A stretch of 64,000 nucleotides of DNA from Parapedobacter tibetensis. Its GTDB lineage: Bacteria > Bacteroidota > Bacteroidia > Sphingobacteriales > Sphingobacteriaceae. The position numbers and the translations under genes are program-made. The notes below the pieces were generated by a model. The model was not told the origin of the DNA and made no database searches. It saw nothing but the letters and a program-made list of their open reading frames with translations. Location: positions 1-64,000 of the forward strand of contig NZ_JAMXBE010000017.1 in the NCBI RefSeq assembly GCF_024704835.1, given 5' to 3'. Within the stretch, counting starts at the first letter, position 1. Each line of letters begins with the position of its first letter. Below are positions 1 through 64,000 of the stretch, one piece after another.

Positions 1-654
1 CGATACAATCTTGCCGCCGCGGTAACGCCAGCCATTGATCAGGGTTCCGTCAAGTTTGTAGAACAGCACGTCGCCCTCGAAATCCGGATCACGGTTGAAG
101 TAGCTATTCTTGCTGATCTTGCCCCCGTTGCGAAGATACGCATAAGTCCCTACAAAAACCATCAGGAAGCTACGGGTATGACCGATCCGCAGGTCCTTGT
201 GCACCACAAGCTTGGCCGTATTGCGAATAGACCGCGAATCAGCACCGTCAGATACCAGGGCCTTCGTCTCGCTGTCCATAAACAGGGCTCTCCCCTTGGT
301 CATCATCGTCAGTTCCACCACTTCAATGTCACCCTTCCGCTTTTCCTTGGCATCGGCCCAGTTAGGCTTGGCGAGCAAGCCGCTTTGCCCGCTACCCATG
401 ACCGCGCCGTCAAGGGCCGAAATTTTCTCCCCGCTCCCTTCCGCAACAGTATTTGCCCCAAAATCGAATTCCACGACCGGAAGGTTGTGCTGCTCGAACC
501 ATTGCTGTGCAGTACTGCGCGTCAACTCCCGGTTCGTGCTTTGCCGCATGCGCTCCGATAGGAAGTCGTCGCGCCTGCAGGCATACACGATCAACGTGAG
601 TAGCAGGATGCCCGCACCCCACATCGCATAATTTTTAACGGTTTGTTTTACCAT
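1..654 (-). CDS. Lipoprotein of unknown function, 3' end outside window
   Basis: The frame is open from an ATG at 654 through the window edge (218 codons, no stop), so the C-terminus is missing. The protein starts MVKQTVKNYAMWGAG, then has a hydrophobic stretch ending in a lipobox-like LIVYAC at about residue 27, so it is probably a lipoprotein. The remainder is polar and mostly soluble in character; no family was recognised. It begins 29 bases after the O-antigen-ligase-like gene on the same strand and is probably the third gene of that operon. The GC-rich codon use matches the two genes upstream. Whether it is a substrate or partner of the membrane protein cannot be told from sequence. Confidence 0.75.
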   Translation of the reverse strand, partial: MVKQTVKNYAMWGAGILLLTLIVYACRRDDFLSERMRQSTNRELTRSTAQQWFEQHNLPVVEFDFGANTVAEGSGEKISALDGAVMGSGQSGLLAKPNWADAKEKRKGDIEVVELTMMTKGRALFMDSETKALVSDGADSRSIRNTAKLVVHKDLRIGHTRSFLMVFVGTYAYLRNGGKISKNSYFNRDPDFEGDVLFYKLDGTLINGWRYRGGKIVS

Positions 655-683
655 AGTTTAACACATTTAAATTTATCAACGGT

Positions 684-2453
684 TTAATTAATATCAAATG
701 ATTCCCGAAGGGAACGGTGCAACTCATAGGTGTCAAATCCGTATACCTTTACCGGCTCCTCCAATACCTGCCGAGCCAACGCCATGCCCTCCGCATCACG
801 CCCCTGTACCTTATACAGCATCGCCAAGCGTCCACGCGCTGCCTGCCGCGACGGCACCATGCGGGTGGCATAGCGGTATCTGGACTCGGCACCTTCAAGG
901 TCTCCCGTCTCCCGGAGGCAGTCGCCCCAAAGGATATAGTGATCCGAGTGCGGCATTTTCGGCACCCATCGTTTTAACAGGGCGATACAATCCGCATATT
1001 GCCCTGTCTGGTACAATTCACGACCATACCATGACAGGTAAAGCTGGTCTCCGGCTAAATAAGCCATGTTCCTGCCAAGGAAGTCTTTCACCTCGGCGGT
1101 ATCCTTTACCCTCCCCTTCAGCAAAACATGGAGCATGGCATAGCGGCGATGTAGGTGTAAGATAGCCGACAGCCCAGCCAGGAGCAAAAGGCCCAGTGCC
1201 AGCCGTTGTACAGGCACCGCTATGATGGGCATAGCGGTCGTCAAGGCCTTCTGACCCGGCAAACCACAGGCAGCCGACCAGATAACCGTCATCCATGCCA
1301 ACATTGCATATTGCTGCTGCGGATAGGAGAAAAGCCCGTAGGCAAGGAAAGCCAACAAGACGCCTTTTAGTACGTACCCCATCGGCACCTGGGGACGAAA
1401 GCCCCACAACAGGAAAGATACCGTGGCCAGGTACCCAGAAAGTCCGATAAGTCCGTATTCCACGGCGATACGGAGGGGTTCATTGTATGCCAGTACGTTG
1501 TTCCCGGCCAATAGCCGCTCGTCCATCGGCCGCTCTTGCTCGAAATAGCGGGCCTGGTGATGCATGTACTGCGAGGCAAATCCTTGTGCCCCGTGCCCGA
1601 ACAGCGGCTTTTCCTGTACCATACCCCAAGCAATCTTCCAGACCAGCAAACGTCCATCGGCGGAGGCCGTACGTTTTTGGTATAGCCCCCACGCACCGGC
1701 ACCAATCACGCAAAACATTCCAACCAGCATCAGCATCAGATGCATCCCCCTGCATTTATAAGGGGTCAGATAACGTCGGTAGACCAGGTATCCCGTACCC
1801 ACCAGATAAGCCAACCATGCCGCCCGCGCATCCAACAAGATAAATACGGGCAGCGCAAATACGATGGCGAAAAGAAAGACATGCCTACATCTACCCTTTA
1901 CGACCTTGAAAAGCAGCATCCCGCAAAGGAACGACAACAGCAAGGCCATCAGTCCGGCCATGATAGCAGGGTTGGAATAAGGCCCAGTAATCGTAAAATA
2001 CAGGTTATTGGACGATACCGCACCGCCGTACTGTAAATAGCCGTGGCCCGATAGGATAGAGAGGGCTGCACTGGCACTCCAGCCCAGGATGTTGACCAAT
2101 GTATAAGTAGGGGTTGAAAGCCGTAGGACAACATATAAACCCGCAAGGGCTATCTTGCTCATAAACCCCAAAGCATGTGTATATACTGGGAAATAGCAAC
2201 TTTCCAGCAGAAACCAGCATATAAAGACCACATCCCACACATACAGCGCCGGTCTAACGGATCTCATATCCCAGATCATAAACAAGCCTCCCCACATGAC
2301 GGCATAGCATACCGCAAGCTACATCGATGTGCGCATGCCGTTATAAACATCAAAGATGGGAAGGGTCGTTGCCAACACCAATACCGCAAAGAGCCCCACC
2401 ATACCCATGCCGGCTATGCGCTCATGTTGTTTGATAGCTTGCCGCGCCCTCAT
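684..2453 (-). pseudogene. O-antigen ligase-like membrane protein with TPR tail, interrupted by in-frame TAG
   Basis: The open part from ATG 2297 encodes 537 residues: many hydrophobic helices, a large extracytoplasmic loop containing GHGAQGF, and a C-terminal stretch of TPR-like helices (about residues 400-537). This matches the O-antigen ligase/polymerase (Wzy/WaaL) superfamily. The natural start is an ATG at 2453 overlapping the TGA of the upstream gene (TGATG), in the same frame. That start gives 44 codons including a first membrane helix (VGLFAVLVLATTLPIFDVYN), then TAG at 2319-2321, then 7 more open codons before ATG 2297. The intact gene would be about 589 residues. Either it is nonsense-mutated, with possible re-initiation at 2297, or there is a sequencing error. 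Confidence 0.75.
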
Positions 2454-4630
2454 CACTGGTACAATGGATTATGAAGGTTAATAAATTGTTGTTCCCCGTT
2501 CGGTTGGGTAAACGGAAGTTCCTCATTTCCTTCGCCGAGATTCTGAAGACGGTATAGGGTCCCGGCCGGCACGTTGTTAAATTGCAGGTAATGGTATGAG
2601 GCCGTTTGCCTGCTATGTTCCTGCCAGTTAAGTCCGTCATGATACCACAGCCGGTATTCGTTGCCGGGGACGATTCCATTGTTAGCCGTGCGCGGGACAA
2701 AACGTACATGGGTAATCTTCACTGGGCGGCCAAAGTCCATACCTGTACCAGAAGCCCCTACGTAGGTATCCACTACACCGTCAAAGGCATGCTCCGGGTT
2801 GGAGCCCGTGGGCAATGGGGTACCGTCAATCCGCACCAGCGCGGGTTCCCCTCCCCTGCCATCTGGCGGGTAAAAGATCGGCAAATCCGTGGCTGGCCGT
2901 GCGGAAAAGCCCGGTTGCCCGGGCCCCAAAAATTCCATATGGGCAATATTAACGGGACCACGGTCCGCGGTCCAGAACCGGTAGTATCGATATGTAGAAT
3001 CGTTATCCAGCTCTATTTCCTGCAAATAGGGGGCCGGGGGCCGCGAAAGCACGGCCAACGTATCATAGCCTGATTTCTCTTCCTGACTGCCTGTAAAAAA
3101 GCCGCCGATCAGTTTTTCACGCATTGCTTTGAGCCTTCGCTTCTCCGGATATTTGCGGCTGATCATGAACGCAACCGACTGTTCATCCCTGGGATAATAG
3201 GACACGTAGCGAACCGGGGCCTTCTTCTTTCTCCAGAAGGATCGCTCGAACAGTGTATCGCCATCAAGTTCCAGTACCTTCTCGTCTGCCGCGCGGTTAT
3301 GCGTGAGCGGCAAAGGAATATCCCCGGGGACACCATCGGCATCCAACATAAACGGAGGGCCGATCGGCACGATTTCTTCATTTTCATCCATGTAAGCGAG
3401 CACAAAAACCGTAAAGAGCGGTACCTGCTCAAAAACCGCCTGCCGACGTTTACGTTCTATCCTACCCCACGCCACGGGATTCAGCCCCTCGCGCGTCAGC
3501 ATACAGAGATACGCCAAATGGTTGCCGGTTTCTCCCCTGAAAGGCAGCTTCAGGGTTACCGTTTGATGATAACGATGGGTCTGGTCAGACAGTAGCGGGG
3601 AAGACAGCTCTTCCGGAATGTACTCGTCTTCGCCTGCCAGAAAATATGGTGTGCGCGGGTTGGCCGCAAATTGGCGCCGGTATACCTTGCCCGCATATTG
3701 GATATCGCTTTCCCAATCTTCACGGAGGGCATTATCGGGTGAGGTGTACGGCTGCCATATACCGTTGGAATCAGGAGAAACACACCAAAAATGACGGCTT
3801 GGGCGATCCTTCCATTGCAGCGTGTACTCGTAAACCACCGGGATGCCGCAGGCGCGGAGTATGCGTATACTCCAGTTGGTCATATTGTGGCAATCCATCT
3901 TGAACTTGGGAAGCAGCAAATCGTAAACTGCTGACTTGGCCTTGGGTTTCGTAAAATGGTTGATCCATCGGCTCTTGGTCACGTAGGCTTGGTAGCGCAG
4001 TAACACATCATTCAGACCAATATCATCGGGTTTATGAATTTTCGATGCCCATTGTTGCCGCAGATTGCCGCGATTGAAAATCAGTTCTTCATTGGTACTA
4101 CGGTACGGCAGCACAAACTCCCTGAATGTTTCAAAATCCATTCCTTGCAGGAAAGGGCTCTCCTGCCAAACAGCAAATGCCTGATCGATGTTATTTATGA
4201 GGAATGGGGCTTCGACCACTTCGATGTCCGCACGGCCATTCTCCTTATGCCGGGGCGGATCAAGCTGACCAAATTCAACTGCCAATTCCCGCCGGACCGA
4301 ATCGTACCCCTTCGGTTTGGCCTTCAGTATGGTACGGATATTCATTCCCCCGAACAATTCGCGGTACAGGGAATCGGTGCGGCTGACGAAATGGTCATAA
4401 CCATCGGGAATGAGCACGGATTGCCCACTGCCATGATATGGCATGTTGGCGATAAGGAAACACGCAGCCTCGAATTTCCTTTTGTCACGGTGCCTGTAAT
4501 GGTCCAGCACCGTTTCCAGCTCAGCCCTGTTGGCTCCGGTCAATGCCAGCGCCCGCTCCACGTTTCTTGGATAGGGACGGCACCCGCCCGCGGCTAGCAG
4601 CACAAAAAAACAAATCAAGGCCCGGCTCAT
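2453..4630 (-). CDS. Transglutaminase-like lipoprotein with C-terminal discoidin-like region
   Basis: Start chosen at ATG 4630 because it gives a clean lipoprotein signal (MSRALICFFVLLAAGGC, lipid Cys at residue 17); the frame stays open 25 codons further upstream. The product is about 725 residues. Near residues 250-310 it has a transglutaminase-like core: DCHNMTNWSIRILRACGIPV carries the Cys, and RHFWCVSPDSNG supplies the His and Asp. The last 150 residues (HAFDGVVDTYVGASG, then YRLWYHDGLNW) resemble an F5/8 discoidin sugar-binding fold. It is probably surface or periplasmic and may act on peptide or glycan in transit. Its stop overlaps the start of the O-antigen-ligase-like gene, so the two are translationally coupled. 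The substrate is unknown. Confidence 0.75.
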   Translation of the reverse strand: MSRALICFFVLLAAGGCRPYPRNVERALALTGANRAELETVLDHYRHRDKRKFEAACFLIANMPYHGSGQSVLIPDGYDHFVSRTDSLYRELFGGMNIRTILKAKPKGYDSVRRELAVEFGQLDPPRHKENGRADIEVVEAPFLINNIDQAFAVWQESPFLQGMDFETFREFVLPYRSTNEELIFNRGNLRQQWASKIHKPDDIGLNDVLLRYQAYVTKSRWINHFTKPKAKSAVYDLLLPKFKMDCHNMTNWSIRILRACGIPVVYEYTLQWKDRPSRHFWCVSPDSNGIWQPYTSPDNALREDWESDIQYAGKVYRRQFAANPRTPYFLAGEDEYIPEELSSPLLSDQTHRYHQTVTLKLPFRGETGNHLAYLCMLTREGLNPVAWGRIERKRRQAVFEQVPLFTVFVLAYMDENEEIVPIGPPFMLDADGVPGDIPLPLTHNRAADEKVLELDGDTLFERSFWRKKKAPVRYVSYYPRDEQSVAFMISRKYPEKRRLKAMREKLIGGFFTGSQEEKSGYDTLAVLSRPPAPYLQEIELDNDSTYRYYRFWTADRGPVNIAHMEFLGPGQPGFSARPATDLPIFYPPDGRGGEPALVRIDGTPLPTGSNPEHAFDGVVDTYVGASGTGMDFGRPVKITHVRFVPRTANNGIVPGNEYRLWYHDGLNWQEHSRQTASYHYLQFNNVPAGTLYRLQNLGEGNEELPFTQPNGEQQFINLHNPLYQ

Positions 4631-4719
4631 GTTAAGGTGTTGTATGGATAGCTGTTTATAATTGTCTTTAACACACAAAATTAGGAATCGGAATGAAACA
4701 AGCAAATAATCATTGGGAT

Positions 4720-4741
4720 AAATCTACGCAAACGATACCGG
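4720..4741. promoter_or_regulatory. Probable LacI-family operator, copy 1
   Basis: This 22-base stretch with core ctacgcaaacgataccgg is identical at 21 of 22 positions to a site at 35315-35336 between the divergent LacI and SusC2 genes. It has a central CG and imperfect dyad symmetry, as LacI-family operators do. It lies about 90 bases upstream of the transglutaminase lipoprotein start, so it would place that operon under the LacI regulator at 35482. Conservation over this length in two intergenic positions 30 kb apart is unlikely by chance; the assignment to that particular regulator is inference. Confidence 0.55.
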
Positions 4742-4762
4742 TACGGTAAAAGCGGTCAATTG

Positions 4763-5660
4763 GCGAGGCTTTCCACGGACCAGGCGCCGGCTGCCATGGA
4801 AAAGGTGATGCCTTCCACGGTATAGTTGTCGGCTTCCTCGGACTACCCTCGCGCTACGTGGGCCAAGCCAGCGTTGGGCTTGTATGAGCTTGCCGCTTCC
4901 ATGCATAAAGAAGCGCCGAGAAGGTATGAGGCAACCGCTCCCTAGGGGTAGGCAAAAGCAGCCATGGGATAGGCAGCCGAATAAACGTACCACGGAATTG
5001 CACCCTCGGGGTAGGTTGGTACTTCCTAGGGGTAGGGAGCCGCTTCCACGGGCTAGGAAGCCTAAGGAACGTACTGCCGAATTGAACCCTTGGGGTAGGT
5101 TGGCACTTCCTAGGGGTAGAAAGCCGAAGGAATGTACTACGGAATCGCGCCCTCGGGGTAGGTTGGTACTTCCTAGGGGTAGGGAGCCGCTTCCACGGGC
5201 TAGGAAGCCTAAGGAACGTACTGCCGAATTGAACCCTTGGGGTAGGTTGGCACTTCCTAGGGGTAGAAAGCCGAAGGAATGTACTACGGAATCGCGCCCT
5301 CGGGGTAGGTTGGTACTTCCTAGGGGTAGGGAGCCGCTTCCACGGGCTAGGAAGCCTAAGGAACGTACTGCCGAATTGAACCCTTGGGGTAGGTTGGCAC
5401 TTCCTAGGGGTAGAAAGCCGAAGGAATGTACTACGGAATCGCGCCCTCGGGGTAGGTTGGTACTTCCTAGGGGTAGGGAGCCGCTTCCATGGGCAAGGCA
5501 ATGGCATCCATGGGCTAGGAAGCCGTTGGCACGGGCGAGGGCATGGCATCGAAGCTCTAAGCCATCGATTCGAAGTCCTACGCCGTCGGGGAGAAACCCT
5601 ACGCCGACCGCACCTACTGCGTGGAAATGGCAGTTGCCTTCCCGGATCTCCTGAAAACAC
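4763..5660. repeat. 21-bp minisatellite with perfect 147-bp higher-order units
   Basis: The stretch is built from 21-base units, most beginning tagg and carrying a CCNNGG core (cctagg, ccttgg, cctcgg, ccacgg, ccatgg). Seven diverged units form a 147-base higher-order repeat present in three identical copies from about 5002 (starts near 5002, 5149, 5296) plus a partial copy ending near 5489. The flanks hold more diverged 21-base units. Because 21 is a multiple of three, stop-free frames propagate: one plus frame (4884-5654) and two minus frames (about 5660-4854 and 5709-4724) stay open. Those ORFs are low-complexity (heptads such as GRLVLPR) and are not good evidence for a gene. No other gene lies between 4724 and 5702. 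Confidence 0.9.
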
Positions 5661-5702
5661 TGAAGCCCATGAGCTATTTTCGGATCATGGAGCGAAACAA
5701 GC

Positions 5703-8174
5703 TCATCGTTTTAACACGTATTTTTTACCTTGTTTTGTCATCACATCAAATTCAGTAAACACGGGGATTGCACTTGTTTGTTTATCTACCGTAGGGTGGA
5801 TGATCGGTTCTTTGATCGGATGCACCGCAAAGAAGGGATTTCGGTTTTCGCCAGTGGCCGGCTCCAACCGCAATTCCGGCGGGCAGTGCTGTTCGGCCAA
5901 CCGGATCCGGCAGTTGCCCCCCAGCTTCGAATAGACCACCAGTTTGGTCAACCGGCGTTGCTTCCACGCCATATCCACCACGAAACCACCCCGGGCCTTC
6001 AAGCCTTTCACCTCGCCATTGGTCCAATGATCAGGCAATGCGGGCAGGAGGTGCAAAGCCCCGTCGTGCGATTGCAGTAGCATTTCCGCGATCCCAGCTG
6101 TACAACCTAAATTTCCATCGATCTGGAATGGCGGGTGCGCATCGAGCAAGTTAGGATAAGTACCCCCGCTCTGTGCCGACTCTTCCTCGCCTGCAGGGCT
6201 CAGTTGGTCGGCGATGAGCTTATACGCCCGGTTGCCGTCGAGCAGGCGGGCCCACAGGTTGACCTTCCATCCCATGGACCATCCCGTAGATTTGTCTCCC
6301 CGATAGACCAGCGATTGCTCGGCTGCCTTGAACAAGGCCGGGTGCCTGATGGGCGATATCTGGGCTGCGGGGTAGAGCCCGTAAAGATGGGAAACATGCC
6401 GGTGCTTATCGCCCGTGCGGTCCCAATCTTCCATCCACTCCTGCAGCTGCCCGAATTTACCCACCTGCATCGGTGCCAGGCGCGCTTTCTTGCTGATGAC
6501 CGTATCCCGGAAATCGGCATCAGTACCCAGTACCTTCGAAGCCTCAATAAACGCCGTGAACACATCGAACACCAACTGGTTGTCCATCGTCGTCCCGGCG
6601 GCAATGCTTACACCTGATTGATGGCCATTTTCGGGCGACATGGACGGCGCCACTACCAGCCAGTTATGTTTGGGCTCTTCTTGCAACACATCCACATAGA
6701 ACATGGTGATGCCCTTCAATACGGGGTAATAGTCCGCCAGGAAACGCTTATCGCCATTGTAGAGGTAGTGCTGCCAAATATGCTGAGTCAACCAGGCTCC
6801 ACCCATTGGCCACATGCCATAGAAACCACCATCAACGACTCCCGTAATCCTCCATAGGTCTGTATTATGATGCATGTTCCATCCACGTGCCTTATACATT
6901 TCTTTTGCGCTCTCCTGACCTGTAATAGCCAAATCTTCAAGCATAGCGAACAATGGTTCATGCGTTTCGCTAAGATTGGTTACCTCAGCTGGCCAATAGT
7001 TCATTTCCGTGTTGATATTGACGGTGTACTTGCTATCCCAAGGAGGAGAAAGCTTTTCATTCCAAATTCCTTGAAGATTTGCTGGCTGACCTCCCGGTTG
7101 TGAGGAACTGATCAATAAATATCGACCAAACTGAAAATATAATGCCACCAAATGTGGGTCATGGGATTTTGCAAATTCTTGCACACGCACATCGGTAGCT
7201 TTTGCCGCTTGAGGGGAAACGCCTAAATCCAACTTTACGCGATTGAACTGTTCCTGGTACTTTTTGCTATGGTTGGCAATTGCCCTTGCATACTTAACCT
7301 TTATAGCCTTATCCAGCATTTCCTGTGCGCTTTGAGCAGGATCGACAGATAAATCATTATATTTCTTAAAATTAGTTCCGATAGCGATGTACAGCACTAC
7401 CTCATCAGCATCTTGAATTTCCAGTTTATCATCACTTTCGATCAACCGACCGCCTTTTAACACGGGCCGAACGATTCCTTTGAAATTGACTTTGCCTACT
7501 TTACTGTCTACCGAACTACTGGTTCCCGACATGGTTAACTGTCCGCTTTCACCACGTACCGTGGCGGAGTTATGCGGCGATGTCAAATTTAGGCTAAACG
7601 AAATACTCTTTTTCTTAGACGACGTCAAACGCACTACAACCACATTATCGGTAAAAGAGGCAAACACTTCTCTCTTGAACGTTGTTTGATCAACCTGGTA
7701 TGAAGTACGGGCTACTGCGTCTTCTATATCCAAGTCACGTGTAAAATTGGTGTAGTTGGCGTGTTCTGGGAAATCTAACCAAAGGCTGCCGAATGTTTGA
7801 TATGGCATGCCATAGTCTAGACCTTCAGGTGCGTGTCTAGGAAAAGCTTCGTTAGACAAAGCTTGTGCCTCATGGGCTTTTCCTGCAGCAAGTAGTGCCC
7901 GAATCTGCTGTATTTTTTCAAAGCTGTTTTTGGGAACATTATTCCCTGGTTCCCCGGCCCATATCGTTTCTTCGTTCAATTGGATTTGCTCCTTCGACGG
8001 GTTTCCAAAAACCATGGCCCCCAATCGGCTATTCCCTATTGGCAAAGCTTCGTTCCACTCCGAAGCGGGCTTATCGTAAAAAAGTCGCAATCGTTGTTCC
8101 TGGGTGACAGACTGGCAAAAAGGAACAACTGCTAAAATGGCTACAACTATCGTATGCAAGACAGGTTTTTTCAT
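5703..8174 (-). CDS. GH95 alpha-L-fucosidase / alpha-L-galactosidase
   Basis: An 823-residue exported enzyme with signal peptide MKKPVLHTIVVAILAVVPFC. The N-terminal GH95 domain contains WNEALPIGNSRLGAMVFGNP. The catalytic region carries the family's polar residues: N386 and N388 in VNINTEMNYW, the acid Glu515 in MSPENGH, and Asp686 in PPFQIDGNLG. GH95 enzymes remove alpha-1,2-linked L-fucose or L-galactose; in a pectin locus an L-galactose or fucose cap on a side chain is plausible. It is the last gene of module 1, 37 bases after GH28. Oddity: base composition changes within the gene. The segment encoding about residues 1-505 is about 42-48% GC in sampled lines, while the rest is about 57-62%, as if two alleles had recombined near base 6650. 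Confidence 0.92.
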   Translation of the reverse strand: MKKPVLHTIVVAILAVVPFCQSVTQEQRLRLFYDKPASEWNEALPIGNSRLGAMVFGNPSKEQIQLNEETIWAGEPGNNVPKNSFEKIQQIRALLAAGKAHEAQALSNEAFPRHAPEGLDYGMPYQTFGSLWLDFPEHANYTNFTRDLDIEDAVARTSYQVDQTTFKREVFASFTDNVVVVRLTSSKKKSISFSLNLTSPHNSATVRGESGQLTMSGTSSSVDSKVGKVNFKGIVRPVLKGGRLIESDDKLEIQDADEVVLYIAIGTNFKKYNDLSVDPAQSAQEMLDKAIKVKYARAIANHSKKYQEQFNRVKLDLGVSPQAAKATDVRVQEFAKSHDPHLVALYFQFGRYLLISSSQPGGQPANLQGIWNEKLSPPWDSKYTVNINTEMNYWPAEVTNLSETHEPLFAMLEDLAITGQESAKEMYKARGWNMHHNTDLWRITGVVDGGFYGMWPMGGAWLTQHIWQHYLYNGDKRFLADYYPVLKGITMFYVDVLQEEPKHNWLVVAPSMSPENGHQSGVSIAAGTTMDNQLVFDVFTAFIEASKVLGTDADFRDTVISKKARLAPMQVGKFGQLQEWMEDWDRTGDKHRHVSHLYGLYPAAQISPIRHPALFKAAEQSLVYRGDKSTGWSMGWKVNLWARLLDGNRAYKLIADQLSPAGEEESAQSGGTYPNLLDAHPPFQIDGNLGCTAGIAEMLLQSHDGALHLLPALPDHWTNGEVKGLKARGGFVVDMAWKQRRLTKLVVYSKLGGNCRIRLAEQHCPPELRLEPATGENRNPFFAVHPIKEPIIHPTVDKQTSAIPVFTEFDVMTKQGKKYVLKR

Positions 8175-8211
8175 GTTAAAATGGTATTTTGTATAATGTA
8201 TTTTATTCCGA

Positions 8212-9891
8212 TTAGTTATTGTTCAATTTAATGGCATCTTCGGTAGCTCCGTATTTAAATTCCATCTTATTTTCCCCAATATTAGAATTTTTAAACAGCA
8301 AGTTCTGAGCATTGCTCCCATTTACTTCTACCAGTGTACTCAGCTCCGTTTTGTAGACCAACCGATCAAAAGTCAAATCCCGGGCACTCTCGATATAGAC
8401 CAATGGATCTACCTCATCTGTATACAAAGCTGCATTCTTAATCGAAATATTTTGTGCATCTTTTATTTCTATCCCTTTATCTGCTGTCAAGAACAAATTA
8501 CTTAGGTAAATATCCTTCACAGGCATTTCGGGAAGACCCCGAACAAACACCCCAACGTTTGCTCCGTTACAGATCACGTTATCAATATATACGTTTCTGA
8601 TTTGGGGTGTCTCAATAGTTACCGGAGGAATTTCCTGTACTTCATTTGCCTTGGGAGGCGCTGTCCAATAGTACATGTCAAAAAAGATAGCTTCATGCAC
8701 GATATTAGACATATTGATATTGCGAATATGAATATTTTCTACAACACCACCACGACCACGAGTCGTCTTAAAACGAATGCCCTTATCGGTTCCCATAAAC
8801 GTACAGTCTTCTACGAAGATATCCCTAGCGCCACCCGACATCTCACTGCCAACCACGAACCCACCGTGACCTAGATAGACTTTGTTACGGCGAATAATGA
8901 CTTGTTCGGTGGCTATTCCCCTTTTGCGGCCTTCTTCGTCTTTACCCGATTTGATACAGATGGCGTCATCACCGACGTCCAATACACAGTCTTCGATCAA
9001 CACGTTCGAGCAAGACTCGATATCGATTCCATCCCCATTCTGCGCATAATCCGGATTCTTGATCATTAGATTCCTCAGTGTGATATGCTGGCACATCAAC
9101 GGATGGACATTCCAGGCTGGCGAGTTTTGTAATGTCACCCCTTCGATCAATACTTTTTTGCAGTTAGTGAGCATCAACATGTTGGGACGCAAATAATCTT
9201 TGATATCTTCAAAATCAGCCAGTGCTTTTCCTTCCGACAACAGTACTGAGCGTTTCTCCTCATGGGCTAACTTTGTTTTTTCTGAAGGAAACCATGTTTT
9301 ACCATCTGCGCTGACCAAGCCTCCTGAATCCAGCTTTCTGCGCCATTCACCATCCGTCAGCGCACCCCTGCCAACCATTCTCCAAGCATCACCATTGCCG
9401 TCAATCGTCCCTTTTCCGGTCATCGCTATATTTTCCAGGTCCTTACCACTAATTGGTGATTGGTTACGTGCTGACGGTTTTCCCTCATAGTTTCCTTCTA
9501 CGATCTCATACTGGTCAAAATCCGATGTAAATTGCAGAAATGCATTGTCGTCCAAATGCAGGTTTACGTTGCTTTTTAATGCTATCGGGCCAGACATCCA
9601 ATAACCAGCCGGTATCAACACCACACCTCCTCCTTTTTTGTTACTGGCCCTAATTGCCTCATTGATACTTTTGGTATTCAATGTGCGCCCATCTCCTTTA
9701 GCCCCAAAATTCCGGATGTCGATGGTGTCTTTAGGAAATACCGGTTCATGAATAGTTGGAAGGTTGGACCAACTGTATTGGCTTGTATGATTTATAAACG
9801 AGGATTGTCCCAGTAGATCATTTGAGTAAGGGAGAGACGTTATGACCAAAGCAGTAATCCACAGATTTTTTTTGAGTTTAACGGGTTTCAT
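8212..9891 (-). CDS. GH28 polygalacturonase
   Basis: A 559-residue protein with an N-terminal hydrophobic export signal (about residues 10-28). It opens its catalytic domain with DIRNFGAKGDGRT and folds as a right-handed beta-helix. The GH28 active-site motifs are all present in order: NGDGID (D290), GDDAICIKSG (D308, D309), GHGG (H342) and RFKTTRG (K375). It hydrolyses alpha-1,4 bonds of galacturonan. An insert at about residues 175-235 (after DAWRMVGRGALTDGEWRR) is longer than in minimal GH28 enzymes and is seen in Bacteroidota exo-type forms, so exo-acting galacturonidase is the likelier mode (inference). It lies between PL1 and GH95 on the same strand, in the low-GC module 1. Confidence 0.93.
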   Translation of the reverse strand: MKPVKLKKNLWITALVITSLPYSNDLLGQSSFINHTSQYSWSNLPTIHEPVFPKDTIDIRNFGAKGDGRTLNTKSINEAIRASNKKGGGVVLIPAGYWMSGPIALKSNVNLHLDDNAFLQFTSDFDQYEIVEGNYEGKPSARNQSPISGKDLENIAMTGKGTIDGNGDAWRMVGRGALTDGEWRRKLDSGGLVSADGKTWFPSEKTKLAHEEKRSVLLSEGKALADFEDIKDYLRPNMLMLTNCKKVLIEGVTLQNSPAWNVHPLMCQHITLRNLMIKNPDYAQNGDGIDIESCSNVLIEDCVLDVGDDAICIKSGKDEEGRKRGIATEQVIIRRNKVYLGHGGFVVGSEMSGGARDIFVEDCTFMGTDKGIRFKTTRGRGGVVENIHIRNINMSNIVHEAIFFDMYYWTAPPKANEVQEIPPVTIETPQIRNVYIDNVICNGANVGVFVRGLPEMPVKDIYLSNLFLTADKGIEIKDAQNISIKNAALYTDEVDPLVYIESARDLTFDRLVYKTELSTLVEVNGSNAQNLLFKNSNIGENKMEFKYGATEDAIKLNNN

Positions 9892-9928
9892 AAATTATAG
9901 CTATCGTATTAAATCTTGTAAAAGGTAT

Positions 9929-11401
9929 TTAAATCTGTTCTTTCGTGATGTGTTCTACTATACTGTTGAGATAAACTTCCAAATAGGTATATCCGTCTTC
10001 ATTGATGTCCTCGGCTTTTTTGGTTGGGTGATGTTTTTCCAACCAACCGTCGGGTATACCATCCCTATCGCTGTCGAGAATCGGTATGCCAGAATCCAAT
10101 ACCGGCCAAGCCAACCACGTTTCATCTTTAGGGTTCGGATTTAGGTCTTGTTGCGAATCGATAATTCCTTTGCGAGGATAGTTTGCGCTTTTCCATTTCC
10201 CTCCCTTACCGTTGTGTTCACTTTTACCGATAAACTGAGCGGTCCCTGTTGCGGTTTCATGAACAATGCGTTGATCGATAGCATCCCTATGTAGGGAAGC
10301 CCCAACGCATGCCAACACTTTTTCATAAGCGGTATGGGCATCGTGTGTATGTATCCTGCCCCTTACGGGCACATCTTGGTCAAGTTTAATATTCTTCATC
10401 TTTTGATCGCCGACAATGCTAACGCCAAGCCAGTTGTTTTTAGAAAAGCGGTCATCATGTGGCAGCACATTCCCTGCAATGTAATACCTGCCCCACACAC
10501 CTTTGATGGAGGGAAATGGCCTGCTCTCTGTTTTCGCGTTGAGGGCAACGATTCGATCTCCAATGCGGTTTTCTGTTGCAGGCCCCCGCTTGTAGTAATT
10601 GTTGACAATATTGATGTGCATGGCCTCGCCTCCATATGCTCCATTGCCATTCCAGTTATAGATGACATTGTTACGCATGTCGGTCGTATCGTGACCCGCG
10701 TATTTCGCGCCGGGTCCTAAGCGCGGTGTACGACTATCGTGATGCGCTAGGAGATTATGATGAAAAGAAGCGTGAACGCCTCCCCAAATAGCCCCGTAGC
10801 CATGTGCGCCTTTGGAGTGCCCGGAAAGGCGCAAGCTTTCTGAAATAATGCACCATTGCATCGTGAAATTCAGGTTGTCGTAGAAGGAAGAACATTCGTC
10901 GGTACCCCAGCTTATCGAACAATGGTCTATCATAATATCTTTATTCTTCCCACCACTAAAGGCGTCCGCTCCGTCCGCTTCTTCTTTGGAAATATGGAGG
11001 CCGCCCATGCGGAATCGGAGATACCTGACAATGACGTTGTCTGCACGTATAGCGACGGGAAAACCGGCAAGCGTAATTCCCCCTCCCTGCGCCGATTGGC
11101 CCACGATAGTTACATCACCTTTATCAATCGTAAGCCGGCTGTTCAACACGATCGTCCCTCCGGTTTTGAACACAATAGTACGAGGGCCTTCTTGATTCAA
11201 GCACCATCTCAGCGATCCTTCCCGCCGCATGGCATCGCCGTTATCGTTGTCTTCTAATGTAGTGACATAATAGACCTCTCCCCCACGTCCTCCCATCGTG
11301 TACATCCCTCCTCCTTCAGCGCCGGGAAAAGCCGGCGTTTGTGCAGATACGTACAAAGTATATCCGAGAGTAGCCAAAAATATGCAGATTAGTTTCTTCA
11401 T
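9929..11401 (-). CDS. PL1 family pectate lyase, module 1
   Basis: 490 residues with signal peptide MKKLICIFLATLGYTLYVSA. The domain starts PAFPGAEGGGMYTMGGRGGEV, typical of Bacteroidota PL1. Beta-helix motifs follow: DHCSISWGTDE (159-169, Ca-binding/active-site strand) and HHNLLAHHDSRTPR (214-227, with the catalytic Arg in the RTPR segment). Near the C-terminus DSDRDGIPDGW is a calcium-binding thrombospondin-3/dockerin-like loop. The enzyme cleaves de-esterified galacturonan by beta-elimination. It has its own 365-base upstream region, so it may have its own promoter rather than reading through from CE8. It is more diverged from the PL1 at 25992 than the gutted PL1 at 12845 is. Confidence 0.93.
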   Translation of the reverse strand: MKKLICIFLATLGYTLYVSAQTPAFPGAEGGGMYTMGGRGGEVYYVTTLEDNDNGDAMRREGSLRWCLNQEGPRTIVFKTGGTIVLNSRLTIDKGDVTIVGQSAQGGGITLAGFPVAIRADNVIVRYLRFRMGGLHISKEEADGADAFSGGKNKDIMIDHCSISWGTDECSSFYDNLNFTMQWCIISESLRLSGHSKGAHGYGAIWGGVHASFHHNLLAHHDSRTPRLGPGAKYAGHDTTDMRNNVIYNWNGNGAYGGEAMHINIVNNYYKRGPATENRIGDRIVALNAKTESRPFPSIKGVWGRYYIAGNVLPHDDRFSKNNWLGVSIVGDQKMKNIKLDQDVPVRGRIHTHDAHTAYEKVLACVGASLHRDAIDQRIVHETATGTAQFIGKSEHNGKGGKWKSANYPRKGIIDSQQDLNPNPKDETWLAWPVLDSGIPILDSDRDGIPDGWLEKHHPTKKAEDINEDGYTYLEVYLNSIVEHITKEQI

Positions 11402-11766
11402 GATGTTTATTTATTTAACAAAATACTAGTCATAATAAATAGTCTAACGGCTTTTGGATCGTTGTTAGCGAGCAAACGAGTGTTCTTTTCCTTGCCCTTT
11501 TGCTTCCACAAGTATAGAGAAATCGTCTAGTCAAACAGTTCAAAAATTGACACAAAAGGTTTGTAATTTCAATTTTAGGCCTATGAAATTGTTTTTTAAG
11601 TGCCTGAATGTCATTTTGTTGTGTTTATTTCTTTAGCTCATCATACGAATATTACATGGAGGCGATTGAAAACGCCCCTAGTTGCATGCATCCACTCGCT
11701 CGGATAGGAAGAATCTTGTGAACTATTATAAACAAAATCGTGGGATTTGGCCGACAACCGCTCGGG
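11402..11766. promoter_or_regulatory. Upstream region of the module 1 PL1 gene
   Basis: A 365-base AT-rich gap without a convincing ORF. It holds tcaaaaattga at 11540-11550, the same 11-base core (in reverse) as the repeated element upstream of SusC1 at 21006-21042, and a weaker ttcaatttta near 11568. On the minus strand TATACTTG at about 11511-11518 is one mismatch from the Bacteroidota -7 box TAnnTTTG. A promoter for PL1-GH28-GH95 controlled by the same sensor as SusC1 is a reasonable reading, but not proven. Confidence 0.35.
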
Positions 11767-12843
11767 TCAATCTTGGGTAACAATTGCCGCATCAACAAAC
11801 GACGGATGTTGGTTACCGATAACCTTTTCGTACGAAAAGGTTTGTACTTGTTCTTCGGTTAGCTGGTGGGACCACGGCACCCTCGTGCTTGGGCTCGCTC
11901 CCTCACCTTTAGAATTATACTCTGCATAAAACGCAGTCCTTTCATTGTCGGCATTATTCCAGTTGTGCCAGCCTGCCTGATGGATATGCTTGTTCAATTC
12001 ACACTGCAGATAAACAACACTAGCATTGGGTCGCCACGGTCTTCCGAGATAAACTGAGCTGTCCCCAACGTCTGGTACCGATGTAAAATGGCACTTATTG
12101 AACACGTAACCAAACGATTGATTTGCGGGAGTGGAGGCTGCTGTAATATAACCATTTCGGGTACTTACCACGTGACAATGGTCAAAGAAAGCCGTAGAAC
12201 CTCCAAATATAAAATCGACAGACCCTTCGATATAGCAATCCTCCAAGTATTGTATAGTGCCTTCGGCCGCATACCAAGTGTCTTGATGGCCTAGAAAACG
12301 ACAATTGCGAAAGGATGATCTCGCGGCACCAATATTGATGGCCAAAGCCTGCCCCGCCGCTATGCCAGCAGTATTTTCGAATGTAATCTTTTCAGCGACA
12401 AAATAGCTGCCATTAGCAAAAAATGACGAAGAGCCGCTGGTACCATACGCTGTACCGTCGGGTCTCAGGCGTTTTGCATAGTTATCATACGTAAGAATGG
12501 TCTTATTGACATCCTCGCCTATTAAGTATATATATTCCTTACCATGCGGAATCGTGATCACTTCTTTGTAAGTGCCAGCTTTAATAAAAATATAGCAATA
12601 AGATCTGCTATTGGTTGGTGCAGCATTTATCGCTTCTTGAACCGTTTCAAAATCGCCACTGCCGTCGGCAGCAACCACTAAGTCGGCCTTAATAACATTG
12701 GTTTCGTTAGGTGCTGTCGTTTCATTCGTATCTTTTCCTTTCTTTTTAGCGCAAGACGTCGCGGCAGGAGATATTGAAAAAGCAATGATGATGCAAGCCA
12801 GTAGACTGGTCATACCGCTGCACCACTTATGGGTCATGATCAT
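11767..12843 (-). CDS. CE8 pectin methylesterase lipoprotein
   Basis: 358 residues with a lipoprotein signal ending AATSC (Cys31). The CE8 beta-helix begins LVVAADGSGDFETVQEAINA. Its catalytic motifs are intact: GQALAINIGAARSSFRNC, GHQDTWYA (Asp188), EGSVDFIFG (Asp210, nucleophile) and YLGRPWRP (Arg268). It removes methyl esters from homogalacturonan, which makes it a substrate for the neighbouring pectate lyases. Its start lies one base from the stop of the gutted PL1, so the two are surely co-transcribed. It is the intact counterpart of the CE8 pseudogene at 25536 in module 2: both share the C-terminal signature GWHNWNN. Confidence 0.93.
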   Translation of the reverse strand: MIMTHKWCSGMTSLLACIIIAFSISPAATSCAKKKGKDTNETTAPNETNVIKADLVVAADGSGDFETVQEAINAAPTNSRSYCYIFIKAGTYKEVITIPHGKEYIYLIGEDVNKTILTYDNYAKRLRPDGTAYGTSGSSSFFANGSYFVAEKITFENTAGIAAGQALAINIGAARSSFRNCRFLGHQDTWYAAEGTIQYLEDCYIEGSVDFIFGGSTAFFDHCHVVSTRNGYITAASTPANQSFGYVFNKCHFTSVPDVGDSSVYLGRPWRPNASVVYLQCELNKHIHQAGWHNWNNADNERTAFYAEYNSKGEGASPSTRVPWSHQLTEEQVQTFSYEKVIGNQHPSFVDAAIVTQD

Positions 12844-12844
12844 A

Positions 12845-13516
12845 TTATTTGACAGGATTCGTTAAACTATTGATATACACTTCTATATTATCGTATGCCG
12901 TACTGAGGTCTCTGCCATTTGCGTTAGGTTTTTGAGGATCTAAATTATTCGCAATTTCCCAATCATCAGGCATTCCATCATTATCAGTGTCTTTGGGTGA
13001 AATTACACTGTTCAAAACTGGCCAGCCGCCAACATCGTGAGGTCTATCAATAATGCCGTTTCTACTATATTGATCCCCGCTGGAGCCATGTGCAGTAAAT
13101 GACCCATTCCTGACGTCATTGATGATACGGATGTCTACATCATCTCTTTTGAGACTTGCACCAGCATGTTGTAATACTTTTTCATAAGCCTCCTGAGCCG
13201 AGTGGGTAGTGACATTATTCGCTACATCATGCGGTTCGGTTAAACGCATGGCTATCTTAATAACTCTTCCTCCTCTCCCTCCGGTTACTTTACGCCCAAA
13301 GCCTTCTGCGCCGAGAAAAGCCAAGGCTTCCTCTTCTATAGGTGTATTCGGATCTTCATCACTGGTAGCAGAGTTACTTTTCCCACAGCCCATTAAGAAA
13401 AGCATCATAAAAACACCTATACCGAAATGGGCTTTAAATTTGAATAGATCCAACCTTAGTGGTGAAACGCTTATACTAACTGCTACATGATTACTTGAAT
13501 AATTCATTTTTATCAT
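12845..13516 (-). CDS. PL1-derived lipoprotein lacking the catalytic beta-helix
   Basis: 223 residues. The N-terminus is a lipoprotein signal (MMLFLMGC) and the PL1 opening EEEALAFLGAEGFG with GGRGGRVIKI. The sequence then jumps straight to the PL1 C-terminal region AQEAYEKVLQHAGASLKRD, through DTDNDGMPDDWEIANNLDP, to STAYDNIEVYINSL. Compared with the 490-residue PL1 at 25992, about 285-290 residues (roughly 77-365) are missing, including the DHCSMSW and HHNLLAHH strands. The reading frame is kept across the junction. It cannot be a pectate lyase. It may be a dead remnant still translated for operon continuity, or a retained cell-surface stub with a calcium-binding loop. A 115-base gap separates it from the DUF5123-type gene upstream. 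Confidence 0.8.
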   Translation of the reverse strand: MIKMNYSSNHVAVSISVSPLRLDLFKFKAHFGIGVFMMLFLMGCGKSNSATSDEDPNTPIEEEALAFLGAEGFGRKVTGGRGGRVIKIAMRLTEPHDVANNVTTHSAQEAYEKVLQHAGASLKRDDVDIRIINDVRNGSFTAHGSSGDQYSRNGIIDRPHDVGGWPVLNSVISPKDTDNDGMPDDWEIANNLDPQKPNANGRDLSTAYDNIEVYINSLTNPVK

Positions 13517-13631
13517 ATTATTTGTCTAAATACGGATGAATCGGCCTCCGTTAAGAGACTAATTCATCCATTAACATTTGATTTTTTGAATCTGACCATG
13601 CGCCCCAAATGACACGCCCCTTCCTCCTTTG

Positions 13632-15257
13632 CTAGTCAAACCACCTCGGATCTCCAGCGGTGCCGCGCCCACCAAAACCATTCCCGGCCTTGATGCTAAA
13701 ATTGCGCTGTTCTGGATTGACAAACAGATCAGCTGTAGTGCCATCGAAAATGGTGATGTTAGCAAAATCACGAGAAGCCCGCTCAATTTGCAATTCGGCT
13801 GTCCTATAGCTTCCTGCAAAAGAAACGCCCAGGCCAAAATTAGCATGATCATAACTTGTGGCATTGATGCTAGCACCACTGTTTGTTCCTGCAATAATAT
13901 TGTTGTTTATTGTCAGCGCTAACGGCAAGCGGTTCGTATCAAAGCGCAGCAATTGAGACATTCCCAAATTTTGATTATAGAACGTACAGTTTTCAATCAC
14001 AATGCTTGCCACGCTCACACGCACATCCATCAATTGTGTGGCCAAATCAGTCAATGTACTATTAGTAAAAGAAACCAGGTCGACAGATGCCGTACTTCCG
14101 CCAATATTCACGACTCCCCACCCTCCGTTTCTATTGACCATACAGTTATCAAACGTGACATGTCGTACGCTTACACTATTATTTAGGCGAACTACCCCGT
14201 TTCCAAACCCTTCAATATAACAGTTGGCGAACGAATACCCTGCTGCTTCAGCGCCGTTCTGATCCTGCGTGATCAAGAAAGCGCTTCCACTAACGGCATG
14301 GATGTCAACATTCTCAAAAATCACCTCCCCATACACGATATCCGCAAATCTGAATGAACTGAGGTTTAATTTTGGTTTATTCCCATTGGCATCGGGTTCG
14401 CCGGTAACACTCACGTTGGACACACCTAATGGCAATGTCAACGCACCTAAATCATACGTTTGGTTTCCTGAAAACATCAAAATGACATTGGGTTCCCCTG
14501 CTGCAATCGCTGCTGAAACCAGCGTGGGAATATCATCCCCAGGGCTAATGGGAATGATCTCGCCCCCATCCAATCCCGATGTCCTTAAAATCCTTGAACC
14601 GCGCTCTACATCGTCGTTGTAGATAGCTGCCCTATAATAAGTGCCCGGTTCAAGGTCAGTGATCTCGATCGAACCATTCGTCTTGTCACTTTCGGTCAGG
14701 TCTATTCTCTTTAGCTCAAGATTGCTTAACGTATCGAAAACACTGATATGAGTGACCCTGTCACTAGGGGACCAATGCATTACAATACGGTCTATATAGG
14801 TCTCCCAAGAAGTAAACAGCTGTTCGGCGGTCGTTTGAAAGTGTATTTCAACGTACTTGGACTCTTCCCCTGTTTTGGTATTGATGCCTTTCATGCGGGC
14901 AGCATAGTTAGCGCTTCCATCTAACTCATCAAACACTATACGATATTCAACTCTTGCTGGTGAAGTGGACGGAGCAAATGGAGTAAGGGTATCCGCCAAA
15001 ATCTCAACCGCTTTTACAATCTCACTAAATTCATGATCATCTGTACTGAATTCAAAAATATACTTGTCTGCAGAAACGATCTGCGTATACCTAATCTCGA
15101 CCTCCGTAGCCGCTACATGACTTACATCGAAAACGAGTGGCCTGAATAGCCTTTGATACGAGAGATCGACCTCCCAATCATTTATTTTTTTCTCACAACT
15201 CGTTATAGCAGCTATTCCTACAACAAAGAGTGCCAATTTGAAAATTATCTTTTTCAT
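13632..15257 (-). CDS. DUF5123/DUF4957-type beta-helix lipoprotein, module 1
   Basis: 541 residues, lipoprotein signal MKKIIFKLALFVVGIAAITSC. Residues about 30-220 look like fibronectin-III-type modules (DKYIFEFSTDD; GTYYRAAIYN). The remainder is a right-handed beta-helix with short N-rich turns (FANCYIEGFGNGVV, FDNCMVNRNGGWGV) ending AGDPRW. This layout is that of the DUF4957/DUF5123 proteins that follow SusD in pectin loci. The place after susD, where SusE/SusF-type glycan-binding proteins usually sit, and the pectin-lyase-like fold suggest a surface pectin-binding protein. No lyase or hydrolase residues were recognised. A paralogue occupies the same position in module 2 (28392). Confidence 0.75.
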   Translation of the reverse strand: MKKIIFKLALFVVGIAAITSCEKKINDWEVDLSYQRLFRPLVFDVSHVAATEVEIRYTQIVSADKYIFEFSTDDHEFSEIVKAVEILADTLTPFAPSTSPARVEYRIVFDELDGSANYAARMKGINTKTGEESKYVEIHFQTTAEQLFTSWETYIDRIVMHWSPSDRVTHISVFDTLSNLELKRIDLTESDKTNGSIEITDLEPGTYYRAAIYNDDVERGSRILRTSGLDGGEIIPISPGDDIPTLVSAAIAAGEPNVILMFSGNQTYDLGALTLPLGVSNVSVTGEPDANGNKPKLNLSSFRFADIVYGEVIFENVDIHAVSGSAFLITQDQNGAEAAGYSFANCYIEGFGNGVVRLNNSVSVRHVTFDNCMVNRNGGWGVVNIGGSTASVDLVSFTNSTLTDLATQLMDVRVSVASIVIENCTFYNQNLGMSQLLRFDTNRLPLALTINNNIIAGTNSGASINATSYDHANFGLGVSFAGSYRTAELQIERASRDFANITIFDGTTADLFVNPEQRNFSIKAGNGFGGRGTAGDPRWFD

Positions 15258-15281
15258 GATTCATCGCTATTTACAGATTCA

Positions 15282-17309
15282 TTAATAACCGTAAGCATTC
15301 GTTAAGAAACCTCTTGACTCTCTTATATCGTCAACATAGATAGGAAAAGGATATCTGTAGTTACACACGCCATTGCCCATTCTATATTGATTTAACAATG
15401 ATTGTATTTCACTTCCGTAGGTAAGCGTAGACAAAAAGCTGGAGTAATCATATGAGGCCATTAGCCCGGTTCCTGCCAAAAGAACTCTTACAGGCCACAT
15501 GGTATAATTATATATTTGGCCGGGTTGTACATTTTCAGGTTTTTCTGCTGCAGTTGGAAACCAGTTTACTGAAAGATAGTCTCCTCCCGGATTAGCGGGA
15601 AGATCCCCATAATAATTCAAAGAAGACTGATCGATATATTCAGCATTTCTAAATCTGTAGTACACCGTTTTAGGAAAATCCGTAGGTTGGTAGGTTTTGT
15701 CAAAGATCTTCACTGGTTGCTTATTGTCATACATCAGGCACAGCGCCTTTTTCATATCTTCAATCTTATCAAACAACAGCCCCCATCTCACCAGGTCCTG
15801 CTTACGGATCGATTCCCCTCCAAATTCCCATGCCCTTTCGTGGATGATGGCATCCAGAAAATTGGCATCATACGTATAGATATTGGGTGAACCTACACCA
15901 AATGCTCTTTCACGAACTTTTTCAAGTGCCTGGCGAGCGGATATTCCAGCCGATTGGTGTACAGCATCCGGCCCTTCCAACTGACTCAATGCTTCTGCAT
16001 ACATCAAATATACATCCGAATAGCGCATCAAAATCCAATTGACACCGGTAGCAATGCGGCTGGTTGCCGTTCTGTGCATCGCCAAATAAGCATCCGACAT
16101 CCAGTAAATACGCCATTTACCCAACTTTACATCATTAGGATTGGTGCTTATCGACTCTCTGTTTTCTGCAGTATATTGCAGCCAAGTCAACGTAACATCT
16201 CTTCGTTGGTCTTCTCGATCGAACGAGTAAAAATAATAGGCGGTAGAAGTCACGTAACTGCCTCCAAAACCACGCGTCCCGTACCTGGAGTTGCCTGCAA
16301 CACCGTACCCCATCAGCGAACCAATATCTCCGTTGTTACCCATTCCAAAGGCAATTTCAAATAGGTTTTCGTTATAGGTGCTTTGCCGTCCGGCACATAC
16401 GGATTCCCAAATGTTTTGGAAACTTGGATCTAGGTCATGTGGATTTTCCCCGGACCCCAGCATTTCAGCGGTATGCTGCACTGCAATCTGGTAGTAGTCT
16501 CTCCAATTTTGAGGACGCCCTACATAATAACCGTTGACTTCCGGAATAGAGGGATGTCTTTCGGCCGTCGAGTTGGGAAATAAGCTGGCATCTCTTAAAG
16601 ACCATCCGCCAGCAAAGAGGGCCACTCTCGCCAAAAGCCCTTTCGCAAAACCTTTGGTAATTCGCTCCACTGTGCTGTACTCTGAGTCGGCGCCCTTCCA
16701 AGGCAAATATGACTGAGCTTCATCTAAATCTTCAATTAAATAATGGTACACCGTATCTTTGTCCATCTTACCCATGTAAACATTCGTCAGGTCAGATTTG
16801 GAAGCTTCCTTCTTATAAGGTACATCTCCCCAATACCTTGTCAATTCAAAAAAAGCAAGGGATTTAAGCGTTAAAGCTTCTCCTAATAAAGGCATCATTT
16901 GTGCGGCATCGCTTTCCAAAATGGGGGAATTTCGGATACCGTCTACCACAGCAGTTGACATTTCTGCAAATTCATATAAGCGTTGCCAACGGGTTGTTTG
17001 ATTGTTTGGATCTCCAAAGAAATTCCCTGCTCCATAGTCACTTGTCGGAGAATTATATTGCGTTTCACTAAACGATCCGTTTGATTCTATATCCGAAACC
17101 CCCTGCCAGTTTACAGAAAGCTTTTGCCCATAAATATTAGCATCTGTCATTCTACCATATAGCCCCATTACAGCAGCTTTGGCCATTGAACTCGTATTAA
17201 ATACAGTTTCAGGACTTAAAGATGATGGCGAACTTGTCTCCAAGAATTTCTTACAAGAGGCGAAAACCACCAATGAAACAATGGAAATCAATAACAATAT
17301 CTTTTTCAT
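15282..17309 (-). CDS. SusD/RagB-family outer-membrane glycan-binding lipoprotein, module 1
   Basis: About 675 residues from ATG 17309, chosen because MKKILLLISIVSLVVFASC is a standard lipoprotein signal; in-frame starts at 17318 and 17333 exist, the last overlapping susC. The mature protein begins KKFLETSSPSSLSPE, the classic SusD opening, and continues with TPR-like helices (WQRLYEFAEMSTAVVDGI) and the SusD C-terminal pattern (WEFGGESIRKQDLVRWG, ending with FYPIYVDDIRESRG-like residues). It caps the SusC transporter and captures oligogalacturonide at the surface. The stop of susC lies 10 bases upstream. It is longer than the module 2 SusD (614 residues). Confidence 0.95.
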   Translation of the reverse strand: MKKILLLISIVSLVVFASCKKFLETSSPSSLSPETVFNTSSMAKAAVMGLYGRMTDANIYGQKLSVNWQGVSDIESNGSFSETQYNSPTSDYGAGNFFGDPNNQTTRWQRLYEFAEMSTAVVDGIRNSPILESDAAQMMPLLGEALTLKSLAFFELTRYWGDVPYKKEASKSDLTNVYMGKMDKDTVYHYLIEDLDEAQSYLPWKGADSEYSTVERITKGFAKGLLARVALFAGGWSLRDASLFPNSTAERHPSIPEVNGYYVGRPQNWRDYYQIAVQHTAEMLGSGENPHDLDPSFQNIWESVCAGRQSTYNENLFEIAFGMGNNGDIGSLMGYGVAGNSRYGTRGFGGSYVTSTAYYFYSFDREDQRRDVTLTWLQYTAENRESISTNPNDVKLGKWRIYWMSDAYLAMHRTATSRIATGVNWILMRYSDVYLMYAEALSQLEGPDAVHQSAGISARQALEKVRERAFGVGSPNIYTYDANFLDAIIHERAWEFGGESIRKQDLVRWGLLFDKIEDMKKALCLMYDNKQPVKIFDKTYQPTDFPKTVYYRFRNAEYIDQSSLNYYGDLPANPGGDYLSVNWFPTAAEKPENVQPGQIYNYTMWPVRVLLAGTGLMASYDYSSFLSTLTYGSEIQSLLNQYRMGNGVCNYRYPFPIYVDDIRESRGFLTNAYGY

Positions 17310-17319
17310 TTTCAACATT

Positions 17320-20300
17320 TTAAAATGTAACATTTAATCCAAACAATACTTTCCTTGATTTTGGATAAGCAGAATAACCTACTCCTGGAGTTAATGGATT
17401 GCGCTGTGTATCCACCTCCGGATCTTGACCTGTATAGTTTGTCCAAACATGTAAGTTATAGCTCGCCACGTAAACCCGTAATCGTTGCATCAATAGTTTA
17501 TTAGCTATAGATGACGGCAGTGTATAACCTAATGTTAAATTACTTAGGCGTAAGAAAGATCCATCTTCAATAGCCCAATCGGTCAGAATACGACCGTTAG
17601 CTGCGGCTGGATTCCACATGATCTTCCCTTCATTCAGCTCACGGAAAAGGATAGGATCTGCATTATTTCCAAACATGATATTCGCTCCTGTTACGGGGTC
17701 TATGGTAGTAAACCTTTCAGACAAACTCATGTTACTGCTAATATTCTGGTATTTTTTGGATCCCTCGTAGGCTGCAAAGTCAACTTTATCAGCGTTATAG
17801 ATATCATTTCCATAAGACCAATTGAACATAGCCGTCAAATCAAAATTCTTGTATTGGCTATTTAATGTAAACCCACCTGTATGTTTAGGCTGAGCACGGC
17901 CAATCACTACCCGATCTTCCTCAAGAGAAATCTCAGTACCTTCACCGCTCATTTTTTTCAATTTGATATGGCCCGGCCCAAAATAATTACCCGATCGGCT
18001 CATGACCGTGGATGCGTCTGCCACCCCCTCATTGAGCACCCACCTATTCATGTCATGGTCAAAAGTGAAGTCGTCAAAGCTATAGTATCCATCAGAAACA
18101 AAACCATACATCAGCCCTACTGACTGCCCCACTATTGCTCTAAAGTCGTCACGACCAAAATCCAACCAAGGTGAAGCTGGCGTATTCATTTCATCTAAGC
18201 CGTCGATCAATGACCTGATTTTGTTTCTATTAAAAGCGATGTTGAAATCAGCAGATAATCTAAAATCACGTTTATCCACAATGACAGCAGAAGCGGCAAA
18301 CTCAAGACCTCTATTTTGTGTACTGCCCACATTTTGATACTGTTGGGCATATCCAGAGCTTGATGGTAGGGGCACTTGAAGAATCAAATCCTTTGTAATA
18401 TTGTTGTAGGCATCCATGGCGAATGTAACCCTATTGTTAAAGAGACTTACATCCAAACCCACGTTAGAAGAAGAGGTACTCTCCCATGTCAGGTTCTCAT
18501 TTTTCAGTGTATTCTGAGTCCGAAGGGCACTCTGTGGGATTTCATTGATATAGTATAGCTGGTTGCCTGCGGTTACAAACCCATACTCCTGCCTCCAATA
18601 TGAGCCGACTCTTGCATTTCCAACGGCACCATGGCTCAGGCGTACTTTGGCATCAGATAACCACGAAGTGGTATTTTCCATAAATGCTTCGTCTGAAAAT
18701 CGCCATGCGAAGGCAGCACCGGGGAAAAAGCCCCATTGATTGCCGGGCGCAAAAACATTCTTACCGTCTGCTCTTCCGACGAACGTAAAAATATATCGAT
18801 CATTGAACGTGTAATTGATACGCGAAAAGAACGACGACGTTCGGGAGGGTTCGCGAATGGTGGTGTAGGTCGGTTGAGGGGTACCATAATTCCACATCGC
18901 CAGCACATCGTCGGCAGTGAAATCATGCGGGTAGAATTTAGATTCAAGCAACATATCATTACGTTGGCTATTGGTTAATTCTTGCCCTCCGACAATGGTA
19001 AACCGATGTTTATCGTCTTGCAAATTAAGATCATAGGTCAAGACGTTTTGAATAGACCACAATGTGCCTTTTTGATCTTCTCTCCGTGCCACGGGTTGAC
19101 CGCCGTTGGCACTAGACTGACCTGTTCCTTTTACCCAAATATTGTCTGTAAAATCCTTGTTAAACCCAAATGAACCTTTTGTGCTAAGACTTAAACCATT
19201 AGTGATTTTCCAAGTAAGACCGCTGTTAAATGTTGCATTAAAACGGTTTTGATCTTTGTACTCATTCACAACATTAATTACAGGATCTTGCAATGAACTT
19301 AATGCTTCTGCAGATGTAATATCTTCGGCTCCTCCTAAAGCATCTTCATTAAGTGACGCCAAACTTCTAACTGGGGCATATTTAACGCCTTCTCTCAATT
19401 TTCTTCCGCTTGAAATACTCGGACCTGTGATCTTCGTATTGGACATCCGGGAATTAAATTCAAATGAGAGCTTGGGACTAATCTTTTTGTTTAATTTAGC
19501 ACTCACATAGTCACGCTGATAAGCCGAATTAAGCATAATATAGTCTTCACCATCACGCGTGTAATTCAAGTTGTAATTCAACGAACCTTCTTTATCCCCT
19601 CCTGTCAATCCTAAACTGTAGTTCTGTTGCAACCCAACATTTCCATATAATTTGTCCTGCCAGTTGATGCCTTCCTTAGATTTATAGATGTCAATATCTT
19701 CCCATAAACCATACATGGAATTAAAGCTGTTATTAGCAGCCATCGATGGATCTAGTTCTCTCTGCCAATAGACATATTCGTACGGAGATAAAACTTCGGT
19801 TAGATTATAAACATTACTGACAGCGGCAAAAGAGTTGAATGTAACTTGTGATTTTCCTCCACGACCTGATTTTGTTGTGATTAAAATTACACCATTTGCT
19901 CCTTCTGAACCATAGATTGCTGTCGAAGCCGCATCTTTCAGCACATCGATTGTCTCAATATCTGTCATGGGGATATCGTTTATATTAGCAACGCGAAACC
20001 CGTCAACTATATAAAGTGGAGAATTGTCTTGTGTAATGGATCCTCCTCCGCGCACGCGCACTTTGATCTCCGCGTCCGGCGAGCCTTCTGTAATCGTCAC
20101 ATTTACTCCTGGTAGACGCCCTGCTATTGCTTGAAGTACTGAAACAGCGGGTATGTCACGTAGTTCATCGGCATTTATGGAGGCTACCGAACCTGTCAAA
20201 TCCTTCCTTCTCGCCGTACCATAGCCAATAGCGACAACTTCATCTATTGCAAATGAGCTTTCCTGTAAAACGAGATCAATTTTTGTACGTCCTTCGACCG

Positions 20301-20727
20301 CTATTTCCTGAGATTCCATCCCAATCGAACTGAAAATTAAAATTGCAGTTTCGGGGATTCCCCTTATTGTATATACGCCATCCGCATTTGTAGCTGCATT
20401 CTTGGACTCTCCTTTGACATTCACCCCGACTCCGGCAAGCGCTACTCCATTATTGTCCGTCACTTTTCCCGTCACGTCAATTGTTCTTTGAGGATACCCC
20501 TCCCCAAAGGTGGCCTCCGAATCCCTATAAAATGTTTCGGGTTCCAAAGATGAAGTAATTCTTGAACCATAGGCCGTGTGAAAAGCAATCCCCAGCAAAA
20601 AGAGTGAAATCCCGAACCTAAGCGCAACTGAGCACGAAAGCCTAAATCCGCACAATGTTACCTCTCCAAAGTCAGATCTGAAAAGAGAAGCCTTGGATTT
20701 ACATAAGTTAAAGTTTAGTATATTCAT
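17320..20727 (-). CDS. SusC/RagA-family TonB-dependent transporter, module 1
   Basis: 1135 residues. After an unusually long, basic leader (hydrophobic segment about residues 36-52) comes a carboxypeptidase-D-like domain (VTGKVTDNNGVALAGVGVNV), a TonB-box region (IDEVVAIGYGTARRKDL), the plug (GRLPGVNV; GGGSITQDNSPLYIVDGF; IDVLKDAASTAIYGSEGANG) and a 22-strand barrel ending KVLFGLNVTF. It imports pectin oligosaccharides with SusD. The plug motif GGGSITQDNSPLYIVDGF is identical in the module 2 SusC, supporting common ancestry of the two modules. It is the first gene of the module 1 operon. Confidence 0.96.
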   Translation of the reverse strand: MNILNFNLCKSKASLFRSDFGEVTLCGFRLSCSVALRFGISLFLLGIAFHTAYGSRITSSLEPETFYRDSEATFGEGYPQRTIDVTGKVTDNNGVALAGVGVNVKGESKNAATNADGVYTIRGIPETAILIFSSIGMESQEIAVEGRTKIDLVLQESSFAIDEVVAIGYGTARRKDLTGSVASINADELRDIPAVSVLQAIAGRLPGVNVTITEGSPDAEIKVRVRGGGSITQDNSPLYIVDGFRVANINDIPMTDIETIDVLKDAASTAIYGSEGANGVILITTKSGRGGKSQVTFNSFAAVSNVYNLTEVLSPYEYVYWQRELDPSMAANNSFNSMYGLWEDIDIYKSKEGINWQDKLYGNVGLQQNYSLGLTGGDKEGSLNYNLNYTRDGEDYIMLNSAYQRDYVSAKLNKKISPKLSFEFNSRMSNTKITGPSISSGRKLREGVKYAPVRSLASLNEDALGGAEDITSAEALSSLQDPVINVVNEYKDQNRFNATFNSGLTWKITNGLSLSTKGSFGFNKDFTDNIWVKGTGQSSANGGQPVARREDQKGTLWSIQNVLTYDLNLQDDKHRFTIVGGQELTNSQRNDMLLESKFYPHDFTADDVLAMWNYGTPQPTYTTIREPSRTSSFFSRINYTFNDRYIFTFVGRADGKNVFAPGNQWGFFPGAAFAWRFSDEAFMENTTSWLSDAKVRLSHGAVGNARVGSYWRQEYGFVTAGNQLYYINEIPQSALRTQNTLKNENLTWESTSSSNVGLDVSLFNNRVTFAMDAYNNITKDLILQVPLPSSSGYAQQYQNVGSTQNRGLEFAASAVIVDKRDFRLSADFNIAFNRNKIRSLIDGLDEMNTPASPWLDFGRDDFRAIVGQSVGLMYGFVSDGYYSFDDFTFDHDMNRWVLNEGVADASTVMSRSGNYFGPGHIKLKKMSGEGTEISLEEDRVVIGRAQPKHTGGFTLNSQYKNFDLTAMFNWSYGNDIYNADKVDFAAYEGSKKYQNISSNMSLSERFTTIDPVTGANIMFGNNADPILFRELNEGKIMWNPAAANGRILTDWAIEDGSFLRLSNLTLGYTLPSSIANKLLMQRLRVYVASYNLHVWTNYTGQDPEVDTQRNPLTPGVGYSAYPKSRKVLFGLNVTF

Positions 20728-21124
20728 TCAAATTGGTTTATAATTTTTATGATATTTAATTCTCTCTGCACCTGAATGCTACCACGTCCTTGCCGCATAA
20801 AGTTGATTGACTAAAAACCAACATCACTTGCTGTTACTTACTGAAACAAGAAGTCGCTTCTAATACACTTTGATTTACCACAAAACAGTGATTAAGAAAA
20901 CTCGGCCTATCTAACTGGTTTATAATTTTTAATTGATCTTCCTATTTCCCTCTAAATTTGGAGAACAAGAAGATGCAGCAAAGCTAAAAGCCAGTCGTTT
21001 TATAAAGGTTCAATTTTTGATTATTTAGGTTCAATTTTTGAAAAGTGCCCCATATATAGCTTATGAGCACAAAAAGACATTTATTGCAGGAAATAAAGTC
21101 AAAAAAATGACTCAACATCACCGG
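20728..21124. promoter_or_regulatory. SusC1 upstream region with two sets of direct repeats
   Basis: This 397-base gap between SusC1 and the HTCS gene has no gene. It contains aggttcaatttttga at 21006-21020 and again at 21028-21042, a 15-base direct repeat with 22-base spacing (two helical turns). That is the expected geometry for an AraC-type output domain such as the adjacent HTCS carries. A second 16-base repeat (tggtttataattttta) sits at 20734-20749 and 20916-20931, 182 bases apart, within the likely leader. Confidence 0.5.
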
Positions 21125-24100
21125 TTAATTATTCTGCTCCTGTTGGAAATAGGCTTTGGGAGATATTCCAAATTTTTCTTTAAAACAGGTGCTAAAGTAC
21201 TTCGGATTGTTGAAGCCTACCCGATAGGCAATCTCCGAGACATTATCAAGACGCTGACCCAGCATCAACTTCGCTTTTTCAAGGCGCAAATCACGGACAA
21301 ACTCTACAGGAGCCATATTGGTCAAGCTCTTGAATTTTTTATAAAATGTATTCCTACCCATGTGGAGCGCATCGGCAATCTTATCAATGTTTAAGTCCGG
21401 ATCTACCATTTTTTCTTCTACGATAGAAATCACATCTTTCAAAAATTGACTATCGTGATCCGTGATGACTACGTCTTCGGAACTAATAAGCAGATCACGT
21501 CGATCAAGCATGCGCTCAAACAATCTCTTCCGTTGCCTGAGTAGACTTTGTACCGATGTCAACAGAAAATCTACACGAAAAGGCTTTGTGATATAATAAT
21601 CTGCACCGTATTCCAGCCCCTGTATTTGTGTTTCTATTGCATGTTTCGCACTCAAAAGGATAATAGGGATATGACTCGTATTTTTGTTATCTCGAAGTTG
21701 CCTTACTAGTTCTATGCCATCCAATCTCGGCATCATCACATCACTAATGATAATGTCTGGAAGGTTTTTAATGGCCAGTTCCACTCCTACCTCCCCGCTT
21801 TCTGCTGTCGCTACCTCATAACTATCGTTTAATTGCGAAGATAAAAACGTTCGTAGTTCATCATTATCCTCCACTAAAAGAACTTGTTTTTTCGAGTTAC
21901 TTTGATCTTTTGATGCTCTTTGCTTTTCATTAATGATGTGCTCCGGGCTGCCATCCATCGCATCCGGTATTAAAGTTTCTTTCGGAATAGCTGATATTTC
22001 TTTTTCCAACTTTAACGTGAATGTAACCTCTAGTCCACCGGTGTCCCTATTTGTGGCCCAAATATCTCCGCCATGTAAATGAACCAACTCTTTGCTTAAG
22101 GACAAACCAATCCCTGAACTTTTTGCGGTCTTTTCAGAAGAAATAGCCTCCACGTGAAATAAGTCGAAAATTTCTGGCAAGGCTTCCTCTCTAACCCCAG
22201 GGCCTTCATCCAAGACTGAAATCATCACGGTCTCCTCGAAAACATCTATTGTCAGGTTCAGTATAATATTACTGTTAGGTGGGGCGTATTTAAAAGCATT
22301 TGACGATAGATTATACAAAACAATTTCAATGTTGTCTCGGTCAATCAATAGAAACAACGGCTCCCCAGGCAGGTTCTCTTGTACGGTGATATTTTTTTCT
22401 TCGGCCAAAACCTTAAAACTACCCAACACCTGTTTGACCAGGTCCACGATATCGACAAGCGATTTGTTCAAGGTGTACTTGTGTTCCTGTATTTGTCTCA
22501 GTTCCAATAGCTGATCAACAAAACGCTGCATACGTTTGGCATTCTTATCAATCAATTGAGCATACTGTCTACCTTCTTTGCTAAGTGGCTCACGCTTCAG
22601 CAATTGTTCTACCGGGCTTAACATCAAGGTTAGCGGTGTTCGCAATTCATGAGACACATTGGTAAAAAAACGCATTTTTACTTCTGCTAACTTTCGTTCG
22701 ACGCTCACTCGCTGTTTGAGTATCCACATGGACCTCACCAAGTTTCGCACGACAATGGCTACCGCCACTACCAAGGCAAAATAGATTAGGTATGCCCACC
22801 AGGTTTTCCACCATGGAGGCAAGATCACAATAGACAATTGCCTAAAGGGGGCAGATTTATAAAAGTCATGGTCGCTTCGAACCTCAAGGACATATTTTCC
22901 GGGTTTCAGGTTGGTGAAAGTTGCCCTATTCAATGTCCCGTTTTGATGCCATACACTGTCCAGACCCAACAACCGGTAAACAAAGTGGTGCTGGGCCAAC
23001 CGAAAATCCGTCACCGCAAAATCCATACTCAGATTATTTTGATCATGTTGGAGAATTAATCCGCCTGCATATTGAATATTGATCTTTTGCTTTTCCCCAA
23101 CCAAATTTTGCTCTTCGTTATTGATCAGTAATTTAGTAAACACCAAACTGACAGCATGTTGTTTATTCGTGTTCTCTTCTGGGTGATATTCGAGGATTCC
23201 TTTTCTTGTTCCCCAAAAAATGTGCCCCCCCTGTCCGCTGCTCACCGTTTTTTCAGAAAATGACAATCCCTCTAAACTATTGTTGACCTCCACATTGTAG
23301 AACTTCTCCTGCTTACTATTGTACTTAATCAATCCGCCTTCTGTAGAGAGCCAAAGATTCCCATCAAGATCTGCTATTCCACTCAGAATAAATCCATTGT
23401 ACAGCCCATCACCTCTTCCGAAATTTTTAAAGTTCAACGTAGCAAACGGATCTCCCTCCACCTTGGTCAGGCCTCCTCCCGCAGTACATAGCCACATGGC
23501 ACCGGTGGGGTCACTAAAGATATATTGTATGTCATTATCCCCTAATCGTATATCATCGGGTGGCGTATCGAAGAAAAAACAAGTCTCTCCATCTGGTGCA
23601 TGTACGACGAGCCCTTCGGTCGTTGCTATCCAAAGATTTCCTTTGGCATCAAAGACGATATGCCTAATCTTGTTGAATAATCGCTTTGATCCTACGTTGT
23701 CATGCCAAGATACCTTCTTCAACCTGGATTTTCCAAAACCTTCCTCCATCTTGTACAAACCGTCATCAAAGGTGCCTATCCAAACATGCTGTTGCTTATC
23801 CTGAGCAAGAGAATATACTTGGTTACCGCCTAGTTCATGATTTGTTTTTGCATATTGCTTCAATACATAAGTACCGTCTTTTTCCAGTACCGCTTTAAAA
23901 AGACCTCCTGTCTTGGTACCTATCCATAAGTTTCCTGACCGATCTTCTAATAAACTGTAAATCCCACCAAACCCACCTATCGGTTTATTGATGAATATCG
24001 GTTCAGATACAGCATCGCCCTCTCGGATGTAGAGATTGCCTGCCTTCGTCCCTATCCATAACCTACCTTTTGAATCGAACATCAGACTTCGTGCCTCATC

Positions 24101-25465
24101 ATTCAGGACATTATTGCTTTCCAAAAAAAGAAAGCGATGCCTGAAATTCGTATTGGGAAAAACTAATTTGGCAAGGCCTTGTTCTTCGGACGAAAACCAA
24201 GCTACCCCAATGGAATCATAGAAGAAATTGTTGTTGTACTGTGGAAGATCTATCACTTGATTACCACTTCCGTCTATAGCGAACTTAATTTCACGAGCTT
24301 CTTCGTCATAATATCCAAAACCACCACCCTTCATGCTAACCCAAACGCGTTGATTAACATCCTCAAAACAATGAAACAATACGGTCGAACTCCGTTGTGG
24401 ATATAACGGTTTGAAAATAGTGGGCAGATTGATTTCTCGATCCAGATGCAAAACGCCATGATCTAACTCAATCCAAAGATTTCCTTTGGAATCTTCGAAC
24501 ATCGCAAGCAAGGCTTGTGTGTGTGTCACTAATTTGGTGACTGCTTTGGTTGATAAATCCACGCTATACAAATTACCGTCATCACTCGTGGCATAAAGAA
24601 AATCACTATACTTTGAAAACAGGAGGTGATTAATCTTACTCGACGCAAACGCTACTCGCTCAATACGACCTTTATTCTTTTCGACTAACAATGTTGCTGC
24701 ACTATCCGTCATAAATGCACTTCCCCATCTTCCTTCTACAGCTTTAAGAATTGGCCGTTGGTTTCCTTGATATGGTAAACGCACTACCTGATATTCACCA
24801 TCAACATAATGAAGTAGGTTCAATCCTTTATCTGTGCCTATCCAGACCTGACCATCGCTACCCCGCTGTAGAATGTTTATCCTATCAGAGTCTATGCAGT
24901 AAGGCTGTTCATTGCCCTGCCTATAGTGCGCAGTCCCCTTTTCGGCTTCATTACATGAAAAAGCGATTACCCCTTGCTGTTCCGTTCCCAGCCAGACAAG
25001 CCCCTCTTCCACCGCGAGTATTTTATTCACCGGATAAATCCCCCCTAATGATTGCTCCATATTTGGAGATATCGGATGGAACTCCTCGGTTCTCTTATCG
25101 AACCAATATACTTGCTTGTCATAGGTCAATACCCAAAGACGATCGTCACTGCCATCCGCGATTTGGACAATCCTTCGGCTTTGTAGAAAAAACTTATTGC
25201 TAACGTAGAAAGAATCGAATTTTTTAAATATCGTTCCATCATATCGATTGATACCGTCCCATGTCCCAAACCACATGAAACCATCCTTGTCCTTGACTAT
25301 ACTCGATATGGAACGATGAGACGGCCCGTTTTCTCCAGAATAGTAAATTACTCGCCCTTCCTCCTGAGCAAATCCAATGCAAAATGGAAAGCACAGGAGC
25401 ACCATAAACACGGTTCTACATTGCAAAATATAATAAAGGCTCATCAATTGTTCAATGTCGTTCAC
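21125..25465 (-). CDS. Hybrid two-component system (HTCS) pectin sensor-regulator
   Basis: 1446 residues, one polypeptide with sensor, kinase, receiver and DNA-binding parts. It has an N-terminal signal (MVLLCFPFCIGFAQ) and then periplasmic two-bladed beta-propeller repeats (many GLWIGT/NLWIGT-type motifs, about residues 40-760). A Y_Y_Y domain and a membrane helix (WWAYLIYFALVVAVAIVV) come next. HisKA has its H-box NVSHELRTPL (His about 939); HATPase motifs are DEGPGV and GIGLSLSKELV. The receiver starts VLLVEDNDELR, with phospho-acceptor Asp about 1242 in ISDVMMPRLDG. An AraC helix-turn-helix ends the protein (about 1340-1446). It probably binds oligogalacturonides and activates the susC1 operon immediately downstream. 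Confidence 0.96.
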   Translation of the reverse strand: MNDIEQLMSLYYILQCRTVFMVLLCFPFCIGFAQEEGRVIYYSGENGPSHRSISSIVKDKDGFMWFGTWDGINRYDGTIFKKFDSFYVSNKFFLQSRRIVQIADGSDDRLWVLTYDKQVYWFDKRTEEFHPISPNMEQSLGGIYPVNKILAVEEGLVWLGTEQQGVIAFSCNEAEKGTAHYRQGNEQPYCIDSDRINILQRGSDGQVWIGTDKGLNLLHYVDGEYQVVRLPYQGNQRPILKAVEGRWGSAFMTDSAATLLVEKNKGRIERVAFASSKINHLLFSKYSDFLYATSDDGNLYSVDLSTKAVTKLVTHTQALLAMFEDSKGNLWIELDHGVLHLDREINLPTIFKPLYPQRSSTVLFHCFEDVNQRVWVSMKGGGFGYYDEEAREIKFAIDGSGNQVIDLPQYNNNFFYDSIGVAWFSSEEQGLAKLVFPNTNFRHRFLFLESNNVLNDEARSLMFDSKGRLWIGTKAGNLYIREGDAVSEPIFINKPIGGFGGIYSLLEDRSGNLWIGTKTGGLFKAVLEKDGTYVLKQYAKTNHELGGNQVYSLAQDKQQHVWIGTFDDGLYKMEEGFGKSRLKKVSWHDNVGSKRLFNKIRHIVFDAKGNLWIATTEGLVVHAPDGETCFFFDTPPDDIRLGDNDIQYIFSDPTGAMWLCTAGGGLTKVEGDPFATLNFKNFGRGDGLYNGFILSGIADLDGNLWLSTEGGLIKYNSKQEKFYNVEVNNSLEGLSFSEKTVSSGQGGHIFWGTRKGILEYHPEENTNKQHAVSLVFTKLLINNEEQNLVGEKQKINIQYAGGLILQHDQNNLSMDFAVTDFRLAQHHFVYRLLGLDSVWHQNGTLNRATFTNLKPGKYVLEVRSDHDFYKSAPFRQLSIVILPPWWKTWWAYLIYFALVVAVAIVVRNLVRSMWILKQRVSVERKLAEVKMRFFTNVSHELRTPLTLMLSPVEQLLKREPLSKEGRQYAQLIDKNAKRMQRFVDQLLELRQIQEHKYTLNKSLVDIVDLVKQVLGSFKVLAEEKNITVQENLPGEPLFLLIDRDNIEIVLYNLSSNAFKYAPPNSNIILNLTIDVFEETVMISVLDEGPGVREEALPEIFDLFHVEAISSEKTAKSSGIGLSLSKELVHLHGGDIWATNRDTGGLEVTFTLKLEKEISAIPKETLIPDAMDGSPEHIINEKQRASKDQSNSKKQVLLVEDNDELRTFLSSQLNDSYEVATAESGEVGVELAIKNLPDIIISDVMMPRLDGIELVRQLRDNKNTSHIPIILLSAKHAIETQIQGLEYGADYYITKPFRVDFLLTSVQSLLRQRKRLFERMLDRRDLLISSEDVVITDHDSQFLKDVISIVEEKMVDPDLNIDKIADALHMGRNTFYKKFKSLTNMAPVEFVRDLRLEKAKLMLGQRLDNVSEIAYRVGFNNPKYFSTCFKEKFGISPKAYFQQEQNN

Positions 25466-25535
25466 GGACTAAAATCATCCTGATAATCTTCTTTCAAAGC
25501 TACAGGTTTATCTTGAAAAAAGTATAATCAGCCAA

Positions 25536-25949
25536 TCACTCCATGGTTAGTTCAGCATCAATAAACGGTTGCCAATCACCGAGAACCTACCCGTAAGTAT
25601 ATTGCCCCAGATCGGCCTGTGTAAGCTGACTCGACCAGGAAACACGTTTACCTTCTTGATAACCCAGCCCGGTGGATTGGTACTCGGCATAATAGGCCGT
25701 TCCCTCATTGTCCGGATTGTTCCAGTTATGCCAGCCCTCCGGGCGGATATGCGCCCCCATTTCGCACGAGAGGAAAACGACCTGCGCATACGGGCGTGTC
25801 CAGATAAACCGAAGCCGTATCCACGGTCACGTCCGCCGTCAGCATGCATCGGTCAAACACATAGCCATGCCGCTGGTATCCCACCCCACAGCCTCCGAGG
25901 TGGTCATCACGATCAGGAAAATCAGCAGGTAAACGATACCTTGTTTCAT
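25536..25949 (-). pseudogene. CE8 pectin methylesterase remnant, module 2
   Basis: An ATG at 25949 opens a signal peptide (MKQGIVYLLIFLIVM). Within about 20 codons the sequence jumps, in a shifted frame, to CE8 C-terminal sequence: QRHGYVFDRCMLTADVTVDT and TASVYL. A further small deletion and frameshift removes the RPW part of the YLGRPW motif. The next frame reads YAQVVFLSCEMGAHIRPEGW, NWNNPDNEGTAYYAEYQSTG and VSWSSQLTQADLGQYTYG, then TAG, then VLGDWQPFIDAE to TGA at 25536. The two catalytic Asp motifs are gone. It aligns with the intact CE8 at 11767 over its last 110 residues. It starts 42 bases after the intact PL1 of module 2, where a CE8 gene would be expected. Confidence 0.88.
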
Positions 25950-25991
25950 CACATCGTTAGTTTATGGCAGCGTTCGCATTAACTATGCCTT

Positions 25992-27464
25992 TTACATCAT
26001 CAGGTGTTTGACCAGGCTGTTGATATAGACTTCAATGTTGTCATAAGCCGTACTGAGGTCGTGGCCGTCCGCATTGGCCATATTGGGGTCAAGGCCGTTG
26101 GCGATTTCCCAGTCATCGGGCATGCCATCGCCGTCGGTATCGACCGGTGGGGAGAGGCTGTCCAGCACCGGCCATCCGCCCACATCGGTCTGCGAGTCAA
26201 TAATACCCGGATAGCCTGTCTTGGAGCCGTTGTATGTAGCCGTTCCGTTCCTCACTTCATCCACCACACGTTGGTCCACTGCATCGCGCTTATACGAAGT
26301 ACCCGATTTTTCCAGCACCTGCTCATAAGCCTGTTCGGCGGTGTATTGCATGCTCAGGGCTTCAAAGGTAAACGGCTCGGCCATCCGTGCCTGCGCTTGG
26401 GAAACACCGGAATCATAGATGACACCCAACCAGTTGTCTGCCGACACCCCACCATTTCCAGCCACATAGTTACCAGCAATGTAGAACGTCCCATGTCCCG
26501 GACTGTACTGCTCGTTATTTTCCTTCGATACCTGCATGATTCGTGCGCTGCGGTTGGCAGGCGTAGCTGGGCCGGCCTTGTAGTAGTTGCCGACCATGTT
26601 GTATTCGCCATTCTCGCCACCATATGCCGAGTTGTTCCGCCAATTGTAGATCACGTTGTAGCGGTAGTCCACGTTATCGATCCCAACAGGACTCAAGCCC
26701 CCCGTCCCCGGCCGGTTGCCTCCGTCAAACCGCGGGTTGCGGCTGTTGTGGTGCGCCAGAAGGTTGTGGTGGAATGACGCTCGGTTTCCACCCCATATCC
26801 CCCCATAGCCATGATCGTCTTTCTCGTGGAACGACTTGTTCAGGCTTTCCGAAAGGATGCACCACTGCATGGTAAAGTCCTGGTTGGCATAGAACGACGA
26901 GCATTCATCGACGGACCAGCTCATGGAGCAGTGGTCAATGACAACGTTCTTCTGGTAGCGCCCCCACAAGGCATCCTGCTCGTTTTGAGTGAGGTCGCCC
27001 ATCCGGAAACGCATAAACCGGATAATCACATTGTCAGCGGCTACCGCCATTTCATAATCCTGAAGGCAAATCCCATCCCCCGGGGCGGTTTGTCCGGCAA
27101 TCGTCAAATCGCCACTTGCAATCCGCAACCGGCTTTTCAATTTTATGTTTCCGGAAACCTCGAAAACAATAATGCGGCGGCCAGATTCCGCTATTGCCAC
27201 CCTTAGGCTACCCGGACCCGCGTCCTCGAGATTCGTCACCTTGATTACCCTGCCCCCACGCCCTCCGGTGGTGAATTTGCCAAAGCCCTCGGCGCCCGGA
27301 AAGGCAAAGGCTTCCTCCTCTACAGGATCCAGTTTATTGGGCTCATCGGTTCCATCCCCGGGCCCATCCTCACCGGGACCGCTTTTGGAGCATGATAGCT
27401 GGAGGGTCAGCACCGCGATGGCCATGCTCAACAGTCGTAACATTGTTTTTGTCATACTCGCCAT
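25992..27464 (-). CDS. PL1 family pectate lyase lipoprotein, module 2
   Basis: 490 residues with a lipoprotein signal (MLRLLSMAIAVLTLQLSC, Cys25) and a Gly/Pro/Asp-rich linker. The domain begins EEEAFAFPGAEGFG. PL1 motifs are intact: DHCSMSWSVDE (177-187), HHNLLAHHNSRNPRF (232-246, catalytic Arg), and a C-terminal DTDGDGMPDDWEIANGLDP calcium-binding loop. It cleaves homogalacturonan by beta-elimination. It is the closest relative in the window of the gutted PL1 at 12845, sharing both ends of the protein almost motif for motif. The codon use is GC-rich, unlike module 1. It follows CE12 and precedes the CE8 pseudogene. Confidence 0.94.
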   Translation of the reverse strand: MASMTKTMLRLLSMAIAVLTLQLSCSKSGPGEDGPGDGTDEPNKLDPVEEEAFAFPGAEGFGKFTTGGRGGRVIKVTNLEDAGPGSLRVAIAESGRRIIVFEVSGNIKLKSRLRIASGDLTIAGQTAPGDGICLQDYEMAVAADNVIIRFMRFRMGDLTQNEQDALWGRYQKNVVIDHCSMSWSVDECSSFYANQDFTMQWCILSESLNKSFHEKDDHGYGGIWGGNRASFHHNLLAHHNSRNPRFDGGNRPGTGGLSPVGIDNVDYRYNVIYNWRNNSAYGGENGEYNMVGNYYKAGPATPANRSARIMQVSKENNEQYSPGHGTFYIAGNYVAGNGGVSADNWLGVIYDSGVSQAQARMAEPFTFEALSMQYTAEQAYEQVLEKSGTSYKRDAVDQRVVDEVRNGTATYNGSKTGYPGIIDSQTDVGGWPVLDSLSPPVDTDGDGMPDDWEIANGLDPNMANADGHDLSTAYDNIEVYINSLVKHLMM

Positions 27465-27566
27465 TATTTTAATATTTATTTTTTACTGGCCCGGGAAATC
27501 CACCGGCAAGTCTCGGGAATCAATCCAACACGCTGCAATTGCCTATAATACTTCATTCGGTTTTCT

Positions 27567-28340
27567 TCAATCAAAATCGAGCTCTTTCATTGCGTCAAAC
27601 ACAAGTCCTGCCACCGCACGGGCGCCAGCGGGCTGGAAGTGCGTGTTGTCTTTCTGCCCGTCGGGGTAGGCCGGGTACCGGCCCGCTTCCAGGTTCATGA
27701 AATAGTTGGTCGTGACATAGTCCTTCCCTTTGGATGAGAACACATCCATCGACAGCTGGTTTAGGTCGATAAGCGGTACCGCTAACTCGGCGGCAACGGC
27801 CTTGACGGCATCCGGATATTCCCGATGCACATTCTGGAGATGCTCGTCTTTCCACGGGTAATTCCGGGCCACGGGAGTCAGCAATATCGGCTTCCCTCCT
27901 TTTTCCCTCGTTTGCGACACGAATAGTCGCAGAAACTCTTTATAGCCTTCGATATCGACATAACGTTCGGTTTTGTCCACTGCGCCGTCATTATGGCCAA
28001 ACTGCACCATGACGATATCGCCAGGTTTCAAGGCTTCATAAACCGCGCGCCAGCGTCCCTCTTGGAAGAATGTCCGCGTACTCCGGCCACCTTTGGCCCG
28101 GTCGTCCACGCGCACGCTGTCTGTGCCGATAAATGGGATTTCCCCGCTTTGGAAATCATGAAAGTAGGATCGAAATTCCTGTCCCCATCCGGCCACTGGA
28201 TAACGCTTACTTTGGTAATCAGCCTCCAAGGTATAATCTGCCACCGTTGAATCGCCTATCAGATATATCGTTGTGACGCTGCTCGTTTCAAAAAAAGATA
28301 ATAAAAGAGAAAAAAGCGTCAAAAAGGTTGGTACCATCAT
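27567..28340 (-). CDS. CE12 rhamnogalacturonan/pectin acetylesterase (SGNH hydrolase)
   Basis: 257 residues with a short hydrophobic export signal (MMVPTFLTLFSLLLSFF). SGNH blocks are in order: GDSTVADY (nucleophile Ser31), KGGRSTR (block II Gly), FGHNDGA (Asn117) and DNTHFQPAGA (Asp231, His234). This pattern, including the ARGGRSTR-like and GHNDG segments, is that of rhamnogalacturonan acetylesterases, which remove O-acetyl groups from galacturonic acid residues and expose the backbone to lyases. It lies between the DUF5123-type lipoprotein and PL1 in module 2 and has no counterpart in module 1. The codon use is GC-rich. Confidence 0.92.
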   Translation of the reverse strand: MMVPTFLTLFSLLLSFFETSSVTTIYLIGDSTVADYTLEADYQSKRYPVAGWGQEFRSYFHDFQSGEIPFIGTDSVRVDDRAKGGRSTRTFFQEGRWRAVYEALKPGDIVMVQFGHNDGAVDKTERYVDIEGYKEFLRLFVSQTREKGGKPILLTPVARNYPWKDEHLQNVHREYPDAVKAVAAELAVPLIDLNQLSMDVFSSKGKDYVTTNYFMNLEAGRYPAYPDGQKDNTHFQPAGARAVAGLVFDAMKELDFD

Positions 28341-28391
28341 ACTACTCTCCTGTTTAATTTCTCTTGTCCAAATATTCGTTTAACTAGTAAA

Positions 28392-30038
28392 TCACATCCG
28401 CCACCTCGGGTCACCGGAATTAAGTCGTCCAGGAAAACCGTTATCCTTGATCTTGAAGTTAAAATTATCCGGATCCGTAAAAATATCTGCGCTTGTCTTG
28501 TTATAAGGTGTAACCTCTGGATACAACAAAGCTTCATTTTCACGCCAAAGGAAGTCAGATGTACTGAAGTTATTGGACGAGTTGATAGAAACACCAGTAT
28601 TGCTACGTATGCCATTGATGTCATATGTCGGAGGCGTGGCGTTGCTAGCTTTCGGTCGACCGAAAATGTTATTAATTACGTCGATGCCCCCGATCGTATT
28701 TGAAGAAGCATTGCTATAATCGATCAAATACCTGTTATTGGATTGGATCGCATTGTAGAACGTATTGGAATGTAGCACGATCTTGCCTGAAGCACTACTC
28801 TTACTTGCAATGAACACCTCCACATTGGAAATGGTAGAATTAAGAATACTTATGTTATTAATTGTCGTGTTGTTATCATCCACATTGACGACACCGTATC
28901 CACCTACGTTATATATCAAGCAGTTGTCCATAATCACCTCTTCGATGGCAAGCCCGCCGCGGAATCGCGCCACTCCCCGGACAGTATGGATGTAACAGTT
29001 ACTAAACACCAATTGCTGGATATTGCCGGTCGTATTGGGGTTAAATATATATTTCCCCGTCCCGTCGTTGGTATAGAGTTCCAAATCAACAAGTGCAATG
29101 AGGTCTATGGCTGATCCGGAAGCGATATTGAAGTTGCTTGCATTCGGACCAAAAAACACTTTAGAACGCGCTGTTTCCAACGGATTATCACCCCCTCGAA
29201 TCGATATCGATTTGGAAATGGCCAATGAAGAGGACATCTCGTATATACCTCCCTTTTTAAGCAGGATGGTTGCACCCGATGGTGCATCATTAATCACCGT
29301 CGCTAAATCAACGGTAGTCGGATCGGCCGCTTGCAAATCAACAACCTCCCCGGCAACAGGATTCTTGGTTCGATATACATTGGCTCCGCGAAAGGTTTCT
29401 CCACTATACAGTTCTACCCGGTAATCCGAAGCACCAGTTAACCCGGTGACAAGGACATACATGTTGCCAATATCGGTCTGCGTCAAGGGCACTTCTTGCT
29501 CCAAGGTTTCATTTTCGAGCATTTCTCCCTCCAGGCGGAAAACCTTGATCGCTGTCACCGGTTCGCCTTCGTTTCGCCATTTGAATAGAACACTTGTTAT
29601 CCCAATATCTGACGAACTCGAGCGCTCAACAATGCTAGGAAAGCGTTCGGTTTTGAATTCTCCCAAATTGGCGGGATGGGAGTTCTTACTCGCATCAGTG
29701 GCGTGATATGCTGTGACCTGCACTTGATAAAGTTGATCCCATTTTAGCGATTCAATAATGGCTAATGTGGTGTCTACTTCAACGGTAAGGTCAATCGTCT
29801 TAAACGTATCCACACTCAGGTCTACCCGATACCGAGATACCCCTTTATTATTCTGCCATTCGATCTGGACATAATTACTCATCACCACCATAGCACCTTT
29901 CAGAATTGGCCTGAAAATACGTGGTGGTTCACCCTCTAATTCGGCTAATTGTTCTTTTTTACAAGATTGCCATCCGAATACCACCGTACCTAGCAGCAAT
30001 ATATAAACTATTTTATAGATTATCGTTCTCATGATCAA
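28392..30038 (-). CDS. DUF5123/DUF4957-type beta-helix lipoprotein, module 2
   Basis: 548 residues; MIMRTIIYKIVYILLLGTVVFGWQSC is a lipoprotein signal. Fibronectin-III-like modules (WQNNKGVSRYRVDLS; FKWRNEGEPVTAIKVFRLEG; ASDYRVELYSG) occupy about residues 45-235. A beta-helix follows with N-rich rungs (FSNCYIHTVRGVARFRGG; MDNCLIYNVGGYGVVNVDDN) and the protein ends NSGDPRWRM. The architecture and end are the same as its module 1 paralogue at 13632 (both end GDPRW). It lies 6 bases after susD2. The likely role is a surface pectin-binding accessory to SusC2/D2; no catalytic residues were identified. Confidence 0.75.
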   Translation of the reverse strand: MIMRTIIYKIVYILLLGTVVFGWQSCKKEQLAELEGEPPRIFRPILKGAMVVMSNYVQIEWQNNKGVSRYRVDLSVDTFKTIDLTVEVDTTLAIIESLKWDQLYQVQVTAYHATDASKNSHPANLGEFKTERFPSIVERSSSSDIGITSVLFKWRNEGEPVTAIKVFRLEGEMLENETLEQEVPLTQTDIGNMYVLVTGLTGASDYRVELYSGETFRGANVYRTKNPVAGEVVDLQAADPTTVDLATVINDAPSGATILLKKGGIYEMSSSLAISKSISIRGGDNPLETARSKVFFGPNASNFNIASGSAIDLIALVDLELYTNDGTGKYIFNPNTTGNIQQLVFSNCYIHTVRGVARFRGGLAIEEVIMDNCLIYNVGGYGVVNVDDNNTTINNISILNSTISNVEVFIASKSSASGKIVLHSNTFYNAIQSNNRYLIDYSNASSNTIGGIDVINNIFGRPKASNATPPTYDINGIRSNTGVSINSSNNFSTSDFLWRENEALLYPEVTPYNKTSADIFTDPDNFNFKIKDNGFPGRLNSGDPRWRM

Positions 30039-30044
30039 TGGTAT

Positions 30045-31889
30045 TTAAAAACTGAAATTGTAGCCATCATTTTTCAGTGTACCCAAACTACTTGTTACCG
30101 TAGAAGCATGCAGCGGGAGGATATACCGCACCGGGGTTTCACCTGTATCGTCGGTATAACCGCGCCAAGAACGTAAGATATAATCCGCAGGCCTGCTTTG
30201 GTTCGCATTGTACAACGACCTAAACCAATTTATACGTGTATAGCCATTTGGATTGTCACCTAGGCTGGGGTTATCCTTGAGGGGAGGTGCCACGGCTACC
30301 TTTCTAAATATGCTTCCGTACCATTCCACCTTTCCTTCTCCATCGAGCCGATAGTAAAGATAATCCGGTAAATAGTCATATGGCCCTGCTCCATTGAATG
30401 TATTTTCCCCTATTTCGATCAATGCTTGCCTGGTTTCAGCTATTTTTTTACCGTAGTTATTCCACCGAATCAGGTCATATCTTCTCAAGCACTCTCCTCC
30501 AAGTTCCCATGCCCGCTCATCCACGATGGCTTCAAAAAACGCTCCCTTATTGGCCGATACATTGGAAACATATTGGTCGACTCTCTCCGGCCAGTATTGT
30601 GCTTCAAAAGCGCGTTTTCTCACCGTTTTCAAGGCTTCTTGTGCAGCTGGTGTCGGGCCATCCAGTTCATTCTCACTTTCAGCAAACATCAAGATTACGT
30701 CTGATAGGCGCATAATGGGCCAGTTTATACCCGTACCTTTTGCCGACGCCGATCCCGATGGTGTCGGCATCAGCAACCTGTTCCACTTGCCAATATCAAT
30801 TGAGGTGACCGATCGTGGAACCTGCTCCAAGGCTGCGTTGTATTTAACCAATCCTGCTGTCTTATCCAACCGATTGTCCAATGAATCGTAGCTGTATACA
30901 AATGCCGGATTCAACGGCATATAGGTACTTCCGGATCCATAGGGGTGACTACCGGCATCGACAGCGATACCGATATTCCAACCGACATCGCCATATCCCG
31001 GAGCGAACGCAACTTCAAAGAGCACATCCGTTTCGCTATCAACAATCCATTTACTTTGGTTGTCAAAAACATCCGCAAAACTGGGATTTAGGCTACGGCC
31101 GAAATCCTCCATGACACGCTTCGCGTAAATTCTGGCTATTTCATAGTATTGCAAGTAGTCCTCCTTACGCTTGGTAGTCATATCCGGATAAAGCCAATAT
31201 CCTCCTCTACATAATGCCATGCGTGCGATAAACCCAAGGGTAAACTCTTTGTTGATACGCTCTACGCCAAACTCCACCTGTGTGGCTGGCTTCATACCGG
31301 ATTCAACTTCAATTAAATCGTCAATAAGCGTGGATAAGATGGTATCCCGACCGGTTCTAGGTAAATAGAAATTGTCTCCTCCGCGGGTAGGACTCAAGTT
31401 AAAAGGTACATCCCCCCAATAATTCACCAACCAATAATACCACATGGCGCGCAAGGTCTTCGCTTCGCCAAGCAATTGCGTCATATCCGGATCATTGGCG
31501 ATCGCCGATGCTTCAATCGCCGCAATGGCGATGTTTGCCCGGTTAATCGCGCTGTATGCGTTATTCCACACCGTCCTGATATCACCGTTAGCATCGGTCG
31601 CCTCCATGGACCAAATGTCCCTGCGGGAATTGTCCGGTGACGCGCCTACACCTCCGACCTCAACATCTGTATTGGTAATGAATGAGTTAGACAATCTTGA
31701 CGTAAACGCATCCTGATTAAATAGCGCGTAGATGCTATAAACTCCTTTTGTTGCATCTGCAACGTTACCGTAAACACTTTCTTCGGTAAAATTCGAAGGT
31801 GAATCGGTATCCAAAAATTTTTGGCAAGACGCCAAGGCGATAATCATAACGCCGCTGGCAATGTATCGTTTATGTAAAAACTGTAACAT
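30045..31889 (-). CDS. SusD/RagB-family glycan-binding lipoprotein, module 2
   Basis: 614 residues. The signal (SGVMIIALASC, Cys about 23) is followed by QKFLDTDSPSNFTEES, the SusD mature start. The N-terminal TPR-type helices (WNNAYSAINRANIAIAAIEA) and later motifs (ERAWELGGECLRRYDLIRWN) match the family. It should form the lid of the SusC2 transporter and bind pectin fragments outside the cell. It begins 11 bases after the susC2 stop. It is related to, but about 60 residues shorter than, the module 1 SusD, so the two pairs may prefer different oligomers (inference). Confidence 0.95.
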   Translation of the reverse strand: MLQFLHKRYIASGVMIIALASCQKFLDTDSPSNFTEESVYGNVADATKGVYSIYALFNQDAFTSRLSNSFITNTDVEVGGVGASPDNSRRDIWSMEATDANGDIRTVWNNAYSAINRANIAIAAIEASAIANDPDMTQLLGEAKTLRAMWYYWLVNYWGDVPFNLSPTRGGDNFYLPRTGRDTILSTLIDDLIEVESGMKPATQVEFGVERINKEFTLGFIARMALCRGGYWLYPDMTTKRKEDYLQYYEIARIYAKRVMEDFGRSLNPSFADVFDNQSKWIVDSETDVLFEVAFAPGYGDVGWNIGIAVDAGSHPYGSGSTYMPLNPAFVYSYDSLDNRLDKTAGLVKYNAALEQVPRSVTSIDIGKWNRLLMPTPSGSASAKGTGINWPIMRLSDVILMFAESENELDGPTPAAQEALKTVRKRAFEAQYWPERVDQYVSNVSANKGAFFEAIVDERAWELGGECLRRYDLIRWNNYGKKIAETRQALIEIGENTFNGAGPYDYLPDYLYYRLDGEGKVEWYGSIFRKVAVAPPLKDNPSLGDNPNGYTRINWFRSLYNANQSRPADYILRSWRGYTDDTGETPVRYILPLHASTVTSSLGTLKNDGYNFSF

Positions 31890-31900
31890 AGCTTCAATCT

Positions 31901-34900
31901 TTAAAAATTAACATTTAAACCGAACGTTAGCGTCCTACTTTTCGGATAGGCCGAAAAATCCACTCCCGGTGTCAGTGCTGCATAAGCACTGCTCCGTGTC
32001 GTTGAAACCTCCGGATCATAGCCACTATAATTGGTCCATGTAAACACATTATATACCGTACCGAAAACGCGAAGGCTTGAAATGCCCACCCTGCGAGTAA
32101 GGTGTTGTGGCAGGGTGTAACCCACCGTGACAAGAGACAACCGCAGAAACGAACCATCTTCTACCGCATCCGTGGTGAAGACCGGCGACGCAGAACCCAT
32201 GGAGAAGGGGGACCAAATCGTGGCATTTTTGTTTAGCTCCGCCAAATCGGCAAGTTCGGTCACCAATTGTCCTTCTTCATTGATGTACTTAAACCGATTA
32301 TCCGAATTCATACGATCGAAGATGTTTCCAAATGTGGAGCGATATAACATATTGAATTGGATGTTGCCGGTGTTGTAGATATCATTCCCGTAAACCCAGT
32401 TAAAGAACGCACTGATATCAAAGTTCTTGATCCGTCCATTGAAGCCAAAGCCGCCCGAGTGCTTGGCAATTGCATTCCCAATCACCCGTCGATCCCCATC
32501 AGCCGTAATCAGGCCGTCTCCATTCAAATCTTTCAATTTCATTGTTCCGGGGCGAACGCCTATTGCACCACCCAGGATTGCCGCTGCGGGGATACCCTCT
32601 TTCAACACGTAGACACGGGTAGTCGGGTTATACGACTCAAAATCGTCTGCCGTATAAAATCCGTCTGCCACATATCCGTACATCTGTCCGATCGTCCCCC
32701 CCGTTTCCAATAGAAAATCGTCCTGGGTCTTCAAATCCGTACCCGCCCAGTTTGATTGGAAAAATCGGGTATCATTTCCATCCAATTTGTCAATCTTTGG
32801 GATATTTCTTCCGATATTAAACGTTGCGCTTAACGAATAGTCAGCCTTTCGGATAATTGGTGCATTTATACCAATTTCGAAGCCTTGATTTGACGTTTTC
32901 CCAAGGTTGATCAACTGCCGTGGGAAGCCGGTATGCGCAGGTATGTCATTATTGATGATCAGGTCTTTGGTGGTATTTCGATACACATCAATGGTGGCAT
33001 ATACCCGGTTATTGAAAAGGCCAAAATCCAACCCCAGGTTTCTCGAAATCGTGGTTTCCCATTTCAGGTTTGGATTGGGCAGTGACGAATTGATAATATT
33101 GAAATAGGTTTGGTTGATGTCTCCGGCTCCATAGCCCCTATTTTGACTGGGCCCAAAAAGAAAGCGCCAAGAATCGTTTGCAATCCGGTTATTCCCTGCT
33201 TCCCCATAGCTTAAACGGAGCTTTAAGTCACTGACGAAATCCACATCCTGCATAAAGTCTTCTTCAGATACTTTCCATGCTGCGGATGCTGCGGGAAAAT
33301 AGCCCCACCTTTCCTTTGGCGCAAACTTACTCGAACCATCAGCCCGCAGCGTCAAGTACAGCAAGTAGCGATCTTTGAAACTATAATTCACCCTTCCAAA
33401 AAAGGAAACAAAATCCTCGCCCCTCAGTTCCCTGGTTTCCAACCGCTCGGAAGTACCCAGCGCCATATTTGCAAACACGCTTTCAGGGGTCATATTCGCA
33501 TCAAAATACTTTGCGCGATTTAACACGGTACTTCCGGAAGTGGTGCTTAACTCATGACCAAGTAGCACGCTTAAATTGTGCTGATCAGATGTGAAAACCC
33601 GATAGTTAGCGGTGTTTACCCAACGGTATACATCAAACTTTCCTGAGGTTAATTCCGCAACAGGCAGATTTAGCCCTTCGTTGCGTGAAACACTCGTAAG
33701 CGGCCCCCAGTAACGTTCGCCACCAGCGCTTTTCAAGGTCGTCGCCAATTCAGTTTTGAGCGTCAACCTGTCCGTAGCATTCCAAGTCAATATTGCACCC
33801 AAGGCAAAATCGCGGTTGAAACGCTGACGGTAGTCCTGCTGAACGAGGTCTCTCGGATTGATCATGCCGCGAATAAAACTATCGTAGTCATCATCGCCGT
33901 TAATGGCATCTTCGGGGTCAATGATGATTTGATCCGCTAGCCCGTTTATTGGACGGGTTTGTACGCCATCACTTATCCGCATACTCGACGAACCCGAGGT
34001 TCCTGCACCATCGATGATATTATTGGTATATCGTGCTGCAAGATCAACTTTTAGATTCTTCGCAATTTCATGATTGAGTTTAAAATTGAAATAGAATCGT
34101 TTTTGCCCGGAATTTAGCAACAGTCCATCGTCATCATTGTATGTTCCATTGAAACTCAGCTTCGTCTTTTCAGTGCCGCCAGACATACTAAGGTTATGTT
34201 GCGCAGAACGAATCGCTCCGCCAAACAATTCTCGCTGCCAATTTGTGCCGGCCTGGTATTTGTATAATTCCAAATCGTCGTATTCGCCAAAAAACTTCTT
34301 GAAATTAGTGTATTCTCCAGAGGTGGTACCTCGGATGACTCCATACTCATAATGTAGAAGTGCAAACTCATACGGCGAAAGCACATCCAATTCCTTGGGC
34401 ATATACTTGCTTTGGAAAAAATTGTTATAGTTGATGTTGGTACGTCCGGCCTTCGGTGATTTTGTCGTGACGATAATGACTCCGTTTGCACCCCGTGAAC
34501 CATAGATTGCGGTCGACGATGCATCCTTCAGTACATCAATGGATTCAATATCAGACACGGCAATATCATTGATATTATCTACAATGAAACCATCCACAAT
34601 ATATAATGGGGAATTGTCTTGCGTTATGGATCCCCCACCCCGGATCCGGATCACGATTTCCGCTCCCGGTGAACCGTCAACGCTGGTCACTTGCACGCCC
34701 GGCAACCTACCGGTAAGCGCTTCCGCCACATTCACAACGGGGGCCTGGGCCAATTCTGAACCTTTTATCGAGCTGACTGCTCCAGCCAAATCTTTTCTGG
34801 CGATGGTCCCATACCCAATCGTGACCACCTCCTCAAGCATATTATCCTCCGGCTGCAGGGATACGTCAATCTGCTGTCCTTTAGAAGCGGTTTGTTCTAC

Positions 34901-35161
34901 GGATTGATACCCGACGTATCGAAATACCAGGGTAACGGATTCCTTTCCATTGGGTAAATCGATTCGGAAATTTCCGTTTTCATCTGTTTGGGTGGCACGT
35001 GTATCTCCCTGAACCATAATGGATACACCTGTCAACACTTCATTGTTAGTCACGTCTCTCACCGTACCCCTAATTGAATTATCGGTCTGGGAAAAAACTT
35101 GTTGACCAGCCCCAAGCCAAATAGGGATAGCAATTAAAAGAAAAAAATAAACATTTCTCAT
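31901..35161 (-). CDS. SusC/RagA-family TonB-dependent transporter, module 2
   Basis: 1086 residues with a conventional signal peptide (MRNVYFFLLIAIPIWLGAGQQVFSQ). Order: carboxypeptidase-D-like domain (IRGTVRDVTNNEVLTGVSIM), TonB box (LEEVVTIGYGTIARKDL), plug (GRLPGVQV; GGGSITQDNSPLYIVDGF; YGSRGANGVIIVTT) and barrel ending RTLTFGLNVNF. It is the first gene of module 2. It is divergent from the LacI gene across a 320-base region with a candidate operator. Its plug region is close to that of SusC1, consistent with duplication of a susC-susD-DUF5123-PL1-CE8 block. Confidence 0.96.
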   Translation of the reverse strand: MRNVYFFLLIAIPIWLGAGQQVFSQTDNSIRGTVRDVTNNEVLTGVSIMVQGDTRATQTDENGNFRIDLPNGKESVTLVFRYVGYQSVEQTASKGQQIDVSLQPEDNMLEEVVTIGYGTIARKDLAGAVSSIKGSELAQAPVVNVAEALTGRLPGVQVTSVDGSPGAEIVIRIRGGGSITQDNSPLYIVDGFIVDNINDIAVSDIESIDVLKDASSTAIYGSRGANGVIIVTTKSPKAGRTNINYNNFFQSKYMPKELDVLSPYEFALLHYEYGVIRGTTSGEYTNFKKFFGEYDDLELYKYQAGTNWQRELFGGAIRSAQHNLSMSGGTEKTKLSFNGTYNDDDGLLLNSGQKRFYFNFKLNHEIAKNLKVDLAARYTNNIIDGAGTSGSSSMRISDGVQTRPINGLADQIIIDPEDAINGDDDYDSFIRGMINPRDLVQQDYRQRFNRDFALGAILTWNATDRLTLKTELATTLKSAGGERYWGPLTSVSRNEGLNLPVAELTSGKFDVYRWVNTANYRVFTSDQHNLSVLLGHELSTTSGSTVLNRAKYFDANMTPESVFANMALGTSERLETRELRGEDFVSFFGRVNYSFKDRYLLYLTLRADGSSKFAPKERWGYFPAASAAWKVSEEDFMQDVDFVSDLKLRLSYGEAGNNRIANDSWRFLFGPSQNRGYGAGDINQTYFNIINSSLPNPNLKWETTISRNLGLDFGLFNNRVYATIDVYRNTTKDLIINNDIPAHTGFPRQLINLGKTSNQGFEIGINAPIIRKADYSLSATFNIGRNIPKIDKLDGNDTRFFQSNWAGTDLKTQDDFLLETGGTIGQMYGYVADGFYTADDFESYNPTTRVYVLKEGIPAAAILGGAIGVRPGTMKLKDLNGDGLITADGDRRVIGNAIAKHSGGFGFNGRIKNFDISAFFNWVYGNDIYNTGNIQFNMLYRSTFGNIFDRMNSDNRFKYINEEGQLVTELADLAELNKNATIWSPFSMGSASPVFTTDAVEDGSFLRLSLVTVGYTLPQHLTRRVGISSLRVFGTVYNVFTWTNYSGYDPEVSTTRSSAYAALTPGVDFSAYPKSRTLTFGLNVNF

Positions 35162-35314
35162 ACTAGCATTTTTAAGCTTAATAATTGGTAATTGGTAAAA
35201 CTATTGCAAACTGATTGACAACGTTGGCATGCTAAAACAAGTCTACCAGCAGCAGCAATTTTTCATCGCAATTATAAGCTATAATCGTATCGGCTTATGC
35301 ACTGTCGGCAATAA

Positions 35315-35336
35315 AAATCTACGCAATCGATACCGG
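35315..35336. promoter_or_regulatory. Probable LacI-family operator, copy 2, in the SusC2/LacI divergent region
   Basis: Core ctacgcaatcgataccgg, differing at one of 22 positions from 4720-4741. It overlaps an inverted repeat gcaatcg-(10)-cgattgc at about 35323-35346. It lies about 154 bases before susC2 and 146 before lacI, well placed to control both. The rest of the 35162-35481 gap shows no gene; it has short direct repeats (aattggt near 35185) of no clear role. Confidence 0.55.
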
Positions 35337-35452
35337 CAACGATTGCAGGACAGTACATGACAGCACAACACAGTTCATAACAGCTGATCATCCGCCCTAA
35401 TCGCCACCTCACCATGCAGGACAAAACATCAGTAAATGCCGATTTTTTTTGC

Positions 35453-35460
35453 TATTTTTG
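35453..35460 (+). promoter_or_regulatory. Candidate -7 box (TATTTTTG) for the LacI-family gene
   Basis: It matches the Bacteroidota primary-sigma -7 consensus TAnnTTTG and lies 22 bases before the start codon. No clear TTTG -33 box is visible. Confidence 0.35.
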
Positions 35461-35481
35461 ACCAGAAACAAAAGATAAACC

Positions 35482-38174
<2,693 letters not shown>

Positions 38175-38254
38175 AAGACCATCTGGGGTTCCCATTCTGG
38201 GTTCAGAGTTGTATCTTTGAATCCGTAGCCAAGCCACCACGGAGGAAAACGTAC

Positions 38255-38500
38255 GCATTATTCACGGATGAAGTACTGGCCGATTTGATCAAACAGCAGG
38301 ATACCTATGCCTACTCCGCGACGAGGCGCAGGCCACCGATACGGTGCAGGACGTATTCGTTCATTTCTAGGAAAATGCCCCGCACTTGGAACTTCGCTTT
38401 TCCCTCAGCAGCTACCTCTATGGCGCCGCCCGCAACCAAGTGATCCAGCACATCCGTAAGGAAAAAGTGAAGGCCAACTACCTTAGCCAAAGACTAAACA
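38255..38500 (+). pseudogene. ECF sigma factor remnant
   Basis: Broken fragments of an ECF (sigma-24 type) sigma factor in order. ALFTDEVLADLIKQQDTYAY at 38255-38317 matches the usual N-terminus. After a deletion and frame change comes DEAQATDTVQDVFVHF, then TAG at 38368-38370 where the family has Trp. The next part is ENAPHLELRFSLSSYLYGAA, RNQVIQHIRKEKVKANYL. The domain lying between the first two pieces and the whole of region 4 are missing. No anti-sigma gene is left nearby. The 38500-38831 stretch beyond it has only a small gc-rich inverted repeat (acccggc/gccgggt near 38692-38715) and no gene I can support. Confidence 0.82.
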
Positions 38501-38831
38501 CTCATGCAAGCCGGTTACGGGTTTTTCCAAGACCAATGCGCAAGGGCCAACCCATTTTTCAAACTTACAAATCAAACAACACTACAGTCTACAACGAATA
38601 TAAGGTAAAAGGACGCGCGCTAGCATGGAGCAACATACTAAGAAAGAACCGGGTACCATAACGGAAATACACGGAAACCACCCAATATGAAAAACCCGGC
38701 ATTTGGGATAGCCGGGTACAAAGACTTGCACGAGTGAGGGGTTCCGCTGAGACTGGGATAAACGAAGTGATTTGTATCATTCATCTACCTGACGGCATGA
38801 GATAATGATTTGAAATCTGAGGTGAATCGAG

Positions 38832-38839
38832 TATCTTTG
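38832..38839 (+). promoter_or_regulatory. Candidate -7 box (TATCTTTG) for the toxin-antitoxin locus
   Basis: An exact TAnnTTTG match 25 bases before the antitoxin ATG at 38865. Confidence 0.35.
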
Positions 38840-38864
38840 TCATGGAATCAAAATAGAAACGAAC

Positions 38865-39074
38865 ATGGCAACGATTGATTCAGCATTGAGCGAATTTATG
38901 CAGCTGGATTTCAACACCCGGGAAATGCTGCTGGACATCATGCAGAAGCGGCAGACGGAAGCAAGGCGTGAAGTTATCGCGCGCAACGCGAAGAGCGGCC
39001 TGCGTGATTACCGCGCAGGCAAGCTGAAAAGCGAATCGGCATTGGCGTTGATCCAGCGCTTGGAACAGCTTTAA
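38865..39074 (+). CDS. Small antitoxin-like protein upstream of a RelE-type toxin
   Basis: 69 residues, charged and mostly helical (FMQLDFNTREMLLDIMQKRQ, then ESALALIQRLEQL). No DNA-binding motif is obvious. It is called an antitoxin from position: 4 bases separate its stop from the ATG of a recognisable RelE/YafQ-type toxin gene, and its size and composition fit the short antitoxins paired with such toxins. It has its own promoter-like box and an unbroken frame. Because the toxin is frameshifted, the antitoxin may now be an orphan. Confidence 0.6.
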   Translation: MATIDSALSEFMQLDFNTREMLLDIMQKRQTEARREVIARNAKSGLRDYRAGKLKSESALALIQRLEQL

Positions 39075-39078
39075 TTCC

Positions 39079-39376
39079 ATGACAACCGCACGGAAACCAG
39101 TAGCGACCAAGGCCTTTGAAAAGATGTACAAGAAATTTGCTTCCAGAAACCATCAACTTAAATCTGCCATCGCCAAGAACACTGGCCCGTTTGGAACAGG
39201 ATGCATACGATCAGGCATTGAAAACACATAAATTAAGTGGAAACCTTGCTGCTTATTTGGCATGTTCCTGTGGTTATGACTGTCGCATCGTATTCTCTAT
39301 TGAAAAAGCTATCGATGATCCAGCGGCGGAAGTAATCTTGCTTCACGACATCGGAACACACGATGATGTGTATTAG
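39079..39376 (+). pseudogene. RelE/YafQ-type mRNA interferase toxin, frameshifted
   Basis: From ATG 39079 the first frame reads KAFEKMYKKFASRNHQLKSA and then IAK up to about 39170. The family sequence then continues only in the next frame: TLARLEQDAYDQALKTHKLS, GNLAAYLACSCGYDCRIVFS, EVILLHDIGTHDDVY, ending at 39376. One extra base around 39172-39178 (gccaagaacactgg, where aagacactgg would restore the frame) accounts for it; total length is 99 codons plus one base. The conserved KTHKLSG and HDIGTHD motifs are otherwise intact. The toxin is therefore probably inactive, unless the insertion is a sequencing error. Confidence 0.82.
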
Positions 39377-39576
39377 TTGACGTTCATTTCAGGCAGTGCT
39401 CTTGCGCCAGGGGGCGATGACAATTGGTTTTTGGCCTATATCACCATCTATTATCTACATCACTTTATCCTTCCTCAAGCCATTATTGAGGGAAACGAAG
39501 CAAGATTGTATGAGATACAAACATACAATGGCTATGCTTTTTGTAGTCAGGCCGATCAGGAGACCTTATAAGTCGT

Positions 39577-39765
39577 TCAGCTCCCGTGGCTTCCGTCCAT
39601 CGAGCGGTAATGGATCGCCTCGGCTACATGGGGAAGCTTGATGGTATCGCGTCCTGCGAGGTCGGCAATCGTACGGCTTACTTTAAGGATGCGGTCATAC
39701 ACACGTGCGGATAGCCGGCAATTCTCCGTGTGGTTATAGAGCAGCCGCTTGCTGGACTTGGTGCG
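39577..39765 (-). pseudogene. C-terminal fragment of a ComM/YifB-type Mg-chelatase-related ATPase
   Basis: The minus-strand frame ending at 39577 reads [54 protein letters not shown]. This is the closing segment of the ComM/YifB AAA-type proteins (usual form: [21 protein letters not shown], then AEAIQYRSLD). The about 450 residues that should precede it, including Walker motifs, are absent; upstream is the 3' end of an unrelated membrane-protein gene. It is a leftover from a larger deletion. The 39377-39576 stretch before it has one 64-codon frame I do not trust. Confidence 0.65.
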
Positions 39766-39841
39766 CCTGGGCAGTCGCCCGGCACATCTTGCCAAGCGAT
39801 CAGTACACGGGCTGAAGGCACCGAAACGGGTCAAGGTCGCA

Positions 39842-40402
39842 TCAATGCACAAACAGTCCTATCGTAATGAATACATTGTGCTGGTTGAACATATTGCTCG
39901 AGAACCGGGAATCAAACTGCTGGAACCCATACCCTACAGTGAATAGCAAATCGGATCTTTCGGCCAAAAGCTGAGCGTAGGTGAGCCCGGCTTTAGCCAG
40001 AAAGCCCTTGAAATAATCATTGCCGATGCTGGGTGCATACCCGGCATTGGCCATCGCACCAAAGGTCCATAATGGCGATAAACTAGCTAACGGCACCCTG
40101 AAATCGGCAAAAATAGGTAAGGTATTAATACGGCGGATTGAACGTGTGCCGTCTGCTATGGTAGTTTTCCCTCGGTACACATCATTCCCGATGCCAAGCC
40201 CAAGATAGAAATTATCATAAAAATTCTTACCAAAAGCAAACTGGAATTGGTACCCATGCATCGGGCTTTGATCATTGGAACTGCTTAGACCAAAAATCCC
40301 ACCTGCCTGTAAAAGTGTGTAAGTGGCGCTCCGTTGGGCCTGTACCTGTAATGAAAAACCACCCAATAAAAGAAATATTGATAATAAGAAATATTTGTCC
40401 AT
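39842..40402 (-). CDS. Outer-membrane beta-barrel protein of unknown function
   Basis: 186 residues with a signal peptide ([22 protein letters not shown]). The mature part has alternating beta-strand patterns ([32 protein letters not shown]) and ends in an aromatic-containing strand ([11 protein letters not shown]), as small eight-stranded outer-membrane barrels do. No specific family is assigned. It starts 3 bases after the holA stop on the same strand, so it is probably co-transcribed with holA. Confidence 0.65.
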
Positions 40403-40405
40403 CTG

Positions 40406-41413
40406 TTAATATAGGATTTTATAAACCAATTCCTTGAGTAAATCACCTTGTTCTATATTCACCGCGTTCAGTCCCTTGGACTTCAAATCATATTCGCGCA
40501 AGTAAGCAATGATATCAAATGTCTTCCGGCGATTGTAACTTCTTGCGGCTGTATCGTATTCCCTGGTAAAGAAAGGATGAACGCCAAGCTCTCGAGCCAC
40601 GGTCTGAGGCGATTTGTCCGTGAGGTAATGGTACTTCAATATTTTTATGAAATAGCCTCCCATGGCACCTAATATCACCTGTATGGGGTTACTCCGGGGA
40701 TTGGTGGCGAAATAATCAACAATCTGAAAGGCTTTTACCACATCCCTTTTTGCTAAGGCTGTATTCAACTCAAACACGTTAAAATCCTTGCTGATGCCAA
40801 TATTACGTTCGATATCTTGCGCAGAGATTTCTTGGCCCTTGGGTACATTCAGCATGAGTTTTTCTAGTTCATTGACCACTTTTGATAGATCGTTCCCTAA
40901 ATACTCTGCCATCATCGCCGCTGCCTGGGGATGGATATCCCATCCCCTATCCATTACGAAAGAAGCAATCCATGGGGCAACCTTATCATCGTATAGTTTG
41001 GTTGATTCCAAAACTACACCGGCCTTTTCAGTAAGCTTATAAGCCTTTTTTCGTTTGTCGAATTTTGAATACTTGTAAGCCAGTACCAGCAACGTACTTT
41101 TCATTGGGTTTTCAAGGTAATTCAATAGCAGGTCATCATCACCTTTCCATTTAAGGTTTTGCGCTTCTTTTACAATAATAACCTGATAATCACTCATCAT
41201 GGGATAGCGCTTGGCAGCGTTTACAATCGTGACGAAATCGGTATCCTTACCATATAATACCGTTTGGTCAAACCCCTTTTGTGCATCATCGAGCACATGA
41301 TCTTCCATATAGTCGCTTATCAAATCAATGTAATAAGGTTCCTCCCCGTGCAGCAAATAAACAGGCAAGAGCTTTTTGCTTTTGATATCGGCTATGATTT
41401 TGTTGGCATTCAT
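40406..41413 (-). CDS. holA: DNA polymerase III delta subunit
   Basis: 335 residues from ATG 41413 (MNANKIIADIKSKKLLPVYL, then LHGEEPYYIDLISDYM, the usual HolA opening). The frame is open 57 codons further upstream but that part is arginine-rich and unlike the family. It has the clamp-loader AAA-like fold with typical motifs (YPMMSDYQVIIVKEAQNLKW; ISKDFNVFELNTALAKRD; YFIKILKYHYL). HolA opens the sliding clamp as part of the clamp-loader complex. It is divergent from the HsdR-N-domain gene at 41605, an arrangement I recall as common in this phylum. Confidence 0.93.
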   Translation of the reverse strand: MNANKIIADIKSKKLLPVYLLHGEEPYYIDLISDYMEDHVLDDAQKGFDQTVLYGKDTDFVTIVNAAKRYPMMSDYQVIIVKEAQNLKWKGDDDLLLNYLENPMKSTLLVLAYKYSKFDKRKKAYKLTEKAGVVLESTKLYDDKVAPWIASFVMDRGWDIHPQAAAMMAEYLGNDLSKVVNELEKLMLNVPKGQEISAQDIERNIGISKDFNVFELNTALAKRDVVKAFQIVDYFATNPRSNPIQVILGAMGGYFIKILKYHYLTDKSPQTVARELGVHPFFTREYDTAARSYNRRKTFDIIAYLREYDLKSKGLNAVNIEQGDLLKELVYKILY

Positions 41414-41604
41414 TTTTGTTCTGTTTCTCGCAAAGATCACGAAGGCGCATACGCTTATAGCAAAGGCCGCAAAGATGTGATACGGCCCACCACGCACGGC
41501 AACATCGAGATGGTTTTCTTCGCGCACTTTGCGAACAACTTGGCGTCTTTGCGTGACCCTCCTTCGGGTTGGCAAATTAAACAATTAAACCCTAAGTTTG
41601 CAAT

Positions 41605-42060
41605 ATGTTTACTCCGATACCCCTTAATCTGCCTACATATGCTGCAAAAATCCAACGGGATGGTGATAAGTTGTTCATATTTGACGAATTGCGCAAAAAA
41701 CAGCTGATACTTACTCCTGAGGAATGGGTGCGCCAACATTGGATTCAACACCTTATCCATGGAAAACGATACCCTAAGTCGCTTATCAAAATCGAAGGGG
41801 GGTTAAGGCTAAACGACATGCAACGAAGGAGTGATTTAGTCATATATGACACGCAAGGCAATAAAATTCTACTGGCCGAATTTAAGGCACCAACCGTGAA
41901 GATTACACAAGCTACGTTCGAACAAATTGCCAATTACAACAGCGTATATCGGATTCCGTTATTATTGGTGAGCAATGGGCTGCAACATTGGTATTGCCGC
42001 ATCCATTTTGATCGAGATCAATTCGAGTTTCTTGCAGAACTTCCTGATTACCAATACTAA
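41605..42060 (+). CDS. HsdR N-terminal-domain (PD-D/ExK) protein
   Basis: 151 residues, a free-standing version of the N-terminal nuclease domain of type I restriction subunit R. The segment RRSDLVIYDTQGNKILLAEFKAP holds the PD-(D/E)xK residues (Asp, then Glu-Phe-Lys). There are no helicase motifs, and no hsdM or hsdS nearby, so this is not a restriction system. It belongs to the small conserved group of such proteins found beside holA in Bacteroidota; function unknown, possibly DNA repair. Divergent from holA. Confidence 0.8.
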   Translation: MFTPIPLNLPTYAAKIQRDGDKLFIFDELRKKQLILTPEEWVRQHWIQHLIHGKRYPKSLIKIEGGLRLNDMQRRSDLVIYDTQGNKILLAEFKAPTVKITQATFEQIANYNSVYRIPLLLVSNGLQHWYCRIHFDRDQFEFLAELPDYQY

Positions 42061-42239
42061 ATAAACAATGGTGGCACCGGAATGCGCAGACAGTCTGGCA
42101 GGCCTTCCGCACGGCATTTTGGCAGTAGATTTATAAACTAAACCCAATGGCGCGATGTTTGTCCAATGAATATAACATCTGGTATATTAAAAATTGGACG
42201 AAATCACCTATCTTAGTCGGATTAAAAACAACGAAAACC

Positions 42240-42935
42240 ATGAATATAGATAAAAACGAATTCAGAAAATATGCAATCAAACACCACCGGATTGGCAGCC
42301 AACATGTCGATGGTTTTATTTCCCGTGTGCAACAAAAAGTTCCAACATCATTGACCCCATACATCATTGAAGAGCGCCAAATGAACGTGGCTCAAATGGA
42401 TGTATTCTCTCGTTTGATGATGGATCGGATTATTTTCATGGGTGATGCTGTGAGCGATCAAGTGGCAAATATCATACAGGCACAATTATTGTTTTTGCAA
42501 TCAGCAGATGCCCAACGCGACATTCAGATATACATCAATTCACCAGGAGGAAGTGTATACGCTGGACTTGGCATCTATGACACCATGCAATACATTTCCC
42601 CAGATGTAGCTACCATCTGTACCGGCATGGCCGCTTCAATGGGTGCTGTGTTGTTATGTGCTGGAGCAAAGGGCAAACGGGCTGCATTAACCCATTCACG
42701 GGTGATGATCCACCAACCTTCGGGCGGCGCTCAAGGTGTAGCGTCAGACATGGAAATCAACCTCAGGGAAATGCTCAAGCTCAAAAAAGAATTATATGAA
42801 ATTATTTCATTCCACTCGGGCAAAGACTACGATTGGGTTGAAAAATCCTCTGACCGTGATTATTGGATGACCTCTACGGAAGCCAAGGAACACGGCATGG
42901 TGGATGAGGTCTTGACCTCCAAAAAGGAGAAATAA
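42240..42935 (+). CDS. clpP: ATP-dependent Clp protease proteolytic subunit
   Basis: 231 residues from ATG 42240 ([20 protein letters not shown]); the 31 open codons upstream are not ClpP-like. Active-site residues are Ser133 in GMAASMGA and His158 in HSRVMIHQP. The opening and insertions ([39 protein letters not shown]) are typical. It forms the tetradecameric proteolytic barrel with ClpX, whose gene begins one base after its stop. Confidence 0.96.
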
Positions 42936-42936
42936 A

Positions 42937-44184
42937 ATGGCAAAGAATATGAAGGAAGTAATCTGCTCGTTTTGTGGCATACGAAAACAGGACGCATTGA
43001 TGCTCATCGCTGGTGATGGTGCACATATCTGCGACCGCTGTATCACCCAAGCAGGCGAAATACTGGCTGAGGAGATGAATCTCCGAAAAAGTAAGGCCCT
43101 GCAAACCACACTGAAGCTTATCAAGCCTGCAGAAATTAAGGAACACCTTGACCAATATGTCATCGGTCAGGATGACGCCAAAAAGGTGATGGCTGTATCG
43201 GTATACAACCATTATAAACGGCTTAATCAAAAGGTGGAAAAGGATGAAATCGAGATTGAAAAGTCTAATATTATCATGGTGGGCGAGACAGGCACGGGCA
43301 AAACATTGCTGGCAAAAACCATCGCCAAAATCCTCAATGTACCCTTTTCTATATGCGATGCCACGGTATTGACAGAAGCTGGCTACGTAGGTGAAGATGT
43401 GGAAAGCATCCTTACCCGGCTGTTACAGGCTGCAGACTATGATGTGCCCGCCGCCGAACGCGGCATTATCTACATCGATGAGATTGATAAGGTAGCTCGT
43501 AAAAGTGATAATCCATCCATCACACGTGATGTGTCCGGTGAAGGGGTCCAACAAGCCTTGCTGAAGATATTGGAAGGTACAATCGTAAACGTTCCGCCAC
43601 AAGGTGGACGTAAGCACCCCGACCAGAAAATGATTGCCGTCAATACCAATAATATTCTGTTTATCTGTGGCGGTGCATTTGATGGTATACAGAAAAAAAT
43701 TGCCAACAGGCTGCGCACGCAAACCATCGGTTATAAGGTGAACAAGGAAGAAGTCGATATCGATTTAAACAACCTGTATAAATACATCACCCCGCAAGAT
43801 CTAAAAAGCTACGGGCTGATCCCCGAACTTATCGGCAGGTTGCCGGTATTGACCTACCTCAACCCACTCGACAAGGAAACATTGCTGAATATCCTCACTA
43901 AACCCAGAAATGCGTTGATCAAGCAATACACAAAATTGTTTGACTATGAGGATGTCGAACTCAAATTCGACGAAGATGTTTTCCAGTTTATCGTGGATAA
44001 AGCCGATGAATTTAAGCTGGGGGCACGTGGCCTCCGCTCCATCTGTGAGGCCATTATGCTGGATGCTATGTTTGAAACACCTTCCAATAAAATCAAAGGC
44101 GAGCAAAAAGAGCTTTATATATCGCTCGAATATGCCAAACATAAACTCGAAAAATCCGATATAAAGAAGCTGAAAGCTGCATAA
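42937..44184 (+). CDS. clpX: ATP-dependent Clp protease ATP-binding subunit ClpX
   Basis: 415 residues. N-terminal zinc-binding domain with Cys10, Cys13, Cys32 and Cys35 (CSFCG, then CDRC). AAA+ motifs follow: Walker [13 protein letters not shown], Walker [11 protein letters not shown], the GYVGEDVE pore region and [14 protein letters not shown] (sensor 2). ClpX unfolds substrates and feeds them to ClpP. In an operon with clpP and ends in a strong terminator at 44182-44220. Confidence 0.97.
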
Positions 44185-44220
44185 CAAAAACCCCCACTGA
44201 ATTGGTGGGGGTTTTTGTTA
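44182..44220 (+). terminator. Rho-independent terminator after clpX
   Basis: A perfect 16-base inverted repeat: taacaaaaacccccac, loop tgaattg, then gtgggggtttttgtta. The right arm carries the U-tract. It starts inside the clpX stop codon. Confidence 0.92.
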
Positions 44221-44280
44221 TACTTTTTCCTTATATTTCATCTAAAAAGCAAGTTCTCAATGGCAGATGAGAGATCGGCA

Positions 44281-44327
44281 AATTGCTTATATATGCCGTT
44301 TTTGCAACTTGCATATATAAGGCAATT
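44281..44327. promoter_or_regulatory. Inverted repeat overlapping the AMP nucleosidase promoter region
   Basis: aattgcttatatatgc (44281-44296) pairs with gcatatataaggcaatt (44311-44327), 16 pairs with one bulge and a 14-base spacer. It ends 5 bases before a TAAGTTTG -7 box (44332-44339), so it occupies the expected -33 region. It could be a repressor or activator site for the AMP nucleosidase gene. It has no U-tract, so it is not a simple terminator. Confidence 0.5.
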
Positions 44328-44331
44328 TATC

Positions 44332-44339
44332 TAAGTTTG
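44332..44339 (+). promoter_or_regulatory. Candidate -7 box (TAAGTTTG) for AMP nucleosidase
   Basis: An exact TAnnTTTG match 35 bases before the ATG at 44375. Confidence 0.4.
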
Positions 44340-44374
44340 TAATCATCCTACCCGTATATCCAGCTTTAATAGAT

Positions 44375-45199
44375 ATGGCCAAAGAAGAAAAAGAAAAACC
44401 TGTAGAAAGCCCCATTAAGCCCGGGTTGAAAACCAAGGAGGATATTGTGACCAACTGGTTACCAAGGTACACCGGCCGACCATTGGAAGAATTCGGAAAA
44501 TATATCCTGCTAACAAACTTCTCTAACTACGTAAGGTTATTCTCGGAGATGCACGGCAATGCACCGATCATAGGTTTGGATAAGCCTATGCAGACGGTAA
44601 CAGCCGAAGGCATCACCATCATTAATTTTGGTATGGGCAGCCCCATGGCAGCCACCATTATGGATTTGCTATCTGCGATCTCACCGAAAGCAGTATTATT
44701 TTTGGGTAAGGCTGGAGGCCTCAAAAAGAAGAATAAAATCGGCGATTTGGTCCTTCCCATAGCCGCCATCAGGGGTGAGGGCACGTCCAATGATTACTTC
44801 CCTCCTGCGGTACCCGCTCTCCCAGCTTTTGCTTTGCAAAAGGCCATCTCGACCACCATACGTGACCATTCCTTGGATTATTGGACAGGAACTGTTTACA
44901 CGACCAACAGACGGGTATGGGAACACGATAGGGAATTCAAGAAGTATATCAAAAGCATCCGGGCCATGCTGGTGGATATGGAAACGGCTACTATCTTTTC
45001 CGTAGGGTTTGCCAATAAAATTCCGACGGGCGCCTTGCTGCTGGTATCGGACCAACCCATGATTCCTGAAGGTGTCAAAACAGTGGAAAGTGATTCCGGT
45101 GTTACCTCCCGATTTGTAGAAACGCACCTGACAATCGGCATCGAGTCACTCAAACAGCTCATCAACAACGGGCTCACGGTGAAACATTTGCAGTTTTAA
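44375..45199 (+). CDS. amn: AMP nucleosidase
   Basis: 274 residues, nucleoside-phosphorylase fold. Diagnostic segments are ITIINFGMGSPMAATIMDLL, FLGKAGGLKKKNKIGDLVLP, and MLVDMETATIFSVGF (the Glu that binds ribose) followed by LLVSDQPMIPEGVKT. The lysine/glutamate-rich first 20 residues are variable in the family. It hydrolyses AMP to adenine and ribose-5-phosphate, in the cytoplasm. It is followed after 10 bases by the cystathionine beta-synthase gene. A related phosphorylase function cannot be fully excluded. Confidence 0.88.
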   Translation: MAKEEKEKPVESPIKPGLKTKEDIVTNWLPRYTGRPLEEFGKYILLTNFSNYVRLFSEMHGNAPIIGLDKPMQTVTAEGITIINFGMGSPMAATIMDLLSAISPKAVLFLGKAGGLKKKNKIGDLVLPIAAIRGEGTSNDYFPPAVPALPAFALQKAISTTIRDHSLDYWTGTVYTTNRRVWEHDREFKKYIKSIRAMLVDMETATIFSVGFANKIPTGALLLVSDQPMIPEGVKTVESDSGVTSRFVETHLTIGIESLKQLINNGLTVKHLQF

Positions 45200-45209
45200 T
45201 CTGTGGATT

Positions 45210-46571
45210 ATGTGGTATAATAATATTTTAGAGACTATTGGCAATACGCCTTTAGTAAAGCTCAATAATATCACCAAAAGCGTGCAAGGCACGGTATTGG
45301 TCAAGATAGAAACCACTAACCCTGGCAATTCCATCAAGGATCGCATGGCGGTAAAAATGATAGCCGATGCCGAAAAAGCGGGATTACTCAAACCCGGGGG
45401 AACTATTATTGAAGGCACGTCGGGTAATACAGGGATGGGATTAGCCATTGCGGCGATAATCAAGGGCTACAAATGCATATTTACCACAACAGATAAGCAG
45501 TCCAAGGAAAAAATTGATGCGCTCCGTGCGTTTGGTGCAGAGGTCATCGTATGCCCTACTAATGTCGATCCGGAAGATCCCCGCTCTTACTACTCCGTAT
45601 CCAGCCGGTTGGAAAGTGAAATCCCCAACTCCTGGAAAGCCAACCAATACGACAACCTCTCGAACACTCAAGCCCACTACGAACAAACAGGGCCCGAAAT
45701 ATGGGAGCAGACCGAAGGCAAGATTACACATTTGGTGGTAGGTGTCGGCACCGGGGGCACCATCAGTGGTGCCGGAAAATACCTCAAAGAAAGAAATCCT
45801 CATATACAGGTATGGGGAATTGATTCATATGGCTCCGTCTTCAAAAAATATAAGGAAACGGGCATTTTTGACAAGGGCGAAATCTATCCTTATATCACCG
45901 AGGGCATCGGCGAGGATTTCTTGCCGAAAAATGTGGATTTTGACATCATTGACCTATTCGAAAAGGTGACCGACAAAGACGCAGCCCTGATGACTCGGGA
46001 AATTGCACGCAGGGAAGGCATCTTCGCCGGCAACTCAGCAGGTGCTGCTGTGGCGGGCTTGCTGCAACTAAAGGATAGACTCCATGCAGACGATGTGGTG
46101 GTCATCATCCTCCATGACCATGGATCACGTTACGTGGGCAAGATGTACAACGAAGACTGGCTTCGTGAACGGGGATTCCTCAAGAATGAGAAATTAACGG
46201 CACAAGGTATCCTCAAAAAACGGGGCGATGTACCCATTGTCACCGCTGATCTGGAACAATCCGTGATGGAAACGTTCAACATCATGAAAACACTCAATAT
46301 CTCGCAAATACCTGTAACACAACAGGGGATGGTCATTGGAAAGGTCACCGAATCTGACATCTTAAATGCCCTGTTGGACAATCCTGCCCTGAAATCGGCC
46401 AATGTATCGGAAATCTGCACGCCACCTTTCCCTTTCGTGGATTTACGTACATCTATCGACAGGATTTCATCCCTTATTCATAAAGATAACCAAGCTGTAC
46501 TGGTGGAGGATGAGCATGGGCAGATTGCCATCATTACGCAATACGACATTATCAATGCCATTTCGGGGTAA
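45210..46571 (+). CDS. Cystathionine beta-synthase (PLP enzyme with CBS domains)
   Basis: 453 residues. The N-terminal PLP fold-type II domain has the Schiff-base Lys in NPGNSIKDRMA, the substrate loop EGTSGNTGMGLA and the phosphate-cup glycines VVGVGTGGTISGAGKYLK. Residues about 335-453 form two CBS domains (VMETFNIMKTLNISQIPVTQ; RISSLIHKDNQAVLVEDEHG). This architecture is that of cystathionine beta-synthase rather than plain cysteine synthase. It makes cystathionine from serine and homocysteine. Ends in a terminator shared with the convergent YceI gene. Confidence 0.9.
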   Translation: MWYNNILETIGNTPLVKLNNITKSVQGTVLVKIETTNPGNSIKDRMAVKMIADAEKAGLLKPGGTIIEGTSGNTGMGLAIAAIIKGYKCIFTTTDKQSKEKIDALRAFGAEVIVCPTNVDPEDPRSYYSVSSRLESEIPNSWKANQYDNLSNTQAHYEQTGPEIWEQTEGKITHLVVGVGTGGTISGAGKYLKERNPHIQVWGIDSYGSVFKKYKETGIFDKGEIYPYITEGIGEDFLPKNVDFDIIDLFEKVTDKDAALMTREIARREGIFAGNSAGAAVAGLLQLKDRLHADDVVVIILHDHGSRYVGKMYNEDWLRERGFLKNEKLTAQGILKKRGDVPIVTADLEQSVMETFNIMKTLNISQIPVTQQGMVIGKVTESDILNALLDNPALKSANVSEICTPPFPFVDLRTSIDRISSLIHKDNQAVLVEDEHGQIAIITQYDIINAISG

Positions 46572-46572
46572 G

Positions 46573-46612
46573 CAAAAAGCCCCGAAACACGCATGTGCCT
46601 CGGGGCTTTTTG
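46573..46612. terminator. Bidirectional terminator between cbs and yceI
   Basis: caaaaagccccga pairs with tcggggctttttg (13 bases, about 14-base loop). A-tract on the left and U-tract on the right let it serve both the plus-strand cbs gene and the minus-strand yceI gene ending at 46631. Confidence 0.88.
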
Positions 46613-46630
46613 TAAATCTTCACTTAATAC

Positions 46631-47272
46631 CTATGCTCCAGCAACCAATGTTATTTTCAAATTGATTTCCTTGCTGATCAAATCATCTGCCTGTCCTGCA
46701 TAACTCACACCCCAATCCTCACGGGCAATATTAAAGTCAGCAGTTGCTTTCACGGCAGAATCGCTGGCTTCTTCCACATTGGCATCAAAGGTAATGTTCT
46801 TGGTCACACCACGGATGGTCAAATTGCCTGAAATCACTACCTGGCCCGCTTCGGCACCATTTTTCACTTCGGTAATTTCAAACGTGGCCTCTGGATGATT
46901 TTCTACATGAAAGAAATCTTCAGATTTTAGGTGGCTTTCCAGCTTGCCTTTATATTCCCCCTCTAAATCCAAATTGTAAATGCTATTGAGGTCTATGATA
47001 AAACTCCCCCCTGTCAATTTACCCTCATCTACAAACAAAGAACCCGATTTGATGCCGACAACACCATGATGCTGGCCGCTTACCTTTTTGCCCAACCACT
47101 CCACTTTAGAGTCTGTGGTATCTACAGCCAGTTCGGTGCCTAGGCCAGCGCTTTCCGCTAGGTCTACACTATCCATGGTTTCTGCTTTTTTCCCCTCAGG
47201 GTTTCCAACGCAAGATGCCAATACCCATGCACCAGCGCCCAATAATAACGATACTCTTTTCATAATATTCAA
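46631..47272 (-). CDS. YceI-family lipoprotein
   Basis: 213 residues; signal MKRVSLLLGAGAWVLASC gives a lipoprotein. The YceI lipocalin-like domain starts ELAVDTTDSKVEWLGKKVSG, continues HHGVVGIKSGSLFV and FFHVENHPEATFEITEVKNG, and ends VSYAGQADDLISKEINLKI. YceI proteins bind isoprenoid-type lipids in the envelope; the physiological ligand here is unknown. Single gene with its own promoter-like box at 47314. Confidence 0.9.
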   Translation of the reverse strand: MNIMKRVSLLLGAGAWVLASCVGNPEGKKAETMDSVDLAESAGLGTELAVDTTDSKVEWLGKKVSGQHHGVVGIKSGSLFVDEGKLTGGSFIIDLNSIYNLDLEGEYKGKLESHLKSEDFFHVENHPEATFEITEVKNGAEAGQVVISGNLTIRGVTKNITFDANVEEASDSAVKATADFNIAREDWGVSYAGQADDLISKEINLKITLVAGA

Positions 47273-47313
47273 ATTACTGATCTAGAAATATATGATTAAA
47301 CATTTATTTCATA

Positions 47314-47321
47314 CAAAAGTA
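47314..47321 (-). promoter_or_regulatory. Candidate -7 box (TACTTTTG) for the YceI gene
   Basis: An exact TAnnTTTG match on the minus strand, about 42 bases before the start at 47272. Confidence 0.35.
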
Positions 47322-47355
47322 TGGATTCGATTTTAATTTCCACCAAGTAATATAC

Positions 47356-48681
47356 TTAAAGGAGTTTGGGGTTTGCATCAATACGCCTGATATCCGCTCC
47401 CAAAGCTTGTAGCCGCAATTCGATATCTTGGTACCCCCGCTCAATCTGTTCAATATTATGAATCACGGATTTGCCTTGTGCTGATAGTGCGGCAATTAGC
47501 AACGAAACACCTGCTCGTATATCTGGGGAAGTCATTTCGATGCCACGCAATCTGAAAGCCTTGTCAAGACCGATTACCGTGGCCCTATGCGGGTCGCAGA
47601 GGATAATTTGGGCACCCATATCAATGAGTTTATCCACAAAAAATAGCCTGCTTTCAAACATTTTTTGGTGGATGAGTACGTTCCCTTTGGCCTGTGTGGC
47701 CACCACCAAGATGATACTCAACAAATCGGGTGTAAAGCCGGGCCAAGGGGCATCGGAAATCGTGAGGATAGATCCGTCAATAAACGTGTCTACCTCATAG
47801 CTTTTTTGGGAGGGTATATAGATATCATCGCCCCGAAGTTCGAATTGGATGCCGAGTTTTGAGAAAACGGAGGGAATAATACCCAGTTCACCGAAATGGA
47901 CATCCTTGATCGTGATTTCAGATTCCGTCATGGCGGCCAATCCGATAAACGAGCCTATCTCAATCATATCCGGCAGCATCCGGTGTTCGGCACCTCCTAG
48001 GCTGTCTACTCCTTCAATAGAGAGGAGATTGGAACCGATACCGGATATCTTTGCTCCCATTCTGTTCAGCATCTTGCATAGTTGCTGGAGATATGGTTCG
48101 CATGCTGCATTGTAAATAGTGGTCGTCCCGTTGGCTAGCACGGCCGCCATCACAACGTTCGCCGTTCCGGTCACAGAGGCCTCATCCATCAAAATGTAGG
48201 TCCCTGTCAAATTAGTGGCATCTACATTGAAGAAATGTGCATCCGCATCGTAGTGGAACCGTGCCCCCAGCTTTTCGAATCCCAGAAAATGGGTATCCAA
48301 CCGTCGTCGGCCAATTTTATCTCCACCGGGTTTCGGGATGGCAGCCCTCCCAAACCTTGCTAATAGGGGGCCCACAATCATAATAGACCCCCTCAAGCCA
48401 CTGCCTTTGGATTTGAATTCCGTTGATCTGAAATAATCAAGGTCGATGGTTTTGGCACAGAACACATACGTGTCTTTGCTTTTGCGCGTCACCTGCACCC
48501 CCAAATCACCAAGCAATTCGATGAGCTTGTTTACATCCTTGATGTCTGGTATGTTACTTATCGTCACCTCTTCTTCCGTCAACAATACCGCCGAAAGAAC
48601 TTGTAACGCTTCGTTCTTAGCTCCTTGCGGGACAATAGCTCCTTTCAACGGCTTACCGCCGTGTATCTCGAATGCATTCAT
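47356..48681 (-). CDS. murA: UDP-N-acetylglucosamine 1-carboxyvinyltransferase, Asp-type
   Basis: 441 residues with the EPSP-synthase-like double fold. PEP- and substrate-binding motifs are present: Lys22-Asn23 in PQGAKNEALQ, and LRGSIMIVGPLLARFGRA. The active-site loop reads PGGDKIGRRRLDTH, with Asp121 where E. coli MurA has the catalytic Cys115. It makes enolpyruvyl-UDP-GlcNAc, the first committed step of peptidoglycan. The Cys-to-Asp change is known to keep activity and abolish alkylation by fosfomycin. It lies 4 bases after the DUF4290 gene in an operon with uvrD. Confidence 0.95.
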   Translation of the reverse strand: MNAFEIHGGKPLKGAIVPQGAKNEALQVLSAVLLTEEEVTISNIPDIKDVNKLIELLGDLGVQVTRKSKDTYVFCAKTIDLDYFRSTEFKSKGSGLRGSIMIVGPLLARFGRAAIPKPGGDKIGRRRLDTHFLGFEKLGARFHYDADAHFFNVDATNLTGTYILMDEASVTGTANVVMAAVLANGTTTIYNAACEPYLQQLCKMLNRMGAKISGIGSNLLSIEGVDSLGGAEHRMLPDMIEIGSFIGLAAMTESEITIKDVHFGELGIIPSVFSKLGIQFELRGDDIYIPSQKSYEVDTFIDGSILTISDAPWPGFTPDLLSIILVVATQAKGNVLIHQKMFESRLFFVDKLIDMGAQIILCDPHRATVIGLDKAFRLRGIEMTSPDIRAGVSLLIAALSAQGKSVIHNIEQIERGYQDIELRLQALGADIRRIDANPKLL

Positions 48682-48685
48682 GCAC

Positions 48686-49384
48686 TTAATACCGCTTGCC
48701 TTTTTGTTGCTTCTTTTGGACTTTTTTACCTTTCCCGTTACCGTTCGGTTGGCTGCCTCCTCCTTTTAGTTGGCTACCTCCTCCTTTTACTCGACTACCT
48801 GGAGGCGGGGTCTTGAAATCTAGCTTCGTCAGGCTTACATTCGCATCGAGTTGCAACTCACCGTTTGATAATTCCCTAAGGTCACTTATGATCAAATCGT
48901 CTTCCACCGCGTCCTTGTTCCATGTCACGTAAGCCATTTTCATGAAGTTAGCGACGGACTGGGCCATTTGCTGTCTTTTTTCAGCGTCGGGTATGGCTTT
49001 GGCCTTCGCAATCATTTTTTCGATGGTATGGCCATAATGCTTATACCTGATCCGGTGCTGCGGGTAGTCAAGCAGTTCAGGTTTCGGATGTATGGCATCC
49101 CGGTCTGGGATGGGATATGGCGAATCTACATCGATTTTGAAGTCCGATATGATATGCAAATGGTCCCACAACTTGTGTTTGAAATCGGCCACATCACGCA
49201 AGTGTGGGTTCAGGAACCCCATCATATCGATGACAACCTGCGCGTGGAGGTTACGTTCTTCCTTTGTAGGCATTGCACAGATATAGTCTACCATATTCTG
49301 TACATTTCGCCCATACTCAGCCAAAATCAATTTCGGCCTGGTGCTATTATAGTCAAATTCCATTTCTATTTTTTTTGTATTCAT
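48686..49384 (-). CDS. DUF4290 family protein
   Basis: About 232 residues from ATG 49384, the first ATG after the uvrD stop at 49390. The conserved part (MEFDYNSTRPKLILAEYGRN, VQNMVDYICAMPTKEERN) to about residue 180 matches the uncharacterised DUF4290 family of Bacteroidota. The C-terminal 50 residues are a low-complexity basic tail with GGGSQ repeats (SRVKGGGSQLKGGGSQPNG) ending GKKVQKKQQKGKRY, probably disordered and nucleic-acid binding (inference). It lies between uvrD and murA in one operon. Function unknown. Confidence 0.85.
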   Translation of the reverse strand: MNTKKIEMEFDYNSTRPKLILAEYGRNVQNMVDYICAMPTKEERNLHAQVVIDMMGFLNPHLRDVADFKHKLWDHLHIISDFKIDVDSPYPIPDRDAIHPKPELLDYPQHRIRYKHYGHTIEKMIAKAKAIPDAEKRQQMAQSVANFMKMAYVTWNKDAVEDDLIISDLRELSNGELQLDANVSLTKLDFKTPPPGSRVKGGGSQLKGGGSQPNGNGKGKKVQKKQQKGKRY

Positions 49385-49389
49385 TAAGC

Positions 49390-51660
49390 TCACCCTACAA
49401 TTCTCAATTTGGCAAATTTAAGCAACAATTGCTTCTGTCCCAATTCTTTGAAGAAAATAGTTGCTTTTATATCACTTTTGTTCCCTTCCACATTAATTAC
49501 TTTACCAAATCCAAACCGTTCATGTTCCACTTCCATACCCACTTGGAGGTTACTGGTATCCGATGGGGCGAAGCCTGATGTGGGTGTATGTGCCTTGGGC
49601 AAGATGGATGTGGTTTTGGGCAATACCTTCGGTTTAGGTTTCGTGAATACCTCCCGCTGTTGCCATGCCGTACGCTCATCGTCAAAGGAATTGTCCGCTT
49701 GGGGCATTGTCCGAGGTTTGAAATCGAGCTCAAGGTATGCCGGATTCAATTCGTCCAGAAACCGGCTCGGTTCGCAATTATTCAAGGTGCCCCAGCGGTA
49801 CCGCGAAGTGGCATAGCTAAGGGTCAGTTTCTTCTCAGCACGGGTTACCGCTACATAGAAAAGCCTACGTTCTTCCTCTAGATCGCTTCTGGAATTGAGC
49901 GACATTTGCGATGGAAAGAGATTTTCCTCCAACCCTACGATGAATACATGAGGAAATTCCAACCCTTTGGAGGAGTGGATGGTCATGAGCGACACCGTAT
50001 CGGCATTGGGGTTTTTGTCATTATCATCGTTGGTCAACAGGGCCACATCCTGCATGAACACATCAAGCCCTTTCTCTGCAATATCTTCGCGTTCACTAAA
50101 TTCCTTGATACCATTCAGCAACTCTTGGATATTTTCATAGCGGTTAAGCCCTTCCACCGATTTATCTTCATACAGGTCTTTCAAGATACCTGAATGTTGT
50201 GCGATATGCATGGCGGCATCGAATGCCGAATGGTTCTTGGCCACCACTTGGAAACCTTGTACCATGGTAGCAAATACCCCCACGGCCCCAGCACTCCTAC
50301 CATCTAGATAGGTGCTCGCATTGCTAATGATGTCCCAAAGCGTTACTTGATGTTGGTCTGCGGCAATAAAAACGCGGTCCACCGTGGTATCGCCTATCCC
50401 CCTTCGGGGATAATTGATGACCCGCTTGATGGCTTCTTCATCATTGGGATTGAAAGTGAGCCTAAAGTAGGAAATCAAATCCTTGATCTCTTTACGTTGG
50501 TAAAAAGAGGTGCCCCCATAGATTTTATAGGGCACGTTGATTTTCCGGAGCGCTTCTTCCATTGCCCTCGATTGTGCATTTGTACGGTAAAGAATGGCAA
50601 AATCGCGGTAGTTCAACTGGTGAAGCGAGCGTTCCTGCGCAATGGCTTCGGCTATTATTTTTCCTTCCTCATTATCGCTGAATGCCCGGCAAACCTTGAT
50701 TTTCTCACCTGTTTCATTTTCGGAGAACACATGTTTCTTCAATTGGTCCTTATTATTGGCAATGATGCTATTGGCCGCATTCACGATGTTCTGCGTAGAG
50801 CGATAGTTCTGCTCAAGCTTAAAGACCTTCAAATCGGGATAATCCTTCTCGAAATTGAGTATGTTCTGGATGTTGGCACCACGGAAGGCATAAATGCTTT
50901 GGGCATCATCGCCCACCACGCAAATATTCTCATTGATTGCTGCGAGCTTGCGCACAATCAAGTATTGGGAAAAATTGGTGTCCTGATACTCATCCACCAT
51001 CAGGTATTTAAACTTGTGTTGGTATTTATGCAATACTTCTGGATATTCCCGGAAAAGCACATTGGTTTTGAACAATAAGTCATCGAAATCCATGGCCCCG
51101 GCCTTGTAGCAGCGTTGTGTATAGGTCATGTAAATCTGCCCAAGCTGTCCCCTACCGTTTGATAAATCATCGGCCTGTACCTGTTCATTGCCATTGTACT
51201 CAGCAGCTGATATGAGGTTGTTTTTTGCCGATGAAATTCGATTATAAACAAAATTTGCATTGTACAATTTATCATCCAGTTGCATTTCCTTGAGGATGCT
51301 ACGAATAAGGCTCTTGCTATCATCCGTATCGTAGATGGTAAAATTGCGCGGATAGCCGATGTGTTCGGCTTCTACCCGCAGTATCTTGGCAAATACGGAG
51401 TGGAATGTACCCATCCAAGCGTTTTTAGCTTCATCACCCACTACAGCCATGATACGTTCACGCATCTCCTTGGCAGCCTTGTTGGTAAAGGTAAGCACCA
51501 AAATGTTGAAGGGATCCACGCCTCGGCGCACCAAATGAGCTACGCGGTAGGTAATCACGCGCGTTTTGCCGGAACCCGCACCCGCCACGATCATTACTGG
51601 CCCTTCGGTTTGTTCCACCGCGGCCCGCTGCGAAGGGTTTAATCCTGCTAAATAATCCAA
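49390..51660 (-). CDS. UvrD/PcrA-type superfamily 1 DNA helicase
   Basis: 756 residues. SF1A motifs are in order: Q-motif LNPSQRAAVE, Walker A AGAGSGKTRVITYR, Ia TFTNKAAKEMRER, II VDEYQDTN, III VGDDAQSIYAFRGA, IV LEQNYRST, V MTIHSSKGLEFPHVF and VI YVAVTRAEKKL. The C-terminal 60 residues (VGMEVEHERFGFGKVINVEG) form the Tudor-like RNA-polymerase/DNA-binding domain of PcrA/UvrD. It takes part in excision and mismatch repair and replication conflict removal. First gene of the uvrD-DUF4290-murA operon. Confidence 0.95.
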   Translation of the reverse strand: MDYLAGLNPSQRAAVEQTEGPVMIVAGAGSGKTRVITYRVAHLVRRGVDPFNILVLTFTNKAAKEMRERIMAVVGDEAKNAWMGTFHSVFAKILRVEAEHIGYPRNFTIYDTDDSKSLIRSILKEMQLDDKLYNANFVYNRISSAKNNLISAAEYNGNEQVQADDLSNGRGQLGQIYMTYTQRCYKAGAMDFDDLLFKTNVLFREYPEVLHKYQHKFKYLMVDEYQDTNFSQYLIVRKLAAINENICVVGDDAQSIYAFRGANIQNILNFEKDYPDLKVFKLEQNYRSTQNIVNAANSIIANNKDQLKKHVFSENETGEKIKVCRAFSDNEEGKIIAEAIAQERSLHQLNYRDFAILYRTNAQSRAMEEALRKINVPYKIYGGTSFYQRKEIKDLISYFRLTFNPNDEEAIKRVINYPRRGIGDTTVDRVFIAADQHQVTLWDIISNASTYLDGRSAGAVGVFATMVQGFQVVAKNHSAFDAAMHIAQHSGILKDLYEDKSVEGLNRYENIQELLNGIKEFSEREDIAEKGLDVFMQDVALLTNDDNDKNPNADTVSLMTIHSSKGLEFPHVFIVGLEENLFPSQMSLNSRSDLEEERRLFYVAVTRAEKKLTLSYATSRYRWGTLNNCEPSRFLDELNPAYLELDFKPRTMPQADNSFDDERTAWQQREVFTKPKPKVLPKTTSILPKAHTPTSGFAPSDTSNLQVGMEVEHERFGFGKVINVEGNKSDIKATIFFKELGQKQLLLKFAKLRIVG

Positions 51661-51854
51661 AGTTTCACTCCTGTAATTGTCTGTTTTCCGATTAGAGGCG
51701 TAAAGGTACGAAATTACCGGCAGAGCTGGAAAAATAGCGGCCAGAATTCGGTGATCAGCAATCAGCTTTACGCCATTCGAAAAAAGAATCCGACCGTATA
51801 TTATTATGAATCAATCTAATAGATTACTGATAGTCGATTGCTGAAAGCTGATGG

Positions 51855-53429
51855 TTAAAAAGGTGAATCATCATTCATGTCGTTCATCCGGGACTGGCGA
51901 ACAATGCTTCCCGGCTGGTTAAATGAGGATGACGGGGCCATTCCTGAAGCGATTGAGCCAGACTCCTGCAAACCACCCCCAACGGAAAAATCGTCTTCCA
52001 AGTCGGTAAATTTCACATATTTACCTACAAATCGCAGCTGCACGGTGCCCGTTTCCCCATTTCGGTGCTTGGCGATGATGATCTCGCCCACTCCCGCAGT
52101 GGAGCGCCCAGCCTCATCTTCCGTGAGGCCATAGTATTCTGGTCGGTAGAGGAAAAGCACCATATCTGCATCCTGCTCGATAGATCCCGATTCACGCAAA
52201 TCCGATAGCATTGGACGCTTACTGCCTCCGGGTCGACTTTCCACGGCACGACTAAGCTGCGAAAGCGCAATCACAGGGATATTCAATTCCTTGGCCACCG
52301 ACTTGAGCGAGCGGGAGATGCTGCCGATTTCCTGTTCACGGTTGCCCCCCTTGCCATCGTTCTTACCATGCATGAGTTGCAGGTAATCCACAATAACCAT
52401 CTGGATGTCATATTGGGCTTTGAGCCTACGGCACTTGGCCCTGAATTCGAATATGTTAAGGGCCGGTGTATCGTCAATCAATAAGGGTGCCTGAGTAAGC
52501 CGCCCGATGCGGGAATGGAGCTGTGTCCACTCGTGATCAGCCAAACTGCCCTTTCTGAGTTTCTCTTGCTCAATCTCGGTCTCACCGGCAATAAGACGGT
52601 TGACGAGTTGCACAGACGACATCTCCAAGGAAAATACGGCTACAGGTTTGTTGTGGTCTACCGCCGCATTGCGTGCACAGCTCAATACAAACGCGGTCTT
52701 ACCCATGGCCGGGCGAGCGGCTATAATTACCAGATCGGAGGGTTGCCATCCTGAAGTCATTCGATCCAGTTCGGTAAAGCCCGAAGGGACACCGGTAAGG
52801 CCATCAGTACGGTCCCTTAGCGTTTCTAGGGCTTCTACAGCCTCCCGCATAATATCATCCACCTTGCGTGTATCACGCCGCAGGTTATTCTGCGCGATGT
52901 CAAATAGACTTTTCTCTGCATGGTCCATCAAGTCGAAGATATCCGTGGTATCTTCATAGGCATTGTTGATGATTTCCGTCGACACCTTGATCAGTTCACG
53001 TTGGATGTACTTCTGGGAAACAATACGGGCATGGTATTCAATGTTGGCAGCGGACACTACACGGTCTGTTAGCTGCGTGATGTAATACGCACCACCAACC
53101 AATTCCAATGCACCCATCTTCCGCAGCTCGGCGGTTACAGTAAGTAAATCTATTGGAGAAGTTTTCTGAAATAGGTTGTATATTGCCTCAAAAATCTTTT
53201 GGTGAGCTTCAACATAAAATGTTTCCGGCTTAAGAATGTCTATGACCTCACTGAGTGCGTTCTTCTCCAACATCAACGCTCCCAATACGGCTTCCTCCAA
53301 ATCCACGGCTTGCGGGGGTAATTTACCCAACCCACTCACTAAATTATTCAACCGCGTACGTCGCTCGGTAAATGTACCACGCGCTGAAGGATTGGCTTGG
53401 TTGGAGGCATATTCATTCTCGTTGCTCAT
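51855..53429 (-). CDS. dnaB: Replicative DNA helicase
   Basis: 524 residues. The N-terminal domain is typical (LPPQAVDLEEAVLGALMLEK); the RecA-like domain carries Walker A ARPAMGKTAFV, Walker B VIVDYLQLM and the DnaB signature LSQLSRAVESRPGG. The C-terminus is a flexible Gly/Ser-rich tail (GGGLQESGSIASGMAPSSS). It forms the hexameric helicase at the replication fork. Single gene; a TACTTTTG box lies 88 bases upstream. Confidence 0.97.
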   Translation of the reverse strand: MSNENEYASNQANPSARGTFTERRTRLNNLVSGLGKLPPQAVDLEEAVLGALMLEKNALSEVIDILKPETFYVEAHQKIFEAIYNLFQKTSPIDLLTVTAELRKMGALELVGGAYYITQLTDRVVSAANIEYHARIVSQKYIQRELIKVSTEIINNAYEDTTDIFDLMDHAEKSLFDIAQNNLRRDTRKVDDIMREAVEALETLRDRTDGLTGVPSGFTELDRMTSGWQPSDLVIIAARPAMGKTAFVLSCARNAAVDHNKPVAVFSLEMSSVQLVNRLIAGETEIEQEKLRKGSLADHEWTQLHSRIGRLTQAPLLIDDTPALNIFEFRAKCRRLKAQYDIQMVIVDYLQLMHGKNDGKGGNREQEIGSISRSLKSVAKELNIPVIALSQLSRAVESRPGGSKRPMLSDLRESGSIEQDADMVLFLYRPEYYGLTEDEAGRSTAGVGEIIIAKHRNGETGTVQLRFVGKYVKFTDLEDDFSVGGGLQESGSIASGMAPSSSFNQPGSIVRQSRMNDMNDDSPF

Positions 53430-53516
53430 GTAATTATTATGCTTAAAATAAATTTAAAATAGGAGTCGACTTGATACCAAGTTTATCAACGGCTACTGCT
53501 CCGAAAACCAGCAAAA

Positions 53517-53524
53517 CAAAAGTA
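53517..53524 (-). promoter_or_regulatory. Candidate -7 box (TACTTTTG) for dnaB
   Basis: An exact TAnnTTTG match on the minus strand, 88 bases before the dnaB start. Confidence 0.35.
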
Positions 53525-53840
53525 TGTATTTTTGCCGGCCTACATCTAGGCGAGTTCTAAACAGCATCTTCACAATCTATTTCATTTGATTTCTTACCTG
53601 TTGAAACAGGCTCAGTTAGCAATATACGTTTTTAACATCAATTGTGCAAAAAATGTTTATAAAAACAAATGCATACTGATAACCAATGTCTTGTACGTAT
53701 GTTAATAACTTTCCAAACTGTGGATTGTCCAAATAAACCCTAACAAAATCTGGTTTATACCCGCATAGAAATTAGTCCGATCATATACCTATTGATTATC
53801 AATTCATAGCACAAAAATCCTTAACAATTACTTAACAATA

Positions 53841-53872
53841 GAAGTCCGGAAGCCTGGAAGTTCGGAAGTCCG
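53841..53872. repeat. Four tandem 8-base units in the dnaB-menG gap
   Basis: gaagtccg, gaagcctg, gaagttcg, gaagtccg in a row. The remainder of the 53430-53933 gap is AT-rich and divergent-promoter-like, with no ORF or RNA gene I can support. tatatttg at about 53920-53927 is a possible -7 box for menG. Confidence 0.7.
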
Positions 53873-53933
53873 AAAGTGGCTACTGCTTATTGCCCACTAC
53901 CTACTTCATTATAAAACTGTATATTTGCTTATC

Positions 53934-54671
53934 ATGACGACATCTGATACAGTGAAACCCTATAAGGACGCCGAGGCAAGCAAAAAACAGCAGGTTGCCG
54001 ATATGTTTGACAACATTTCTGGCACCTATGATTTCCTTAACCATTTCCTATCACTCGGTATCGACATCATTTGGCGGAAAAAAGCCATCCGTTCATTGAA
54101 AGCATCAAATCCCCAACACCTGTTGGATGTAGCCACCGGCACTGGCGATTTTGCATTGGAGGCCATCAAGCTATTGAAGCCCACCAAGGTTATCGGAGTA
54201 GATATCTCACAGGGGATGTTGGATGTCGCCAATGAAAAAATAATAAAAAAAGGCCTCAGCGCCCAATTCGAGGTACGGTTGGGCGATTCGGAAAATCTTC
54301 CGTTTGCAAGCGATACATTTGATGCGGTAACAGTGGCCTTCGGGGTACGCAATTTCGAAAACCTAGAAATGGGCTTATCCGAAATCTGCCGGGTGCTTAA
54401 ACCGGGTGGCAAAGCCGTGATCCTTGAATTTTCAAAACCGAAAGGATTCCCCGTGAAGCAACTCTACAACTTCTATTTCAACCGAGTGACACCCTTTATT
54501 GGCAAGGTATTTTCAAAAGACAATAGCGCTTATTGTTACCTGCCGGAATCCGTTGCCAGGTTTCCCGATGGGGAAAAGTTTGCCAACATCCTTCACCATG
54601 TTGGCTTCAGTGAAACGGTTTGCCGCCCACAGACATTCGGTATTTGCACCATCTATATTGGCACGAAATGA
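53934..54671 (+). CDS. menG: Demethylmenaquinone methyltransferase
   Basis: 245 residues from ATG 53934. SAM-dependent methyltransferase with motif I LLDVATGTGDFALEAIKL, and the UbiE/MenG signatures YDFLNHFLSLGIDIIWRKKA and RVLKPGGKAVILEFSKP. It performs the last methylation of menaquinone. In a phylum that makes menaquinone only, MenG is the better name than UbiE. Its TGA overlaps the ATG of porT (ATGA), an adjacency I know as frequent in Bacteroidota. Confidence 0.94.
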   Translation: MTTSDTVKPYKDAEASKKQQVADMFDNISGTYDFLNHFLSLGIDIIWRKKAIRSLKASNPQHLLDVATGTGDFALEAIKLLKPTKVIGVDISQGMLDVANEKIIKKGLSAQFEVRLGDSENLPFASDTFDAVTVAFGVRNFENLEMGLSEICRVLKPGGKAVILEFSKPKGFPVKQLYNFYFNRVTPFIGKVFSKDNSAYCYLPESVARFPDGEKFANILHHVGFSETVCRPQTFGICTIYIGTK

Positions 54672-55444
54672 ATAATTCATTTCCCCTCCTTTCCATCGGG
54701 TGTCTATTGGCTCTCTTAGTGGCAACATCGCTATCGGCATCCGCCCAGCGCCGGCAAACGCTTCAGCGTTGGGGTGGCGGAGTGGATGATGAGGTAATCC
54801 ATTTCGGCTTCAGCTTCCATTATGTCAATGCAGATTACAAAATCGAACTGAAGCCGGATTGGCAGCGCCCATTCCAAGATCAAGAAGGATGGGTAGGCGA
54901 TTCATTATACAGCGTATATTCTCCTTTTTATCAGGGTATGGGATTGGGGTTGCTAGCAGATATCAAACTTACTGAAAATGCCAACCTCCGATTTACCCCT
55001 TCACTGGTTTTTTCTAACAAGGCGGTAAATTACGGTTACACACCATTCGCTAATAGCACCCATGACCGGCAGTTGACCACCTTGGTGAGATCATCCTACA
55101 TTGATTTGCCTCTGCTATTCAAATTCAAATCCGACCGCAAGGCCAACTACCGAGGCTACCTTATTGGTGGCGGCAAATATTCCATCAATGTGGTATCAAG
55201 CAAACGCTATGATGATGCTGGCGTTCCTCCGTTTGAAAAACTATTGAAAACCAAACCCACTTATTTTTCCTATGAAGCGGGGATTGGCTTTGATTTTTAT
55301 TTTGATTTTTTCAAGATGTCGCCGGAAATCAGATGGGTGCAAAGCATCGGCAATTTATTGGATGCAAGAGAGCCTAATATGTTTAACCATCCCATTGATC
55401 GGCTTATGCTGCGGAATCTCCAAATCAGTTTATTTTTTGAATGA
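54668..55444 (+). CDS. porT: PorT-family type IX secretion outer-membrane protein
   Basis: 258 residues from ATG 54668, which overlaps the menG stop; signal peptide FPLLSIGCLLALLVATSLSA. The mature protein is a beta-barrel (IHFGFSFHYVNADYKIELKP; GMGLGLLADIKLTENANLRF; RSSYIDLPLLFKFKSDRK), matching PorT, a barrel required for type IX secretion and gliding-type export. The menG-porT gene order supports the call. Its presence implies a type IX system elsewhere on the chromosome. Confidence 0.85.
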   Translation: MNNSFPLLSIGCLLALLVATSLSASAQRRQTLQRWGGGVDDEVIHFGFSFHYVNADYKIELKPDWQRPFQDQEGWVGDSLYSVYSPFYQGMGLGLLADIKLTENANLRFTPSLVFSNKAVNYGYTPFANSTHDRQLTTLVRSSYIDLPLLFKFKSDRKANYRGYLIGGGKYSINVVSSKRYDDAGVPPFEKLLKTKPTYFSYEAGIGFDFYFDFFKMSPEIRWVQSIGNLLDAREPNMFNHPIDRLMLRNLQISLFFE

Positions 55445-55460
55445 TATTGAGCAATATCCC

Positions 55461-55511
55461 ATATCTCATGTCTAACATCTCATATCTCTTTTCTAATATC
55501 TCATGTCTAAC
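55461..55511. repeat. Duplicated 16-base element that includes an SDR start codon
   Basis: atatctcatgtctaac occurs at 55461-55476 and again at 55496-55511, with further atctcatatctc variants between. In the second copy the atgtctaac is the start and first codons of the SDR gene (55503), so copy 1 contains a decoy ATG in a duplicated start context. Confidence 0.6.
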
Positions 55512-56273
55512 AAAATAGCATTCATCACAGGAGCAAGCGCAGGTATTGGGGCGGCCTGCGCAACGATTTTTGCACAGGAAGGATATAACCTGCTGCTCGC
55601 AGCAAGACGTGTCGATCGTTTGGAAGTGCTATCCAAAAACCTTACCGCTTCTCATGGCACTGACATCAAGCTTCTGCCCCTCGACGTCCGCAATGCGGAG
55701 GAAGTGTCTTTTACTTTTGGCAACCTGCCCGAAGAATGGAAGCAGGTAGATGTACTGGTCAACAATGCCGGTCTGAGCCAAGGACTCGATCCTATTCATG
55801 AGGGCGACATCGGTGATTGGGACCGCATGATAGACACCAATATCAAGGGCTTACTTTATGTCACCCGTACCGTAGCGCCTTTGATGGCGGCACGCCAAAG
55901 TGGGCACATCATCAACATTGGATCCATTGCCGGCAAGGAAGTATATCCGAATGGCAATGTCTACTGTGCCACTAAACATGCCGTAGATGCGCTCACCAAG
56001 GCTATGCGCATCGATTTGTTGGATAAAGGCATTCGGGTCACCTCCATCCATCCTGGAATGGTTGAAACCGAGTTTTCGGAAGTACGGTTCAAGGGCAACA
56101 AAGAACGGGCTTCAGCGGTGTACCACAATATGGAGCCCTTAGTAGCGGAGGATATCGCGGAAACCGTTCGGTTCATAGCCTCCCGACCGAAACACGTCAA
56201 TATTAGCGATATAATCATCATGCCTACAGCACAGGCCACTGCCACCATGGTTATGAGGAATGAAGAAGGATAA
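55503..56273 (+). CDS. Short-chain dehydrogenase/reductase, YdfG-like
   Basis: 256 residues. Rossmann NADP-binding motif TGASAGIGAAC near residue 9, NNAGLSQG, and catalytic Ser in INIGSIAGKE with the Tyr-Lys pair in YCATKHA. The pattern and C-terminus (AETVRFIASRPKHVNISDII) resemble YdfG-type 3-hydroxy acid/serine dehydrogenases. Substrate not determinable from sequence. It stands alone between porT and yqeY. Confidence 0.88.
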   Translation: MSNKIAFITGASAGIGAACATIFAQEGYNLLLAARRVDRLEVLSKNLTASHGTDIKLLPLDVRNAEEVSFTFGNLPEEWKQVDVLVNNAGLSQGLDPIHEGDIGDWDRMIDTNIKGLLYVTRTVAPLMAARQSGHIINIGSIAGKEVYPNGNVYCATKHAVDALTKAMRIDLLDKGIRVTSIHPGMVETEFSEVRFKGNKERASAVYHNMEPLVAEDIAETVRFIASRPKHVNISDIIIMPTAQATATMVMRNEEG

Positions 56274-56296
56274 TTCAGATTACCGCACATAATTTC

Positions 56297-56304
56297 TACC
56301 TTTG
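56297..56304 (+). promoter_or_regulatory. Candidate -7 box (TACCTTTG) for the YqeY-type gene
   Basis: An exact TAnnTTTG match 18 bases before the ATG at 56323. Confidence 0.35.
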
Positions 56305-56322
56305 ATTTTTAAAATAATCAAA

Positions 56323-56772
56323 ATGGCTTTACAGGAAAAAATAGACCAAGACATCAAATCGGCAATGCTGGCTAAGGACAATACCCGGCTTCGTGGCCTA
56401 CGCGCCATCAAGGCCGCAATATTACTGGCCAAAACAGAAAAAGGCCATGCCGAAGCGCTTACCGAAGAAACGGAGATCAAGGTCTTGCAGAAATTGGCAA
56501 AACAGCGTAAAGAATCGGCAGACATCTATAAGCAACAAAACCGTGATGATTTATACCGAATCGAAATCGAGGAGCTGGAAGTGATTGAGGGTTATATGCC
56601 GAAACAATTGGGCAGGGAAGAAATAGAAAGCATCGTTAAGCAGCTAATAGCCGATACCGGTGCTTCAGGCATTAAGGATATGGGTAAAATTATGGGATTG
56701 GCAAATCAAAAACTTGCTGGACAAGCCAATGGAAAAACCATCTCCGAAATAGCCAGAGCTTTGTTGGCATAG
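56323..56772 (+). CDS. GatB/YqeY domain protein
   Basis: 149 residues from ATG 56323 (MALQEKIDQDIKSAMLAKDN), the usual YqeY start; a few upstream codons (MIFKIIK) are not part of the family. The rest (LRGLRAIKAAILLAKTEKG; IEELEVIEGYMPKQLGREEI; GASGIKDMGKIMGLANQKLA) follows the YqeY domain, related to the tail of GatB in the tRNA amidotransferase. Cytoplasmic; role not established. Confidence 0.9.
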   Translation: MALQEKIDQDIKSAMLAKDNTRLRGLRAIKAAILLAKTEKGHAEALTEETEIKVLQKLAKQRKESADIYKQQNRDDLYRIEIEELEVIEGYMPKQLGREEIESIVKQLIADTGASGIKDMGKIMGLANQKLAGQANGKTISEIARALLA

Positions 56773-56815
56773 GGCTAAGCGGTTATCAACTTTCAGCAAT
56801 ATTAGTCGGCCAACA

Positions 56816-57772
56816 TCAGATCACCTTCCGACTTCTCATGTCCTTATCTCGCTCATACGTGGAAATATGGCGTTCTTTTTTGCTTTCAAAGATATCATCG
56901 ATGACGATCAAGATACCTGTCTCCTCGACCGTACCAAATTCATCGTTTATGGCCGTGCCAAACGTTTTCATTGTGGAAGAGAGGTTCATATAGGTATTGA
57001 TTAACGGAGGGATATTCTCACCTAATAACCGTATTCTCCCATTGAGGATTTTGTAACCTTCTTTATATTCCAGCCCGTCAAAAATGCCGCTGAATGTAGT
57101 TGCATTCCCGTGGTAACCCAAAGGCCTGATAGGCCATACCAGCTGATCTTCATCCGGAAAATAATGGTTCATGAAATAAAGCAGTAAGTCCCTGGCTTCT
57201 TTATTATAGTGAGGATACATTGTCACCTTACCAAACAAATACTTAACATCCGGATTGAGCTTCACGACGGCTCCCAGCCCATCCCATAGGTTATCAAGTG
57301 AAAATAATCCCCTACGGTTATCCTTAGCGGGTTGATATTTTGGCTGCACAAAAGATCGACCCAGTTCAATCGTGAAGGGCAAATATTCCTGTATGAATTT
57401 CTCTGAAAAATGGAAATAATGGGAGGTCGATAGATTGATTTCACCATGGCTGTTTACCCCTACATCCTTGCATTTGATGAGTCGATATCCAGCGATAATC
57501 TCTTCATCCTCAGGATTCCAAGCAATCAGTTGATCATAGGCGTCAGCACCGGTATCGTTATCATCTAGGTCATATGTGAGGCCTGTCCCCCCCCCTGCTG
57601 CCCTGAATGTAAGCTCCCTCAATCTCCCAATCTCCTTCACTGTATAAGGCGCATTATAATGGTTTACAAGGTAAATCTCGTTGTTCCCATTATTAGTATA
57701 GCGTACAAACGCCTCTTGAGTAAGCTCCTTTTTTATGAAATTTTTATCAACAGGTGCTATTATTTCTTGCAT
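56816..57772 (-). CDS. glsB: GlsB-type N-acyltransferase (glycine/ornithine-lipid synthesis)
   Basis: 318 residues with a GNAT/hemolysin-like acyltransferase fold (ELTFRAAGGGTGLTYDLDDN; ELGRSFVQPKYQPAKDNRRG; MYPHYNKEARDLLLYFMNHY). It matches the OlsB-like N-acyltransferases. In Bacteroides thetaiotaomicron the equivalent GlsB acylates glycine, followed by GlsA. Here the next gene upstream (57778, same strand, 5 bases away) is a PlsC-type O-acyltransferase, the expected partner. Acts at the inner membrane. Confidence 0.82.
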   Translation of the reverse strand: MQEIIAPVDKNFIKKELTQEAFVRYTNNGNNEIYLVNHYNAPYTVKEIGRLRELTFRAAGGGTGLTYDLDDNDTGADAYDQLIAWNPEDEEIIAGYRLIKCKDVGVNSHGEINLSTSHYFHFSEKFIQEYLPFTIELGRSFVQPKYQPAKDNRRGLFSLDNLWDGLGAVVKLNPDVKYLFGKVTMYPHYNKEARDLLLYFMNHYFPDEDQLVWPIRPLGYHGNATTFSGIFDGLEYKEGYKILNGRIRLLGENIPPLINTYMNLSSTMKTFGTAINDEFGTVEETGILIVIDDIFESKKERHISTYERDKDMRSRKVI

Positions 57773-57777
57773 ATAGT

Positions 57778-58602
57778 CTAGTTTTCAGGAGCCAAGTTGT
57801 AAACCGTTTTTTTCATCTCCTCAGCCCACTCCTTTTCACTTTTGGAGCCGTCAAAATAGGTATAAGAAATTGGTTTTCCTATACATACTGTCACATTTTT
57901 GTTTTTCTGTGCAAACATTTCATCCGCAAGATAAAACATTTCGATATTGGCTTTTATGCCAAGAAATTCCCTGAAACGAGCAAAATTATAAAAAAAGCTC
58001 GAATTTTTTCCATCGATATAAACAGGAACAATATCTTTCTGGTACTTCTTCGCTTTGCTGATAAAGCTTTTTTTCCACGCTAAATCTTCGATTTTCCCAT
58101 TCCGTTTGCGGGAAACTAAGCCCGCAGGAAAAACCAACAAGGCATGATCTTGAGCATAAGCTTCTTCAATCTGTTCCATCCCCTTCCGGCCCTGTGTCCC
58201 ATGCTTGTTAATCCCTACGAATAGGGGTTCGAGGTTTTTAATATTCAATAGGATGTCATTGACGAGAAATTTGATATCCTGCCGGTATTTACCCAAAGCA
58301 TGCATGAAGGCAATACCGTCTAGTCCGCCCAACGGGTGGTTTGAGGCGAAAATCATTCCCCCCTCACTAGGGATATTTTCCGCTCCTTCTAATTCAACAA
58401 TCACCCCCAAGTCCTCAATCAAGGCATCTACAAACGTCAAGCCATGGAGATGCCCCATTTTGGCCATTATCTCGTTGATATCGTCTTCGTGTACAACCCG
58501 CTCGATATAACGCAAAATAAATCGAGGTATCCATCGGAGCAGTCGTGGATTCTTCCGCCGGATGATATCCCTAACTACAATATATTTATCTTTGTTTTCC
58601 AA
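57778..58602 (-). CDS. glsA: GlsA-type O-acyltransferase (PlsC family)
   Basis: 274 residues. The HX4D acyltransferase motif is NHPLGGLD with downstream FLVNDILLNIKNLEPLFVGI and LLVFPAGLVSRKRNGKIEDL, the PlsC pattern. It would add the second fatty acid to an N-acyl-glycine (or ornithine) made by its neighbour. First gene of the two-gene operon. A general lysophospholipid acyltransferase role is the alternative, but tight coupling to the GlsB-like gene favours amino-lipid synthesis. Confidence 0.82.
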   Translation of the reverse strand: MENKDKYIVVRDIIRRKNPRLLRWIPRFILRYIERVVHEDDINEIMAKMGHLHGLTFVDALIEDLGVIVELEGAENIPSEGGMIFASNHPLGGLDGIAFMHALGKYRQDIKFLVNDILLNIKNLEPLFVGINKHGTQGRKGMEQIEEAYAQDHALLVFPAGLVSRKRNGKIEDLAWKKSFISKAKKYQKDIVPVYIDGKNSSFFYNFARFREFLGIKANIEMFYLADEMFAQKNKNVTVCIGKPISYTYFDGSKSEKEWAEEMKKTVYNLAPEN

Positions 58603-58998
58603 AATAACCCTTAGAAGTTTAATTGCCCCCTTCTACGAGCGCCCATTTGTATATCCATAATGATTAGCAGCCAAAAGTAGTAAAACTTCGCTTATTGTTA
58701 TGGATTAAAAACACAAGGGTGCATTCACATTGTCGTATAACACTTCTTATATCATATTAGGGCCGTACAGCATAAGGTTGAGGGGGCCGAACTGCGAAGC
58801 AATCGCATATCGTGATACATTGGATTTGTCATCGTTTTGTTTGATTACCGAAAAAAAAACCATGGACAAAAGAAAAAAAACCAAAATAATCGTTCATGTC
58901 ACCAAAAGCCAGTAATTTTGGGCAAGCTTAATTAATGCCTGTCTATTAATTTGAAAGCGCTAATTAAACGATTGACCGTTTTGATTGTTTAATCTATT

Positions 58999-59006
58999 AA
59001 GGAGGT
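58999..59006 (+). promoter_or_regulatory. Strong Shine-Dalgarno (AAGGAGGT) before the CBS-domain gene
   Basis: A consensus Shine-Dalgarno 12 bases before ATG 59019. It stands out because the other starts in the window lack one. The 58603-59018 gap otherwise shows no reliable gene. Confidence 0.6.
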
Positions 59007-59018
59007 CGACAGAAAATC

Positions 59019-59681
59019 ATGAACATAGGCCAAGTCATAGCAGATCGCGATTATGCGATAATTCCTACAGATAGCGTCCGATACACATTGGACAAAATGG
59101 CCGATTTCCAGTTGGCCCAATTGCCCGTGATAAAGGATGACCTTTTTCTTGGGCTCCTATCCTATGAAACGCTGGCCGAACACGCAAATGTGGATGACAG
59201 CATCGAACAGGCCGACGTAACCTATCAGCAGGTCCATGTTTATGATACCCAACACATTTATGACGCCATTCTATTTTTCCAAATCCATCAAGTAGATATC
59301 CTACCCGTATTGGATGACGAACATAGTTACCTAGGCGCAGTTACCCCGCTTGATTTGATTATTGCGTTGAGCCAAACCATGTCCATCCACCAACCCGGCG
59401 GAATCGTTGTGCTGGAAATGGGACATAATGATAATGCATTATCGCATATCGCGCATATCGTTGAATCGGATAATGCCCAGATACTAAACTCTTATGTGCA
59501 GGCCTCTTCGGATTCTTCTCGGTTAGAGGTCACTATAAAAATCAATAAATCAGACATCTCATCCATTGTTGCCGCTTTTCTTAGACATGATTACACGATC
59601 AAAGCTACTTACAACGATGAAAATAGTCACGACAACTCCCGCGACCGCTATGAGCAGCTGATGAATTATATCAATATGTAG
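59019..59681 (+). CDS. CBS-domain protein
   Basis: 220 residues: two CBS repeats (IGQVIADRDYAIIPTDSVRY, LAQLPVIKDDLFLGLLSYE; DAILFFQIHQVDILPVLDDE, YLGAVTPLDLIIALS), then an ACT-like tail from about residue 130 (GIVVLEMGHNDNALSHIAHI). It probably binds adenine nucleotides and regulates something; no partner enzyme is apparent. It stands 6 bases before nadK, with which it is surely co-transcribed, so a link to NAD(P) or energy status is possible (inference). Confidence 0.88.
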   Translation: MNIGQVIADRDYAIIPTDSVRYTLDKMADFQLAQLPVIKDDLFLGLLSYETLAEHANVDDSIEQADVTYQQVHVYDTQHIYDAILFFQIHQVDILPVLDDEHSYLGAVTPLDLIIALSQTMSIHQPGGIVVLEMGHNDNALSHIAHIVESDNAQILNSYVQASSDSSRLEVTIKINKSDISSIVAAFLRHDYTIKATYNDENSHDNSRDRYEQLMNYINM

Positions 59682-59687
59682 TTATAT

Positions 59688-60572
59688 ATGAAGGTAGCGA
59701 TTTACGGCAGGGAATTCCATCCATCGGTCATACCCTATGTACAACATTTATTTGATTCATTGGTTGCAAAAGATACGGAACTATGGATTTATGAAGATTT
59801 CCACCAATTTTTGGAACAACAGGTTGAATGTCCACAAAAACTAAACACCTACTCCATTCACCATCAATTGCCTGACGACATCGGTTTTATGCTAAGTCTT
59901 GGGGGTGATGGCACCATGCTGGCCGCGGTAGCCATTGTGGGCGATTCAGGGATACCTGTGGCAGGCATTAACTTTGGTAGGCTTGGCTTCTTGGCCAGCA
60001 TCAACAAAGACGAAATCGAAACCTCCATAGATGCCATTCTGCATGGCGAATACAATATTCAAAAACGGACACTCTTGGCGGTACAATCCGATCAAACTGC
60101 GCTGTTCGACGGCAACCATTTCGCACTCAACGACATCACGCTTTTCAAGTATGACAGCTCGGCAATGATTACGGTAAAAGCCTACCTCGATGGCGAGTCC
60201 TTGAATGCCTATTGGGCGGATGGTATCATTGCGGCCACTCCTACTGGATCCACGGCTTATTCACTGAGTTGTGGGGGCCCCATCATCATGCCTGGGAGTG
60301 GAAACTTCGTCATCACCCCCATATCCCCACATAACCTCAATGTAAGGCCCGTAGTTATTTCGGACGATATGGAACTGGATTTGGAAATCGAAAGCCGTAG
60401 CGGTAAATTCCTGCTTTCATGCGATTCCAAGACAGCTGCCATTTCCACGGATGTAAGGCTTAAGATTACCAGGGCTCATTTCCAGGTGAACCTTATCCGG
60501 CTTAAAAATTACAGTTATTTCTCCAACCTACGCAACAAGTTACTTTGGGGGCTCGATGCCCGCAATTATTAA
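59688..60572 (+). CDS. nadK: NAD kinase
   Basis: 294 residues. The ATP/NAD-kinase signature GGDGTMLAA follows LSL near residue 70; IPVAGINFGRLGFLA and the NAD-site region TPTGSTAYSLSCGGPI are typical. It phosphorylates NAD to NADP in the cytoplasm. Downstream is a large inverted repeat (60577-60689). Confidence 0.96.
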   Translation: MKVAIYGREFHPSVIPYVQHLFDSLVAKDTELWIYEDFHQFLEQQVECPQKLNTYSIHHQLPDDIGFMLSLGGDGTMLAAVAIVGDSGIPVAGINFGRLGFLASINKDEIETSIDAILHGEYNIQKRTLLAVQSDQTALFDGNHFALNDITLFKYDSSAMITVKAYLDGESLNAYWADGIIAATPTGSTAYSLSCGGPIIMPGSGNFVITPISPHNLNVRPVVISDDMELDLEIESRSGKFLLSCDSKTAAISTDVRLKITRAHFQVNLIRLKNYSYFSNLRNKLLWGLDARNY

Positions 60573-60576
60573 GTTA

Positions 60577-60689
60577 TTTGCTAATTCGCTGTTCGTTTAT
60601 TCCCATTGCGCAACAGTAAAATGCAAATTCGCGATTAGGCGAATAGGCAAATCAGCAAACAGCGAATAAGCAAACAGCGAGTAAGCAAA
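60577..60689. repeat. Long imperfect inverted repeat with internal direct repeats
   Basis: The 26-base arm at 60577-60602 pairs with 60664-60689 at 22 of 26 positions. Around the right arm, agcaaacagcga recurs about every 16 bases. It lies directly after nadK and before porG. It could act as a terminator or 3' mRNA stabiliser, or be a degenerate intergenic repeat; no U-tract is seen. Confidence 0.6.
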
Positions 60690-60732
60690 AAATATTCTAT
60701 CTTTACCCCCTTTCAGTAAAACCGTCATCACT

Positions 60733-61521
60733 GTGCATAAGGGAATCGTCATGTTGCTTATCGCTCTCGGCCTCACAGCCTCACGTGTCAATGCACAGGA
60801 ATGGGAATTCGGGGCCCTAGCCGGTGTTTCCGGATACATGGGCGACCTCAATCCCGAAAATCCGCTGGCTTATAATGATTGGTCCGCTGCTGCCTTTGTC
60901 AAATATAACCTCAATCACACTTGGGGCATAAGGGGAAATTTTGCATATGCGAATATCTTCGCTTATGATATCGACTCGCGGGTAGTACAACGACAAGAGC
61001 GTAACCTAAATTTCTTCGGAAATGTGATGGAGGCATCATTACTTGTAGACTTCAATTTCTTCAAGTGGTTACCACAACGGGGCCGCATCGTATATACCCC
61101 CTACATCTTCGCCGGGGTTGGCGGAACGCTATTTGAGCCGAAATGGTATGATTTCAACACCAATGTAGTGAAACTCCGGGAATATCAAACAGAAGATAAA
61201 GCATATAGTAATCGTTCGATAAGCATCCCGTTTGGTGCAGGATTCAAATACAACTTGCGAGGCCCTTGGTCCATAGGTGTAGAAATAGGGTATCGATTGG
61301 CATTGACGGATTACCTGGATGATGTGAGCGGTTTTTACCCTGACTTCAATTACGCCAATAAATACAATAATCTCCGTATCTATTTAGCAGATCCTTCGCC
61401 GACAAATATGGCCACCCCCAACACCCAACGTGGTGATGGACGTCCTTACGATTCCTACATGGTTGCCGGCCTCACGGTGTCGTATACGATCTTCAAAGGA
61501 GGATGCCCAGAATGGCGATAA
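60733..61521 (+). CDS. porG: PorG-like (DUF6089) outer-membrane protein
   Basis: 262 residues from a GTG start at 60733 with signal peptide ending ASRVNAQ; ATG 60751 would truncate the signal. The mature barrel starts WEFGALAGVSGYMGDLNPEN and ends TVSYTIFKGGCPEWR, the DUF6089/PorG family, an accessory barrel of type IX secretion. The gene order porG-uppS-bamA matches that of Porphyromonas gingivalis, which supports the name. Confidence 0.82.
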   Translation: MHKGIVMLLIALGLTASRVNAQEWEFGALAGVSGYMGDLNPENPLAYNDWSAAAFVKYNLNHTWGIRGNFAYANIFAYDIDSRVVQRQERNLNFFGNVMEASLLVDFNFFKWLPQRGRIVYTPYIFAGVGGTLFEPKWYDFNTNVVKLREYQTEDKAYSNRSISIPFGAGFKYNLRGPWSIGVEIGYRLALTDYLDDVSGFYPDFNYANKYNNLRIYLADPSPTNMATPNTQRGDGRPYDSYMVAGLTVSYTIFKGGCPEWR

Positions 61522-61532
61522 AATTTTTCTAT

Positions 61533-61540
61533 TAACTTTG
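61533..61540 (+). promoter_or_regulatory. Candidate -7 box (TAACTTTG) for uppS-bamA
   Basis: An exact TAnnTTTG match 13 bases before ATG 61554. Confidence 0.35.
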
Positions 61541-61553
61541 CACAAAAATTGCA

Positions 61554-62297
61554 ATGAATATCAAGGATACGATAGATAAGTCGCGCCTACCCCAACATGT
61601 AGCCATCATTATGGATGGCAATGGCCGCTGGGCAAAAGAACGGGGTAAGCTGCGGGTGTTTGGCCACAAAAACGGTGTGGCGGCCGTACGTGATACTGTG
61701 GAAGGTGCAGTTGAAATTGGCATCAAGTACCTCACGCTTTACGCGTTCTCCACGGAAAATTGGAACCGTCCGAAGTTGGAGGTATCTGCACTGATGGAGC
61801 TACTCGTAAACACGATTAATAAGGAGACTAAAACCCTCATGGACAACGGCGTAAAACTCAATGCAATAGGCGACTTGAAGCAATTGCCACCCAAATGCCA
61901 TAAACAACTCCATGAAGCCATGAATAAAACTGCCGGCAATTCCAATAGTACACTGACCTTGGCATTGAGCTACAGCGCACGTTGGGAAATCACCGAAGCC
62001 GCGCGGCAATTGGCCAATCAGGTCCAATTAGGCCTCATCAATCCAGGTGATATCGATGAAAATCTTTTTGCGCAACACCTTACCATGCCCGATATACCAG
62101 ATCCCGAATTGCTGATACGTACCAGTGGCGAACAACGCATCAGCAACTACCTGCTGTGGCAATTGGCCTATTCCGAATTGTACTTCACCGATAAAATGTG
62201 GCCAGAATTCAGGAGAAACGACCTGTTCGAGGCCGTCTATGCCTATCAAAAACGGGAGCGACGTTTCGGACGCACCAGCGAGCAATTGGTTCCTTAA
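61554..62297 (+). CDS. uppS: Isoprenyl transferase (undecaprenyl diphosphate synthase)
   Basis: 247 residues. The cis-prenyltransferase motifs are intact: HVAIIMDGNGRWAKERG (catalytic Asp), FSTENWNRP, and IRTSGEQRISNYLLWQLAYSE near the C-terminus. It makes the C55 carrier lipid for peptidoglycan and surface glycans. Start at ATG 61554. Confidence 0.96.
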   Translation: MNIKDTIDKSRLPQHVAIIMDGNGRWAKERGKLRVFGHKNGVAAVRDTVEGAVEIGIKYLTLYAFSTENWNRPKLEVSALMELLVNTINKETKTLMDNGVKLNAIGDLKQLPPKCHKQLHEAMNKTAGNSNSTLTLALSYSARWEITEAARQLANQVQLGLINPGDIDENLFAQHLTMPDIPDPELLIRTSGEQRISNYLLWQLAYSELYFTDKMWPEFRRNDLFEAVYAYQKRERRFGRTSEQLVP

Positions 62298-62402
62298 CCC
62301 CTGTACAGGTCATGATTGTGTCGAAGCAATTTTTTAAAAATAATGCCTTTTAACAAAAATTAACAACTGTTTGACGTACTTTAGCGGCGATAAATTAGTT
62401 AG

Positions 62403-64000
62403 ATGAAGCGGATAATTTTTTTTGCACTTGTTACCCTATTTACAGCACAGGCTGTAATGGCCCAGCAGAACGGTAGACCTATAGGCGATTCAGATGAATT
62501 CAGCTACCTCAACCCCCAAAATTACATCATAGGAAGTGTTTCTGTGAGCGGTACGGAATATCTTGACAACGATGTAATCATCACCATCTCCAAATTGGTG
62601 GTCGGCCAACGGATAGAGGTGCCAAGCGATGCTACGTCCAACGTGGTGAAAAACTTGATGGACCAAGGCCTTTTTGACGATGTGGAACTCTATGCCGATG
62701 CGGTGAGGGAAGATTCCATCTTCTTCAACATCCATGTAGTAGAGCGGCCACGGCTTACCCGCATCGACATTGAAGGGCTGAGTAAAAGCCAAACCGAAGA
62801 AGTACGCAAACAGCTGAATGAAAATACGGGTAAAATCGTGAACCAGAATCTCATGAACACTACCCGGAATACCATTACGCGTTTTTTAAGCGAAAAAGGA
62901 TACCTCTATCCAGAGATCACGATGGCGCCCACCAAAGATTCCGCCCAAGTGAATAATCAGATTTTGATGGTCAATGTAGACCGCAATAGCAAAGTACGCG
63001 CCCACCGTATTAATTTTACGGGCAATGAGGAGTTTACACAACCTCAACTCCGCAAGTTCTTCAAGGGCGTGAAGCAACGCACATGGTGGAGAATTACCGG
63101 TCCGGGCAAATTCAAGGAAGAAAAGTACAAGGAAGCCAAGGAAAACCTGATCGCCAAAATGCACGCCCGTGGTTATCGCGATGCAGAAATATTGAAAGAT
63201 ACGGTGTATAAATACAACAACCGGAATGTTATCATAGATATCGACCTTTATGAAGGGCCAAAATATTATTTCGGCAACATCGCTTGGCAGGGGAATGCTA
63301 AATTTTCGGATTCTATCCTGAATGTTATTTTGGGCATTGAAAAAGGTGAAGTATTTAGCGAGGAAAAACTGATAACCAAATTGATGGGTCCCACGAGGAA
63401 CAGCGATGATATCTCTTCCTTGTACCTTAATGATGGTTACCTTACCTTCACAGTGGATCCCGTACAAACGAAAATATACAATGATACAATAGACCTGGAT
63501 TTGCGCATTTATGAGGGTGCTCAATTCACCGTCAACAATATCATACTTAAGGGCAATGACGTAACCAATGACCGCGTGTTGCTACGGTCTATCTACACCA
63601 AACCAGGGCAGAAATTCTCCAAAGATCTACTCATGCGAAGTACGCGTGAAATCGCCCAGTTGGGTAACTTTGACGAACAGAAAACCAATCCGGTACCCAC
63701 TAATCTTAACCACTCCGAGGGAACCGTGGATATTGAATACAATGTGGCCGAAAAACCCTCCGATCAAGTAGAGTTATCCGGTGGTTTTGGTGCCGGTCAG
63801 GTAATCGGTACATTAGGGCTCACTTTTAATAATTTCTCCACCCGCAACCTGTTTGACAAAAAAGCGTGGAAACCACTGCCCCGCGGAGACGGACAGAAGC
63901 TGAGCATCCGTGGGCAAACTAGTGGCAAACGATATCAGTCATATAGTCTCTCGTTTTCAGAGCCTTGGTTGGGAGGCAAAAAACCTATTTATTTTGGCGT
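62403..64000 (+). CDS. bamA: BamA outer-membrane assembly factor, 3' end outside window
   Basis: The frame is open from ATG 62403 to the window end (532 codons), so the C-terminal barrel is cut off. Signal peptide MKRIIFFALVTLFTAQAVMA. Then come five POTRA-like repeats (for example GSVSVSGTEYLDNDVIITIS; RHRINFTGNEEFTQPQLRKF-like AHRINFTGNEEFTQ; FGNIAWQGNAKFSDSILNVI; FTVNNIILKGNDVTNDRVLL) and the start of the barrel (VELSGGFGAGQVIGTLGLTF). It inserts barrel proteins, among them the SusC proteins here, into the outer membrane. Starts 105 bases after uppS. Confidence 0.95.
   Translation, partial: MKRIIFFALVTLFTAQAVMAQQNGRPIGDSDEFSYLNPQNYIIGSVSVSGTEYLDNDVIITISKLVVGQRIEVPSDATSNVVKNLMDQGLFDDVELYADAVREDSIFFNIHVVERPRLTRIDIEGLSKSQTEEVRKQLNENTGKIVNQNLMNTTRNTITRFLSEKGYLYPEITMAPTKDSAQVNNQILMVNVDRNSKVRAHRINFTGNEEFTQPQLRKFFKGVKQRTWWRITGPGKFKEEKYKEAKENLIAKMHARGYRDAEILKDTVYKYNNRNVIIDIDLYEGPKYYFGNIAWQGNAKFSDSILNVILGIEKGEVFSEEKLITKLMGPTRNSDDISSLYLNDGYLTFTVDPVQTKIYNDTIDLDLRIYEGAQFTVNNIILKGNDVTNDRVLLRSIYTKPGQKFSKDLLMRSTREIAQLGNFDEQKTNPVPTNLNHSEGTVDIEYNVAEKPSDQVELSGGFGAGQVIGTLGLTFNNFSTRNLFDKKAWKPLPRGDGQKLSIRGQTSGKRYQSYSLSFSEPWLGGKKPIYFG

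What the first reader, a model, noticed from the sequence alone, without database searches (positions are those of the whole stretch)
5703..8174. GH95 gene looks like a recombinant of two alleles
Sampled 60-base lines are about 57-62% GC up to about 6650 and about 42-48% from there to the start of the gene. The change falls near residue 505-515, beside the catalytic MSPENGH motif, with no break in frame. The low-GC composition then continues through module 1 to about 25,540. So module 1 may have arrived by homologous recombination with one crossover inside GH95.
Basis: partly seen in the sequence, partly recalled or inferred. Interest (0 to 1): 0.68.

Follow-up and report, generated by a model that had tools for sequence, protein, structure and literature searches.

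The report
Hybrid GH95 enzyme joining two PULs
A sugar-cutting enzyme gene in a Bacteroidota bacterium is a natural hybrid: its first 55-57% comes from one lineage and the rest from another, and the join sits where one pectin-digesting gene cluster appears to have been spliced into a second one.

Summary
Third-position GC of the GH95 gene jumps from 0.42 to 0.70 near codon 452 (support 440-469), and an independent residue-based breakpoint falls at residues 447-476 (window about 6,747-6,836), not 505-515. None of 100 homologues shows such a step. Separate trees disagree strongly. Residues 26-460 are sister to a Sphingobacteriaceae GH95 (G047) inside a Parapedobacter/Sphingobacterium clade. Residues 495-795 are sister to Dyadobacter, beside Olivibacter. 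AU tests reject the reciprocal placements (p = 1.5e-6, 6.8e-9 and 7e-4). The assembly holds no duplicate of the joint and no reciprocal half. So the gene is an in-frame recombinant of two homologues only about 60% identical in DNA. Module 1 matches a complete Sphingobacterium pectin PUL in which GH95 is the last gene. Module 2 matches another PUL type that also carries a GH95, and a broken pectinesterase of that type lies at module 1's far end. The best reading is that module 1 joined a resident PUL between its pectinesterase and its GH95. Direction is less certain than chimerism, because composition alone points the other way. Mosaic genes and PUL exchange are known; this is an unusually clear, distant case.

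The parts
6837..8174 (-). GH95 residues 1-446: N-terminal beta-sandwich and first part of the (alpha/alpha)6 barrel, Sphingobacterium/Parapedobacter type, GC3 0.42
   Evidence: 77-80% aa identity to P. composti L028 and G047 L159 but 55-57% to Dyadobacter/Olivibacter; tree
6747..6836 (-). Switch interval (residues 447-476), inside the conserved block DGGFYGMWPMGGAWLTQHIWQHYLYNGD
   Evidence: Residue-based breakpoint; GC3 change point at codons 440-469
5703..6746 (-). GH95 residues 477-823: rest of the barrel with acid E515 and D686, C-terminal beta domain; Dyadobacter/Olivibacter type, GC3 0.70 (last 25 codons AT-rich)
   Evidence: 75-76% aa identity to L036 and L129 but 61-62% to L159/L028; tree and AU tests
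8212..25465 (-). Module 1: HTCS, SusC, SusD, DUF4957/DUF5123, internally deleted pectate lyase, pectinesterase, pectate-lyase-like 490 aa, GH28, then GH95; mostly GC3 0.39-0.44
   Evidence: Pfam/NCBIfam; same gene order in Sphingobacterium-type PULs of G171, G174, L030 with SusC 79% and SusD 83-84%
25466..25545 (.). Right-hand joint of module 1, between the end of the pectinesterase remnant and the HTCS start; GC falls here
25545..25949 (-). Pectinesterase remnant: start with signal-like peptide plus about the last 115 residues, catalytic middle missing, frame broken
   Evidence: tblastn; C part 70% to the pectinesterase just upstream of GH95 in G107, 67% to that of the G053 PUL
25992..35161 (-). 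Module 2: SusC, SusD, DUF4957/DUF5123, GDSL esterase, pectate-lyase-like 490 aa (GC3 0.66)
   Evidence: Pfam; three relatives among 251 family genomes, each with a GH95 in or next to the PUL

Best explanation
The GH95 gene is an in-frame natural chimera. A Sphingobacterium-type pectin PUL (module 1: HTCS-SusC-SusD-...-GH28-GH95) was joined to the 3' part of a different, Dyadobacter/Olivibacter-type GH95. The switch lies within a conserved 28-residue stretch of the catalytic barrel. Inferred: the receiving locus was a second pectin PUL (module 2: SusC-SusD-DUF4957-GDSL-lyase-pectinesterase-GH95). Module 1 landed between its pectinesterase and its GH95, by recombination guided by shared GH95 sequence at one end and a less clear junction next to the now broken pectinesterase at the other. 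Inferred: the product is still an active exo-acting alpha-L-galactosidase/fucosidase-type enzyme, whose water-activating Asn pair (N386, N388) and T384 come from one parent and whose acid E515 and D686 come from the other.
For: Chimera (shown): the window gene ranks first of 127 homologues for N/C discordance (score 40.6; next independent 15.8). The N tree places it with G047 (100/96), the C tree with Dyadobacter (99/89) and Olivibacter (99/99). AU tests p = 1.5e-6, 6.8e-9, 7e-4. One breakpoint at residues 447-476; a second does not improve the fit. GC3 change point agrees. The neighbouring parent L159 is of one type throughout. Context: module 1 is a whole PUL elsewhere, with GH95 last and 66-67% identical overall. 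Module 2 relatives carry GH95; in G107 the pectinesterase sits directly upstream of it. Pectinesterase remnant at module 1's far end. GH95-C shares high GC3 with its left flank (0.59-0.68) and the module 2 lyase (0.66). Function: Pfam GH95 domains across the whole protein; catalytic residues invariant in 40 homologues and aligned with 4UFC; intact predicted fold, mean pLDDT 85.7, pTM 0.89.
Against: By genome composition the C part (99th percentile) is odder than module 1 (9th-16th), so GC alone would call the C part foreign. The C part is closest to Dyadobacter/Olivibacter, not to the GH95s of the module 2 relatives G107/G053 (67%), so it may come from a third source. The left flank (1-4,705) is not shared with any relative, and the contig ends at window base 1. 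Parent groups for the breakpoint score and the AU tests were chosen after seeing the data.
Confidence: 0.68

Rival explanations
1. Two steps: module 1 entered with its complete GH95 just upstream of a resident GH95 in the same direction, and a later deletion between the two tandem genes fused the N part of one to the C part of the other.
For: Gives the same product with the register kept. GH95 copies in one direction do flank PULs in Olivibacter-type genomes (G067, G076, about 23-29 kb apart). In-frame internal loss is seen in a neighbouring lyase gene.
Against: No remnant of the lost parts exists in the genome; sequence alone cannot separate this from one-step exchange.
Confidence: 0.25
2. 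Module 1 with its own whole GH95 was there first, and only the 3' 43-45% of GH95 was replaced, by conversion from a Dyadobacter/Olivibacter-type GH95 of GC-rich DNA.
For: The C part is the more unusual composition for this genome; its closest relatives are not the GH95s of module 2-type PULs.
Against: Needs a separate explanation for the pectinesterase remnant, for the GC-rich left flank, and for why module 2 lacks the GH95 that its relatives have. Residues follow the C-type to the last codon, so no second breakpoint inside the gene is seen.
Confidence: 0.2
3. Assembly artefact: two GH95 genes mis-joined at a shared stretch.
For: The locus is 5.7 kb from a contig end, and reads were not available.
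Against: The 401 bp around the joint match nothing else in the assembly beyond chance 15-30 bp hits; neither the missing N half nor the missing C half is in the genome; the frame is intact over 823 codons; the longest exact match between parent-type representatives across the switch is 17 bp.
Confidence: 0.03
4. No recombination: a composition gradient or domain-specific selection inside one inherited gene.
For: Some genes here do show internal GC3 steps.
Against: Trees and AU tests, and absence of the step in 100 homologues.
Confidence: 0.01

Closest known systems
PUL exchange by homologous recombination between shared 'node' core genes in Bacteroides ovatus/xylanisolvens (PMC8845570)
   Same: A PUL-sized block moves without mobile-element signatures and joins where sequence is shared.
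   Different: There the joints are proposed in conserved flanking core genes of close relatives. Here one joint is inside a PUL enzyme gene, between parents about 60% identical in DNA.
GH95 alpha-L-galactosidase BACOVA_03438 (PDB 4UFC) and alpha-1,2-L-fucosidase AfcA (2EAB)
   Same: Same domain layout and catalytic motifs; Thr at the L-galactose position (PMC4491172).
   Different: This enzyme is a two-parent hybrid, and lies in a pectin rather than a xylan PUL.
Rhs genes with GC-rich core and AT-rich tip
   Same: Sharp GC3 step inside one frame, seen in this same genome.
   Different: That pattern is a family-wide architecture (own knowledge). The GH95 step is unique to this gene among its homologues and has two identified parent clades.

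Membership tests
Intragenic recombinant (mosaic) gene | Parts of one gene with significantly different phylogenies | tested here: met
Intragenic recombinant (mosaic) gene | A located breakpoint supported by sites on both sides | tested here: met
   residues 447-476; GC3, 440-469
Intragenic recombinant (mosaic) gene | Near-identical donor found (helpful for dating, not required to call a mosaic) | tested here: inconclusive
   Parent clades are identified but distant: best 80% (N) and 76% (C) aa identity; no close donor among 251 family genomes, 395 phylum genomes and 80 collection loci
Intragenic recombinant (mosaic) gene | Joint verified in raw reads | not testable with these tools
   Only assembly available; joint is unique in it
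GH95 | N-terminal, catalytic and C-terminal GH95 domains | tested here: met
   PF14498, PF22124, PF21307
GH95 | Asn pair, acid Glu and Asp of the active site | tested here: met
   N386/N388, E515, D686 invariant, aligned with 4UFC; roles from PMC4491172 and PMC11943901
GH95 | alpha-L-galactosidase or alpha-L-fucosidase activity | not testable with these tools
   Needs expression and assay
PUL transfer by recombination at flanking core genes | Joints lie in conserved flanking core genes | tested here: not met
   One joint is inside GH95, the other beside a broken pectinesterase
Mobile-element-borne PUL | Integrase/transposase or tRNA at the ends | tested here: not met
   None among the main genes scanned from 0.7 to 51.7 kb; no tRNA in the window

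The most novel reading that the evidence does not exclude
Shared terminal enzyme genes of PULs act as recombination nodes between genera, even at about 60% DNA identity, so that whole PULs are stacked into composite PULs and hybrid enzymes with both parents' active-site parts are made as a by-product, possibly with new specificity.
Probability: 0.25. Interest if true: 0.7.

Novelty: new member of a known kind. Interest (0 to 1): 0.5.

Why it matters
Exchange of PULs by recombination is documented mainly between close relatives and at flanking core genes. Here the joint is inside a catalytic domain, its parents are far apart, and the residues thought to work together in catalysis come from different parents. 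That makes it a ready natural experiment on how divergent two homologues can be and still recombine into a working enzyme, and on how composite pectin PULs arise.

Tried and rejected
A first extraction of homologues failed because locus orientation was misread, and was redone. I tested whether the GH95 fragment at G000:C9:76,214 is the displaced original C half: it is not (62% to the L008 type, 49-54% to the two parent types). A conversion tract with a second breakpoint near the AT-rich tail was rejected, since residues stay C-type to the end. Orthologues of the left-flank gene at 2,453-4,705 were sought in 61 family genomes and gave only 29-31% matches, so the flank could not settle the direction. 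A wider hunt for a close C-half donor in 395 phylum genomes found nothing above 68%. GC3 steps larger than this one in the genome were traced to a DUF6443/RHS-type gene and the neighbour of another.

Full report
OBSERVATION. The GH95 gene is one open frame, 8174->5703, 823 codons. Composition does change within it. GC3 is 0.42 before and 0.70 after the best change point at codon 452 (support 440-469); the likelihood ratio is 62, against 3.6-22 in 13 homologues. In 100 homologues the difference in GC3 between the two parts is -0.013 on average, sd 0.042, maximum 0.099; here it is +0.23. In a 0.70 Mb sample of the genome plus the window (202 ORFs of 400 aa or more) it is the third largest internal step. 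The two larger ones are in a DUF6443/RHS-type gene and in the neighbour of another, a type known for a GC-rich core and AT-rich tip (own knowledge). The last 25 codons are AT-rich again, but their residues remain of the C type.

RECOMBINATION. I collected 127 distinct GH95 homologues. Residues 26-470 are 80% identical to G047 (L159), 77% to P. composti (L028) and 74-76% to Sphingobacterium species, but 55-57% to Dyadobacter psychrotolerans (L036) and the Olivibacter-type genes L129 and L039. Residues 481-795 reverse this: 73-76% to L036/L129/L039 and 61-62% to L159/L028. Ranked by such discordance the window gene is first of 127 (40.6). The next two are high only because their best N partner is the window gene itself, and the next independent one scores 15.8. 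Maximum-likelihood trees of 49 sequences put the N part as sister to L159 (100/96) inside the Parapedobacter/Sphingobacterium clade, and the C part as sister to L036 (99/89) within a four-member clade with Olivibacter (99/99). AU tests reject the reciprocal placements: p = 1.5e-6 for the N part, 6.8e-9 and 7e-4 for the C part. These groups were named after the trees were seen, so the p values are somewhat optimistic. The nearest N parent, L159, is of one type throughout.

BREAKPOINT. A site-by-site comparison of the two parent groups gives one switch at residue 474 (within 2 log units: 447-476), and a second breakpoint adds nothing. The parent groups were picked with knowledge of the answer, so its permutation test is not independent evidence. 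The interval is the conserved block DGGFYGMWPMGGAWLTQHIWQHYLYNGD, and the parents can hardly be told apart inside it. Parent-type DNA sequences are about 58% (N) and 62% (C) identical overall, 67-83% in five-codon bins across the block, with longest exact shared runs of only 8-17 bp among the sampled representatives. True parents are not sampled, so the shared runs at the time may have been longer.

ARTEFACT CHECK. 401 bp around the joint have no second copy in the assembly (only chance 15-30 bp matches), and the reciprocal halves are absent. Another GH95 fragment, at 76 kb on the same contig, is of a third type. A misjoin is unlikely but needs reads to exclude.

SURROUNDINGS. Module 1 (8,212-25,465) encodes HTCS, SusC, SusD, DUF4957/DUF5123, an internally deleted pectate lyase, pectinesterase, a pectate-lyase-like protein, GH28 and then GH95. 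The core order HTCS-SusC-SusD-DUF4957-pectinesterase-GH28-GH95 occurs in G171 and G174, and most of it in S. corticibacterium, with SusC 79%, SusD 83-84%, GH28 72-74%, and GH95 as the last gene. Module 1's GC3 (mostly 0.39-0.44) is near that of G171's PUL (0.42-0.49). Module 2 (25,992-35,161) is a different type. Only three other genomes of 251 family genomes searched have a SusD of this type (56-63%), and all three have a GH95 in or next to the PUL: in G107 the order ends pectinesterase-GH95, in G053 pectinesterase-lyase-GH95, and in G102 GH95 lies upstream. In the window, module 2 lacks its own GH95. Between its last lyase and the HTCS of module 1 lies a broken pectinesterase (start plus about the last 115 residues, frames disrupted) whose C part is 70% identical to the pectinesterase beside GH95 in G107 and 67% to that of the G053 PUL. 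Thus the pectinesterase-GH95 neighbourhood of a module 2-type PUL appears to be split by module 1.

MECHANISM. Shown: hybrid gene, single switch, two modules of different ancestry, broken pectinesterase at the far joint. Inferred: module 1 is the incomer; the GH95 joint was made by recombination between homologues (register kept exactly, switch in a conserved block); the other joint (25,466-25,545) was less orderly. A two-step route (insertion beside a resident GH95, then deletion between the tandem genes) gives the same product. Composition does not settle the direction: genome GC is 46.3% and median GC3 0.51, so module 1 is mildly low while the GH95 C part is at the 99th percentile. The C part is also closer to Dyadobacter/Olivibacter than to the GH95s of module 2 relatives, so a third source is possible.

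FUNCTION. The hybrid keeps all GH95 domains. N386/N388, E515 and D686 are invariant in 40 homologues and align with the alpha-L-galactosidase 4UFC, whose acid Glu501, Asn372/Asn374 and L-galactose-contacting Thr370 are described in PMC4491172; in AfcA, Asp766 activates the Asn residues (PMC11943901). The window enzyme has Thr (T384) at the Thr370 position. The water-activating Asn pair and T384 come from the N parent, the acid and the Asp from the C parent. AlphaFold predicts an intact fold (mean pLDDT 85.7, pTM 0.89); the joint falls in a loop (low confidence at 444-448) and the following barrel helix 458-473. Activity is untested.

NOVELTY. Mosaic genes are common, and recombination of PULs between related Bacteroides is described, with joints at conserved core genes and an expected decline with divergence (PMC8845570). 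This case has its joint inside an enzyme gene, between parents about 60% identical in DNA. It is a clear new member of a known kind.

Noticed in passing
window 4749-5600: Tandem array of 21-bp units (147-bp higher-order period, 3.6 copies, 97% match), with TAG codons recurring in reading frames, between GH95 and the next gene.
   Followed up: partly
window 12845-13516: A 223-aa gene is a pectate lyase with an in-frame internal deletion of about 283 residues relative to the intact copy in L031/L199.
   Followed up: yes
G000:C9:76214-76783 (L004): Fragment of another GH95 (C-terminal 190 residues, one in-frame TAA), 62% to the L008/L014 type.
   Followed up: partly
L124:2497-9481 and L108:638-7835 (ends of contigs C67 and C1): Pairs of large genes, one of each pair with DUF6443 (RHS-type), that include the largest GC3 steps found in the genome sample, at codons 880-955.
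   Followed up: partly
window 2453-4705: 750-aa protein with no Pfam or NCBIfam match and only 29-31% relatives in 2 of 60 other family genomes.
   Followed up: partly
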